A stretch of DNA of 64,000 bases from Eublepharis macularius (taxonomy: Eukaryota > Chordata > Lepidosauria > Squamata > Eublepharidae). The notes under the pieces are model-generated. The model did not search any database. It was given only the letters and a program-made list of their open reading frames with translations, and was not told the DNA's origin. The stretch spans positions 30,945,368 to 31,009,367 of the forward strand of contig NC_072791.1 of the NCBI RefSeq assembly GCF_028583425.1, in the 5' to 3' direction. A program made the position numbers and the translations under genes. Shown here piece by piece: positions 1 to 64,000 of this stretch (position 1 is the stretch's first letter; the number at the start of each line of letters is the position of its first letter).

Positions 1-95
1 GTCTTCAAGAGCAGACCCATGCAGAGCGCATTACAATAATCTAGCCTCAAGGTAACTTTAGCATGGATACACATGGCTAGATCAGCCTAGCTTGG
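1..95 (-). repeat. L2 LINE fragment
   Basis: The 'cattacaataatctagcctcaaggtaac' type of sequence is a degraded antisense copy of the L2 RT C-terminal region (codons for SRLDYCN), better preserved at 43900-43990. It is truncated by the window edge. Confidence 0.6.
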
Positions 96-107
96 GGGGG
101 GGGGGGG
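94..107. repeat. Poly(G) tract
   Basis: Fourteen consecutive G. Simple repeat; its length may be unstable or an assembly artefact. Confidence 0.8.
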
Positions 108-119
108 ATCAACATATAG

Positions 120-780
120 GAATCATGTGGAACATATGGAATCAGGGACAACTAGTGACTCAGCTAAGACCATGGATGACCCCAAATTATTCAGCATGGT
201 GAAAAGCAAAGCAGATTGTGAACAGCTCCAGGAACATCTCTCCAAATCAGTTAAGGGGAGACAGTGTGGCAAATGATCTTTGTGCATTACGTTGCAGTTG
301 GGATGGTCCCAGCTCCCAATCATGTATAAACTATCTAAACTGGATCAGACCTGAGGCAGATCCTTAGAGAAGCAGATCCATTTAGGACTAGTACTCACTG
401 CTACTTCTTCTCTTTTAAACACTCCTCTGCTATCTAGTCAGAATAAAGAAGGGAAATTCTTTCATAGATGGTATTTTGAGAGATACCAAGAACCAACGCT
501 AGATGACACTAAAGGACCATCATTTCTCAGATTTACCCCAAGTATTATCAAAGCTTTTTTAGGGTTTATGCTCTTAATTTGGAATTCTCATCTCAGAGTG
601 TCAAACTTTTGACCCCCCCCCCAAATTTCATACCACCAAGGGAGAAAAAAAATCCCAGATTTCCTTCTTCTTTTTCTCTCACAATTAGCATACATTAGGG
701 CCAAAATACACAGTATGAAACCCCCAAGTCAGGAGGACCCAAGTTCTCAACCTGACTCATGGTGAAACATTCAAGGAGGG
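120..780. other. No recognisable feature
   Basis: Unique-looking sequence with a short C run near 614. Small ORFs here have no family features. Confidence 0.5.
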
Positions 781-785
781 ACTCA

Positions 786-1070
786 CCTTTTAAAGTCTCT
801 CCATTTCTCCATTCAATTGCAAACAGAGCACGGGGAGGGAGGGCTTTGGGCTTCCCTCCTGCTACACTTGTGTGACTGGAAACTGCGCCAGAGGGGGCCC
901 CCTGTTTGCCTGTCCCTCTGCCACCACATGTCCGTTGAAGGGCATGTGAAGTCAAAGGAAGGAGAATGCAGCCCCACCCCCCCCCAGCACCACTTCTATG
1001 GGCAAATATGCAGGAGGAAAGCCCAAAACCTTCCCTCCCCTGTGCAGCTGAACAGAGAAACTTTAAAAGG
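786..1070. mobile_element. Foldback (MITE-like) inverted repeat
   Basis: The left arm starts CCTTTTAAAG and continues through a 'ggagggagggctttgggctt' block. The right arm is its degraded reverse complement and ends CTTTAAAAGG. Arms are about 75 bases around a GC-rich loop. The superfamily is unclear because no clean target duplication is visible. Confidence 0.6.
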
Positions 1071-1194
1071 CAGGTCCCTGCTTAAAAATATCACGAGTTG
1101 TGCTATATGCATGCTTTACCTAGCAGCTGATAATAACCAAACTGTGGTGTTCTGTGCTAACTGGAGTCTCAGAGTTGATGTCGATGGGATACCT

Positions 1195-1350
1195 ATGTAG
1201 AGTTCATTACAGTAATCTAGTCTTGATGTCACCATGGCATGAATCCAGGTGGCCAGGTCAGTTGATTCCAAGTAGGGGGGCCATCTTCCAGGATAAACTT
1301 AAGTTGGAAAAAAATTCTCTAGTAGTAATGCTGGATACAAGTGAGAAGGT
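1195..1350 (-). repeat. L2 LINE fragment
   Basis: 'cattacagtaatctag...tggccaggtcag' is the same antisense L2 RT segment as at 1-95 and 43910-43980, diverged. Confidence 0.65.
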
Positions 1351-1654
1351 TGAGGAGCAGGGACATTGGGGGACACTGTTACCAGCATGATGACATCACT
1401 TTCAGGGAAAATGCAGAAATAAAACAATGAGTAGCTCTAGGAAGCACCCAAAACTCTGTGGTAAACCATAGAGTTTCTGGCAATTCCTAGAGCTACCTGC
1501 TTTCACTTCCAGGTTTTCTTCAGAAGTAATTTTATCATGCTGGTGATGACATTTAAAAAAAAATTCTCTTCAGAGTGGTGGTAGGTAACGTGTTTGGGGC
1601 AGGAAATTCCCCTTCTCCACTGGAGGCTTGGCAGCCATACCTAGGATACTGCTA

Positions 1655-1860
1655 GTTAGGGCTGTGGCAGCGTCTGCTTTATTTGCAGAAGGTCCCATGT
1701 TCAATCCCTGGCATACCCAGCTAAAAGAGGATCAGTTTGAAGGAGATGTGAAAAACCGTCAGGTGAGAGAGCTTCTGCCAGTCAGAGTGAACAAAACAGA
1801 CTTTGATAAGGCAATGCCCTGACTCATTAGACAGCAGCTTCACATGTTCAGTTTTCCTTA
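1655..1860 (+). repeat. tRNA-derived SINE (family A)
   Basis: Contains 'gcagaaggtcccatgttcaatccctggc' with a B-box-like GTTCAATCC. It is followed by the typical body 'gccagtcagagtgaacaaaacagactttgataag'. Other copies lie at 7540, 22920, 61800 and 63955. Confidence 0.8.
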
Positions 1861-2567
1861 CAATTAAATTTATGTCATTTTTAGAAATAGAAAAGAGAAA
1901 ATTTTATTGAATGGCTTGTGAGAATGTACATATGGGAAGGAAATGGGATTGTGTGTATGAGAAGTTCCTGTTAAAAATTGGGCCCAGAGGAATGATGTGG
2001 GGGCTGTAGATACAAATGCATTTCTGGTTATCAAGGAAAAGCTTCTAACAGGAAGATCTTGGATTAATGACCACTAACCACTGTGTTTATCCTGTACTAA
2101 AAAGCCTGAAAGCAAATGTAATTGGGTACCTGATTTATGATGCTGAGAATAAGCTTGGCTGACCTCTTCTATTTATTACTCAAGAATCCAACATCAGCTT
2201 CCTCTGCCGTCTAGTAATTAATAACATTAGGTCAACCCACCAAGGACCCTGGCTGCATTTGGAAAGCTCTTCATCAGAATCTGTTTTGAATTTAATAAAG
2301 CCCTGTGACTTTTAAAATAATTAATACGAGGTATTTCACAGCTTTGTTCATTTCATGAGTATCAACGGCTTCTGTATGAGAGTGGAATAAAGGTTTTGGA
2401 TTTCTCAGTTGGCAAGCGCCCTACTTTAGGGCATTCATTTTAGGGTAGTGGGTTTCAGGGCACCAGGCTAAATTAAATAGGGGGTGCCTGTACAGATGCC
2501 AGTCCAAAAAGCAGCTACTCTGTAAGGACTGAGAATTTATATAGGCACGTTAGACAAAGAGGTGAAG
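1861..2567. other. Unique AT-rich stretch, possible conserved noncoding element near 2060-2380
   Basis: No repeat signature was recognised. The stretch has several TAATTA-like motifs and low CpG, the look of vertebrate noncoding elements. This is an impression only. Confidence 0.3.
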
Positions 2568-2630
2568 ATTTATTTATTTATTTATTTATTCAATTTATAT
2601 ACCGCCCATCCCAGGGGCTCTGGGCGGTGA
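2568..2630 (-). repeat. L2 3' tail
   Basis: (TTTA)n followed by the reverse complement of the L2 3' end 'ccgcccagagcccctgggatgggcgg', seen intact at 43318-43345. Confidence 0.8.
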
Positions 2631-3436
2631 TAACATCCATACCTTCATGTTAGACATGCACCTTTATCAGTGACATTACCTGATCCCCTGTGCTGGTAAA
2701 GAACCCTGTGTAGCTCAAAAATTTGAACACTCCTATGATTTAAAAAGTTGGCCTAGTTTCCCCTTTTTAAAAATCAGCACATAATATGAAGTTCCTTCCC
2801 AACTGCTATTCAAACTGCTCCTGTTCCATGTTGGCTTGTGGATTTGGTTGTTCCACGCAGTCTTGCACTGTCCTGTTCACAGCCTCCAGGATACTTTTTT
2901 CCCCCCTTTAGACCCCACACAGTATATCCATCTGCGCACAAATTACACAAACTTAATTCCATATGCGAGAGAGCACATAAATTCCTCGACTCTCTGCCCT
3001 GACTGATATGTCTTTGCTTGCTCACTGCTTTCAAAACAGTAATCACTTTGTATTCAATTCTGCCATGGAGGGGCATGCAAAGAGTTCAGGAGGTTAACCA
3101 TGCTACATAATGTACAGTGGTACTCATGCAACAGATACCGATTTCTCTGCAAAGAACAGTGTGGCCACACTTTCAAGATAGTATGTTGTCGCCGTTGTTG
3201 TTTTTACAAAAAATAAGAAAAAAGGATTACCATTAAAAAATGACTACAGTGACTGGGAGCAGTACTGTGGATTCTATGCAAATATAGAATATCTTGAAAA
3301 TGAACTTTCGTTTTTTAAAAAAAAGTTTCTACCTATGATTAGTGTATAAACAGTGTCTTGGATTCAGCATAGTTCCATTTGCACAGGACAGCCAGTGTGG
3401 TGGCTTTTAAAGTTAAAATGTTTTAATGTTTGAGAT
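2631..3436. other. No recognisable feature
   Basis: Single-copy-looking sequence; a short minus ORF at 2810-3076 has no family features. Confidence 0.5.
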
Positions 3437-3510
3437 TCGGCACCTTAGGGGCCCTATTTGAGAGGAAAGGTGGCATAGAAATGGTATAAATAAATAAATA
3501 AATAAATAAA
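3437..3510 (+). repeat. L2/SINE 3' tail
   Basis: 'gaggaaaggtggcatagaaatggtataaataaataaa' is the typical LINE/SINE 3' end with an (AATA)n tail. Confidence 0.6.
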
Positions 3511-3712
3511 TAGGATCTGGGAGATCCAGGTTCGATTCCCCACTCTGCCACATGGAAACTTAATGGGTGACTTTGGGCCAGTCACACACTATTAAAACCT
3601 AACCTGCCTCACAGGAGAGGCAGAACAGAGGAGAGGAGAACGATGTAAGTCGCTTTGGGTCCCCAGTGGGGAGAAAGGTGGGGTAGAACTGGAGTAAATC
3701 TATAATAATAAA
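3511..3712 (+). repeat. tRNA-derived SINE (family B)
   Basis: 'ggatctgggagatccaggttcgattccccac' has a B box, then the body with 'agaggagaggagaacgatgtaag' and a short AT tail. This copy gives the uninterrupted form of the site into which the 21-kb element at 38862 has inserted. Confidence 0.8.
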
Positions 3713-3724
3713 AGGAGCCATCTG

Positions 3725-4010
3725 CCTGTGGCATGCATAAGTCATCAGAAAATGAAGCTAGGATTCTCAAAAATGGCCAACGGAGTCTAGATGGACGTGG
3801 GTGTTGCAGTGCCAAAAATTAAGGGAATCGGTCCATGCTGGTCTGGATTATCACCAGAACACTACCCACTGTACTATTTCCAATGGATGCTAAGGTTGTT
3901 GTCTGCAGCAAGTATAACTTATCAGAAAATAAAGCTAGAAGTCTCAGATTTGGCCACTAGCTTCAGGATAATCCTGGGAGCTGCACTTCCAAAAATAAAG
4001 GGCTCCGTAA
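3725..4010 (+). repeat. Degenerate direct duplication, unit about 185 bp
   Basis: 'catcagaaaatgaagctaggattctcaaaaatggcc' (about 3735) recurs as 'atcagaaaataaagctagaagtctcagatttggcc' (about 3920). Both are followed by '(t)gcca/cttccaaaaat(t/a)aaggg'. The copies are diverged and unclassified. Confidence 0.55.
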
Positions 4011-5247
4011 CAATCAAAGGGCGGGTTTCAATTGCATCGTCTTTACAAGATTTAAGTCTAGGCTTTCTTAGTTATGAAGTTAGTTATGAAGTTCTTTTTT
4101 GAGCACACACAGTTCTAAGATTGTGAAGTACATCCGCTGAACCATTCCATGTAGCACGCTCATTTTCGTTTGAGAAACTGAGCCAGGGCTTTGTAACTAG
4201 CTTGCATGTATACCATCCCAGTTGAGCCTGAGGAATTACAGGATCCATCATCAGCTAGCCTTTAGTTTATTTCCCAGGACAGAATTTATCAGGCATTTGT
4301 GGTGATTCTACATACTACCTACTCTTTACAACACTGTAATCCTTAATGGATAATTGGCAGAAGCTTGTAGATGTCAAATCTCAAGGCTTTTCTCCCATTT
4401 GAAAGAAGCAAGGATTGGTGATTTCTGAAAGCTTCCACCTAATACTTTAACAAAACATGAGTCAAACAGACACTCAAGTTCTTCTGAGGTTTGTTTCAGT
4501 ATTTGGAGCCAACACCATAATCATAAACAGAGGTAAACCTTTTAAAGTTTAAAGTCCACTGGAGTCAATGGGCTTAGGCTTCCACTATTAGAATATCCTT
4601 CCAAAGGCAGTGGTCTATGCTTTATCTTCAACAATAATACAGAGGCATCAATACACTCCTGCCAGAAGGAAGAAACACATATAAGGAGCTATATGAACAC
4701 TTTATTGGCACTATTAACAGACAATGCGTTTCTTGGCTGCCCTTCTTTCTCCAAAATGGAAGAGCTGGAAGGAACCAAAAGACTACTGTGTCTCTATTTA
4801 ATTAATTAATTTACTTAAAATATTTCCTTAGGTATCTGAGCCTGCCCCCCTCCCTCTACAAGACCTAGCTCTGGACTTGGCCATGTTCCCCTGGCAGTCT
4901 TCCATACACCAGACCTGCTCTACTTGGGGCCAGACAAGGTAAATGTAGCTTACCAGGTACATGGGTATCATGGCTTCCCAGGTGCTTGAACATCTACTTC
5001 TGCAGTCCCAGGTAGGGATGCTTCTAAATGCCCTTCCTGTAGAAGCCTCTTTTCATTCTTGCATTGCACTAATCCAGATTAAGGACAAGTACCCCATTTT
5101 CTACCTCTTAGGGAAAAAATACTCAAAACAAACAAGCAGTCATCCCTGGACTTTCTTCCTACATGGAAGAACAACATGTCTAGCATAGCAAAATAGACAC
5201 AGGAATGCATTCAGAGGTTCTCCTATAACAATATTATCTCTGTGTAA
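4011..5247. other. No recognisable gene or repeat
   Basis: Mixed sequence with a short AT-rich run near 4795. The only familiar phrase is the dispersed 'actggagtcaatgggctta' fragment near 4558. Confidence 0.45.
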
Positions 5248-5446
5248 CGTTGCCATCCTCCAGGTGGAGCCTGGAGATTTCCCAGAATGGCAACTGATCT
5301 CCAGACTAGACATCAGTTCCCCTAGAGAAAATGACTGCTTTGGAGGGTGGATTCTATGAGCATTATACCCCTCTGAATTCGTTTTCCTTCCCAAACCCAC
5401 TGTTCCCAGGCTCCACCCTCAAATTTCCAGGAATTTCCCAACCCTA
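5248..5446 (-). repeat. Dispersed 200-bp element with AGGGTTGCCA-type ends
   Basis: Reads minus from 'agggttgggaaattcctgg' to 'tggaggatggcaac'. The body has 'gcattatacccctctgaa' (antisense of the family's 'ggtataatgc...agagtcca'). Other copies: 6934, 26291, 52018, 62743. The ends are inverted repeats, so it is probably a MITE. Confidence 0.7.
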
Positions 5447-5449
5447 TCT

Positions 5450-6413
5450 CTGTGTAAAGAAATGACCTTCAGTAACCCGCTCATTAAGTATAAAAGATCA
5501 ATCTAACCAGGCTGCTGCAAGCCTAAACATAAGAAATATTACAGAGGGTTTTTTTTCAATCGCTCACCCTAAAACAGATTACTTTGCATTCCTATTACTA
5601 TTAATTAAGCATACCATTTATTCACTTCCTGCAATATAAATTAGCGAATTTATGAATCATGCCACCTTTGATATAAGCTCAGAGTAATCAGCTGTCTTGC
5701 TGGGATAGTTTTCAGTGATGTTTAGGCCACTGACCTTGAACATCTGGGAGACTTTCATTTCAGCACTGAGAGGCAGTAATGATTTTTTCCATTAGCAGAG
5801 CACTTCTGTTCATTTTTAATTAGCATTGAATAAAAACAGACATTTTTCATAATCTAATACATGGGGGAAAGGGTGAGAGTTATGTACATTCTAAATGAGA
5901 ATGGATCAGACTTCCACACTATGTACAGACTGGTCTAATTCTTACATTACCTTTCCAGGGTGGTTGCATATCCTATACCATAATAGTTCACATGTCCCCT
6001 ACAATCTTCCTATTTCACGTATTTGTAGTCCAGTATGGAAGTCAACCACACAGAAGCAGTAATGGATGAATGTTCCTCTACTTGAACAGTAATTTGATTC
6101 CAAATTACAAGCATTTTTTTAAATCAAGCATGCAATATTGCTCTCAATTGCATTGCAAACATTTTGTGCACATGTAGTCTCACGGTGCTTTTCTGCAGTC
6201 ATCCCAGTCCCCCTCTCTGATCTGCATACATGACAAAAAAAAATTGGCTTGGATCCTATGAATGTGCCATTATTGCTAGATAGTCTCTGCCATGGAGTTT
6301 ACTTCCTCTTCCAATAAAATTTGCTTGTGCATGATCAATGGTTTTCAATAGACCCTTACGCATTTGGAAGCTTTAGTGAAAGAAGAAGTGCACTCCACGG
6401 TAGAACCTATCTA
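5450..6413. other. Unique AT-rich stretch, possible conserved noncoding element near 5560-5860
   Basis: No repeat is recognised. 5580-5840 is rich in TAATTA, AATTAG and similar homeodomain-like words. Functional conservation is only a guess. Confidence 0.3.
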
Positions 6414-6540
6414 GGGCCGTTTCCACACGGCTTAACTTTTGCGGGGATGCAGCATGTTCTCATGCGAAATCGCACCAGGAAGATGCTTTTATTGCACGAT
6501 TTCGTACCTTTGCAAAAGGTAAGTCGCGTGGAAATGGCCC
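6414..6540. mobile_element. MITE with GGGCCGTTTCCACACGGCTTA ends
   Basis: The left end GGGCCGTTTCCACACGGC pairs with the right end (reverse complement GGGCCATTTCCACGCGAC). Length 127 bp. A related copy lies at 28736. Probably hAT-like; no clear target duplication. Confidence 0.75.
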
Positions 6541-6867
6541 AAAACACAGAACTCATTGACAGGATCCAAGCCATAAACTTTTTAAAAATGGTGCTTTCTT
6601 CGGTTGTGGGGAGAGGGGAGCTGTGTGGCTTGTCTCTCTAGCATTCCAGCACAGCACATTTTGCTCGCCTGATTTCCAAACTGAGTATGTTCAGTGAGGG
6701 TTCTAAATTGGATCACAAATTCTTTGCACATTCTCATACAACAACCTGGGAATTAATATGGCTGTGTTGCAGCTGACGGCCATCTTATAACACTGGCGTT
6801 CCAGTATTTTGCCTGCCTCTATGGTTTCACAACTCTGCTCAGCCATGAAATTCACTGTTCGTATATT

Positions 6868-6932
6868 TAAAAACAACTTTTATATCCCACCATTCCCACC
6901 ATCAAGCAGCAGTTCAAGGCAGCTTACAAGCA
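6868..6932 (-). repeat. SINE 3' end fragment
   Basis: 'acttttatatcccaccattcccaccatc...ggcagcttacaa' is an antisense LINE/SINE 3' end of the 'gccctgagcggcatataaa' type. Confidence 0.5.
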
Positions 6933-6933
6933 C

Positions 6934-7138
6934 AGGGTTGCCAGTTCTGGGCTGGGAAATTCCTGGAGATTTGGGTTGAAGCCTGCAGGTGGGGTTTGGA
7001 GAAGGGAAGGATCTCAATGAAGTATAATGCTGTAGAGTCAACCCTCCAAAACAGCTGTTTTCTCCAGGGGGGAATTGTCTGGAGGACAGTTGCAATCCTG
7101 CAAGATCTCCAGTCCCCACCTGGAGGTTGGCAAGCCTA
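6934..7138 (+). repeat. Dispersed 200-bp element with AGGGTTGCCA-type ends
   Basis: Starts AGGGTTGCCAGTTCTGGGCT and ends 'cacctggaggttggcaagcct'. It contains 'aatgctgtagagtcaaccctcca' and 'ttttctccagggg', the family's core phrases. Confidence 0.8.
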
Positions 7139-7539
7139 CCATACAAATACTGGGTTGAATCCATCAGAGAATTTCTGGCGACAGAAGCAATTTCCTTCCA
7201 CTGAGTGCGACTTTCTCCCCTCCCCTCCCATTAGAGTCCCAAATCCCCCCTAAACTGCTATTCCTGGAGGACAGGGAATCCCCAAGAAGAGCGGAGGCGG
7301 GGGGGAAATTGGAAGTTTGCAACAACAGAAGGCAATCAGTGAAAACTATTCAGCCTTCCACCCACAGAAATCTTCCATAAGATCCACAGCAATGTAAACA
7401 CATAAACATAATAAATATAAAAAAATATATCAGAAAAAGCAGCCCTAACTTCTCCACTATACATGGAGTGACATAAACATCATTTCACCTGCCTTTTACA
7501 ATGTCTCCAGAAAAGTGTTCAGGTGAACACATACAAACA

Positions 7540-7735
7540 CATGAAGCAGCTTCATACTGAGATCAGGACATTTGGTCTGTCAAAGTCTGTATTGTCTACG
7601 CTGATAGGCAGCAGGTTTCCGGGGTCTCAGGTAGAGGGCTTTCACATCACCTATTACATAATCATTTTAACTGGAGATGCTGGAGAACTTGGAGCCTTCA
7701 GCATGTAAAACGGATGCTCCACCACAAAACTACCT
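7540..7735 (-). repeat. tRNA-derived SINE (family A)
   Basis: Antisense copy: 'gaagcagcttcatactgagatcaggacatttggtctgtc', then the body, ending in a tRNA-like part 'gtaaaacggatgctccaccac'. Confidence 0.75.
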
Positions 7736-7892
7736 TAGTATCTTTCTGAACTAGAGGAGACTGTTCCAAAGAACAGGTGCCACAGCTGAGAAAGGATGTG
7801 TTCGAACTGTGGTAGATTTAATAAGACTTCAGGGGTCAGAGGCTCAAGAGGAAGCTCTGGGAAGACTGAATTTAGTGCTCGGGCTCTTTCTA

Positions 7893-8012
7893 AGGGCCAA
7901 GCTACACATGACAAATGACACTTGAACAGCAAGTGTATTTCTCCCTGTTCACTTGCCCTCCACTCAATCCACTTGCCGTTCAAGTGTAATTCGTCATGTG
8001 TAGCTTGGCCCT
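7893..8012. mobile_element. MITE with GGGCCAAGCTACACATGAC ends
   Basis: Near-perfect terminal inverted repeats: GGGCCAAGCTACACATGACA on the left and the reverse complement of GTCATGTGTAGCTTGGCCC on the right. A partial copy of the end lies at 12617-12653. Confidence 0.8.
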
Positions 8013-8084
8013 AAGAGAGATGGTTCTTCAAGAATGTGACTATTTACAAATCACTCTCTCCCAGTCTTGACTACCTCAAAAGAA

Positions 8085-8170
8085 ATCATACATATTGTAT
8101 CATTGTATTTTAATACTTTAATATGTTGCCCTGAACATTTTAAAGGAATATAGTAATAAGAATAAATACT
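8085..8170 (+). repeat. L2/CR1-type 3' tail
   Basis: 'ttttaatactttaatatgttgccctgaacattttaaagg' followed by AATAAGAATAAAT; degraded LINE 3' end. Confidence 0.45.
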
Positions 8171-8284
8171 ATTGTAAATGTCACAACTGTAGATATCTGG
8201 TAGCTCTGTTCTCTTTCAGAAAACCGTCTTACTTTTATTATAGAGATGTAGATAAACACAAAATTTTCCTCTTAGTTATAACCT

Positions 8285-8647
8285 GCCCTGACCTGGATAG
8301 CCCAGGTAAGCCTGATCTCATCAGATCTCAGAGCAGAACTACAAGTGACAAAAGGCACAGATTGGACACTTGTCAGCTTCCCTCAAGTTTTGATGGGAAA
8401 TGTAGGCATCCTGGTCTTCCAGCTTGGTTCTTCGACTGCTGTCCAATGGATTTTTCAACTGTCACTTGTCCAACATTCCGCCAAGCGGCCTACATCTCCC
8501 ATCAAAACTAAGCAGGGTCAGCCTTGGTTAGTAAGTGGATGGGAGACCTCCAATGAAGACCAGGGTTGCAGAGGCAGGCAATGGCAAACCACCTCTGTTA
8601 GTCACTTGCCATAAATCAGCCATGACTTGATGGCTCTCTCCACCACA
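8285..8647 (+). repeat. 5S rRNA-derived SINE, split by a MITE
   Basis: The 5S-like part 'gatctcatcagatctc' resumes after 8505 as 'ctaagcagggtcagccttggttag...ggatgggagacc'. The SINE body follows, ending in 'tgacttgatggctctctccacca'. Between lie about 170 bases foreign to the family (next entry). Confidence 0.85.
8333..8505. mobile_element. MITE nested in the 5S SINE
   Basis: Insert carrying inverted phrases: 'gttttgatgggaaatgtaggc' (8390) and its reverse complement near the right end ('ctacatctcccatcaaaac'). A short 'acttgtc'/'gacaagt' pair is also present. The exact ends are uncertain. Confidence 0.6.
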
Positions 8648-8883
8648 GTTATAACCCACATTTTTAGCAACGATTCCCAAGTCACCTTGCATACAAAAAT
8701 TAAAGCAATGAAGAATACAATGGAAAACAGAAGGCTAAATCAATAAGAGAAATGTATTAGCAGTAATAACAGGTAAAAATAACCCTGAGTAGTTTCATAA
8801 TTAGATTTCATTAAAAGCATGAAAGACAAGGGCAGCTATCATCTAGCACCTAAAAGATATGGGTTGCATGGGAGGGAATCTAA

Positions 8884-9140
8884 GAAGAGCCAGTTTGGTG
8901 TAGTGGTTAAAAATGGCAGGACTCTAATCTGGAGAACCAGGTTTGATTCCCCACTCCTCCACTTGAAGCCAGCTGGGTGACCTTCGGTCAGTCGCAGCTC
9001 TTCCAGAATTCTCTCAGCCCCACCCACCTCATAGGTGATTTTTGTGGGGATAATATACTTTGTTAACTGCTCTGAGTGGGCATTAAGTTGTCCTGAACAA
9101 CAGTATATAAATTGAATGTTGTTGTTGTTGTTATTAGTAT
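8884..9140 (+). repeat. tRNA-derived SINE (family C)
   Basis: 'agccagtttggtgtagtggttaaaa' A box, 'ggtttgattcccc' B box, body 'ctcagccccacccacctcat' and 3' end 'gctctgagtgggcattaag', with a (GTT)n tail. A clean second copy is at 20519. Confidence 0.9.
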
Positions 9141-9214
9141 GTCCTATATAAATTAGTTTAAGTAAGTTTCACAATCAATTCCAAGTTTTTCCACTGTATT
9201 TCATACATATTCAT

Positions 9215-9449
9215 GGAAAAGAGCAAGAGTCCAGTAGCACCTATAAGACTAACCAAATTAGTGGTAGGGTATGAGCTTTTGTGAGCCACAGCTTATTTCT
9301 TCAGATTCTTCAGGTATCTGAAGAAGTGAGCTGTGGCTCATGAAAGCTCATACCCTACCACTAATTTGGTTAGTCTTATTGGTGCTACTGGACTCTTGCT
9401 CTTTTCCACTGTGACAGACAGACTAACACGGCTACCCATCTTGATCTAT
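9215..9449. mobile_element. Penelope-like (PLE) 3'-end foldback with 12-bp target duplication
   Basis: Two inverted arms: GGAAAAGAGCAAGAGTCC on the left and its complement GGACTCTTGCTCTTTTCC at 9391-9408, with the centre near 9310. The right arm extends further ('acagactaacacggctacc'). Flanked by a perfect ATACATATTCAT duplication (9203-9214, 9450-9461). The phrase 'gaagtgagctgtggctca...gaaagct' is a known reptile repeat that I assign to PLEs from its hammerhead-like core. Confidence 0.75.
9318..9355 (+). ncRNA. Hammerhead-ribozyme-like core (right arm)
   Basis: CTGAAGA (fits CUGANGA), one unpaired A, stem GTGAGC/GCTCAT with loop TGTG, then GAAA. The 3' part that should close helix III and give the NUH cleavage site (AGCTCATACC) is not well formed. 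It is probably inactive. The left arm has AAAA in place of GAAA. Confidence 0.45.
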
Positions 9450-9839
9450 ATACATATTCATAGTATTCTTCCCTCCACATTCAAGGAGCATAAGGTAATT
9501 AATATTTTCTTATTCATTTCATTACAAACATTCCACAGGATCAGGCGTTAGAACCACACACAGTGATGGATGAGCTCAAAACACATATCAAAAGATTAAT
9601 GCAGCTCTTCTACAGGCTGGTAAACTTATTTTACTACTGCTAAAATTCCAGATGTGCGAAGGATGCCAAATTTTGAGAGACGTTCTGACAGTGCAGACCA
9701 TGTATCCATCTCATCCCCGTTTCTGATATTAATCAACTAGTTGCTGTGGAAAACTGAAGTTTGCTCCCAGTTCCATACATAAATGAGTGTAGAAAGAAGG
9801 AAAATACAATAAATGAAAACACATCCTTATGAAACAGCA

Positions 9840-10065
9840 GTTTGGCTCAGACATCATCACACAAACCATGGTTTAATTAAACCTGTGGTTAGCATGGTCA
9901 TCTGAATGTGGGCCACCTCTTCATAGTTAGTTAGGATATACCAAACCAGAATATGAATCTTGGTTCGAAGTTTGTTCATTAACCACAGTGTCTTAATCAT
10001 GGTATCACGTGATAGTCATATCATGACTATGATGCCATAGTTATCCCAGCTGAACTTCAAAATAT
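9840..10065. repeat. Unclassified dispersed repeat
   Basis: Repeated 'ccatggtttaattaaacc/gtggttagcatgg/ttaaccacag/aatcatgg' words form short palindromes. It resembles a MITE family but has no clear ends. It lies directly 3' of the host gene's stop codon. Confidence 0.4.
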
Positions 10066-10136
10066 ATAGAATTTTCCGAGTCATAAGCCTTATGCTATCC
10101 CACCTTGTAGAACTTCCTTTTATCGCTTGTCAATCA

Positions 10137-10247
10137 TCACAGCTTTTTGCTTTTGTAAGGTCGTTCCTTAAGGCTACAAGATGATGTTTCAAGTTCATCT
10201 GATTGCACTGTTTGCTCTCTGATAGTCTGCTTTTCCAAAATGAACTC
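10137..10247 (-). CDS. Coding exon 9 (stop codon)
   Basis: Acceptor TTCTATGACCAG, 36 codons EFILEKQTIREQTVQ...KERPYKSKKL, then TGA with a second TGA directly after it. EFILEK follows LDMIQ as QFIQDR follows LDMIQ in CCDC42. The basic Lys-rich tail is typical of the family. Confidence 0.9.
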   Translation of the reverse strand, partial: EFILEKQTIREQTVQSDELETSSCSLKERPYKSKKL

Positions 10248-13200
10248 CTGGTCATAGAAAGAGAAAGATTTCTTAATATTGCCAAGACTGACTATGTTAT
10301 AATTATTTTCTAAAATGAGTGGCACTGGAGGCTAAGAACCCAGTAATTGCCTTACAAGGTCACAACAGAAATTACATCTGACCTACAGTCTATCTTTACC
10401 AGCAGCCAAGCAGCCAATGGAAATCTAACAAAAAAGGTGTGGTTGAGATCTTTTGTTTGTATTCTGCCATCTAACAACAGAAGGAACCGATGGTTGTGGA
10501 TCTTTTCTCATGTTCAGCAGTCCCATCTGACTCCAGGAAACTTTTCTAGACACCCAGGATCTACATAGACTAGTAGCCACATGGTTCAGGGGGGCGGCAC
10601 TGTGGAAGAGGAAGGGAATGAAACCATCCTTCCTGCCCGATCTCTTCCATCAGTGGAACTGCACTAACAAAAGGAAGAGAGACTGATTTGTCCCCTTTGG
10701 CCTCCTCAGCACAGACCCCCCTAACCTGCATGGCTATCAGTCCAGAATCAACTTCCCCAGAGTGGAAAACTGCTGCTGTGGGGAGGGGAATACTCAAAGC
10801 TTGCATCCAGTTCCCTTTGATAGGGGCCAGCACATCAGTATTAGATACAGGGATCTCCTGATCTAAGCTGTATTTTTTTCAGTTGCTTATATTCTGCCTC
10901 TGTACATGATTCTGTACATGATTCTTACTTCTTCCATTTTATCTTCACAACAACACTGTGACGTAACGTCTCTCTACACAAGACATCTTACATGGGGATG
11001 CTCAAGTGAAAGATCCTACACTTGTCTCCCATTGTGGATACACGTGCACTGCTAGGGACACAGAGTACACTTGAACATAAGACCACACAGAAAATGAGTC
11101 ATTTGAGCGTCCCCGTGTAAGATGCCTTGTGTAGAGAGACTTGTAGGCTTGGCTGAGATATGGCCCAAGGTCACTAAGTGCACTTCATGGTTGAGTAAGC
11201 CCAGATGCTCCAAGGCATTGTCCAACACTCTGAACACAATACACACTGGTTCTCACTTCAGTGGGAGACCTCCTTTCCCCCCCGGCCTCCTGCTGCTGCC
11301 TGATGCAGTAGCAGGAGAAAAATGGTAGACTATAATTAAGTATAGTTATAACTCACCATTTTTATAATTAATTAATAATTATAATTATAATTAAGTATAA
11401 TTATAACTCACCATTTTACTTATAATTAATTATAATTAAAAGGAAAATTGGCAAGTTAAATAGTTAAATTAGTAAGCTAGTATGCTGAACATAAGGTTGA
11501 ATATAATGTTGAATATAAAATGTTGAATGTAAAGGATTTTAAGTATGTATGAGGATGGAGAGGAGAAATGTAGTTCCACTATTCTGGTTTATTTTGTTTT
11601 TAATCTCTTATGTATTGTTTACTGTTTATTGTTTATATATATATATATATATATAAAACCAAAATCAGAATAGTGGAACTATAGTGGAAAGAAAAATGAT
11701 GCCATGTTACTTCCAGTGTGAACCTGGAAGTAATGTCCGCACACTGGCACGTAGCTGTAAGATAAAACCACAGAGTTCCACAGAGTGGAATGTAAGGGCA
11801 TCACATCAACACACTGACATCAATTCTGGGTTTGCAGCGGAAGTGAACTTGAATGTCCCTGCCCTCCAAAGCACTCATCAGTTGCTACCACGTGGCTGTC
11901 AAGCCTAGATTCTCATAATAGTCAAGGATAAGAAGTTGTAATTCATCTTGGGCAATTCTGATTTCAAGAAAATCCCAGCAACAATATTTTTATTTACTTG
12001 GATCATGTCCAGCTTCGAAAGCAATGGCATTTCCTTCAAAGGGCCGTAGTGCCACATGCAGCACTGCTCTGCTAGGTCAGAGATTGCCAGCAACATCTTG
12101 CCTAGTTCTTCTCTCTGAAAAGATAAATAGAAGTGAACAGACAGGCAACTCCTACAACCATATATTTTGAGTGTAATCAAAACAGGCTGAGATCTCAGAG
12201 GCTGAGATCAGGAAACACATTCAAAGAGTAATACAGCATTTTTACCTTCATTTTCACCTTTCTTCCATCTTTGCAATTAGCATATTTATTATTTTATTTA
12301 CAAGATTTGTACACCCACTCGCTGTCCAATTAGGGCCACCACCACAGAATTTAACAACACAACTGATTCAGCAACAAGCAGTAATATAGCTGACTAAAAT
12401 CCTCAACAATATTGCTGCTCAGAAGGTTTATTTCCTCTTATCTTCTTAGAACCGGAGGTGAAACTGACAGAACCTTTGGGAGGCAAAGAGGAAATAAACA
12501 AACCCTCTGAGCAGTGATCTCCCTGGCTCTGTAGAGAGGGAAAATTGACAGAGCCTTTTGATCTCTTTTAAAACTCAGCTTCCCAGCTAACATTGCAATT
12601 CCATTCACGTGCTCCTCCTCGTGTAATTCATCTCTTGTAGCTTGGCTCTTAGCCCTTAGGAGGAAAAGGTACATTTGGACTGAATGTAATGATGGCAATT
12701 CCAAATCAGCCCCATTATCTTCCCCAAAGGTTCTGCCAACCTCTTTTACAAATTAGTGCTGATTATGCTATTTAGTTCAATCTTCTGTACACCTTTACTA
12801 CTTCTTTTATCTCAACTATGCTTTCCCTCTGCATGCACATTTTCTGCAGCTGTTTACATCTATAACCTTAACTTCTACAGGCTTCAAGGATCTGCACTTG
12901 TCAAACGTAACTCTATTCACCATGAATATGTTTTGAGTGACACTAGAACATAAGACGAGCCCTACTGGATCAGACCAGTGGTTCACCTAGTCCTGCAAGA
13001 ATGTTCCATACAGTGATTACCACCATACCTCAGAGGGCCAACAAATAGCACACAGAGCCCAAGGCTTCTCCTTATATTGCCTCACAGCATGGGAATTTGG
13101 AGATCTACTGCCACTGAATGTGGACATTCCCTTGAGTCATCTCAGCTAGCATTGATGGCCCCATATTCCATGAATCTGTTTAATCTCCTTGTAAAAAAAA

Positions 13201-16200
13201 CTCATCTCGTGACCAGAGGGGAGACCCACCATGTGCCTCCTGGACCCGTGTCTGTTGTGGCTGGTAAAGGCCAGTGCTGATGGAGTACGGAGTCACTTGG
13301 AGGCCATTGTCAACTTGTCCCTGAGCTTTGGAGTTTTCCCTGGGGTGCTAAAGGAAGCCGTGGTAAGGCCTCTCTTAAAGAAGCCATCTTTGGACCCCAG
13401 CAACCCAGTCAGTTACCACCCAGTTTCAAACCTCCTGTTCCTGGGTAAGGTGATTGAGTGGGTGGTGGCGGAACAGCTGCAGGGGTTCCTGAATGTAATC
13501 TCAGCTCTAGATTCCTTCCAGTCCAGCTTCCACCCAGGGCATGGGACGGAGACATTGCTGGTCGCCCTCACCGATGATCTCCGCAGACACCTGGATCGAG
13601 GTGGATCGGCGCTGCTGATATTATTGGATTTGTCAGCAGCATTCAATACAGTCGATTATGAACTTCTGACCCACCGCCTTGCTGATGTGGGGATACAAGG
13701 GGTTGCCTTCCAGTGGCTGGTTTCCTTTCTCCATGGTCGGGGACAAAGGGTGGTGCTTGGGAAGAGATTGTTATCCCACCAACCTAAAGCTTAAGCCTGA
13801 CCCAGAAACTGCAGCTGGTTCAAAATGCAGCAGCGCATGTTATTGCAGGAGCGCTGACTGGAGTGCATATAACACCTATGTTACGCCAGCTGCATTGGCT
13901 GCCAGTGGAGTACCAGATCAGGTTCAAGGTTTTGGTATTAACCTATAAAGCCCTATGTGGACTGGGACCAGTGTATCTGCGAGACCGCCTCTCCCCATAC
14001 TTGCCCCAGAGGATGCTCCGATCGGGAAAGAAACATCTGTTGGTGGTCCCTGGCCCCAAGGAGGCCTGCCTGACCTCAACCAGAGCCAGGGCATTCTCGG
14101 TCCTGGCTCCAGCCTGGTGGAACTTTCTGTCCACTGAAACCAGGGCCCAGCAGGATGTGTGATCGTTTTGCCGGGCCTGGAAGACAGAGATGTTCTGCCA
14201 GGCATATGGTTGAGGTCAGGCTTGGCCTCCACAGGCCGAAAAATGAAAATGGAGAAGAATAAAATCTGAATCCCTCCCTACTAGGGTTGTCCACCCCCTT
14301 ATCTTGTCGAGCTGTGTCTGCTGCTATTGATTGCTGCCATCTGAGTGTATATTTTTACGTGTGAATGTTTTAAAAAAATTATTCATGGTTTTAATTGTAT
14401 AAATTAATTTTAATGTGTTTTTAAAATGTTGTAATCTGCCCTGAGCCCTTCATGGGGAGGGCAGAATAGAAATCCAAATAAAATAAAATAAATAAAATAA
14501 ATTATATCTTCTGACAGTGAATTCCACAGGTTAATTATGCTTTGAGTGTACAAGTATTGAATTTCACCTGGTTTTTCTCATGGGTTTTTTGTAAGCTTTT
14601 TGAATACTTTATAATATTGTACTGGTGTTATTGCCCCAAATTGGATAGCCCGGGCAAGCCCAATTTCATCAGATCTTGGAAGCTAAGCAGGGTTGGCCTT
14701 GTTTAGTAATTGGATGGGAGACCTCTAGCGAAGACCAGGGTTGCAGAGACAGGCAATAGTAAGCCACCTCTGTTAGTCTCTTGCCATAAAAAAAACCCAG
14801 CAGGGTACACCATAAATCAGCTATGACTTGACAGCACTTTCCACCACCACCACTGGTTTTATTATTGAGGATTTTAAATTTTGTTAGGCTTTTCTATTAC
14901 TGCTTGTGCTGGTGCAATTCTGTTGTTAAAGTGTCTGGAGGTGGGCTGCTTATTGTTTTACTGCTCATTTTTATACTGCAAACTGCATTTGAAACCCTGG
15001 GTTGAAAGTCATGAGTTTCGTTCTGCTACAGCGGATGGGGAATTTAACCAGCTGGCTCAGGTCCCAAACTACTGGACCCCAATGGGAAGGTCACATTTTT
15101 ATTCCATCACTCCAACAGAAGTAAGATTCCTTTAACACTCCCACCACAAAATTTCTAAAGATATACTGTTTAGTCTTCCAGAAACAGAAAGTATTCATGA
15201 ACTTTTCTTCACATTTCTTCAGAAAAACAGGCTTTTTCTGGCCACCTACACCAAATTACCCTGGATGTAGGGAAAGCCTTGGAAATCTTGCTAATTAGAG
15301 TAATTCAGATCCAGGCAGGTGCCTTCCAACCTTTTCTTTGTGCCTTAGTAAGCATGGGCCTAAATAGGCTTTGGGGTGGGAGCAGAAAGCCACAACAGCA
15401 CCAGTTTCATAAAAGGAGAAATTTAAATATACATATTTGCAGTTATTTATTACAAAAAGGAAAGGCATATATTTGAGCTAAAATTGTCAAATAATTAAGG
15501 GGGAAAGGAAAATAAGAAATAAACAAAATCCCTTCTCCTTATGTCTAAAACTTTCCTCTCTTTGATATTAAAATGTAGGAAGAATAATCTGAAAATTACA
15601 AAATTTCTGATTCATGCCTACTGTAGGCATTCTCACAAATCTACTTATTTTCCAGGCAACCACATCCCAACTTCTCTCCCAGCCATTCCTGGCAATGAGA
15701 AGCCTCTTCTTCTTCTTCAAACTTTCCCACTACAAAATCAAGTTTTCATCCTTTACCTTCCAGTTATCCAGCCAATCACAGAGTTCCCTCTTTAAGCTGC
15801 TTCAGACCCTCTCATTTTGCTAGATGGAAAATTGCTAAGCTTTTTCTAGGAGACTTCTATGCTTCTCTTGCTTGCGAGTCCTGAGACCACAGGAAAAAAA
15901 TCCCCCAGAGCTACAGCCTTCTTGTGAATGGTGTGGTTGATAGTGAGCATTGTGCTGCATGGTATTCATTAACCACATACCACTGGACTCAAAACAATCG
16001 TGTGACTGCTTCAGCACAAATATCTTGGCTACCGAAGTGGCAGCAGCTGAATGAGATGGTAATGTGGTAATAAATACTGAGGTGGTAGAAAAGACTTTAC
16101 CATTGCAAATGGCAGAGGAGGGATTACATCTTTAAAGTACATCTAGATTAATAATTCCCTCTAAAAGGAAAACTAGCGCAGCATGAGGACAGAATTTTTC

Positions 16201-17448
16201 TCCTTGATGTGCTAATTTTCATTTGCAGAGAATTTTGGCTAGGAATATGACCCACCCCTCCACGAGTCGCAGTATAGCCCCAATCTACCACCTTGTTCTA
16301 CTGCCTGAGTAGATCAGGCCTGAGGTATTTAACTATCATTAGAGGAAAACTTCACATATTGATCCATAAAATAGTAATTCTTAATCATTCTTGTACTAGG
16401 TAGTAAGGGTTGTCAGCCAAGTGCTAGCAACCAGCAGGAACTGGAGGGGATGGGGACATCCAAGATTAGCATCACCACAATGCTGCAATGTCATTTCTGG
16501 CACAAATCCGGAAGTGATGTCATCACATTGGTGTAATGCTCTAGAATTCTACCTAAATTGTGCTGACATCACACTGGATGGGAGTTCTGCTTTACAGGAG
16601 ACCTGACCACCTTATATGTGGTACCAACTGGGAGTTCATTGACAGTGTACCTTTCAAAGTGCTGGGTTTAAAAGACAGGATGGGAGAAAGATATAAAATT
16701 TTTAGATGCAAAATGCATATCCATCTGTTGTGTCCAGGTTTGAGCACCCCAAGCACCCCAGACTTGCCACAGACCCCTTACCTGAAGGCCAATGGAACCC
16801 CGACTGCAGGCACAGGAAGCCCCAGGGAGGGGGTTCAGCTCCAGACAGCAGCAAGGGAAGGGCAAAAGGACCCAGGGGGAGAAACCAGCCAAGTGCATTC
16901 TGCCCAACCCCGCCCCAAAGGGCAAGAGGCACACAAGCCTGCCAGAGATACCAACACTGGGGTGGAGGTACTGGAAGCCCCTGCACAAGCCCTGGGAGGA
17001 ACCAGCAGCAACAGCCACCTGGGAGAGCCGGCTGGACCCCAGGTGACCGGCACAGCACCTCATGAGCAGAGACAGAGGAGGCCACGCTGCATTGCCTGGA
17101 CGGGCCCTGCCAGCCCTGTCTTGCAGGAAAGAATAAGAGAGAAGGGAAGAGAAAAAGGAGGCACACCTGAGGAAAGCCCCAGCTGGGATACATGCAGGCC
17201 TGCCCTGCAAGAGAAGGGAGGAATGCAAGGAGAAACTGGGATGAGGGAAGAAACACCTGAGGGCATACACAGCTGGACAGTGTCAGGAGTGGGAAGGAGC
17301 CTGGGAGGAAGGGTGGGGGAAGTTAGAGGAAACCCTATAAAGGCTGGCTTAGGAGAGAGATCGGGGTGGGTTGTGTAGGAGTGGTGTTGTTGGAGGTTGG
17401 ATGGCAAGGAGGAGTATGAGCAAGCAAGGAGTGGAAGGAGTGGGAACA

Positions 17449-17530
<82 letters not shown>

Positions 17531-20500
17531 TGGTGTGAGCGGGCCTGCGAATGGACTGAGAAGGAGTAAGGGTGAGGTATACCTCCCCTCCTTCCACAAA
17601 GCGGGACCCCGCAGTATCCCTGACAACACCCCAGAGCCAGAGTCAGGCACCCCAGTGTCTGGCACAGCAGTGCCCAGGACGAATTCTGACATGTTGCAGG
17701 ATGAAAGAGCTGTTGGTTCATCTGCTACTTTCTAGGCTCCTCACAAGCCAGAATGTTTCCAAGTTAGCTGGAGGAGCCAGTCAGTGAATGGGGAGTCATA
17801 CAGACAGCAAATCTCATGGTAAAACTCTTCCTGGACTCTCCTCCTCATAGGTGAGATACTGTTACATGTCTACATTATTGCATTACAAAAATCCCCCTTC
17901 TTTGTCATGGATCTACACTAGAATTTGTGCGCTTGCTGCTGCTGAGACAGTATAGCAAAGATTTTAGAGCTCTCTCCACTATGCCACTATCTCTGCATAG
18001 CTTCTGTCTTTCTATCCCTGCTTTTTCCTTGACAAGAAAATGGTGGCAGGACCGCTGAGGTGACGTGTCTTAGATTAGCGGGCATTCATGACTGATAGTT
18101 GGAAGTTGGAACACAAATGTTTTAGGCCACACTGCTTCTCTTCTCTCCACATTAAGTGCCCTCTAGAGAGCCTCTATAACTGTCTTCCCCCAGTAAGGAT
18201 GGCAGTAGCGCCTTTCTGAAGGGCAATCCCACATTCCCAGCCGTATGCCACTGCATTTACTTGAGAGTGCAGGAAATGGCTGTCTGCATTTGCCTTTAAC
18301 TTTTGGCAAGGAAAAGAGGAAGATTGATTTCTAGAATAGTCGCCCATAAACCAGTGACACTGTTGAAATGCTAAAGTCACGTCTCTTAAGTGGAAAGCAT
18401 TCTTTGCTCCCCACTCTATTTTGATTGAAACTCTGCTGGAAGGAACCGGGGTGGGGGGAGGCGGAAATGCAAGTAGACACCTACCTGATTTCTGAAGTGG
18501 CCTTTTTTATGGCTAATGTACATCTCCAGCTGTGTATTTTTGCCTTGTAATGTACTGCATTTTGTCTGAAGCTCTGAAAGTTTGCTAATCAGCATCTAAG
18601 TAAAAATATAAAAAGGAAAAGAGGAAATCTAGGTTTTGTATGGGATCTCCATACACACATACACACTCACTCTCACACACACACACACACATATGGTGGA
18701 TGGTAGAAAGTGCCATCAAGCCATAACTGGCTTATGGCAACCCTTGCTGAGATTTTCAAGGCAAGAGACTGAGGTGATTTGCCATTGCCTGCCTCTGCAT
18801 AGCAATCCTGGAGATCTCCCATCAAATAACTAAACAAGGACGACCCTTGTTTAGCTTCCAACTCCAGACAGATCTGGAGTACTCAAATATTCCAGGTTAG
18901 ATTTTTGTACATAAATAGTCCCCTTGAAGTACAGAGATCTCTCCCACTATCTCTGTTCCCACCATACTACTACTGTCCCAAGTTACTATTTGGTAAAGTC
19001 CTCATTCTGCCACCCGCCCACCATAATAGTGGGACAAGGGAGAGGAATTGTGAGGATTTATCTGACAGCTGCTCAGCAATCAGACTGGGCTTATGTTTAC
19101 TGCCTGTAGCAGGTATTAAAGGCCAGTTATGGCCAGAGGTGTGAGCTTTTGGCATGAGCCAAAAGGCTCTTGACCCGTGGCTTGCTGCCTATGGGCCTTG
19201 CCCAGGTGAAAACAAAGGCTGCCCCTGTAATAATCCAGCAGGACAAAAGAGGAACAAATTCACGGGAAGCACAATACAGATAATCGTGCCAATTTAACAA
19301 TCATTCACAAAAATGTATTGAAAGTGCAAGTGCTATAGATAATTCATAAATATTTCATACAATCTCATTTCATACATATATATCAATGGATCAACCAGGG
19401 AACTTATGGGCCTTGCCCAAGCAGAATACAGGACCAGATCAGGATGTGGTTTTTCCTGTTTGTTTGTTCGTTTAAATTCTGGTATTTTTATATGATGCTT
19501 TGGGTTATCTATGGGGAGAAAAGCAGGATAAAATGCCTAAATAAATAAAAATACTTTATAATTACTTCATAAACATAGGTCATAAATTACCTCTTTATAC
19601 AGTAAAGGACCAGGCTGAAAAATGTCCCCTGCCCCCTGCAAGCCATAAGCTCTTTGAAGCCTTTTGGTATCATTGGTAATCTTCTGGTAATCAGTGGGCC
19701 CAGACCAGCAGGACTCATATTTGTCACAGTGTACTTTTTGCTACATGCTGTTCATGCTAAAGCTTTGTCTTTTTCAGCAATTATAATTGACCCTCTCTAA
19801 GGTTTCAACAGAAGAGAGCTCAGTGTAATGTACTATCAGGCCCGTGAGGTTGGATGCAAGTTTCATAAAGCTATTCGCTTACAACTTTCGCAGTGTCATG
19901 TTCCTCTTGCAAGGTCCCAAATTCCTGTCGGCTTCTCTCAAGATTATGTAGCAGGCTGGACAAATTCTCTGTCAAGTTCTGATTTGCGGTCATCAGAGTC
20001 TCATGTCTTTTTATGAGGGCTCTAATCAAAGACTCTTCCCCGCATTCTAGGTAGTCTGCAATAGGAAACAGGGAAGACAGTTAAACATAGAGAAGAAATA
20101 TAAGGGTATGCTGACTCAACACTGGCCAAAATTTAGGAATCAGGTCTACATTAGAGGTTGTTTTCTTATGAAGCCCTAAAAAGCAGTCATGAAGTTGAAG
20201 AGCTAGGCAAGGCTACTGAGAGAAAGGGACTAGGGGACAGAATTACAGGGTACTGGATCATTCTGGGGCCCCACAAAATCATACAATTCTTGTGATTGGT
20301 TTTCCTATAATATTTGAATTGTGCTTTGGTGATGTGGAGAGTCCCCAAAGGAAATCGGGGGGGGGGGGGTAGTAGCTTGTGGCAGCCCTGATGCTAGGAG
20401 CTGGCAGAGCAGAGGTTAACTCATGAATCTAACTCCCCTCACTTGCTTTTAGGCCTAGTAGTGAAGAAAGATAGGCACAATATGGGTTTCACCATCTCCA

Positions 20501-23500
20501 TCAGGACAACATAACCCAGAGAGCCAGTTTGGTGTAGTGGTTAAGAGTAGCAGAACTCTAATCTATTGAACCGGGTTTGATTCCCCACTTCTCCACTTGA
20601 AGCCAGCTGGGTGACTCTGGGTCAGTCAGAGCTCTTTCGGAGCTCTCTCAGCCCCACCCACCTCACCGGGTGATTGTCATGAGGATAATAATAACACACC
20701 TTGTAAACCGCTCTGAGTGGGCGTTAAGTTGTCCTGAAGGGTGGTATATAAATAGAATGTTGCTATTATTATCCCCAATAAGGGACAAAGCATGGCAGGG
20801 GGAGGGAGAAAACCAGTTGACACTCCACCTCTCCCAGTGTTGGTGACCTGACCAATATCATGTCCCTTTTACCCAGTTTTCTGGTGTGCACTCTCAGGTA
20901 CTGCTCTCTAGATGCTGGACTGTGAAGATTTGGAGAGGAAGTATTTGAAGAACAAAAGAAATGCTGCCATAAAATACAGACCATAATACCAATCGCCCTA
21001 GCAGGTTCTCATCCTAAGTTTGTTTTGGAAATGCTACAGGGAATGAGAATGACTGAGCAAACTCAGGGTGGGAGGAGGAAGGTTTATGGAAGGAGAAAAG
21101 GTGAGTCTTGGCAGATGGAATCACGTGAGATCCTATCTGTAGGGCCAGGTTTGGTGTGGGATTCCTATTCAAATTGGGGGTCCATGTGGGGAAAAGAGAC
21201 TTTACTCTTCCACCACCCCAAGGGTGTTGTTTGACTCTGGAGGGAAAAGATGGGTGCTAGTCTTTTTTCCCATCCTAGACTATTAATAGTTTGTATGTGT
21301 TTGTAGTTCTGCTTAGAATGAGAAACTGGGCAGGAGTATAATAGTTAAACTCCTCCACTGTGGCCTCTTGCGGCTATAATTTCTATTTTAAAAATGCAAT
21401 AGCAGATCTATTAGTATCTTGTCTATGTGTATGTTTTATGTGCCATCAAGTCTCTTCTGACTTATGGAGACTTTGAATTATCAACCTGCAAAATATCATA
21501 TCAATAAAAGCCTTGCTCAGGTCTTGAAAAGTGAAGGCTGTGGCTTCCTTTACTGAGACATTCCATCTCATTTAGGGTCTTCCCCTTCTACTATTGCCTT
21601 CAGCTTTTCATAGCATTCTGTGGCCAAAGTATGATAGTCTCAGTTAAGTTTTTTTAGCTTCTAGGGGGAATTATTTATTGACTTCATTTATATACCCCCT
21701 TTCTTTCCAGTGGGGACCCCAATTGGCTTGCAGCATTCTCTTCTCTTCCTTTTTATCTTTACAAGAGCAGTATGAGGTAGGTCAGGCTGAGAGTGCGTGA
21801 CTGACCCAAGGTCACTCAGTGAGCTTCCATGGCTGGGCAGGGATTCGAACCTTGGTCTCTCAGATTCTAGTCTAACCCTCTAACTACTATACAACACTAC
21901 ACTGATTGGATCTAGAACACACTTATTTGTTTGGGGAGGGAATGGTCCATGGTATCTATAAAACTCCTCCAACAGCACATTTCAAATGAATCAGTTTTCT
22001 TACCCTTATTTATCTTTGACCTACAACAGATTGACGGAGGAATAAGTTGAGACCCAGTTATTTTAAAAAGGCTTTGGGGAAGGGAAAAATGATAGATCAG
22101 ATACTTTTTATACGGCAATCCGAAGCAGAGATACAGCCTCCAAATCCTGTTGATTTCAATGGACTTAGATGGGTGCAGCTCTGATTACGGCTGTGCTGTT
22201 TGCCATGGAAGTAGAAGACACAAGAATCTCACTTTCTGCCTCTTTGGACATTTGTTTTATGCCTGTCTCATTCTTTGTTTGCTATTTCTTAACTGCATTA
22301 AAATGGTTTGAGATGGGAATATAAACTGTTTGCAGATAGGCATAGTAGAAACCTAAGCAATTACATGAACATTTGAGAATGGTTAGGAACCAAAAGGGAA
22401 ATGTGGGTCATTATTTAGCGACTGTACTCACTGGCCGGCAATGCTTCAATCAGTTTCCGCAAGAAATCTTCATACACTTTGCATTTTGCCACCTTTCTCT
22501 GTAATTTCTGTTGCCTGAAGAAATAGATCAGCAAAGTTCAGGATAACTTCGGCAACCAAAGGAGACGTCCAAAACAACAACATTCAGAAACTATAGGGTG
22601 ACATTCCAAACTCCCAGGATGCTCTGCTGCTGCCTTTAGTCAACAACTATCTTTAGTCTGCTGCTATCTTTAGTCAACAAGGGCCTGATCCTGATCAGCC
22701 ATGGGGAGCTATTTTAGCACTTTAAAATAGGGGGGGGAGGGGAAGGATACAAGATTGCCTGGTATTGTTACACTGTGGGCTAGATCACATCAATCTTTAA
22801 ATGGCTAAATTCTCCTCAGTGACAGGACATTTTGCAGGTCATTAATTCATAGGGTCACCATAAGTTGGCAGTGACTTGATGGCACATAATACACACAAAT
22901 TCTTGTCTAAAATGGTATCACTTGTAGCTGCTGTAACTACAAGTTTGGCTCTCAGACCACTGGTCTACCAAGGTCAGTACTGTCTACTCTGAGAGGCAGC
23001 AACTGTCCATGGGCCGAGGCAGAGGTCTTTTACACCACCTAGTACTTCATCCTTCGTACCTGCACGCAAAGGAAATATTCAGTAAATTCAATAAGTAAAT
23101 TCAATAATTAAATTCTACCGTGGAGCTACAGCCTCACTCCTCTATGGATATCAATTAATAAGATGTATCCTATTCAGTGAACGTATTGCCAAGGGAGTGC
23201 ACAACAGAACTGTAACCTTGTGCCAAAAGTAGCTTCTATTTTTACCTGTTGTTATCATAGCAAAATAACTTTTTCCATGTGAAAATGCTGAATAACCCTG
23301 TATAGTATATGAATAATTGCTGTAGCTCTTTTAGAAAAACAGATATATGTTATGGGAAAAGACAACAAACATTTCCCACAGGCTAACTGCAGAGAATTAA
23401 ATGCACAGAGCTCTTCCCACAGCAGGGAGATCAGTACAGGCTGAAGAATCCTATAGTTCTGGGCAGGGCTTTTTTTCTGGGAAAATAGGTGGTGGAACTC

Positions 23501-26500
23501 AGTGGGTTGCCCTTGGAGAAAATGGTCACATGGCTGGTGGCCCCGCCCCCTGATCTCCAGACAGAGGGGAATTTAGATTGCCCGTGGGGAAGGCAATCTA
23601 AACTCCTCTCTGTCTGGAGATCAGGGGGCGGGGCCACCAGCCATGTGACCATTTTCAAGAGGTTCTGGAACTCCGTTCCACCGCATTCCAGCTGAAAAAA
23701 AAGCCCTGGTTCTGGGTTTGAAATGGGGAATTTCGACCCTGAACCATGTGGACTATAAAGGTTAAATAGGGAGTTTTTTCTTTTAAGGGGAAGAGGAATC
23801 AGAAATACATTTTTATATGCTCCCCATGTTTCTGTAGCTAGAAGTACTAGGGGAAGCATTTACCTGTATTGTTTCCCTTTCAATGAGAGATGAAAGCTTG
23901 ATTTATAAATACATTATCAGAGCACATTTGGAGGCAAAAAACACATCTACAAGGGAAGCTAATGTACTACCCCATACCAGATCCCCAGAGACAGGAAGAT
24001 TCTGTAGCCCCTGAAGTGTTTCAGCCAATGTAGAGCAAGCTGCCCACTTCTCTCTCTCTCTGCTGTTCCACTTCTTTCTCTCTGCTGTTCCCATCTCAAA
24101 ATGGCATTTCTTCACACGTTTCCCCAAGTTCTGATGGGCGCTAATTTGGGTAGAGCGTGGGGGGAGCCATCCCATATCAGTTCCCATATCCACTGCTGTT
24201 AAGGAACACTGTCCTTCTGTCATAGGTCTTTGGTCCAGCCCTTTTAGACCAAATCCACTCACATTTATCAGAGACCTATCTTGCAACAAAATGACACTGA
24301 GTTCCACCTTTACATTAATTGGCACTACAATTATGATTTTTTTCTATATATGACCCTTTTTTTTTCCAGAAAAAGGTCACTTAGAAAAGTATATCCAGTG
24401 CTTTAAGAATGTTGGTGGAGCACATTTATTTATTGTTTCAACATTGTTTAGCTTTGTATCAGATTTCTGCTTTGTTTCCAAATTTCTGCCATCTATACCC
24501 TATTCTATTGTTTACTGAATGTCCCAGCTGTTGATCATATTGATTTACACTGTGTAATCTGCCTTGAGTCTCAGTGAGAAAGGCGGACTATAAATAAAGC
24601 AAATCAACGAATAAATTAAAAAATGAGTACAATTTCTTTATCCAATTCTTTCTTCAAGGAGCTTGGGGCAGCCTATATCCTTCTCCCCTCCTCCATTTTT
24701 CCTTCACAACAACCCTGTGAAGTATATTGGGCTGACAGAGAGAGTGACTGGCCCAAGGTAGCCCAGCAAGCATCATGGCACAAGGAGGATTTGAACCTGT
24801 ATTTCCCAGATCCTAATCTAACTAACAACTATACCCAACAAACTTTTGTTCTGCAAGCTACACCACCATGCAGAGGCAGAATTTTTCTCCTCTTTTTTAT
24901 CAGCTTTGCCAAGGAAAAGTAGTCCAGTAAAAGTTAAATTAGATTTCAGAGTGCCGGTGAAAAAACAGAAGAAAAATCCTGGGCCCAGCTAGTCCTCTAA
25001 CAAAAAAGTAGTAATCTGGCTGTACAGGGCAGGGAGTTCACCATAGGGACCAGAAACTGGGGTATGGTTGCCAGTCCCTGCAGGGGACACGTGACAAACA
25101 TCACATCTGGTTTGGCCCCAAAAGAGTGTGCACCAGTATGGCATCAAATATAGAGCATTGGACTAGGAAGAACAGGATTCAAATCCCATCTTAGCCATGA
25201 AGTTCCCTCTGCAAACATTGGGTAGTCTCTGGTTCTGCCTCACAGGGTTGTTCTGAGATTGAAATGGGGCAACCTCCATTGTACATCACTCTGACTTCCT
25301 CAGAGGAATAGTAGAATACAAATGTAATGAATAATTGTTTCAACCCATGGGATTGAAACAATACACCAGCCAGGATGTCCATGTGCCTCATCACCTGTCT
25401 TAGGTTTGTAGGAAGGGCAGTGCTGTTGGATGTTATTTTGTATACTGTTGCCTAAATTTGCATTGTTGAGTTGTTTTACTTTGTATGCCACTCTGCGTAC
25501 CCGGTATAGGAGATAAGTGAGATAAAAATATTTAAATATATAAATACACACAGCCTATGACTCTTGATTTGATTCTAGCCAAGTCTTCATTCTAAAATAC
25601 AATTGTGATGACTCCAAGATTATTCTTTCTTGCAAGGAACCTTCAGATGAAGAACATCAACATTACATGCTGTTTGTAGTGAAATGCGTTGGGGCAGTAT
25701 ATTCAAATAAAACTACTGTTTCAACTGCATTGCCCTTTTATTTTGCTGTTGTTCCTTGCACTATACTTGGTGCGGCCTTCTTCTTCAGCATGTAGAACAA
25801 TATGCCCAAATTCACATGACCCCCTTTTTCAAAAAAATTGCATACCTAACTCTGAGTTCTTTAAGTTCTTCTTTCAGTTTATGGATTTCACTCTTCTTTA
25901 TTTGGTTGAGCTTTTGCTCATTTTGGTATTTCTTCATTGCACGTTCCTTCTTCTGCTCACAGTCTTTAAGGTATCTGTCAAATTTAAGAGCTCGAGCCCT
26001 GCCCTGACCAAAGAAGGAGAGAGAAAGCTAATTGAATGCATGAACTTTATTGAAACTATAGGAAGTTTGAATATGATGAGTGCGAGAATGCACACTGAGA
26101 AAAACACTACTGGAAGTATACAAACATCTTAAGTGGACAAATCTCTGTCTTTTGGTGCTACACCTCTGAAGATGCCAGCCACAGCTGCTGGCGAAACGTC
26201 AGGAACTACAATGCCAAGACCACGGCAATACAGCCTGGAAAACCCACAACAACCATCGTTCTCCGGCTGTGAAAGCCTTCGACAATACATCCAGCTTGGT
26301 AAATTTCTGGAGATTTGGAACCGGATTGGGAGAGTTTGGGAAGGGGGAAGGAGTTCAGTAGGACTGTGGCTTCATAGTCTGCTCTCCAAAGTTGTCATTT
26401 TCTCTAGGTAGGGGCCTGGAATTTTCCCAGAATTACAACTGATCTCCAGATGAAACAGATCATTTTCCTGGAGGAAATAGCAACTCTATGGTTTAACATT

Positions 26501-29500
26501 CCCTCTGAGCTCCCTCCCCAAAGTCTGTCCTTCCCAAGCACTGCCCCTCAATCTCTGAGATTTTCCCAAGCCAAAGTTAGCAGACCCACCTCCCTGGGAA
26601 CTGATCTCTGTAGTCTGTAGATCATGTGAAACTCTGGGAGAGCTTTAAGCCTCACCTCGAGATTCATAACCTTACAAACATGGGCGTCGTCTAGATTTGA
26701 TTATTCTACCAAAAAGAAAAGCCAGTTATAGATGTGACTTAGGTGTAGGGGTAGGAGTCAAAACAGAGGATGATTGCACTTCATTTCCTGTCTGCTATAG
26801 GTATGCACACTGAACATGGAGCTCAGTTTGCAGAGGATATATGGAAGAAGGCATGGGCTAATGGCAAAAACAGATGTGCTATGAGATATCAATGATCAGA
26901 TCTGCCAACATTTTAATTTTAGTTGAAAATCGAATTAGAATGGAGCAGTGGTGTTGCAGGAGGGAGTGTTTAACCCCCTTTCCTGATCAAAAATCACATC
27001 CCTTTGACACTCCCAACTGGGTCATAGTTCGGCAATTTACATCAGAAAACTGGAGAGGTGGGCAGAAGGACCTGCAACATCACAGTTTTGATCTAACACA
27101 GCTTGATGTGGGTGTTCTAAAATGAAAATGAAAATATTAGGAAATCAACCTCCCTGCATCTCACTTGACCTTAAATCCATCCTCTAATCATCCTTGTTGC
27201 AAATATGACGTGATACTTACAGCCTCTTCTTTCAGCGAAAATTCTGCACTTCGCTGAGCCAGTTTTTCCATCTGTTTTTGAAATTCTTGCCTCTTGGCAA
27301 TCAGTTCTGCAGTAACTTGGTCATGTTCAACTTCTTTCTGCAAAAGCAACGTCCTCTGCAGTGTTTTTCCATGATGCTGAAGAATCTTGCGGGGGTCCTA
27401 CACAACAAATTGTATCGTATTTTAAGTTAACTGAAGGCCCTTGCTAAGCAGGGGGGCACCATTCAGAGAAAGTGGAGCTGTGCATCTGAGCACTTATGTT
27501 TCTGGTTAGCGTGAATTATAAAACAGTAACCGCAGTAAATTAACTTCAAATCCACTGTTTTTGTTTTGTTTTGCAAATTCAACTCAATGGCATCCAAGAG
27601 TAGATCTGCTTTCCTTCTGCCAATGAAATCTCCTTGCTTACTAAAATCTGAAATCTACCATTCAAATTTCCCACCTCAGGCCCAAAATATCATTATTCCT
27701 TGAAACAGATGGTGGTGGTGCCAAAGCGCTAACCCACGCACCCACATTCTGGAATTTTCTTGGCACACTCAACAGGGCTAGCACTCAGCTCTCTGACTCA
27801 TGTTGTTTTATCATAAAGGTGGAAATACAGCAGATATAAGTCTAGAAGTCTGGATCTCAGCCCCCTACCCCTCGTCTTCCACAAGAAGTAACAAATTGGT
27901 GGCCATTTTGTCTCTGGAAAATGGCACGAGGGGAGAAGGGATCCCCTCATCCTGCTGCTCCGCAGTCCCCAGCAGGATTGGCTCCTGTAGTGATTTTAAA
28001 ACAGGTTCTAAAATGGCTCCGTGTGCCCACTCAAGGACCTGGCATCATCTAGTTTGGCACCTGAGTGGGGAATCAAAGTCAGCTCTCCAAGTGCTAGCCC
28101 AGTATTCTAACCACTACCCTGCTAAAGCTGCTCACTCAGGAAGGCTCTGCTTCAAGTCAGAGGCTCAATCTTGTGAGTCAGCAGGTCAGGCATCCTCTTT
28201 GAACATCACGGAAAACTTGGCCGGGGGGCGGGGGGGGGGGGAAGAAAACTGGTTCATCTCTTCTTGCAGCTGGCCCAAAAATAGAGCAGTGACTCTCCTT
28301 GGGAGCCGGCACTGACAGCCCAAACTTTTATCTGGATAAAATGCCGGAAACAAATGGTTGCAAATGCATCCTTAGAAGCCTTAGGATCTTCTATTATTAC
28401 AGGATTTAACTTCCCTCTTGCCTTTTATTACTTTTGAAGCTGCAACGGCTCAATCCTTACCATATTTCTAGTTTAACTCGCCTCACGAAAACACTGGCAC
28501 TTTGTCCTATATTCAACCTAAGGAAAAGATTCATGAGCAGGGTCAGCCCTAGGCTAAAAGGCACCAAAGGAGAGGAGGGTCTTTGGTGCTCCCCCTTTGC
28601 TTTTTCAGCTTCTAAGTAGCCTGTTTCAAACTTAGTTACATGGTTTGCAGACATGATTTATCCCTGTCATATAAGATTTCTTTAGTACATTTTTATCCCA
28701 CCTATCGTCCAAGGAATTCAGGATGGCATACATTGGCCATTTCCACACGGCTTACCTACCCTTGGAACGACCCGGAACATCGTGCAAAAAACGTGGAGGA
28801 TTGCGTTTTCTCGCACGAGATTTGCGCGATGCGATCTTCATTTGATTCTCATAAGGTTAGGTTAGGCTGAGAGAGAATGTCTTGGACAAGGCCATCAGTG
28901 AGTTTCATGGCAGATTGGGATTTGAATGAGGGTCTCCCGGATGATAGTCTGGCCATCTAACCAGTATGCTAAGACCCGTCACTCATTATTAATTCTTCCC
29001 ATAAACTTTTTAATGTTAAGAATAACTGAAATTGAACTAAATCAAGAAATTGAACTAAAATAGTGATACCGCAGATGACCACTTGGAACGTCAATCCTAC
29101 ATTTTGTACTAATGTACAATGTAGATGAGTAGACAGTGCACAATGGTGTGTCACCCCACCCCTCTAACAAGTCCAGCAACCCAGGAGGCTACCTGGGCCA
29201 CCTGCTTCTTAATTTACCCCTACCCACAAGGTATAACTGTTAGAAATAGTTACATCTCATTTGTTAGCAGAGTTACTTAGAAGCATTTCCCCCAACATGC
29301 AGTAATTAATCCTTAGGCAGTTAAATTGTAGAAAAGAACTTACAGTTTACTGAGGTAGATTCCATTCATGGCAATATTTGGGAGTAGAAAGAAAGAGTCC
29401 TAGTCTAAAGAGTCACTTTCCCTATACCAACGGCCAGCTAATCCAGCATTGGGGCTGCATGTCAGTATGTGGAGAAGGCCTTCATGGCAGGAGTTCTGAA

Positions 29501-32500
29501 GAATACATCCTTACTCTTGGAAGGACATAAGGCAAGAAAGATAATCTCCCAAGAGATGCACAGAGAGAGGAGGAGTCAGGAGGCATTCCCACCTTAGACA
29601 AAGAGAATCCGCTTACTATCAAAAGAGTTATAAATACACAGAGGCATGCAGCCCTCCCCCCCCATGTCCAAGGCATGCTGAATCATCTATTCCATCAATA
29701 ACAAGCACAGCTAACCTCATGAATGATAGGAATACGAGAGACATCTTCATCCTCTTCTTCCCTGTAAAATACAATAGCAGGATTATCATCATGCATAGAA
29801 CAAAATCAGATTTCAGCCTTCTGTCTCACTCTAGTGTGACCAAGAAATGAAATACAGGAGGAGGTACCTGCAGTGTTGACTCAGCAGCACACAGAGTTCC
29901 CCAATGGGGCCATTTTGGGTCAGGAAAATGGTGCAGGAAGGGTGTGGGAGACTGAAGTGTAGGGTTGCCAGGTCCCCAGGCAGAGGAGGGAGACCCAAAA
30001 TAGGCCCCAAACAAAACACGGGAGCACTCCCACTGCCAGCATACTGTCACTTATGGAAGTGACATTGTTGAGTCCACTGGGAGTTCATGTGCCGCGCATG
30101 TTCTTGGGGTGCCTGCTGATGGCGGGCAATCTTCATGTGGTTCAAAACTCCTGCTAGTCACCAGTGACCAGCAGGCAATCAAGTAAACTGCCAGGGATCC
30201 CTACTGAAGTGCCTTCTCTCCCCATGCTGAGGCACTGATCTGAAACAGGCCGGTGGAGTACTTGGGAAATTATTTATCTAACGGAGGGGAATGAGAATCA
30301 GGGTCCGGGATGCTGGCAGAGTCCCTATGCAGCAATCAAGACCCTGAAACCGATTAAGAGTAACAAAAGTTTTATCAATAGAACAAACTAGATAAGAAAG
30401 AGAAAAATAAGCCTAGCTATCTTGCTTATTGAGAGAGTTCTAAGGAGATTACCCTGAGAGTAGCATTTTGCAGATGGACGAGGGGGGGGGACTTATTAGA
30501 AAGAAATTACTCCTCTTACTGTCCTGTCTAACTAGAGCTTGCTGCCCCCTGCAGGATCTGTTCTTTGTACACAAGATGTTGCTATGAACCGAATTGGGGC
30601 GGGGGGGAATATAATGTCTAGTTCAGCCTTCAGTCGCTGGAGTAAATAAGGACAGAAACAGGTTATTTTCGTGAGCACAAATCGATTAGAATCATTTTGG
30701 AAAGAAGTGTGATGATGATGATGATGACTAATACTAGGGACCAAAAGTATTCAGTCATGAATGACTGTAATTAGGGGAGCAATTTTTGGAAATGCCGTGT
30801 AAAGAAAAGAAAGTAAATGTAAGCTCTGCTTTAAATAATGTGGGGCTGCAACTCTACATGGAGTCAGGCATTCTGAACCAGATATAGCTGCACTTAAAAG
30901 TCAGAGGAGCTAAGGCTTGCTGAGAGGTAAGAGCTGCGCAGCGTGGAAGTAAAGTCAATTCATTGCGCCCTCTGTTCTCTTGTTTATATGCTATGCAGAG
31001 TTTATAGCAGCAAATATGACAGAAAGCATCTGATACATGGCCACTGGGCTACCTAGCACAGATCAGAGTCCAAACAAAATAAGTAATTACCGCATGTTCC
31101 TTAAAACTCCCCTGGTCAAACCCTCTGCAAAGGCTCCTAGGCTGATAACAGTGACAGTACCAGAGGCTGCACAGAGCATCACAATGACCTCTCTATGGCA
31201 TCTCTGCTTCAACCTTTAGGACCCTCATGGACAGAAAAAAAATCTTTGAAAATGCAAATGTATGACCAGAGGACCTTCCTCTTTCAATATGAGGAAAGTG
31301 TGGCCTGGAACCAAACTTTGTTTTCTGCTGGCAGAAGAAGAGGGTAATTCTTTTGCTGATTTCCCCCTCTTTCTGTAGTCTCTTACAACACAGTGCTGTT
31401 TCTGGGGTCCCCTAACTTGGTTTTTAATATTCATTTAGCCATCATGGCCATCCTCTAGGAATGTGACTGATCCCCTTATAATGCCACTTAAGCCACTGTT
31501 ATGTCGGGAACAGTGAATTCAACAATTATTCGTGTGCGGAAAACCAATGACAGCACCTTTTTGGTGGTGACACCTTACTTTGCCATCCCCTCCCTGCTGG
31601 GGCTTTCTTGAGCACCTGCTTTGCTGTCCTTTAGGCACCAGGCCAAAACATTTTTCTTTATCTGGACGCCTTTAATTGAATTATTCCATTTATTTTAACT
31701 ATTTTTATTGTTCATTTTTAGCCTGAAGGCTATTTTATGGGTGTTATTTTAAGCCACTTATTATGTTTTTATGGCTCATTTTTACAGTTTTTAATGATTT
31801 TACTGTTTTTACTTTGTGAGCTGCATATACATGTTCTAAATAAATAAATAAAGTCTAGCATTATGGAAAAGAGAGGAAACTGTTCATACATCTCACCTTA
31901 ATAATCTTTCCCCCCTAAATTAAAAGCCTCAAACGTATTAGCCTTTTCTCATAAGAAAATGCTCCAAACTTTTTACTATTTTGGTTATCCTTTTCAGCAA
32001 CTTTTTTTAGTCTTATGATACTGTTTTTCAGAAGAGATTATACAAACTGTATGCAGCTTCTTCTACCCATTAATTCCCTATTTTCCCATGTAGTGCAACA
32101 TTCCCAGTATGCTGGTTTCTGCAGTGAGGTGGAAGGAGGAAGAGATAGCAGCTGTTTTGTCTCCCGTTTTGCTGGTACATACATTTAAATCTCTGAGTTG
32201 CAGTCCAACAGGCCTAGAAAAGCTTGCATGCTAAAGTTTTCATAGGCAGGATTCATTTCATAGAAAAAGAGCCGCAGGAACATATTAGCATAAATCATTA
32301 GCATATGCCACACCTCTTGATCGTGCCAAAATGGCCGGGATTCAGCTGCTGCCAGATGGGGGAGCGTTCCCCCACGTGGCAGTGGCCCGGTCTGGGCTGT
32401 TTCAGTCCCAATCCAGGCTGAAACGGGCCCAAAATGGCCATTTCAGCCTGGATCGAGGCCGAAACGGCTGGGATCAGGTAGGTGCCAGGAAGGGGAGGGT

Positions 32501-35500
32501 TCCCCCACCTAGCACTGACCCGATCTGGGCTGTTTTGGCCCCAATCAAGGCCTAAAGGGCCCAAAATGTCAAAAGGACAGGTGGACAGGGCCACCTGACT
32601 GTTGGGGGAACTGCCGGAACTTCGTTCTGGCACATTCCCCCTGGAAATGAGCCCTGTTCATAGGTATGTTAATATTGGCTGAATGTCATTATTGCAATTT
32701 CCTAAGTAATAATAATAATGATATTTGATTTATATACCATCCTTCAGGACAACTTAATGCCTACTCAGGGCATACAAAGTATGTTATTGCAGCAAATCCA
32801 ACCAAAGTCTTTCAGCCACATTTAATTCCAGCATCTATTTTCATGGACTAGACCCCACTTCATCAGATACATGGATCAAACACAGGCCAGGTTTTACAAT
32901 ACTCATAAGTCCCATTCATTTACTAAATTTTAGAAGAGGCTGCATTTAAACTCAGAAGACCCATTCAGGGAGTGTGTGCATATGGGGATTGGATTAGTTA
33001 TTATAATGTGATTCCGAAAGATATGAGAGCTGTATCAACCACAACTCTATATAGTGCCTCAACCAACTTAGCAGGAACTTGTTACCGACATACCTGATGA
33101 GATAAATCTAAGGTAAAGGTGTGCAAGCACTGAGTCATTACTGACCCATGGGAGGACATCGCATCACGACATTTTCTTGGCAGACTTTTTGTTATGGGGT
33201 GGTTTGCCATTGCCTTCCACAGTCATCTACACTTTACCCCCAGGAAATTGGGTAGATAGATCTAGTGGCTAGAAAGTAACTCCATGGTAAATCAACTTCC
33301 TGGTGTGAGTAGGGGAGGGAGCTCTATGACCGGCAGTGGCTCTGCCCTCCAAGGTCTTAACCTGACTGGTACCTGATCTAGGATTCAACCTGAGACCTTC
33401 TCTACGCCAAGCCGATGTTCTGCCACTAAGCTATAGCCCCTTCCCCAAACAAGTCCCAGTTGTGCATAATTTAAAGTATTCATGGCCATTTTCTACACAT
33501 GTTCATTGCTCACATTGGTTTTGCTTTTTTATGGTGCCTCAAAATTAGAAGGAACCTTCAAAGGTTCACTTTATGTATTAAAAAGCCCAACAGACCTCTC
33601 ATCACACAAGGTTCATCCTCAGAGATATCAGAGTACAGTTTCTTAGTAAATTGAAAACAATAAACGCACAAATGCATAAATGACAAAATAATAAGCAACG
33701 CCTTGTGGAAACTGCTGCTTAAATATTTTGCTTTACATAAACACACGTGCATTGTGAAATCTGAAAATCATGGAGAAAATGCAGAGAAACTGACACAGAC
33801 TCTACAGGGTGCAGAAAGAACTTCCACATTCAGCAGTAGCTACAGATTATGAACACAGCTGATCATCCAGCCATGTTAGAAAGGGGAGAAAATTTTGCAG
33901 CTTGGTAGAGACCCCAACCATTGTCACCTATGGGGATGCATGGTGGGAAAGGAATTACAGAAGATTTTTTTGTCTAATTCCGATGTCTAAGCAACCACCT
34001 CATAGATTTGACCCATCAGTCAATACTGTGTAGCAGCAGTTTTCCTTACACCAATAATTACAGTTAGCAACCAGGTTTGCTTGGCAACGTAGCTATCAGT
34101 AATACATAGTAGCAAACACCTTGCTTTAGCTAATGGTTTATGATGGTAACAGACTTTGCAACAAGATGTGACAAAATCCACAGGCTGTTCACAGGGTGGT
34201 ATGCATAGCTGAAGGGGAAGTCGCGAGTTTGGAGCGTGATACCCAACCAAAGAGGACACGTATGCCTTGCTGTAGTAGCATTATAAAAGCTCTGAATATT
34301 CTGACCCAAGTCAGAGGGGCATGGTGGCTTGCTTTTGAGAGCTCTGTTCCTCTCCTTTGTTGCAATAAAGTTTTTGGATCATTCTGCCTTCTCCAGCCTC
34401 TGTGTGGTGATTGGCAAACACACAGGGGAGCTGACTGTGGCACAACACACCCAACAGGAACCCCTACCGCACAGGAAGGTAGATAGCTCACTTCCTCTGG
34501 GATGGCAGGGGTAGCCAGGGGTAATTAGTGTTTCAGTTCCCCACAGAGGAGGATACATTATACAACATGAGAAAACAAGATATATATGGAAAACAGACAT
34601 AGCTGAGGTTTAGAGAGAGTGATGTCAAGTTTAACAAAAAGCATAATTCGGCAGACTGATGGACACCTTGTAGAGAGCTATTCAAACAGACACCCACAAG
34701 CAGCAGCTGCACATAGTTTTCCAAATCTCTCCTAGTCCTTCCAAAACTGACTTTACCAGCTGGAATTATATGCTTCCTATTCTGCATGGTGGATTTGTAG
34801 ATATACCTCATAGGATCTTTTGTAAGGTCAGTGTTTTCAGTCCCATGTTTTGCTGCTTTCGGCAAACCAAGCTCTGCTTTCTCATGAAGAGAGAATTTAA
34901 ATAATGCCCATTTGCACAGTCAATGGGAAGACATTCCAGAGCATGGCTCAGCTTTTTAGCATAAAAACTTTCTCTCCCTTCACAGCATAAAGGTCAAATC
35001 ATGGGGGAGAGGACTAAGTGTGAGAATGGTTTCATATGCCATCTCGGTCTGACTCCTACACTGTGGAAAACAACAGCGGTGAAATCATCTCTGGACACAT
35101 TTCGATGGGATCCATTGGTGCTTGCCAGCAACTAATTTAATTGAGCCAATTTTGAATGCTCTTTGTATGATGTCGGAAGACTTTGTACGCTGACTTTCAA
35201 ACCACCATTGCCCTAAGCTAGATTTCACAAAACTGCAAAATGATGGAAACACAACGAAGCGGGGAGAAGATAAACTCACGTGATTGCGTGTGTTCCTCTT
35301 CAGGGGAAATGGATGAAACCATACAGAGAAAGAGAAGCATGAGGCTAAGGTATAAGAAGCCTATTTTATCCCATGCAACTTTTTCACAGTCTGGATTTTC
35401 TGCTGGGAAAAGGATTTGGGGGGGGGACAAGTCAGATTACTGCATGGGGAGGGGGCACAGGAAAATAATACTTCATGGGCAGAAATCATTGTGCCTGTGA

Positions 35501-37955
35501 AAATGTTTGTCTTCCAAGGCAATGTGCCAGTCTTCAGTGTGGCTATTCTGCTCTCCTTCTGCGGCAGTGCTACAACTAATAATTTTAGCCTCATTACAAA
35601 GGATGGAAAGATATGTTACTAAGTACCTTGGGGTGCTGAAGTGAATCTCATTTAATGTGTCCCCTCCCAACTTTCCATTCACTGGCTCACACAGTCACAC
35701 TTCAGTTTGCTCCCCATGAGTACATTAACACATTCGGTATCACTTACTCCTCAACTGCTAAAAGTAACCCCATTTCCTCCTCCAGGCATTGAAATGCAGA
35801 TCCTGACACTTCCTCATACCTTAAAGAAATCCAAATTGACAAGTCAAAGGAGCCTACATTACTTGTTCTCGCAATGAAAACAGAGCTGAGTTGGTTCTTT
35901 GCCCTCCAGACACACTTGCAGATGCAATCACACAAAGGGAGCTCCTGTGAAAGTGGCATTCACATGCATGGAGCAAGAACAGCCTGCACATGAATTGAGG
36001 ACCACACATAAAATCCTGCACTTGAGCATCCCCAGGTAATCTGCAAAGTGCATTTCCCCCTTTCATGTAGAAGCTTTACCGGCTATGTGACAATAATTCA
36101 CAGGTGCAGCTTCTCCTGACCAGGGGAGTCTTAGCCAATGGGCATCAGGGGCAGCTGCCCCAGGACCCATGCTGGGAGGGCTCTCGGCCACCCATATCCT
36201 TAGCCCTCCCAGGAGAAGGGAGAAGACAAAGGACGAGTTCCTGCTGCCACCCATGCCCACCCTGTCTGGGGCTCAGGCAGATGGCTTCTGTCTGTGGCAG
36301 CTCCCACCCACCTTGCAAGGGGTGAGATGTGAGAATCACCCCTCCCTTGGCCATGGAGGGATTGGGGGTGTAGACAGTGATTCTGGGGCCCCATCCTAGC
36401 CATTTGTCCAGGGCCCCAGAATTGCTAGGATCACCCCAGCTCCTGATGCAGAGCTTGGGAAAGATGGGGAAAGCTTCCTTGCTGCATGGGTTTTATTTGT
36501 TTTGCTAGCTGTTTAAGGGTCAGAAGCCTTGCCAAGAAAAAATGTCAACTTTCTTTGCAACAATTAGGAGTGTTCCAGTCTTTTGGTTCCTGTAAGATTT
36601 CTTACTGTCATGCACAATTTTCTACCTTTGTGCACAATTTTGAACAGCAGTCTGCTGTAGGAAAATACTGCTAATTCTCCAAGCATGCTTCAAACAGGAT
36701 GTGTGGGGAATGATGCAGAACCGGAAAAAAATATAGAAACATAGGGGTGGAAGAGAAGCCAAGGGTCATCTATTCCAACCCCCTACACAATGCAGAAAAT
36801 TCGCAGCTACCAGAGAGACTGCAGGAGCTGGGGTATGTGATTTCAATAAGGGAAGGAGGAAGAATTAACCCCCTTTCCCCAACAGTGTGTCCTCAATCTA
36901 GTCCCTCCTCTCCCCTGTAACCCTGGAGGTTACATATACATTACCCCTAAGCAGTAGCTGCAGAAATGTTCTTGCACCACATGCAACTATGCAACTTCTT
37001 CATTCCATCTTAGAATGCAAAAACAAGTAAGCCCTCCAAATCTGCCAGTCTGCCACCCAAGCAAACAGAAAGTTTTGTTCTGCCCCATTGGAAACCATAA
37101 GGCTTCGTCTCTTGCAGCCGGCCACCACCACCCAGCCCCCTTGAAGTCAAATCTGGCTGCCCCACCATTAGATTGCTAACCCTTTCACACAGACTAAAAG
37201 CAGGTCTTTCTCAGTCTGGCAACTTTTTTTAATGAAGAAGCTAGAAGCTTGAGTTGCCACTGAATTTTTACCAAAACTAAAAGCAGAAACAACTTTAGAG
37301 GCTCCTATATACCTGAGCAAGCCATCTAAGGAGTTTTGAGATTTCTCAGGAGACGCTGATACAACTTTATGTTGCCTCTGAATCTTGCTTAAAGCAAAAA
37401 TTTGACATGAATTTGAAGATGCCAGTTCAAGCATCTCTGAAAATTCCTTGGATGTTAAAGCTGTGATGTCACTAATATTTACATTTTCTCTCCCTTCACA
37501 GGGAGAGAATAAGTCCCACTGAACTCAAGGAACTTCTGAGTGAAAATGCATATGATAGGGTTACACAGTATTTCATAGGAGTTTTGCATACTGACCTGGA
37601 AATTTACGGATACAAAGCACGTACTCTACTACAGAGGTCTGTCCATCTTTAATGAACACAATAGCATGCCCTCATACCATAATACACTTGCATATCCTTA
37701 TTGAGCAAATATTTTCTGGCTACTTGTAAAGTGGCCGGCTATGTGTTACATTCGTTTGGCAATGAATCCATAACATACCACAAATGCAGACAAGCTCTAA
37801 CTCTCTAATTCTCCTTTTGGCACTAAGAAATCTTCAAGGCAAATATCACACACATAGTGATCACCTTACCTGTGTTCTCCTAGCTGAGTTACAAAAATGT
37901 TTTTCCTCCTGTTTTCCACCTGCAATACGTATTTGGGATCACTATCTTTTTCCAT
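10137..37955 (-). CDS. Host gene: CCDC42/CFAP73-family (DUF4200) coiled-coil protein, 9 coding exons
   Basis: Nine exons read on the minus strand join in one frame: 37955-37870, 29761-29716, 27397-27221, 26003-25846, 22514-22432, 20055-19883, 18595-18485, 12114-11998, 10247-10137. Every border has AG acceptor and GT donor, and the phases (2,0,0,2,1,0,0,0) agree at all eight junctions, which is hard to get by chance. The product is about 353 residues, rich in K, E, Q and L, and almost wholly predicted coiled coil; human CCDC42 has 316. From recalled sequence, the C-terminal third (LSELQ...LG...KLDMIQ) aligns with human CCDC42 (LARLQ...LG...QLDMIQ) at identical spacing. Family members work in the axoneme (CFAP73 in the inner-arm MIA complex) or sperm flagellum (CCDC42). 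The paralogue is not resolved; CCDC42, CFAP73 and CCDC197-like are all possible. UTRs and poly(A) site were not identified. Confidence 0.9.
10968..11140. mobile_element. Foldback MITE
   Basis: Left end GTCTCTCTACACAAGACATC; the right end is its reverse complement (GATGCCTTGTGTAGAGAGAC). Both continue inward with GGGGAYGCTCAARTG. Arms are about 45 bases. In intron 8. Confidence 0.75.
11330..11470. repeat. AT-rich low-complexity block
   Basis: TAATTA/TTATAA words repeat, with 'tataactcaccattttt' occurring twice. Confidence 0.6.
11571..11682. repeat. Hairpin with (TA)n loop
   Basis: TAGTTCCACTATTCTGGTTT pairs with 'aaaaccaaaatcagaatagtggaacta'. The loop holds an 11-unit TA run at 11635-11656. 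Confidence 0.7.
11998..12114 (-). CDS. Coding exon 8
   Basis: Acceptor TCTTTTCAG, 39 codons REELGKMLLAISDLAEQC...LSKLDMIQ, donor GTAAAT. The LG...AI-x-x-L...LDMIQ pattern is the C-terminal hallmark of the CCDC42 family (LG-T-I...LDMIQ). Confidence 0.92.
12415..12514. repeat. Short inverted repeat
   Basis: CTGCTCAGAAGGTTTATTTC and the right arm 'gaaataaacaaaccctctgagcag' pair with a few mismatches around a 45-bp loop. Confidence 0.6.
12948..13205 (+). repeat. CR1-type dispersed repeat ('gaacataag...gccctactggatcagacca')
   Basis: Matches a common reptile repeat running from 'gagccctactggatcagaccagtgg' through 'cctcagagggccaacaaatagc' to 'ccatgaatctgtttaatctccttg'. I assign it to the CR1 group from memory. 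Confidence 0.65.
13206..14505 (+). mobile_element. L2 LINE, 5'-truncated and internally deleted
   Basis: The RT frame at 13231-13794 reads LLKKPSLDPSNP...ALLILLDLSAAFNTVDYE...FLHGRGQRVVLG. It then jumps at about 13790 to the C-terminal domain (QLVQNAAAHVIAG..., LHWLPVEYQIRFKVLVL, RARAFSVLAPAWWN). The YADD region is missing, so about 0.6 kb has been lost. The 3' end carries 'ctgccctgagcccttcatggggagggc' and an (AATAA)n tail. Confidence 0.9.
14632..14852 (+). repeat. 5S rRNA-derived SINE
   Basis: 'catcagatcttggaagctaagcagggtt...ttggatgggagacc' is the 5S internal-promoter part. It is followed by 'ttgcagagacaggcaatagtaagccacctctgtta' and a 3' 'atgacttgacagcac' end. Confidence 0.92.
16403..16560 (+). 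repeat. Dispersed 'gggttgccaggtcc' family copy
   Basis: 'agggttgtcagcc' start and 'ccggaagtgatgtcatcacattgg' body are shared with 29955-30200 and 60490-60920. Unclassified; perhaps a MITE. Confidence 0.5.
17281..17625 (+). repeat. LTR-like segment
   Basis: Begins TGTCAGGAGT, ends CCCTGACA (TG...CA with 7-base inverted ends) and has a TATAAA box. No matching 5-bp target duplication was seen, so the call is tentative. Confidence 0.35.
17449..17530. repeat. (GGGTCG)n minisatellite
   Basis: About 13 perfect hexamer units. GG runs every 6 bases and two CpGs per 12 bases; potential G-quadruplex former. Confidence 0.97.
18485..18595 (-). CDS. Coding exon 7
   Basis: Acceptor TTTTTACTTAG, exactly 37 codons MLISKLSELQTKCSTLQ...GHFRNQ, donor GTAGGT. 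The family-typical W-E-x-x-W signature of CCDC42 is not conserved at this position in this protein. That argues for a divergent paralogue rather than CCDC42 itself. Confidence 0.9.
18652..18693. repeat. (CA)n microsatellite
   Basis: Imperfect CA/TC run, then an uninterrupted ACAC tract. Confidence 0.9.
18694..18890 (-). repeat. 5S rRNA-derived SINE
   Basis: Antisense copy: 'gatttgccattgcctgcctctgcatagcaatcc...gatctcccatc', then the inverted 5S part 'cttgtttagcttccaactccagacagatc'. Confidence 0.85.
18900..19440. other. No recognisable feature (intron 6)
   Basis: Contains a loose duplication of 'tatgggccttgccca' (19191 and 19408), which may bound an unclassified insert. Confidence 0.4.
19440..19553 (+). 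repeat. L2/CR1-type 3' tail
   Basis: 'gctttgggttatctatggggagaaaagcaggataaaatgcctaaataaataaa' is a LINE 3' end. Confidence 0.6.
19883..20055 (-). CDS. Coding exon 6
   Basis: Acceptor CCTATTGCAG. Two bases complete an Asn codon, then 57 codons YLECGEESLIRALIKRHE...EEHDTAKV, donor GTAAGC. It encodes the middle coiled coil after the short hinge that in CCDC42 reads as 'EIHEVIARYKTL'. Reading past the donor meets a stop within four codons, so the exon must end here. Confidence 0.92.
20519..20775 (+). repeat. tRNA-derived SINE (family C)
   Basis: Well-preserved full-length copy: 'gagagccagtttggtgtagtggtta' to 'ctctgagtgggcgttaagttgtcctg', then an ATTATT tail. The best reference copy in the window. 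Confidence 0.93.
21428..21668 (+). repeat. SINE-like dispersed repeat ('gtgccatcaagtc' family)
   Basis: 'atgtgccatcaagtctcttctgacttatgg' to 'caaagtatgatagtctcagtt...ttttagcttctaggg'. Known reptile family; name not assigned. Confidence 0.7.
21672..21905 (-). repeat. tRNA-derived SINE (family B)
   Basis: Antisense copy: 3' end 'ttatatacccc', body 'gtcactcagtgagcttccatgg', inverted B box 'gggattcgaacc'. Confidence 0.85.
22135..22200 (-). repeat. Short dispersed repeat fragment
   Basis: 'tgttgatttcaatggacttagatgggtgcagctctg' is a phrase seen repeatedly in reptile DNA; 60395-60440 carries a related piece. Confidence 0.4.
22432..22514 (-). CDS. Coding exon 5
   Basis: Acceptor TTTCTTCAG. One base completes an Arg codon, then 27 codons QQKLQRKVAKCKVYEDFLRK...ALPA plus one base, and the consensus donor GTGAGT. 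The motif Y-E-D-F-L-x-K-L-I-E corresponds to the family's Y-x-x-F-L/Y-E-K-V-V-E segment. Confidence 0.92.
22845..22900 (+). repeat. SINE tail fragment
   Basis: 'catagggtcaccataagttggcagtgacttgatggcac' is the 3' part shared by the 5S SINE family. Confidence 0.6.
22918..23052 (-). repeat. tRNA-derived SINE (family A), partial
   Basis: 'ctggtctaccaaggtcagtactgtctactctgagaggcagc' is the antisense body of the family seen at 61800-61998. Confidence 0.65.
23464..23708. mobile_element. hAT-type MITE, perfect 8-bp target duplication
   Basis: Ends CAGGGCTTTTTTTC and its complement AAAAAAAAGCCCTG, flanked on both sides by GTTCTGGG (23456-23463, 23709-23716). The interior is a long palindrome around 'ggggaatttagattgccc'. 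A sister copy is at 62470. An 8-bp duplication with CAG...CTG ends is the hAT signature. Confidence 0.92.
24420..24605 (+). repeat. L2/CR1-type 3' end
   Basis: 'gtgtaatctgccttgagtctcagtgagaaaggcggactataaataaa' is a LINE 3' end. Confidence 0.65.
24640..24865 (-). repeat. tRNA-derived SINE (family B), diverged
   Basis: Antisense body 'cacaacaaccctgtgaagta...gagtgactggcccaaggtagcc' and inverted B box 'gaggatttgaacctg'. Confidence 0.75.
25135..25340 (+). repeat. tRNA-derived SINE (family B), diverged
   Basis: 'gagcattggactagg...gattcaaatcccatc' promoter part and 'ctgcctcacagggttgttctgagattgaaatgggg' body. Confidence 0.75.
25846..26003 (-). CDS. Coding exon 4
   Basis: Acceptor TTTGGTCAG, 52 codons from GRARALKFDRYLKDCEQKK to KEELKELRV plus two bases, donor GTATGC. 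The segment KFDRYLKDCEQKKERAMKK matches the family signature around 'KFEQFIQENDQKRIRAMKK' of CCDC42, one of the most diagnostic stretches. A nearer downstream acceptor in the same region would give an immediate stop, which fixes the border used here. Confidence 0.92.
26140..26290 (+). mobile_element. Penelope-like (PLE) terminal fragment, single arm
   Basis: Same sequence as the right arm of the foldback at 44795-45341, and extends beyond it to '...gccttcgacaata'. It lies about 140 bases 5' of host exon 4 in the introns. Confidence 0.75.
26163..26203 (+). ncRNA. Hammerhead-ribozyme-like motif
   Basis: CCT - CTGAAGA - T - GCCAGC/GCTGGC stem - GAAAC - GTC - AGG. CTGAAGA satisfies CUGANGA, GAAA is intact, and CCT/AGG forms a short helix I. 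Helix III is minimal (the self-complementary ACGT). One extra base sits before helix II. Such motifs are reported in PLE ends; activity here is untested. Confidence 0.55.
26291..26592. repeat. Two inverted copies of the AGGGTTGCCA-type element
   Basis: A plus-sense copy ('ctggagatttgg...gaattacaactgatctccag') meets a minus-sense copy ('gatctccag...cttcccaagcactgcccc...gattttcccaagcc') head to head near 26440. Confidence 0.55.
27221..27397 (-). CDS. Coding exon 3
   Basis: Acceptor TTGTGTAG, 59 codons from DPRKILQHHGKTLQR to FSLKEEA, and a strong donor GTAAGTA. It encodes the first long coiled-coil block of the DUF4200 region. It corresponds to the CCDC42 stretch that carries the repeated K/R-x-E/Q-F-x-x-x-M/L pattern. 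Confidence 0.92.
27398..28680. other. Intron 2 sequence, little recognisable
   Basis: Only a degraded antisense tRNA-SINE piece at about 28055-28135 ('gaatcaaagtcagctctccaagtgctagcccagtattctaaccactaccctg') and a G-rich run near 28223. Confidence 0.4.
28680..28985 (-). repeat. tRNA-derived SINE (family B) interrupted by a MITE
   Basis: The left part is 'catttttatcccacctatcgtccaaggaattcaggatggcatac'. The right part resumes at about 28846 with 'cataaggttaggttaggctgag' and ends with inverted B box 'gggatttgaatgagg'. Confidence 0.75.
28736..28845. mobile_element. Truncated copy of the GGCCATTTCCACACGG MITE
   Basis: The left end GGCCATTTCCACACGGCTTA matches the element at 6414. The right end is missing. 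It is nested in the SINE above. Confidence 0.65.
29716..29761 (-). CDS. Coding exon 2 (46 bp)
   Basis: Acceptor TTTTACAG. The first G completes the Arg codon from exon 1, followed by 15 codons EEEDEDVSRIPIIHE and donor GTTAGC. This is a short acidic linker before the coiled coil. It is too small to be found by ORF length and is supported by phase fit on both sides. Confidence 0.85.
29955..30200 (+). repeat. Dispersed 'gggttgccaggtcccc' family copy
   Basis: Starts 'agggttgccaggtccccagg', with 'gggagcactcccactgccagcatactgtcactt..ggaagtgacatt'. The family has oppositely oriented kin at 60490-60920. Confidence 0.6.
31570..31855 (+). repeat. L2-type LINE 3' end
   Basis: 'ctttaggcaccaggccaaaacatttttctttatctggacgcc', then a T-rich 3' UTR and an (AAATA)n tail. 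Confidence 0.75.
32247..32656. mobile_element. hAT-type MITE, perfect 8-bp target duplication
   Basis: Starts CAGGATTCATTTC and ends GGAAATGAGCCCTG, flanked by TTCATAGG on both sides (32239-32246, 32657-32664). The GC-rich interior has a tandemly repeated 'gatctgggctgtttyggccccaatc' unit. Its right end resembles the 23464/62470 family. Confidence 0.88.
32703..32790 (-). repeat. tRNA-derived SINE (family C), 3' fragment
   Basis: 'accatccttcaggacaacttaatgcctactcagggcatacaaagtatg' is the antisense 3' end of the family at 20519. Confidence 0.75.
33110..33450 (-). repeat. tRNA-derived SINE (family D)
   Basis: 'aaggtaaaggtgtgcaagcactgagtcattactgacccatgggaggac' through 'ggtttgccattgccttcc...tttacccccagg', and 'gattcaacctgagacc...ccaagccgatgttctgccactaagctatagcccctt' as the inverted tRNA-like head. 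Confidence 0.85.
34027..34450 (+). mobile_element. Solo LTR of an endogenous-retrovirus-like element
   Basis: TG...CA-type block (TGTGTAGC ... CAACACA) with TATAAAA at 34282-34288 and AATAAA at 34364-34369, spaced as U3-R-U5. No internal region was seen on either side and no clear target duplication. An old fossil, in intron 1 of the host gene and antisense to it. Confidence 0.65.
36115..36450. repeat. Unclassified GC-rich dispersed repeat
   Basis: Runs from 'aggggagtcttagccaatgggcatcaggggcagctgcccc' to 'agggccccagaattgctaggatcaccccagctcctgatgc'. Short inverted words at the ends suggest a MITE. Confidence 0.45.
36736..36910 (-). repeat. CR1 LINE 3' fragment
   Basis: 'acataggggtggaagagaagccaagggtcatctattccaaccccctacacaatgcagaaa' is the antisense CR1 3' UTR. 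Confidence 0.75.
37870..37955 (-). CDS. Coding exon 1 (start codon)
   Basis: Starts MEKDSDPKYVLQVENRR and ends TQLGEH plus two bases of an Arg codon, then the donor GTAAGG. The ATG has A at -3 and G at +4, a good Kozak context. The frame stays open upstream through the (CTTT)n microsatellite, so an upstream Met at about 38102 exists. It is disfavoured because it would encode a pure simple-repeat peptide. An acceptor-like ATATAG ending at 37970 after the pyrimidine-rich microsatellite may mark the real 5' edge of this exon. Confidence 0.85.
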
Positions 37956-37982
37956 CGTCGTCAGAGTACCTATATCTCTTTT

Positions 37983-38086
<104 letters not shown>

Positions 38087-38691
38087 CTTTCCTTGCTGCC
38101 AAAGAGGAACTGTATCTGCAACAATTTCCCCTGCAGAAGTTGGAGAAAAAGAAGGCTGAGAATGCCCCCCCCCCCTAAAACTTCTCAGCACAACTGTGTT
38201 AATGCTGCATTACAGAGTTATGTGCATGAGGAACAGCACACCCAGATCCAGTTGCACACTTTTAAGCACAGGGTTCATGTGTGAGGTGAGTTTTCAGGGT
38301 TGCTACAGTTACCTTTCTGCATTTGGTTGCTTTCTCTGTTTCCCCTAGCAACCTGGGCACACAGAGCATGGATCAAGGCCTTGAGCACAAAGTGAAACCT
38401 ACCCTCACAGTTCTCTAGGGAGTTATTGCTTTAGCATAGTTATACACAAACCATGCTAAAGCTACACCACCTTTTTTTTAAATAAAACAAAAACTTGTGG
38501 TGTGGATTGCATACTCTTACCCATCAGAAAGGACACATAGCAGATTTGTTTTTTAAAAAGCAAGCTGACAAACATTTAAGATTTCAATAGAAGCAAAAAT
38601 AAAGTTGTATTTTAAAGTATATTTTGGGGAAGTTGTGTCACTGTGGGGAGGGGAGCGTTGTGTACTTTTTAACGTCTCTTCATAAAATCCG

Positions 38692-38861
38692 TGTGAGAGC
38701 TGGTGTGGTGTACTGGTCATAGTGCTGCTCTAGGATCTGGGAAACCTGAGTTCAAATCCCCATTCTACTACGAAAGCTTTGGGTAACCTGGGCCAGTCAT
38801 ACCTGCTCAGCCTAACCTACCTCATGGGGTTGTTGTGAGGGTAAAATAGAGGAGAGGAGAA
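38692..38861 (+). repeat. tRNA-derived SINE (family B), 5' part, cut by the 21-kb insertion
   Basis: 'gtgagagctggtgtggtgtactggtcat...agttcaaatcccc...cagcctaacctacctcatggggttgttgtgagggtaaaatagaggagaggagaa'. It stops exactly at the AGAGGAGAA that is duplicated at 60132. The missing 3' part is found only at 60132-60200. Confidence 0.85.
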
Positions 38862-39465
38862 ACGAAGCTGAAGTTGGTTCCCAGTTCCCAGTTCCTTATT
38901 CGCAGTTCCTTATTCCTTATTCGTTATTCGCAAAGCCAAAGAAAAATATTGTGGGAAAACTGAAAAGCTATAACTCCAAAATGAAGTTTGCAGGGGCACA
39001 TATTATACACCTCGATATTCAGAAGACTCAGCACTCTAAGTACAAAACCCAGATCTTGAGTAAACAGCTTCAAAATAGGATGCCCCCAGACCATTTCAAT
39101 AAGAAGAAAGGGGCAGCAGCTGCAGCAGAAAAATACTTTGGATTACCCCAAATTACACAGATCTGAACTCCAGAGACTGTCCCCTACAAGAGGACATGTG
39201 CTGGTGCTGATCCAGTCTCTAGTTCTGGACCTAAGGCCTCGAATGTGGCCTGCTTCCAAGCACCCAGTATTAGATCCAGTCTGGTTGCTAGTGCTGATCC
39301 AGTCTCTGGTTCTGGACCTAAGGCCTCCTATGTGGCCTGCCTGGAAAAAACTTGTATTAGGCATTGCTGTGAATAAGGAAGTGGGGAACTATAAGCCCTC
39401 TGAAACCCAAAACAATCTTTGGATCACCCCAAATCACACAGATCTGAATTCCAGAGACTGCACGG
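38862..39465 (+). repeat. Left terminal inverted repeat with two satellite units
   Basis: Starts with 'agttccttattcg' pentamer-like repeats, then a unique part to about 39165, then about 1.5 units of the 195-bp satellite ending at 39455. Relative to the other copies it lacks 21 bases after 'cactctaag' (39039). Confidence 0.85.
38951..39166 (+). other. Small ORF in the left inverted repeat
   Basis: Reads MGKLKSYNSKMKFAGAHI...KKKGAAAAAEKYFG. The same frame is open in the right end (60042-59683 region), where it runs into the satellite. The 21-base difference between the copies removes exactly seven codons. No family recognised; it may be a residual coding exon of the element. Confidence 0.35.
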
Positions 39466-39540
39466 CGGGCCGGGTGCCTTTGCCTTTGCCTTTGCCTTGG
39501 GATGGGGATGGGGATGGGGATGGGGATGCGGAAATTTATT
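39466..39540. repeat. (TTTGCC)n and (GATGGG)n simple repeats
   Basis: 'gcctttgcctttgcctttgcc', then 'gggatggggatggggatgggg', at the inner edge of the left end. Confidence 0.85.
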
Positions 39541-40580
39541 TTTGGCAACCTCTTCTACATGCAAAACTTAAAACTTCTGTGGTACAAAGTTGTAATGTTA
39601 TAAAATGGTAAAAATTTCATAAAATTGTAATTTTACTAACAATCCAACTCAAATAAGTGTATAGATAATTCAAACAGTATAGTTTCTATAATCATATTAG
39701 GCATAAATATTAAACATAACTTTTAAACATTAAGTAAAAAGTATTAAATACTCGGTAGAGATGGGTTGAAGGTTTTATCTTAAATCCTGAGCAGCTTGAA
39801 ACCTTCAAGTGAGAACTGAAAACACGTTTCTCTGTTTTAGAAAAACTGTTTGTCAGTACAAAATAAACGGGATGGATGTTTTTGTTGCACTCTCCCAACC
39901 AGGAGACAGACTCCTCCTAAGAGTTTAATGGCTTCTTTCATTAACAAACGCTAATCTTTTTCATTAAGTGAGGTATCAAAATATAAATCTTTATTTAAAT
40001 AAAACATAGAAAAATAGAACAGATGAATACAACAAGAATTAAGTTTCCTAACATTTCTTAATGAAATCTAACTCAGTCAGATTAACGATGAAATGCATTC
40101 AAGTTGCCGTAGCACATATTACAAGGGTAACTTTCCTGCCTAGATCTTCATGAGATTCCTTTTGGCCAAAACCCTGATCTGCTATTTGGATTACCATTTT
40201 TATATATTATCTTATGCAGAAATCTAAGATCTTTTCATATGATAACATAGATAAATATCAAACCAATCATAATTTAATTCTTTTTTACTATTTCCAATCA
40301 TGTGACATTCTACCTAGCCAGAAGTACCACTATGCCCAGCTGCAAGATAAGAGAGATGGATAGTAAAAATGACAGGAAAAGTTACATGACCAGATCATCC
40401 TTGGTCTCTGCTAACAATTACAGAACAGTTATCTGATACTGTTCACTATTTTTAATTGGCTGTCAAAGATAAAGAAGCACCAGTTATACACCATACTAGA
40501 AAAAGAACAACAGTGAAGTTCATACAGCGTTATTTAGAATGCATATGTTTCACTAAGTATGTGTTCTAAACCATAATCAG
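39541..40580. other. AT-rich sequence, nothing recognised
   Basis: About 70% AT, no repeat or ORF of note. Confidence 0.5.
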
Positions 40581-40584
40581 CAGT

Positions 40585-40770
40585 CTACTGGTTTGAATCC
40601 CACTACTGACATGAGCTCAGTAGGTGGCCTTGGGTCAGCCACTCCTCTCAGCCCCAGCTCCATTGTGGGGATAAGAATAACACTAACTTGTTCACTGCTC
40701 TGGGTGAGGCACTAATATGTGTAGAAGAGCGGTATCTAAGCACAGTTATTATTATTATTTATATTTCCAT
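40585..40770 (+). repeat. tRNA-derived SINE (family C), diverged
   Basis: 'ctggtttgaatccca' B box, 'ccttgggtcagccactcctctcagcccc', 3' end 'cactgctctgggtgaggc' and an ATTATT tail. Confidence 0.7.
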
Positions 40771-40779
40771 GACACCATC

Positions 40780-41538
40780 CCTTGACCTGTGAAATTAAGT
40801 ATTTTGATAAATATGAAAATGCTACAAAATATAAATGCATTGCATAATGTGTGAGTGTACATATACAAACTTTAAAAATTGTATTGGATAATACCGCAAA
40901 GCATGGTTACTGAGAAAGCTGCTTTCACTGCTTTCAGTGTGGAGAGCTGCTTGTAGATCAAAACAACCTGGCGAGCTGTCTTCATGCAGAGTGCACTTAA
41001 TTCTCTTGGCTTTCAATTCTGCTTTCGTTCAGCATGGGTAAATCAATGTGTCAGCAGTAAACATTTGTATCACTCCTCTCTGAATGACCTTTTAAATTTT
41101 ACTGCCTATCGTGTCAAAGCAATTAAAATTAACAATATAGTTACTAAGCTGCTAAGATCAATTAATGGCTCTTAGGCTTTATCTATTGATCTAGTGACAT
41201 CTTCAAAACCCACTGGTAACAGACTATACATACTTCTCTTCTATCCACAATATACACACAAGGATTGATTACATATTCTTATCTTCTAAATTACATATTT
41301 AAATGACATATTCTTATCTCCTAAATTAATTAGTCAAACTCTTTATATCAAGGATTGGTGACAAGTTGTGGACAGACTATGCTTGGACAGAATGTACACT
41401 GAGAATAAATGACATCAAACAAATTGGAAACTAAATAAATCACTTTTATTTAACAAATAAATTTCTTCTGAAGTCTTTTTAGACATTAAACAATAGAAAC
41501 AAATAAACTATGTGGCATTCCTCAAATCCACGTGTAGG
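40780..41538. other. Unique AT-rich sequence, possible conserved noncoding element at 40980-41170
   Basis: No repeat recognised. The 40980-41170 stretch has TAATTA/AATTAA words and no microsatellite. Only comparison would show conservation. Confidence 0.3.
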
Positions 41539-41539
41539 A

Positions 41540-42582
41540 TGCTATGGAAGTGGTACTTAGAGGGAAATTAATCTCCATTGCCTCCTGTCATGAAGAGCAA
41601 AAAGAAAACATTAGAAATGAAATGATATCTAGAATAAGAAAACTAGAAGATGAACACAAAAAAGGCCACCCAATCTATAAACTTACTTGCTTGAAAATTA
41701 AAGGAAAAAACCTCCTCACATTCTATACAAGCTATTAAAGGCACCCAGGAAAAACTCAAACTAATTCTGTAAAATTAGCCGATGTATTTGCTGAATACTA
41801 CCAAACCATTTGTACATCAGACAATCCTGACACTAATCATATTTTAAATTATTTATCATCATAGGAAATTATTTGGAAAAAAACTCACAAGAACATAAAC
41901 AATATCTGGACCAACCAATCACAACAGAAGATGTTACAGTCAATATCAAATCCTTGAAAAAAATAATAAAGCTTCAGACAGGAATGGATTCCCTGCCAAA
42001 TTTTTACAAAAAAATACATTCACCTACTTTCAACTCCACTAACTGCCACATGCAACTCTGTTATGATAGGAGGTAGCATCCTTCTATCTTGGTCAGAGGC
42101 TGAAATAGTAGTTACTTCAAAAAAGGACAACGATATTACAAATACTAAATCTTATTAACCAATACCCTTACTGAATCAAGACCAAAAGATCTTTACAAGC
42201 ATATTTGCCAAAAGATTTTCTAAATTTAAATAACCAACTACATTCACCTTGACCAGACTGGCTTTATGCCAATAAGGAATCTTTTTGACAATACATGTAA
42301 CACTTTAACTATAATTAATTTCTGTGAAGCGTACAAAACCCCTGCATTACTTCTGGCCTTTGATATAGAGAAGGCATTTGATTAAGTGGAAATACCATAT
42401 CTAAAACTTTTACTTCAAAAAATGGGTTTTGGTGACCAATTCTAAAATGCCATTAATGGTCTTTATCTTTCTCCAAAAGCTACAGTTAGGACTAACAATG
42501 TACATTCGATAGATATCCATATAGCAAGGGGAACTAGACAAGGCTGTCCCCTTTCCCCATTTCTGTTTGCCATAACTATAGA
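41540..42582 (+). mobile_element. L1 LINE ORF2 fragment (connector and RT), degraded
   Basis: 'GKLISIASCHEEQKEN...ISRIRKLEDEHKKGH' is the L1 linker after the endonuclease. 'DQTGFMPIRNLFDN', 'LLAFDIEKAFD' and 'RGTRQGCPLSPFLFA' are RT motifs. It carries several stops and frame changes. It ends where an unrelated repeat begins at 42583. Confidence 0.85.
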
Positions 42583-42755
42583 TAGGGCCGGTGCTACCAT
42601 TAGACCAACTAGGCAGCCGCCTTGGGCACAGACCTCAGGAGGGGCATAGTTTTATACAGATTACTTTCTTGAAAAAAATGCAACTAAGAAAACCTATTGA
42701 GCACCCCCTAAATGGTCCTGTCCACAGACATCAAGCAGCTCAAAAGCTCACCGTA
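42583..42755. repeat. Unclassified repeat starting TAGGGCCGGTGCTACCATTA
   Basis: 'agggccggtgctaccattagaccaactaggcagccgccttgggc' is a familiar reptile hAT-like end. The right end is not seen. Confidence 0.45.
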
Positions 42756-42905
42756 ACATTTATTTATTTATTTATTTATTTATTTGATTTATACCCTGCC
42801 CTCCCCACAGATGGGCTAAGGGTGGCTAACAACATTAAAAAATACATTAAAATCACAGAAAATCACATTAAAATCACAGAAACATACAATCAATAATATT
42901 TTTTA
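42756..42905 (-). repeat. L2-type 3' tail
   Basis: (TTTA)n, then 'gatttataccctgccctccccacagatgggctaagggtggctaacaac', an antisense LINE 3' end, followed by a repeated 'attaaaatcacagaaa' tail. Confidence 0.65.
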
Positions 42906-42934
42906 AAAAATGATTAAAATACTCCAGGAGCAGG

Positions 42935-43384
42935 CTATTTAAACAAATATCGGGACCGCCTCTCCCTGTACGTTCCCCGGAGATCGCTCCGATCAGCGAA
43001 TAAATATTTACTTGTGGTCCCCGGCCCTAAGGAAGCCCGCCTCGCTTCAACCAGGGCCAGGGCTTTTTCAGTCCTGGCCCCAGCCTGGTGGAACGCTCTG
43101 TCAATGGAAACCCGGGCCCAGCGGGACATATTATCGTTCCGCCGGGCCTGTAAGACAGAGCTGTTCCGCCAGGCGTTTGGTGATTGAAGGGGGCGGTGCC
43201 ATGTCAGCCTCCCACCTTTGGGGTGGGGAAGGTTCTCCCCACCACTGCACCTTGTTAATTTGTTTTATTATTTGTATATTGATTTTAGTTTTTGTTTTTA
43301 TCAATTTTAACTGTTCACCGCCCAGAGCCCCTGGGATGGGCGGTATATAAATTGAATAAATAAATAAATAAATAAATAAATAAA
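42935..43384 (+). mobile_element. L2 LINE 3' end
   Basis: The plus frame reads RDRLSLYVPRRSLRSANK, VVPGPKEARLASTRARAFS and RRACKTELFRQAFGD, then stop. The 3' UTR ends 'ccgcccagagcccctgggatgggcgg' with (AATA)n. It runs tail to tail into the minus-strand L2 that follows. Confidence 0.9.
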
Positions 43385-44879
43385 TTGGGAGTCCGTATAC
43401 AGGCATGGCAGACGGCTGAGGGCAGCTCCGGAAGAAATGGTGGTCTTAGATGGAAGAAGAAGGACACTCGCTGGCACTCAGCCAAAGGCCCAGCAGAACA
43501 TCTCCATTTTACAAGCCCTGCAAAACTGTAACCGGTCACACAGGGCCCAGATCTCCAGTGGGGAGAGCATTCCACCAGGCCAGGGCCAGGGCAGAAAAAG
43601 CCCTTGCCCTGGTTGAGCCAGGGTTTGGGCCAGGGACCACCAGGAGTTGCTTGTCTGCAGAGCGCAACACCCTGCAGGGGACATAATGGAAGAGGCAGTC
43701 CCACAGGTATGGAGGTCCCAGTCCATGAAGGGCTTTAAATACCAAGGTTAACACCTTGAACCGGATCTGGAACTCCACTGGAAGCCAGTGCAGCTGGCAC
43801 AGCACATGATGAATGTGCGCTTGGATGGGCGTTCCGGTAAGGACGTGTGCCGCTGCATTCTGGATCAGCTGTAACTTCCGGGTCAGGCCCAAGGGCAGTC
43901 CAGGATAGAGTGAGTTGCAGTAGTCTAGCCTGGAGGTGACCATTGCATGGATTACTGTGGCCAGGTCCTGGGGTGAAAGATAGGGCGCCAGTTGCCTGCC
44001 CTGTCGAAGATGAAAAAAGGCAGACCTGGCAACAGTCGTGACCTGGGCCTCCATTGAAAGTGTGGCATCCAAGGTCACACCCAGACTCCTCACCATCAGT
44101 GAAGGTTTCAATTGTACCCCATCGAGGGCTGGGAGCCGGTTCCCAGCTCGATTGCCCCATGATCCAGACACAGAACCTCTGTCTTCAGGGGATTCAATTT
44201 CAGGCGACTCTGATGTAACCATACCGTCACAGCCTCAAGACCCTTGACCAAGGAATCCAAAGCAAGATCGGACTGGCCATCTGTAATGATTCCAAGTAAA
44301 TGTGTGCATGTATCTTTAAATGCTTGATGAGATAGGTGAAGAGTGGAGGGTGAAGGAGATGGATGAGTGAGTGATATGATTGGTTGAGGACTGAGAGGGT
44401 GGGCGGAGTAAATGCAGTTTGAGACTGAGAGTAGAGAGAAAATTTTTAGTCAGAAGAAAGCAGGCTAGCTGTGTGCTGCCTGAATATGTTGAAGTGTTTA
44501 TGAGAGAAATATAACCTGTGTGGAACCTGAACTGAGCATGTTTGTGAAAGGACACTCAGTCAGGGAAAGAGAGGCCAGCTGTGTGAATGAGAGTCAATGA
44601 AGTAACTTTAAGAACCGAGAACTACATTTATGAAACCGATACGCTTCTTGACTAAATAAAAGTTTATTTTTGTTTTGTTATATCCCAGTGTAGCTGTCAT
44701 TGCTATATCCCATTCCTATCTTCAGGGCCACGTAGAACCACGAAGGAGCCTGACGCTTAGGAACGTTACCAAAGGGAAAATTTAAATAAAATATGTATTG
44801 TCGAAGGCTTTCACGGCTGGAGAACGATGGTTGTTGGGGGTTTTCCGGGCTGTATTGCCGTGGTCTTGGCATTGTAGTT

Positions 44880-44920
44880 CCTGACGTTTCGCCAGCAGCT
44901 GTGGCTGGCATCTTCAGAGG
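44880..44920 (-). ncRNA. Hammerhead-ribozyme-like motif (left arm)
   Basis: Minus strand: CCT - CTGAAGA - T - GCCAGC/GCTGGC stem - GAAAC - GTC - AGG, identical to the motif at 45280. Core boxes intact; helix III minimal. Confidence 0.55.
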
Positions 44921-45279
44921 TGTAGCACCAAAAGACAGAGATCTCTCAGTGTCACAGTGTGGAAAAGATGTAGGTCATTTGTATCTACTCAGGAGGGGTG
45001 GGGTTGAGCTGAGTCATTCTGTAAGAGTTTCCCAGGGTGTGGAATGCTAATGGCGGGAGGCTTCATTGTATCCTGAGGAGGTTCTTTTGCATCAAGCACC
45101 AATCCATATGCAAAAGAACCTCCTCAGGATACAATGAAGCCTCCCGCCATTAGCATTCCACACCCTGGGAAACTCTTACAGAATGACTCAGCTCAACCCC
45201 ACCCCTCCTGAGTAGATACAAATGACCTACATCTTTTCCACACTGTGACACTGAGAGATCTCTGTCTTTTGGTGCTACA

Positions 45280-45320
45280 CCTCTGAAGATGCCAGCCACA
45301 GCTGCTGGCGAAACGTCAGG
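45280..45320 (+). ncRNA. Hammerhead-ribozyme-like motif (right arm)
   Basis: Plus-strand mirror of 44880-44920. Two motifs on one palindromic transcript would face each other in cis, so activity could be lost to arm-arm pairing. Confidence 0.55.
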
Positions 45321-47248
45321 AACTACAATGCCAAGACCACGTTAAATAAAATATCTTGGAATAAAATATTCCTGGTGGCAGCAGACTACCCAGAGGGTTA
45401 AGGGATAGATTAAAAGAAAAATCTCCCCTGGAGAAAGTAAAGCTCATAACACCATCCATCAGCAGATAGAGCTGAGTGTCATCCGCATACCAGTGACAAC
45501 CTAGCCCAAAGCTGCTGGCTAACCGGGCAAGGGGGCACATATAGATGTTAAATAGCATCGGGGAAAGAATCGCCCCCTGAGGGATGCCACATACCAAAAA
45601 ATGGTAAGCAGACATCTGTTCCCCGAGTGCCACCCTCTGTCCTAGATTGTGAAGGAAGGAGTTCAGCCATTGCAGGGCTGTTCCACGAATCCCCACATCG
45701 GCAAGGCAGTGGGTCAGAAGATTATGATTGACCATGTCAAATGCTGCTGTAAGATCTAAAAGTATCAGCAGTGCCGACCCACTCCGTTCCAGGTGTTGCC
45801 GCAGATCATCTGTGAGGGCAACCAGAGCCGTCTCTGTACCATGGCCAGGCCTGAAGCTGGACTGGAATGGATCCAGGATAGAGGCATCACCCAGGTATAC
45901 CTACAGCTGTTCCGCTACCGCCCTCTCAGTTACCTTACCCAGGAATGGAATATTCGAAACTGGGCGATAATTGGCTGGATCAGCAGGATCCAGTAATGGT
46001 TTCTTTAATAAGGACCACACCACTGCCTCTTTCAGTGAGTCTGGAAAAAAACCAGAACTCAGAGAAAGATTAATGATGTCAGCTAATGGTGTCCAAATCC
46101 CATCACCACCACTTTTCACCAGCCATGATGGGCATGGGTCCAATGGGCATGTGGTAGGTTTCACAGCATGCAGGACCCTGCCCACCTCCTCCTGGGAGAG
46201 TGGCCTGAATTGATCTAATATCAACCCTGAGGACAACCAAGGGGCCTCCAGTACACATACTGCATCAACTGTGGTGGACAGATCCCGATGGAGTGACAAG
46301 ATCTGATCCGCAAAATAGTCTCCAAAAGCCTTACAGCTTATTACTGAATTTACATTTTTATTTGCCCATGTGTGAGGGACATTAAAGACCAAATCATTCT
46401 GGAAAGTTGTGCTGGGCGAGAACTAGTGGACACAGTGGAAGCTGCATAGTAGTCTCTCTTTGCAGCTTTCAGTGCCATCTCATAGGCCTTCATAAACGTC
46501 CTATAAGATGTTCTTGTCACTTCATCATGGAGTCGCCGCCACACCCGCTCTAGCCGTCTCAGCTCCCATTTGATTTGTCGTAGCTCATCAGTATACCAAG
46601 GAGCGACTCTAGTTCGGGGGCGGAGAGAGCGACGGGGAGCGATCTCATCAATAGCTTCAGAGAAACGGGCATTCCAGTCCTCTATCAGCTCATCCAATGA
46701 GCCACCAGGGGGCATCGGATCCTGCAGAGCGTTCAGCAATTCAATTGGATCCATTTGACTCCACGGGTGAGCATAAATCAGCTCGTCGCCCAAGCAGGAG
46801 GGGGTCATGGTGCCCAGACAAGCCCACAGGATGAGGTGGTCTGACCATGGCACAGTGTGTGTCCTGCTCGATGTGTGGGCATTGATACAAACTGGGAGAG
46901 TCCTAATGCTGCCATGGAGGCTATCATGTCCATGGCCTGTGAGGAGGTAGCATCATCGGCATGGACATTGATGTCCCCTAAGACCAGAAGCCTGGGGTAC
47001 TCCAAGGCCCAGCCAGCCACCGCCTCTAACAGGCCAGGCACAGCATCTGCTGGTGCGCTGGGCGATCGGTACACCAGACAAATGGCTATACTCTCCTCGG
47101 CATCCCACACCAGGCCCACACAATCAATGCCAGCAATCTTTGGCAAGGGGAGCAGCCTGATGGAGAAAGACTCTCGAATGAGCACCACTACCCCAACAAG
47201 ACATTTACCAATATGTAAAACAAGTATGAGAAACCTGTACCATAAATG

Positions 47249-47673
47249 TGTTGGAATATATGTGTGTTGCAAGGTCTGAGATTCAGTCATTATGGGGTTA
47301 ATGTATTTACCTACCATGCTATTGTTTAGATTGACCTGGAAGGGGAACCTGGCTCAAAGCCAATAATCTGCAAGCCCGGGAAACTTGAGAGTGTTTGTAA
47401 ACTGTTATTGGTCAACAGGTCAGGTGACTTTCTTTCAGGGTCAAGAAGACAGAGGAAGAAGAAGATTCTCCATTCAGTTATCCCAGCTCTTTGTTTGTAA
47501 CCAGTAGTGAGAATGTAGCTCCAGGCGTTTGTTATTTTGTAGGCAATCCTGTTAACCTTTTTTCCTTTAGAAGTAAATGATTTTAAAAGCTAAACTCGTG
47601 TGCTGACTCTCTATTGATTCAAGATCCATTGCACCTCTGAAGAAAAGCTATTTTTTAACCTTTTCCCCCAACA
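47249..47673. mobile_element. Solo LTR (425 bp)
   Basis: TGTTGG...CCAACA inverted ends, flanked by AAATG/AAGTG (one mismatch). No internal region. It sits at the truncated 5' end of the L2. Family not assigned; a fossil. Confidence 0.6.
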
Positions 47674-48457
47674 AAGTGGACCAGTTGAAGTAATTATTAA
47701 GGTGAAAAAGATGCTAGCAATTCGTGTATATTGTTCTTTGAATAACAGCAGTATGGTATGGCTTTGGATAGGCAATATGAGATCATTAGCTCTTGAAAAA
47801 GGCAAACCTTATGAGTTATATCATCCTGCTTTCAGATAATACTGCCAGTCATTGCTGCATCTCAAAATAGTCTAGGAGACTCAAAGTTATCTCAGAAGTC
47901 TCAGTCAACTTGAGAGGAACAATCCTTACTGAAACTACTCCTTTTTAGCTCTCCAGAGAGCCAGCTAAAAAGAAGAAAGCAAGCAAACAAAGTAACTGCA
48001 GACAAAAGTATCTCCTTTTCAAGTACAACATAATTCTCTCATTGTCTCACAGCAAACATGAGAAGGGGGTGGGAGTTGAAGACACTCAGTTGTGCCAGCC
48101 AGGAAAAAGGTGGGGAAATAGCTTCCAATGCTACAAAAAGAAACTTTTCAGCAACTTGAGGAAGCCAAGCAAGAAGTGAGAAGGAAAACAAAAGGGAAAA
48201 GGTGGGAAACTGCCTCCAGTGCTAAGAAAAAAACCCACTTCATAGAGCAAACTGTATCCCAGCAACACCAAGAGAAGAGGCAGAGTGGAAAACACTAAAA
48301 TCTTCACAGCTATTCTGCTGTGTCTGGAAAGAAATGGGCAGAAAGTCAGCTTCATGGCTGCAATAAAAGGGAGGAAAGTAGGGAAATTCTACTGTAGCAA
48401 TGCGCAGAGCATACTTGCTGCAGAGGAACAAGTGCAGGGAAAAATACCTCTGCACTA
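47674..48457. other. Purine-rich sequence, perhaps L1 5' region
   Basis: AG-rich with 'gaggaagccaagcaagaagtgagaagg'. It continues at 51059 beyond the inserted LINE, into a recognisable L1 endonuclease piece. L1 origin is inference. Confidence 0.35.
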
Positions 48458-51045
48458 GAACCTACAACTATATAGTCAAGCTTTTAAGGTTTCCTCAAAA
48501 TCTGAAAATCCTTTAAAGAGTTATGATGACCTCGTCCAATCCTTAAGGCCACTTTTGGTAGGTGCTCGAGAGGGAAAACTGGTCAAGACCAATTTGTCAT
48601 CTAAACCTTAGTTTGATCAAAGCTGTATTTGTGCTAAAAATGCTTTAATCTATGCCTATAAGCTAGCACTGAGAGCTGATGAAAAGACCAGACAGGATGC
48701 ATATCGTTCTCTTTCATTTTTAAAAAAGAAAGATAAATCACTGGTTGCCCGCTGTAAGAAAGAACATACCAGAAAACTGTGGGCCAATATAACTGAAGCA
48801 GCTACGAGCAAAAACTCAGTGGTGTTCTGGAAACTAGTGTCAAACCGCGCCTCCACAGCCGCCTCCCCCTTGGCTTCCTGTATCCCCCCAGATAAATGGA
48901 CTTCTTTTTTCCAAAAAATGTATGATGATCCTATTCAACCCCCTCCTGCCCTAACAATAGAAAATCTGGCCAAATGCCCCCCAGTTCATGCCGAAGAGGT
49001 AAAAGCTTATATTAGCCAGTTAAAGAATGCAAAAGCCCCTGGGCTTGATGGACTATCTCCAGAATTACAAAAACAAATAAGGACTGGTGGGCAACTTTCC
49101 TAGCCTCCCTATTTACTTATATTGATGAAACCGGCTACATCCCCAATGATTGGGGAATGGCTATAGTAGTCCCCTTCCATAAGAAGGGAAAGAAGGAGGA
49201 TCCATCCAATTATAGACCAATCAGCTTACTAAGCATTGTAAGCAAGTTGTCTACAAAACATCTGCTGGAGAAATTTTTAGACTGGCTAGAACAGGAGGAA
49301 ATAATTGCTGATGAGCAAGCTGGGTTTAGAGCTGGCAGGTCAACAATAGATCACTGCCTAGTAATGCAACACCTTGTAGAGAAATATGCTACAGGAGACC
49401 AAGCATCACTTTACCGGGCATTTGTTGATTTAAAAGCAGCTTTTGACACAGTCTCTAGAAATAGACTTTGGAGGAAACTGCAGGCCTCCTCTATTGATAG
49501 GCGACTGCTGTTCCTTTTTGGGGCTATGGACAACCAAACTGCCCTGAGTAAGGTGCAGCCAAACTGGGCATTTGACTGACCCCATTCAAACTTACAGGCA
49601 GGTGTGCTTTCTAGCCCCCTTTCTGTTTATCTTCTACATCAACAATTTGGTAAACCTTTTGAATGACCCTGGATTGCACCCTCCCAAATTAGCAAATAGG
49701 CACATTCACGTACTGCTCTATGCAGATGATGCTGTATTACTTTCTAGGACCCCCATAGGGCTGAAACGAGCCCTAAAAATTTTTTCCCAATTCTGTGATA
49801 CTGAACACCTTCTAAACTAATTACCAAAAAACTAAGATCCTGGCTTTTGGTAAAAATCCAAAGATCAGACGATGGGAGCTTCAGGGGCATCAGTTAGAAC
49901 AAGTTACCAGCTTCAAATATTTGGGTATAGTTTTGCAAGCCTCAGGTATCAAAACAACACATAGCCGCTTCATTGCTGATGTGGGAGAAAAAACAGCACA
50001 CGATATACTGAAATTCTATCGACCACAAGGGGGGCAGTATGAACCAGCTGCACTCAGATTGTTTAAAGCCAAACCATTGGCCCAATTAGTATACGGATCA
50101 TTCTTAGGGCTGCCATCCTCCTCTTTCTCTCAACTTGAGAGAGTGCAGTCCAAATTCCTTAGAGCCCTATTACAAGTGCCCAAATGCATGCCTAACTCAT
50201 GGGTTAGACTGGAAACAGGAATGTTAAGGGTAGAGGCCAGAATCACCATCCTTTCCATTTTCAAATGGCTGTCAGGACGTCTAAACCCACAAGGTCTGCT
50301 CCTTCTGTTATTCCAAGACAAATTTCAATCTAATTGGCAAAAGGCGACTCTGAAATCCCTGGGAAAATTGGGTCTTTCCCCTCAAAGTTTGCTAGTCATG
50401 GGGTTAGACCGAGCAAAATCACTCATTAAGCAGAGAGTGACAGACATTGAAAGACAAACAGATTTACTTAGAGCACCAGGTTTTATTTCTTCAGATACTA
50501 CTAAATATATTGCCGCTCCTGCAGCCTATTTTTACTTTCTTGAATCCAGTAACTCCAGAAGGGCATTTACTTTAGCTAGGAGTTCAACTCCACCCTCTGC
50601 CATTCTGGAAGGAAAGTTTAAAGCTGTCCCTTACTCTCTTAGGCTTTGCTCCTATCCCCTAAGAGAAACTGACTCAATGGAGCACATCTTCTTTAACTGC
50701 CCAAGTCACAGTAAAATTAGAGCAGAAACCATCAGTCCATTAGTAGAAAGATTCCCTGGAAGTTCAAATAAAATCAAACTTGATTATCTTTTCTCTGATC
50801 GGAATCACCAGACAACACATCAAGTAGCAAGATTCTGTGGCCAGGTCTACAAGCAACATAAATCGCATAAGGCAGACTGAATGTATTTTAACCTTTTAAA
50901 CAACTAATTTATGATGATCTTATTTTTTTACTCTTATATTTATTCATCATTCTTCCCCTGTATCCAATCTCGACTGTTTTTAAACTGATTTGCAAATGGT
51001 TTTATATGTACTGGTCGCAGACTATAATAATAAATGTGACTTGAC
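48458..51045 (+). mobile_element. Non-LTR retrotransposon (2.6 kb, 5'-truncated), perfect 13-bp target duplication
   Basis: TACCTCTGCACTA flanks both ends (48445-48457, 51046-51058). Order: linker (KPWFDQSC, FLKKKDKSLVARCKKEH); RT (VVPFHKKGKKEDPSNYRPIS, FVDLKAAFDTVSRNRLW, LLYADDAVLLS); then a long C-terminal domain to 50880 with a Cys/His cluster (LCSYPLRETDSMEHIFFNC) and stop. The 3' end is 'aataataaatgtgact'. One in-frame stop plus frame changes near 49575 and 49820 break the frame; the last 319 codons are open. Clade not settled (Vingi/I-like or R4-like). Confidence 0.88.
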
Positions 51046-51254
51046 TACCTCTGCACTAAGAATAGCAGAAATACCTGAACCTACTTCATGGGATGAATTA
51101 TCCTAGCTACCACCAGAAGAAGCTGAGAAATGGAGAAAAGTGGAGGGTGTGGTGTCGGTGTTGAAGAGAATGATAACACATTGAAAGAGCTCCGTCTCTC
51201 CCATGCCTGAAATTTAAAATTTATTTTGGAAGGGTAAAGTAAAAATATTTACCC

Positions 51255-51395
51255 TTCCAACATAAAGATACACTAAGAGATCCAAAAGGCAGATTCATAT
51301 TTATTAAAGGCACTATAGAAAACCAAACTTACACATTTGGCTCAATTTATGCCCCAAACCAAGACAGCCTAATGAAATTCTAAAACAAAGTTCGT
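51255..51395 (+). mobile_element. L1 LINE endonuclease fragment
   Basis: Translates as KDTLRDPKGRFIFIKGTI and YTFGSIYAPNQDS, the L1 endonuclease 'D-P-x-G-R-F...N-I-Y-A-P-N' motif. Short and degraded. Confidence 0.75.
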
Positions 51396-51399
51396 TAGA

Positions 51400-52015
51400 A
51401 TACACATGTATCACTTAGTATAATGTGCTCTAAACCATATTTTCATGACAAACCCACAGAAACAGCAGCAACATAACCTAAGGGTATAATGGAGAGCAAC
51501 AAATAGAAACAGAAGGATTAAAAGTATCCTGCTCGCTAGGTTGGAGGCAAGTTCTGACAACAACAGAGCCAACAACAAAGATTCTCAGGTCAAACTCCAT
51601 GGTCAAGTAACAGATTCCAAAATCAAACACTGTGACCCACCAAGGCTCAGGCAGCCAGAACCTAAGAGCTCACCAACAGCCAAGTCCAGAATACCACAAT
51701 TGTGACTAGCTAATCCCATGCTAGCTGCGGCCTTATAAAGGGAGTTTCTCCTACAGGTCAGGCTGGGTTCATTAAGCTTCTTTCTCCAAGCTGGCTCATC
51801 TCTGCTACTCAGGAGGAGTAGATCAGATCCTGTACTGGCTCTCCTGACATTTCCTCAGCAGGGGGAAGGCCATGGGCTGCCAGGCATGCACTCCTGTGCT
51901 TGGTCCATGCCTCTGCCCCTACCCTCAGCCTTCGTTGCTCCTGGGGTTCTTTGGGAGACAGCGGCAGGTCTGACAGCAGGCAGGTCCATGCTAAGGCTGC
52001 CTGGCTTGATGACAC
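51400..52015. other. Unclassified, partly GC-rich; LTR-like promoter words
   Basis: 'gcggccttataaagggagtttctcc' near 51726 looks like an LTR core promoter, but no ends or duplication were found. Confidence 0.3.
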
Positions 52016-52017
52016 TG

Positions 52018-52570
52018 TGGTTGCCAACGCTCCTGGAGATCCCCACAAATTACAACTGATCCCCAAATGACAGATTTTAACATTCTCCGAGACATGGAGG
52101 CTTCTTAGGCTGGCCTATGTGGAATTATACCCCACATAGGTACTACCTGACAATTGATGCCAATCCACCTAGAGAACTCCGAGAGTTACAAATGACTTTC
52201 AAATGACAAGTTTTAATTATCTCAAACAGAATGCTGGCTTTGGAGTGTGGCTTCTGTGGAATTATACCCCACTGAGGACCCTCCATATTATGATTGCCAT
52301 ACCTGGAGATCTCCTTCCATTTCACCTGAACTCCATATGTCCTATTTTACCTAAATTGGAGACAATGGTGGTATTGGGTATTGGCAACTGGGGTGTCTGA
52401 AGCACCTCTTTACAGTAGTTGCCAACCCACCTGGAGATCTGTTTCCGTTACAACTGAACTCCATATGGTGACGTTATCTCTCTTGGAGACAATGGTGTCA
52501 TTGGAGGTCAGTGCCTGTGGCATTATACCCCTCCGAAGCCCATCTTACTGTGCTTCCTAATATCCAGCTG
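52018..52570 (-). repeat. Four degenerate head-to-tail copies of the AGGGTTGCCA-type element
   Basis: Each copy is a fragment in the same orientation. They begin at about 52018 ('ggttgccaacgctcctggagatc'), 52158, 52289 ('gattgccatacctggagatc') and 52419 ('agttgccaacccacctggagatc'). Phrases such as 'aattataccccac' recur. Confidence 0.6.
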
Positions 52571-52599
52571 GTATCATCTGGCCCATAATTTAAACCCTA

Positions 52600-53455
52600 T
52601 CCTCTGCTGCCAACAGGAACAGCTCCCTGCCCTCCTCTAAGTGACAGCCCTTCAAATACTTAAAGAGAGCAATCATGTCCCCCTATGACATCATGCAATT
52701 TGGATGTTATGCCTCCGTTGACAGACCCCAAGATCGCACTCACCTTTTTTGTCACTTCATCACACTGGCTGCTCATATTTAACTTATGTTCCATCTGAAC
52801 CCCAAGATCTTGTTCACACACACTGCTAACCAGAAGTGTATCCCCCATCCAGTATGTGTGTTCCTCATTTTTGCTACCCAGATGTAGAACTTGGCACTTA
52901 TCCTTGTTAAATTGCATCTTGTTCACATCCACCCACTTTTCCAATGTGTTCCGATCTCATTGAATTCTATCCCTATCTACTGATTTTGTTTGCTGCTTCT
53001 CCCAATTCAATGTCATCTGCAAATTTAATGCATAGCCCCTCCACACCCTCATCCAGATCATTTATAAAAATATTGAAAAGTACCAGGCCCAGGACCGAGC
53101 CCTGTGGCACCCCACTGGGCACCTTCCTCCATTCAGATGAAATGCATTGACATCTACTCTTTGAGTGCGGTTCTCCAACCAGTTCCCTATCCACCTAACT
53201 ATCCTAGAGTCCAGTCCACAGTCCTCTAGTTTACCCATCAGAACATCATGAGGAACCTTGCCAAAAGCTTTACTGAAATCCAGATAAACTACATCAATTC
53301 TCATGATCCAGTAAGCCTGTCACTTGATCATAGAAGGAGATGAGGTTGGTCTAGCAGGACCCATTGAGGACAAATCCATGCTGACTTCCGCATATCACTA
53401 TGTTGTCCATCAGATGCTTGCATACAGACGTGTTTAATATCTGTTCCAATATAAT
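52600..53455 (-). mobile_element. CR1 LINE fragment
   Basis: Minus frames read [67 protein letters not shown] and QDLGVQMEHKLNMSSQCD, the CR1 RT and C-terminal motifs. Several frame changes. The 3' part near 52660 has 'aatcatgtcccc'. Confidence 0.92.
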
Positions 53456-53522
53456 TTTTTTTGTCACTGCATCACACTGGCTGCTCATATTTAACTTGCG
53501 TTCCATCTGAACCCCAAGATCA
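53456..53522 (-). repeat. Second partial CR1 piece
   Basis: 'ttgtcactgcatcacactggctgctcatatttaacttgcgttccatctgaaccccaagatc' repeats 52750-52812 almost exactly. It is either a separate insertion or a local duplication. Confidence 0.75.
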
Positions 53523-53576
53523 GCTGTAATTCAAGGAGAACTCTAGGCCCCATCTGGAGGTTGGCAATCTTATCCA
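53523..53576 (+). repeat. End fragment of the AGGGTTGCCA-type element
   Basis: 'gctgtaattcaaggagaactctaggccccatctggaggttggcaat'. Confidence 0.6.
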
Positions 53577-53697
53577 GTCTCCCGCTCTTCAAATCAGCTC
53601 TGCTGTTCTCCTCTATATGCTTGAATCATCTCTCCGTGCACTTACTGACGCTTTAGTCAAATCCCTCTCCAAATACCCACACTTCGTGCAGCTTTCT

Positions 53698-54807
53698 TTT
53701 TTTTCTTTTTTTTAAAAACATTTTTTATTGGTGAGTATAATTTCCAAACATTGTTTATATCGCCATCCTATCTAATTTAAATCTTATCCCCACCCTTTCC
53801 CCCCTCCTTATCGACTTCCAACAGTTTTCCAACCCTTAACCCCCCTTATTACTTAACATATTTTATCTTAAATACTTCTACCATACATATCTCTATGTAA
53901 ATATTTCTTAGTCTAAGCAATTTCCTATACTATATATATGTTATATTGAATTTACTAGAATCTCAATCTTACTTTCTAATAATAAAATACATTCTACAAT
54001 ATACTTAACTATAATCCTAGCTTAGATTAAAATAGTTATAATTTTCTCTTAAAGGTAAAGTCACTTCTCTCTTCTGTTTATAATATCTCAGTTCAAAAAT
54101 TCTCAAACTGCCACAGTTCCCCTCTCACATCCCATTTTTTTTCTAGAAATTGTTTCAGCTTCCCCCAATCTGCCACATATTGTCCTGGATCAAGATCTTT
54201 AAGTTTTCTTGTCATTTTGTCCATCTCCGCCACGTACAGCAATTTGTAAATCCACTCTTCTACAGTTGGTACCTCTTGTACTTTCCACTTCTGCGCATAC
54301 AAAAGTCTTGCTGATGTAATCATATAAAATAGCAATGTTCTGTGCTGCGTTGGAACATCTTCCATTCCCAAGTTCAGTAGTAGCAATTCTGGGTTCTTAT
54401 TGATTTGGGTACGTAACACCTCAGTAATTGCTTCAATTATGTCATCCCAGTATTGCCAAGCTACTTCACAAGTCCACCACATATGATACAATGATCCTTC
54501 ATGTTTTTTACATTTCCAACATTTATCTGACATATTAGAATTTCCAAACGCAATTTTCTTTGGTGTTAGATACCATCTGTGCATCATTTTGTATAGATTC
54601 TCTTTAATGTTCGTACAAGTTGAAATCTTCATTGTATTTTTCCACAGATGCTCCCATGTCTCCATTGTTATCTCTTTATGAAAATTTATTGCCCACTTCA
54701 TCATCTGTACTTTCACTGTTTCATCCTCCATGTACCATTTTAGGAGTATTTTATAAATCTTTGAAATTTCTTTCTTACCTTCTTGTAATATCACTTCTTC
54801 TAGCTTT
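53698..54807 (-). mobile_element. L1 LINE, 5'-truncated 3' end
   Basis: The ORF2 C-terminus (54830-54093) is open: MKWAINFHKEITMETWEHLW, YKMMHRWYLTPKKIAFGN, CWKCKKHEGSLYHMWWTC (Cys-rich L1 motif), to stop. The 3' UTR and a poly(A) tail (T run at 53698-53715) follow. GTGCAGCTTTCT occurs on both sides (53686-53697, 54808-54819), the target duplication. The intact frame suggests a young insertion. Confidence 0.9.
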
Positions 54808-54959
54808 GTGCAGCTTTCTGACCGACATGTCGCCAAGTTTTGTTCACATTCATCCACTGTTCAATGTTCACACACAGCCCCTTTCCATTATTGTTTCATT
54901 CACCTTCATTTTGACCCACTGACTGAATTGATCTATGGGGAAGCAGTTTCCTTTGTTTG

Positions 54960-55852
<893 letters not shown>

Positions 55853-56016
55853 GACATCTCTTTTTGATTGTCTGTTGGAGCCAGGCAACCGGTATTGGCT
55901 TGAAGCCATATTTTAAGCCCCAGGCTAACTCCAGACAATGGGGAGGGGGTTTGAAAACCTGATCTGGGTGCACATAAAGCCCCGAGCCACTGCAGAAAAC
56001 CCTGCTGTCTGCTGTT

Positions 56017-57671
56017 CTTTTTTTTTTTTTGAACTTTTTATTTTCTGATTTTCTGGAATACATAACAATTTAAACAAAAATTTTACACATAACATGCAAA
56101 AAACATAAACAGTGAACCTTGGAACAGTCAATAAGAGATCAGCTATCACTGAAAAGTACATTATTGTTAGAGAAGGTACAATACTAGAGAAGACTCATAA
56201 GATTGCAAAAAAGCTGAAAGTGTTCATATCTGCATTCGGCAGTTTATTGGTAGCATGAAGATGGTTCAAAAAAGGTATCCATTGTGTAAAGAACGTTGAA
56301 TGATGCTGTGGATTATCAGTAGAGTGAAGATAATCCGCTATTTTCTCCATGGAGAAGATATGCCACACTTTCTTGTACCACTGCTGCAATTTTGGAAGTC
56401 TGTCTTGTTTCCAGTATAACACAAGAAGCATTTTCGCTGCAGCTAATAACAAGAGTATTCAGTTTCTCCTGATCGTTGGTACTGTTGGGTCTTCCCAGAG
56501 ACCCAGCAGGATTGTCTCAGGATTTTTAGGTACATCATAGCCTGTGATTTCTGTAACAGACCTCAAGATTAAGTCCCAGAATGACTGGATTTTAGGGCAC
56601 GTCCACCAGAGATGAATATAATCTCCAATCTGGCCGCATTGCTTCCAACAAAGCGGGGCTATAGTAGGATTAAGGTGATGGAGGGAACTAGGTATCACGT
56701 ACCATCTCGACATTATTTTAAAAGATGACATTTTAATATTGATTGCTTTAGTTTTTAGGTGTCTGCCTGACCAAATCAGGGCCCATTGGTTGTCCGTTAG
56801 TATGTTCTTGCAATCCCTATTCCATTTCATTTGGTATTTTAAGGGTGGATGTTCATTTTTTTAGGTTTAAAATGGAATAAATTCTTGCTATAAGTCCCTT
56901 ATGTTGAGATGATATTTGTTTTAGCAGGAGCTCAAAGTCTGTTAGCTCACGTTTCAAAGCATTTGCAATTGGTTGGCTGTTTATAAGGTGTGACAGTTGT
57001 AAGTATTGGTACCATGGCAAGGTATCAGCTGCATCTTTTTCAATTTGCCCTTTACTTAGGATAGCCCCTTGTTTGGTTATATCCATAATTCTACTTTTCT
57101 TAAGTATCTTCCATTTCTGGAATGAGATTAAATCCTTTCCAGGTGGAAACCAAGATTGGTCCAGGAAGGATGATAACGGAGAAGGAGTGGGGGCTAGATA
57201 CTGCCTTACCCTGTCCCAAGTTATTAGAGTTGATTTCAGAAAAGGATTGGTAAATGTTTGAACTGGTCTGCTTTTATGATCTGTCCAGATTATATCTTTT
57301 ATGTCATGTGGGGAAATGTGTGTCGTTTCAGCATAGCTCCAGTCTAAATTTTCTGTAGGATTTAACAAAAGCACTATATTAGCTAATTGAGCAGCCATGC
57401 AATAATGTTTTAAATCAGGTATAGCCAATCCACCTCTATTGGAGACACGTTTCATGGTTGAGAAGTTGATTCTAGGGCGTTTGTTAGCCCAGATAAATTT
57501 ATTTATGAGACTTTGCCATGACTGGATATCTTGATCCGTGAGATGAATAGGAAGCATACGAAAGTTAAATAAGAAAAGAGGTAAAATCATGGATTTGACT
57601 AGCAGTATTTTTTCAGCCCAGGGCAAATTTAACTTGTCCCAATCCTTAAACTTATCGTTAACCTAGAAGCT
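56017..57671 (-). mobile_element. L1 LINE, 5'-truncated 3' half of ORF2
   Basis: The minus frame (57626-56853) reads MPWAEKILLVKSMILPLFLF, INKFIWANKRPRI, GGLAIPDLKHY, all L1 ORF2 motifs. Then 56830-56459 (CWKQCGQIGDYIHLWWTCPK) and 56452-56195 follow in other frames: two frame changes. Poly(A) is seen as the T run at 56017-56030. A different L1 lineage from the copy at 53698. Confidence 0.9.
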
Positions 57672-58205
57672 GAAGACTCAGCACTCTAAGTGGACCTATA
57701 CTGGGTCATCCTACAAAACCCAGATCTTGAGTAAACAGCTTCAAAATAGGATGCCCCCAGAACAATTCAATAAGAAGAAAGGGGCGGCAGCTGAAGCAGA
57801 AAAAAACTTTGGATCACCCCAAATCACACAGATCTGAACTCCAGAGATTGTCCCCTACAAGAGGACATGTGCTGGTGCTGATCCAGTCTCTGGTTCTGGA
57901 CCTAAGGCCTCCTATGTGGCCTGCCTGGAAAAAACTTGTATTAGGCATTGCTGTGAATAAGGAAGTGGGGAACTATAAGCCCTCTGAAACCCAAAACAAT
58001 CTTTGGATCACCCCAAATCACACACCCCTGAACTCCAGAGACTGTCCCCTACAAGAGGACATGTGCTGGTGCTGATCCAGTCTCTGGTTCTGGACCTAAG
58101 GCCTCGAATGTGGCCTGTCTCCAAGCACCCAGTACTAGACATGGCTTTGAATAAGGAAGTGGTGAAAATATAAGCCCTCTGAAACCCAAAACAATCTTTG
58201 GATCA
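57672..58205 (+). repeat. Internal plus-oriented copy of the terminal repeat
   Basis: Starts inside the terminal repeat at 'gaagactcagcactctaagtgg', then about two 195-bp units. It meets the inverted array at 58205, making a large palindrome. Confidence 0.8.
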
Positions 58206-59815
58206 GAAGCAGCACATGTCCTCTTGTAGGGGACAGTCTCTGGAGTGCAGGGGTGTGTGATTTGGGGTGATCCAAAGATTGTTTTGGGTTTCAGAGGGCT
58301 TATACTTCCTTACTTCCTTATTCAAAGCCATGTCTAATACAAGTTTTTTCCAGGCAGGCCACTTAGGAGGCCTTAGGTCCAGAACCAGAGACTGGATCAG
58401 CACCAGCATATGTCCTCTTGTAGGGGACAGTCTCTGGAGTTCAGGGGTGTGTGATTTGGGGTGATCCAAAGATTATTTGGGGTTGCAGGGGGCTTATATC
58501 TTCACCACTTCCTTATTCAAAGCCATGTCTAATACAGGGTGCTTGGAAGCAGGCCACATTCGAGGCCTTAGGTCCAGAACCAGAGACTGGTTCAGCACCA
58601 GCACATGTCCTCTTGTAGGGGACAGTCTCTGGAGTTCAGGGGTGTGTGATTTGGGGTGATCCAAAGATTGTTTTGGGTTTCAGAGGGCTTATATTTTCAC
58701 CACTTCCTTATTCAAAGCCATATCTAATACAGGGTGCTTGGAAGCAGGCCACATTCGAGGCCTTTGTTCCAGAACCAGAGACTGGATCAGCACCAGCACA
58801 TGTCCTCTTGTAGGGGACAGTCTCTGGAGTTCAGGGGTGTGTGATTTGGGGTGATCCAAAGATTATTTGGGGTTGCAGGGGGCTTATATTTTCACCACTT
58901 CCTTATTCAAAACCATATCTTGTACTGGGTGCTTGGAGAGGGGCCACATTCGAGGCCTTAGGTCCAGAACCAGAGACTGGATCAGAACCAGCACCTGTCC
59001 TCTTGTAGGGGACAGTCTCTGGAGTTCAGGGGTGTGTGATTTGGGGTGATCCAAAGATTATTTGGGGTTGCAGGGGGCTTATATTTTCACCACTTCCTTA
59101 TTCAAAGCCATGTCTAATACAGGGTGCTTGGAGACAGGCCACATTCAAGGCCTTTGTTCCAGAACCAGAGACTGGATCAGCACCAGCACATGTCCTCTTG
59201 TAGGGGACAGTCTCTGGAGTTCAGGGGTGTGTGATTTGGGGTGATCCAAAGATTGTTTTGGTTTGCAGGGCGCTTATATTTTCACCACTTCCTTATTCAA
59301 AGCCATGTCTAATTCAGGGTGATGGGAAGCAGGCCACATTCGAGGCCTTAGGTCCAGAACCAGAGACTGGATCAGCACCAGCACATGTCCTCTTGTAGGG
59401 GACAGTCTCTGGAGTTCAGGGTTGTGTGATTTGGAGTGATCCAAAGATTATTTGGGGTTGCAGGGGGCTTATATTTTCACCACTTCCTTATTCTCAGCAA
59501 TCTCTAATACGGGGTGCTTGGAGACAGGCCACATTTGAGGCCTTAGGTCCAGAACCAGAGACTGGATCGGAACCAGCACATGTCCTCTTGTAGGGGACAG
59601 TCTCTGGAGTTCAGGGGTGTGTGATTTGGGGTGATCCAAAGATTGTTTTGGGTTTCAGAGGGCTTATATTTTCACCACTTCCTTATTCAAAGCCATGTCT
59701 AATACAGGGTGCTTGGAGACAGGCCACATTCGAGGCCTTAGGTCCAGAACCAGAGACTGGATCAGCACCAGCACATGTCCTCTTGTAGGGGACAGTCTCT
59801 GGAGGTCTGATCTGT
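58206..59815 (-). repeat. 195-bp satellite array
   Basis: The phrase 'tgtcctcttgtaggggacag' recurs nine times at about 195-base spacing (58218, 58412, 58605, 58800, 58995, 59190, 59385, 59580, 59775). Units differ by a few percent and alternate between 'ttgttttgggtttcag' and 'ttatttggggttgcag' forms. 195 is 65 codons, so frames persist across units. Confidence 0.95.
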
Positions 59816-60131
59816 TTGATTTGGGGTGATCCAAAGTATTTTTCTGCTGCAGCTGCTGCCCCTTTCTTCTTATTGAAATGTTCTGTGGGCATCCTATTTT
59901 GAAGCTGTTTACTCAAGATCTGGGTTTTGTAGGATGACCCAGTATAGGCCCACTTAGAGTGCTGAGTCTTCTGAATATCGAGGTGTATAATATGTGCCCC
60001 TGCAAACTTCATTTTGGAGTTATAGCTTTTCAGTTTTCCCACAATATTTTTCTTTGGCTTTGCGAATAACGAATAAGGAATAAGGAACTGCGAATAAGGA
60101 ACGGGGAACTGGGAACCAACTTCAGCTTTGT
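59816..60131 (-). repeat. Right terminal inverted repeat (unique part)
   Basis: The reverse complement matches 38862-39165 closely (two differences in the first 100 or so bases) and includes the 21 bases absent on the left. A 180-codon minus frame (60225-59683) crosses it. Confidence 0.9.
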
Positions 60132-60200
60132 AGAGGAGAATGATGTAAGCAGCTTTGCGACCCACTGGAGAGGAAGATGAGATTGGATAGACAGACAGAC
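60132..60200 (+). repeat. tRNA-derived SINE (family B), 3' part
   Basis: AGAGGAGAATGATGTAAGC continues the SINE from the point where 38692-38861 stops ('cagctttgcgacccactgg'). It ends in a (GACA)n run at 60190-60209. Confidence 0.8.
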
Positions 60201-60210
60201 AGACAGACAG

Positions 60211-60489
60211 ATTCAAGAGGGGCATGGCCTTGTTTTCAATTATATGTGCTTATTCCTTGAGCCTGGGTTGTCTGACCCATTGCTCTGCCTGCAGATATCA
60301 GCAGATGAATCTTCTCACAGCGTGGACCTAAACAACAGTGACAGCAATACTAAACTTATCTACTTGGAAGCATGTCACGTTATATTCAATGGGACTCTTT
60401 TTCCTAGGAAAGTATTCTTAGGATTGCTACCATCTGTAGGAGCCACAGAACCAGAATACGAACGACAGTCATTCTACATAGGTTTCCCA
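60211..60489. other. No recognisable gene
   Basis: The frame 60244-60552 is discussed under rejected items. 60395-60440 is a dispersed-repeat phrase. Confidence 0.45.
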
Positions 60490-60920
60490 GGTGCCTGCAA
60501 GTGGTGGGCAAACTCCCGGGGATTTGCCCCCTTGCCGTCAATCTGCCAGTGATCGGTGGGAGGTGTCAAGCTCCCCAGAGGTCACCCACTACCAGCATAC
60601 ACCCCAGGAACACACGCAGCATGCGCGCTCCCAGGGTGCGTGACGATCTCCCTTCTGGGAGTGACATCATCACACTGGCTGCAAGAGTGCTCCCGTACTT
60701 CATTTGGGGCTAATTTTGGTCCCAAATGGACCAAATCAGCCCTGCGCAGACTGAGCACAGGAGTACTTGCACGGCCGGGGCAATGATATTATTCTCGGAA
60801 ATGACATCATTGTGCATGTCCTGGGAGTGCGCACACATGAACAGAAGCATACTACAGGCATGAGGTAAGTGCCAGGTCCCCCACCCTCCCACCAGGAGGG
60901 TAGAGAGACCCGGCAACCCT
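60490..60920 (-). repeat. Dispersed 'gggttgccaggtccc' family, one or two copies
   Basis: Ends 'agagagacccggcaaccctaa' and contains 'tgacatcatcacactggct' and 'tgacatcattgtgcatg', the family's paired phrases. Confidence 0.6.
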
Positions 60921-61487
60921 AATCCTACACCAAAGTATACAGTTTTCTTCAGAAGAATAGTTTGTATTCATATACAAAAAAACCTATTCAGGTTCAATCA
61001 GTGAAAAGCGCTTATGAGACTAAACTTCTTTAACTGTTTGGCAGTCCTAATGAAGAGGTCTGTGTGCGCTCTCTAGAGTGATGCCATAATGTACCATACA
61101 ATGGCTGTCAAACGCAACAAGTTAAACATAGCACCTCAAAGCAGCCAGCCTGTTAAATATTTGGGTAGGATCGGAACTGCTATAGTAGCAAAATATTTGC
61201 AGAATAATCACATTATTTCAGCTTTGTGCCCTCTTACTGGGACATATTGTTCCAAAAAAGCTACCTAGGAAGGACAAGTAATGCTCATACTCACCCACTC
61301 TTTTAACTGGGCTCATCTATAGGGCCCCATTGCCAGGCAAATTCCTCCCATTTGGTGGGCCTCTTGCTAAAATGAGACTGTGTCTATGCTTGCAACCCAC
61401 TTGACAACATGAAGATTACCTGACTTTATCATTAGTCTCCTGTTTGCAGCCAAAGTCCATATTGTGACTTATTAGGAAGGAAAGTAG
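60921..61487. other. No recognisable feature
   Basis: Unique-looking sequence. Confidence 0.45.
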
Positions 61488-61612
61488 CACAGTATAGCCC
61501 AGTCTCGTCTGATCTCAAAAGCTAAGCAGGATTGGTACTTGGATGGGCAACTACCAAGCAAGACTCTGCAGAGAAAGGCCTTAAGTCAGTTGCAACTTGA
61601 GGGCACTTTATA
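61488..61612 (+). repeat. 5S rRNA-derived SINE, shortened
   Basis: 'tagcccagtctcgtctgatctcaaaagctaagcaggattggtacttggatggg...aagtcagttgcaacttgagggcac'. The middle of the body is missing. Confidence 0.85.
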
Positions 61613-61799
61613 CTTTATTGATTTGCAAGAACCTGGATCACTATAATAAGGTACGTTGATTGGGAAAATATGTAGGATTGCATCCTAAATTGCCCGTGCG
61701 TGAACAGATGGCATTTCTGCTCATAGAAACAAGGATCTGTGAGATTTGCAGATATCCCACACAGGCTCCAGCCCCACCCTCATGATATACACATACACG

Positions 61800-61998
61800 A
61801 ACACACATGAAGCTGCCTTATACCGAATCAGCGGTCCATCAAGGTCAGTATTCAAACGGGTAGTGGCTTCCTAGGCTCTCTGGCAGAAGTCTTTCATATC
61901 TCCTTCTACTTGATCCTTTTATCTAGAGATGCCAGGGATTGAATCTGGGCCCTTCAGTGTTCAAAGCCGAGGCTCTTCCCCTAAGTCACAGCCCCTCT
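61800..61998 (-). repeat. tRNA-derived SINE (family A)
   Basis: 'catgaagctgccttataccgaatcagcggtccatcaaggtcagta...gagatgccagggattgaatctgggcc...gaggctcttcccctaagtcacagcccc'. Nearly full length. Confidence 0.88.
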
Positions 61999-62469
61999 CC
62001 TACACACTGTAGGCCCCACACTATTCCTGAGGACACCCCAACTCTGGGGAGTGCTTTTTGATGGTGTGTGAGACTGCAGAGATGGGAGGAGACAAGAAGG
62101 TGCTATTCTGCAAGGGCATCTCTGCTTACGGTTCTTTGGATCCATCCCTGAACTTTTTATTATATTCCTGTATAATGATCGTGGCTGTATGAGAGTGTAA
62201 GCTCTTTTGTATGGGTTCTATGGGGCTAACTAGGAAGCAAACATTCAATACAAATGTAAGTTAAGAAAATTTCTTCACATCAACCTTTCAACAAATCAGA
62301 ACAATACAACTGTTTTTTTCTAACCAAACTCATAGGCACAACAAAGAACCAGAAACTTACAGCCAACCAGGTCTTTTAAGTTCAGTCAAGTAACTGTTTG
62401 TCTCTGAAACCTCTCATGGTAAGCAAGTTCAACTTTATGGATCCAATCCAGGGAGTCCTTTGCCACAAT

Positions 62470-62730
62470 CAGGGCTTTTTTTCTGGGAAAAGAGGTGGTG
62501 GAACTCAGTGGGTTGCCCTCGGAGAAAATGGTCACATGGCTGGTGGCCCCTCCCCCTGATGTCCAGACAGAGGGGAGTTTAGATTGCCTTACGTGCTGCT
62601 CCAGCGGCACAGAGGGCAATCTAAACTCCCCTCTGTCTGGAGATCAGGGGGCGGGGCCACCAGCCATGTGACCATTTTCAAGAGGTTCTGGAACTCTGTT
62701 TCACTGCATTCCAGCTGAAAAAAAGCCCTG
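62470..62730. mobile_element. hAT-type MITE, 8-bp target duplication
   Basis: CAGGGCTTTTTTTC...AAAAAAAGCCCTG ends, flanked by GCCACAAT/GCTACAAT (62462-62469, 62731-62738; one mismatch). A sister of 23464-23708 with a different loop. Confidence 0.9.
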
Positions 62731-62742
62731 GCTACAATTAGG

Positions 62743-62965
62743 ATTGTGAGCTCCAAGTTGGGAAATTCCTGGAGATCTAGGGGGTGAAACCTGGAGAAAC
62801 CTGGAGAAAGTGGGGTTTGGGGAAAGGACCTTGGCATGGCATAATTCCATAGAGTCCAGCCCCCAAAGTAGCCATTTTCTCCAGGTGAACTGATCTCTGT
62901 GGCCGGGAGACCAGTTGTAATTTCGGGACATCTTCAGCCACTACCTGGAGGCTGGCAACCCTAGC
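62743..62965 (+). repeat. AGGGTTGCCA-type element
   Basis: 'gagctccaagttgggaaattcctggagatc...gcataattccatagagtccagcccccaaagtagccattttctcc...acctggaggctggcaaccct'. Confidence 0.85.
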
Positions 62966-62989
62966 TACAATCCTCCTGATATAAAGCAA

Positions 62990-63950
62990 CCTCTTCTTGG
63001 GAATTACAGCCCTGAAATAATACTATGATTTCAATACTAATACCAAAATAAATATAACACATATACACCACTTTTAGTCACTATTGTCCACATACATGTG
63101 TTTCTGATTACCTTATTCATGGTGATAACAACAAATTAATTGTTATCAAGCTCCCCAGCAACTGGCCTCTTCCCCAGCTGTTTGGCTCTAGGTACTGGCT
63201 CCACCCTACTGGGCTAAACCAATTAGCTCATGGGGATTACAACAGCTGCTATAACATAATGATTTGTTAGTTCAATTTTCTTTAACCAATTTTCTTTTTA
63301 CTAACTATTTTAATAGGTACCTGTCTTTCCCTCTACTGTAGCTAATGTCAACTCTGGAAGGTGTGTGTGATTTCTGTCAAGGAAAAAGTTGTGTGGAGAA
63401 GTTAGCACCCCCATCACCCCCAAACATTAGATTCTTGATACAAATTGGTACCCTATACCTGCTATTCAATGCAGTCAAAGCCCTACATTTAAACCTCCAT
63501 TATGCCTCCCTTTTCTAAAAAGTGTGTGGTGATGTTTTCCCTCTAGGTGTTTTGATCCTGTTCTTCTTATTTAAAATCACATGCATTTATTTCCAGAATG
63601 ATACCTGAGGGTTTTTTTTAAAAAAAAATCTAACAAATAATTCCTGGTTTTCTGATCTCCCCTTCCTCACTTACGCTTGTATTATTGCTGTATGGTGTGT
63701 TTATCTTGAGGGTAGATATAATCCAGGAACCTGCCACGTGTGTTAAGTAAATGGCTATTTTTAACTGAGTTAAATACTACACACTTCTGTGGTATGTTGT
63801 GCAAGAGATATCCTCTAGTGTCATCTGACATTTTGTCCAGACACTTGTGCTAAATTTAACTTCTGAAGAGAGATAGGACAAATGACCCAATGTCAGTTTT
63901 TCAAAACAACCTTGTGGCATGAACATTTTAAAAAATACTTTTAAAAAAAT
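62990..63950. other. No recognisable feature
   Basis: AT-rich unique-looking sequence. No exon-like segment found. Confidence 0.45.
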
Positions 63951-63954
63951 GATA

Positions 63955-64000
63955 GTGCATAGAAAGCTCCCTTATGCCAAATCATACTGTTCATCTACAT
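63955..64000 (-). repeat. tRNA-derived SINE (family A), cut by window end
   Basis: 'gaaagctcccttatgccaaatcatactgttcatctac' is the antisense 3' end of the family at 61800. Confidence 0.65.

What the first reader, a model, noticed from the sequence alone, without database searches (positions are those of the whole stretch)
38853..60140. A 21.27-kb inverted-repeat element that split one SINE, with a 9-bp target duplication
Seen: the same 290-base unique sequence plus satellite lies at both ends in opposite orientation. AGAGGAGAA abuts each end exactly. The left flank is the 5' part of a tRNA-SINE and the right flank is the rest of it, overlapping only by those nine bases. Inference: a single insertion event of a giant terminal-inverted-repeat element, unassigned to a family. 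Long inverted ends plus a 9-bp duplication recall Mutator-like elements, which are rare in vertebrates.
Basis: partly seen in the sequence, partly recalled or inferred. Interest (0 to 1): 0.9.

Follow-up and report, generated by a model that had tools for sequence, protein, structure and literature searches.

The report
Giant foldback transposon splitting a SINE
The 21-kb block is a real mobile DNA element that jumped into an older repeat in a vertebrate, probably reptile, genome, and it belongs to a large family whose members range from 0.2 to 114 kb and carry satellite DNA in their inverted ends, a kind well described in insects.

Summary
The element is 38862-60131 (21,270 bp). AGAGGAGAA abuts both ends, and the flanks rejoin into one SINE. 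In the host genome the end is a family: 483 exact copies of a terminal 22-mer against 0 for the reversed control. Of 18 neighbouring end pairs under 120 kb apart among the first 100 ends listed, 16 converge, 2 are same-way, 0 diverge. Of 21 candidate pairs examined, 15 have a perfect 9-bp duplication (202 bp to 114,119 bp), 2 differ by one base and 4 have none. Two complete small members (2,971 and 4,085 bp) are foldbacks: terminal domain plus 195-bp satellite arrays in opposite orientation. The window's element is a composite: a left end, a LINE-bearing interior, and a right foldback whose inner end is crippled. The same junction recurs in 5 of 5 right ends of this type, at different sites, so the composite most simply formed once and then moved whole. 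Closest in build are Tetris and Rehavkus of insects (Mutator group). I found no transposase in the parts of the family that I could read. A damaged Rehavkus-like MULE-Ulp1-PHD gene exists elsewhere in the genome, not seen beside a family end. New variant of a known kind; the Mutator assignment is likely, not proven.

The parts
38700..38861 (+). 5' part of the split tRNA-type SINE, ending in the 9-bp duplication
   Evidence: alignment of other SINE copies starts at about 38730; the left limit is by eye
38853..38861 (.). 9-bp target-site duplication AGAGGAGAA, left copy
38862..39041 (+). left terminal 180 bp, the part used to find the family
38862..39460 (+). left arm: terminal domain followed by satellite-like sequence
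39481..57665 (.). 'type A' interior, LINE-bearing (reverse-transcriptase matches at 45319-45900 minus and 49049-49576 plus; other LINE calls by eye), collinear with other family copies, mostly at 96-99% identity
42956..43372 (.). 417-bp stretch present here, absent from sister copy L009
44795..45341 (.). 547-bp insertion with 13-bp duplication TTAAATAAAATAT, holding a palindrome; absent from L009
53698..54802 (-). 1,105-bp stretch (LINE by eye) absent from L012, L017, L020 and L024
57666..57675 (-). crippled inner end of the right foldback: CTTCAGCTTC kept, about 150 bp behind it deleted, outermost two bases changed
   Evidence: same junction in 5 of 5 right ends of this type; coordinates counted by hand from that output
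57672..58198 (+). inner arm of the right foldback (left-type orientation satellite)
58199..59836 (-). 195-bp satellite array, 8.4 copies, outer right arm
59837..60131 (-). right terminal domain
60132..60140 (.). 9-bp target-site duplication AGAGGAGAA, right copy
60132..60179 (+). 3' part of the split SINE (right limit from the alignment)

Best explanation
The block is one member of a young, multi-copy family of foldback DNA transposons, non-autonomous as far as seen. A transposase supplied in trans, most likely of the Mutator (Rehavkus-like) group, recognises the terminal sequence beginning ACRAAGCTGAAG, mobilises whatever lies between two such ends in inverted order, and inserts it at a 9-bp staggered cut. 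The 21-kb form is a composite. A short foldback element landed in LINE sequence and lost most of its inner terminus, so its outer end and another family end nearby became the usable pair. The whole stretch then moved as one unit to several sites. Shown: exact ends, the 9-bp duplications, the family, the recurring composite junction, complete small foldbacks. Inferred: the order of events in forming the composite, cut-and-paste, the trans-acting enzyme, and its Mutator identity.
For: Exact ends and duplication in a split SINE. 483 exact terminal 22-mers, reversed control 0. Among adjacent ends under 120 kb in the first 100 listed: 16 convergent, 0 divergent, 2 same orientation. Perfect 9-bp duplications at 15 of 21 pairs examined, one mismatch at 2, none at 4. 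Complete foldbacks of 2,971 and 4,085 bp with duplications CGATCTAGG and ATAGAATAC. The same right-foldback/LINE junction, with a few substitutions near it, in the window, L012, L017, L020 and L024, whose outer flanks differ. Interior substitutions 1.4-2.5% between copies. The smallest perfect pair is 202 bp with inverted ends of about 59 bp, so short ends may suffice. 9-bp duplications and satellite-filled inverted arms are as reported for Rehavkus, and 8-10 bp with about 220-bp repeats for Tetris. A Rehavkus-like gene is present in the genome.
Against: No transposase-like sequence of either MULE type was found in the window or in the element loci fetched (one chance-level match of 20 residues, E 0.98). 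Three of the 21 Rehavkus-like places are on C1, and none of these lies within 90 kb of a listed end. No family end was found in a 15.8-kb stretch round the best gene copy, but on its 3' side all except the first 0.9 kb of the 6-kb flank belongs to another inserted element. The nearest MULE-domain match to a known member is 43.5 kb outside it (C1:185940167 against the end at 185983818). Four of 21 pairs have no duplication. Most copies were seen at one end only.
Confidence: 0.75

Rival explanations
1. Same family and same unit insertion, but the enzyme is not of the Mutator group (for example Merlin-type, or an undescribed one).
For: No Mutator gene was seen beside a listed end. No transposase was found inside. 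That Merlin elements also duplicate 8-9 bp is recalled, not from a call.
Against: Satellite arrays in the inverted termini together with 9-bp duplications are reported for Rehavkus, and 8-10 bp for Tetris. A Rehavkus-like gene is present in this genome. A Merlin domain search was asked twice and never answered.
Confidence: 0.2
2. Two separate small foldback insertions happen to flank the interior, and the shared 9-bp sequence at the outer edges is coincidence or gene conversion.
For: The right end is by itself almost a complete foldback. Four convergent pairs lack a duplication, as independent insertions would.
Against: The outer 9 bp match perfectly here and at 14 other pairs (p about 7e-6 each). 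The interior plus the same inner junction recurs at other sites. Other SINE copies run straight through the joined outer edges.
Confidence: 0.04
3. A segmental duplication or assembly artefact made the block.
For: One local duplication of an end with identical flanks is present at C3:158.88, and two left ends with the same flank at C2:23.72.
Against: Fifteen pairs with 15 different 9-bp duplications and unrelated flanks. No N in the 11 samples of the largest copy.
Confidence: 0.01

Closest known systems
Tetris, a foldback element of Drosophila virilis (PMC4079207; passages seen)
   Same: Long inverted arms made of an outer flanking domain plus about 220-bp tandem repeats, variable middle without transposase, 8-10 bp duplications, repeats expanding into satellite arrays, autonomous partner not found.
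   Different: Host is a vertebrate; the unit is 195 bp (sequences were not compared with Tetris); interiors here hold LINE and other retroelement sequence and pairs span up to 114 kb; TIRs reported for Tetris reach 1.7 kb, whereas the left array in one copy here appears to exceed 50 kb (six 3-kb samples over about 53 kb).
Rehavkus elements (PMC6446971, PMC10218199; passages seen)
   Same: 9-bp duplications; satellite repeats in the inverted termini (164-bp unit in the 9.5-kb Rehavkus-1_TC of Tribolium).
   Different: Rehavkus codes for a PHD-finger transposase and is reported from arthropods and annelids; no such gene was seen inside this family. Larger here, and non-autonomous as far as seen.
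Composite FB transposing element (Ising TE) of Drosophila melanogaster (PMC6431247; one passage seen)
   Same: DNA lying between foldback elements moves as one unit.
   Different: Ising TE is described as spanning hundreds of kb, cytologically visible; the window's composite is 21 kb of largely repeat sequence found at several sites.
Pack-MULEs of plants (PMC6431247 and PMC6446971 passages)
   Same: Non-autonomous, foreign DNA between inverted ends, moved in trans.
   Different: Cargo seen here is retroelement sequence, part of it apparently by later nested insertion; no systematic search for captured host gene exons was made.

Membership tests
Foldback (FB/Tetris-type) elements | Long inverted arms built of tandem subrepeats around a short middle | tested here: met
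   L027 (2,971 bp) and L018 (4,085 bp): terminal domain, satellite arrays in opposite orientation; 170-bp middle in L027 and in the right ends of L017, L020, L024 and L026
Foldback (FB/Tetris-type) elements | 8-10 bp target-site duplication | tested here: met
   9 bp, perfect at 15 of 21 pairs
Mutator superfamily (MULE) | 8-11 bp duplication and long inverted ends | tested here: met
   against the definition in PMC6446971
Mutator superfamily (MULE) | MULE-type transposase coded by the element or an autonomous member with the same ends | tested here: not met
   none in the window or the element loci fetched; MULE domains elsewhere in the genome were not seen beside listed ends, nearest 43.5 kb; most members' interiors were not read, so this is not a disproof
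Rehavkus | 9-bp duplication and satellite in the termini | tested here: met
Rehavkus | PHD-finger transposase inside the element | tested here: not met
   not found inside; a damaged MULE-Ulp1-PHD gene sits at C9:105.21 Mb with no family end in the 15.8 kb read round it
Merlin | Merlin-type transposase (PF12762; the link of this domain to Merlin is recalled) | not tested
   search asked twice, never answered

The most novel reading that the evidence does not exclude
A vertebrate Rehavkus-type system that is recently active, moves stretches of tens of kilobases as single units whenever two ends lie in inverted order, and thereby plants and spreads 195-bp satellite arrays, in one copy apparently more than 50 kb long, round the genome.
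Probability: 0.35. Interest if true: 0.85.

Novelty: new variant of a known kind. Interest (0 to 1): 0.72.

Why it matters
A 2019 survey of Mutator elements reported limited evidence for them in chordates and asked whether they are really absent from vertebrates (PMC6446971 passages). Here a vertebrate genome holds both a foldback family with hallmarks of Rehavkus termini and a Rehavkus-like gene. The perfect duplications from 202 bp to 114 kb make it possible to ask how much DNA one pair of short ends can carry. The satellite-bearing arms offer a testable route by which a satellite is born and dispersed.

Tried and rejected
Transposase in the interior: of 10 frames scanned (8 of them in the interior), one matches a reverse transcriptase and the rest have nothing over a curated cut-off; of three more window frames, one matches a reverse transcriptase and two match nothing. 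Other LINE labels are by eye. Rfam at gathering thresholds gives nothing for 38000-61000. MULE domain genome-wide: 38 matches. I read six of those places: two of one type (L029, L030), three Rehavkus-like (L064, L066, L067) and one ZSWIM-type host gene (L065). Rehavkus-like protein: 36 matches at 21 places, some only distantly alike, none seen beside a listed end. The attempt to find that gene's own termini failed: another 15-kb element interrupts its 3' side, and 450 further bases beyond a second copy show no family end. Viral contigs: no exact match to the first 21 bases of the end. The ORF running through the left end (38816-39166) is not taken as a gene: no Pfam match. Target preference: the 15 duplications are slightly palindromic (p 0.015 against shuffles), too weak to use.

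Results against the reading: C1:72.33 (54,082 bp), C1:107.72 (1,399 bp), C9:82.50 (91,425 bp) and C7:102.89 (292 bp) have no duplication. C2:23.72 and C2:166.0 have one mismatch. In the complete list of 89 ends preceded by A, neighbours under 120 kb are convergent three times (one with a perfect duplication, two with none) and divergent twice (C4:27.2, C19:6.7); other ends may lie between these, as that list holds only 89 of the 483.
Full report
WHAT IS THERE. The element runs from 38862 to 60131 (21,270 bp). The nine bases AGAGGAGAA sit at 38853-38861 and 60132-60140. The outer 180 bp of the arms differ at two positions; with a 21-bp indel the similarity goes on for 434 columns at 92.2%. Inward of the right end is an 8.4-copy array of a 195-bp unit, and inward of that a shorter array in the opposite direction. 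Joining the flanks with one copy of the nine bases gives a SINE that two other SINE copies in the window follow without a break (2 of 7 matches).

A FAMILY. The window lies in contig C2 of a 2.24-Gb genome. The terminal 180 bp have at least 40 copies there at 98-100% identity (40 scored of 1,294 first-look candidates). The exact 22-mer ACRAAGCTGAAGTTGGTTCCCA occurs 483 times (254 forward, 229 reverse; control 0). In the first 100 places listed, neighbours under 120 kb apart are convergent 16 times, divergent never, same-way twice. In all 23 ends laid out the match runs to the first base of the window's end and the sequence outside differs from copy to copy; these were among the best-matching ends, so this is a favourable sample, and two of the 40 match only from base 3.

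NINE-BASE DUPLICATIONS. I looked at 21 candidate pairs: the 16 convergent ones, C4:105.16, two complete foldbacks inside fetched loci, and two pairs from the A-preceded list. Perfect 9-bp duplications close 15: 202, 763, 2,971, 4,085, 5,649, 18,551, 18,819, 19,850, 21,270, 25,017, 27,951, 36,313, 42,253, 59,713 and 114,119 bp. Two have one mismatch (35,503 or 36,747 bp at C2:23.72, where two left ends share a flank, and 29,051 bp). Four have none. The 15 duplications are all different.

HOW THE GIANT IS BUILT. L027 (2,971 bp) and L018 (4,085 bp) are complete foldbacks: end, satellite array, (170-bp middle in L027), array reversed, end. The right end of the window is the same thing, except that its inner end keeps only about ten terminal bases after a deletion of about 150 bp, and it abuts LINE-like sequence. 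This junction recurs, with a few substitutions near it, in L012, L017, L020 and L024, whose outer flanks differ. The interior is collinear among copies: L009 and part of L015 from the left; L012, L017, L020 and L024 from the right, with 1.4-2.5% substitutions in blocks of 600 bp or more and 94% or better (shorter or weaker blocks were dropped, among them pieces at 88-91% in L012 and L009). So the composite most simply arose once and moved afterwards. Three stretches in the window (417, 547 and 1,105 bp) are absent from sister copies and look like later additions. A second interior type is shared by L010, L014, L015, L019, L022 and L025; in L010 it holds a 702-aa frame with endonuclease and reverse-transcriptase matches, that is, a LINE.

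THE LARGEST COPY. The 114-kb member has perfect duplications. Of 11 samples of 3 kb, six consecutive ones (47.112-47.165 Mb) are 98.8-100% satellite. One further on begins the same interior as the window (93%), and another matches window 47397-50038 at 97%. One sample has a tyrosine-recombinase-like match; others look like retroelement pieces by eye. Whether the array was that long when it jumped, or grew later, is not known, so a 114-kb jump is not shown.

THE ENZYME. I found none in the parts of the family that I read. A MULE search of the genome gives 38 matches. One, at C9:105.21 Mb, is a 577-aa frame with a MULE match and a sub-threshold Mutator-transposase match, followed by a frame with a Ulp1 match and a PHD-like cysteine pattern, read by eye, with a stop in it. 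Its relatives include proteins from Sceloporus, Gekko, Heteronotia, an acorn worm and Ciona, and a 950-aa protein with MULE, Ulp1 and PHD domains. A PHD finger is the mark given for Rehavkus in the paper; Ulp1 is not mentioned there. Pieces alike to it lie at 21 places in the genome. None is beside a family end as far as seen: in the 15.8 kb read at C9 and against the ends listed, which together are fewer than half of the 483. A 15-kb element interrupts the C9 copy on its 3' side, so that side was not seen to its end.

VERDICT. The insertion and the family are shown. Foldback build is shown. Movement by a Mutator-type enzyme in trans is the best guess (about 0.6 on its own). I searched the paper library seven times and saw no vertebrate foldback family of this kind in the listings; subscription journals and Repbase were not searched.

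Noticed in passing
L069:909 onward; G000:C9:105214309-105229586: A second, unrelated family: 13-15.6-kb elements with inverted ends of at least 2.1 kb, 98-100% alike, in eight pairs of places (C9, C7, C8, C2 twice, C6 twice, C5), one sitting 3' of the Rehavkus-like gene.
   Followed up: no
L064:624-3726 (G000:C9:105.21 Mb): Rehavkus-like MULE + Ulp1 + PHD-like gene in a vertebrate, damaged; pieces at 20 further places, some only distantly alike.
   Followed up: partly
G000 C4:813083, C7:321191, C8:143415573, C10:96806405, C16:161676: Short copies holding only residues about 491-577 of the Rehavkus-like protein (508-577 on C16). Four of the five lie within 1 Mb of a contig start or end (C10's contig length was not seen); could be a subtelomeric repeat.
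   Followed up: no
44795-45341: Insertion holding a perfect palindrome (44859-45341: 234-bp arms, 15 bp between) and flanked by a 13-bp duplication; alike stretches at window 26136-26290 and in L010, L012, L014 and L029.
   Followed up: partly
L034, L035 (G000:C3:158.88 Mb): Two family ends in the same orientation 5.3 kb apart with identical 30-bp flanks, a local duplication.
   Followed up: no
55708-55852: Perfect GATA repeat, 36 copies, inside the element.
   Followed up: no
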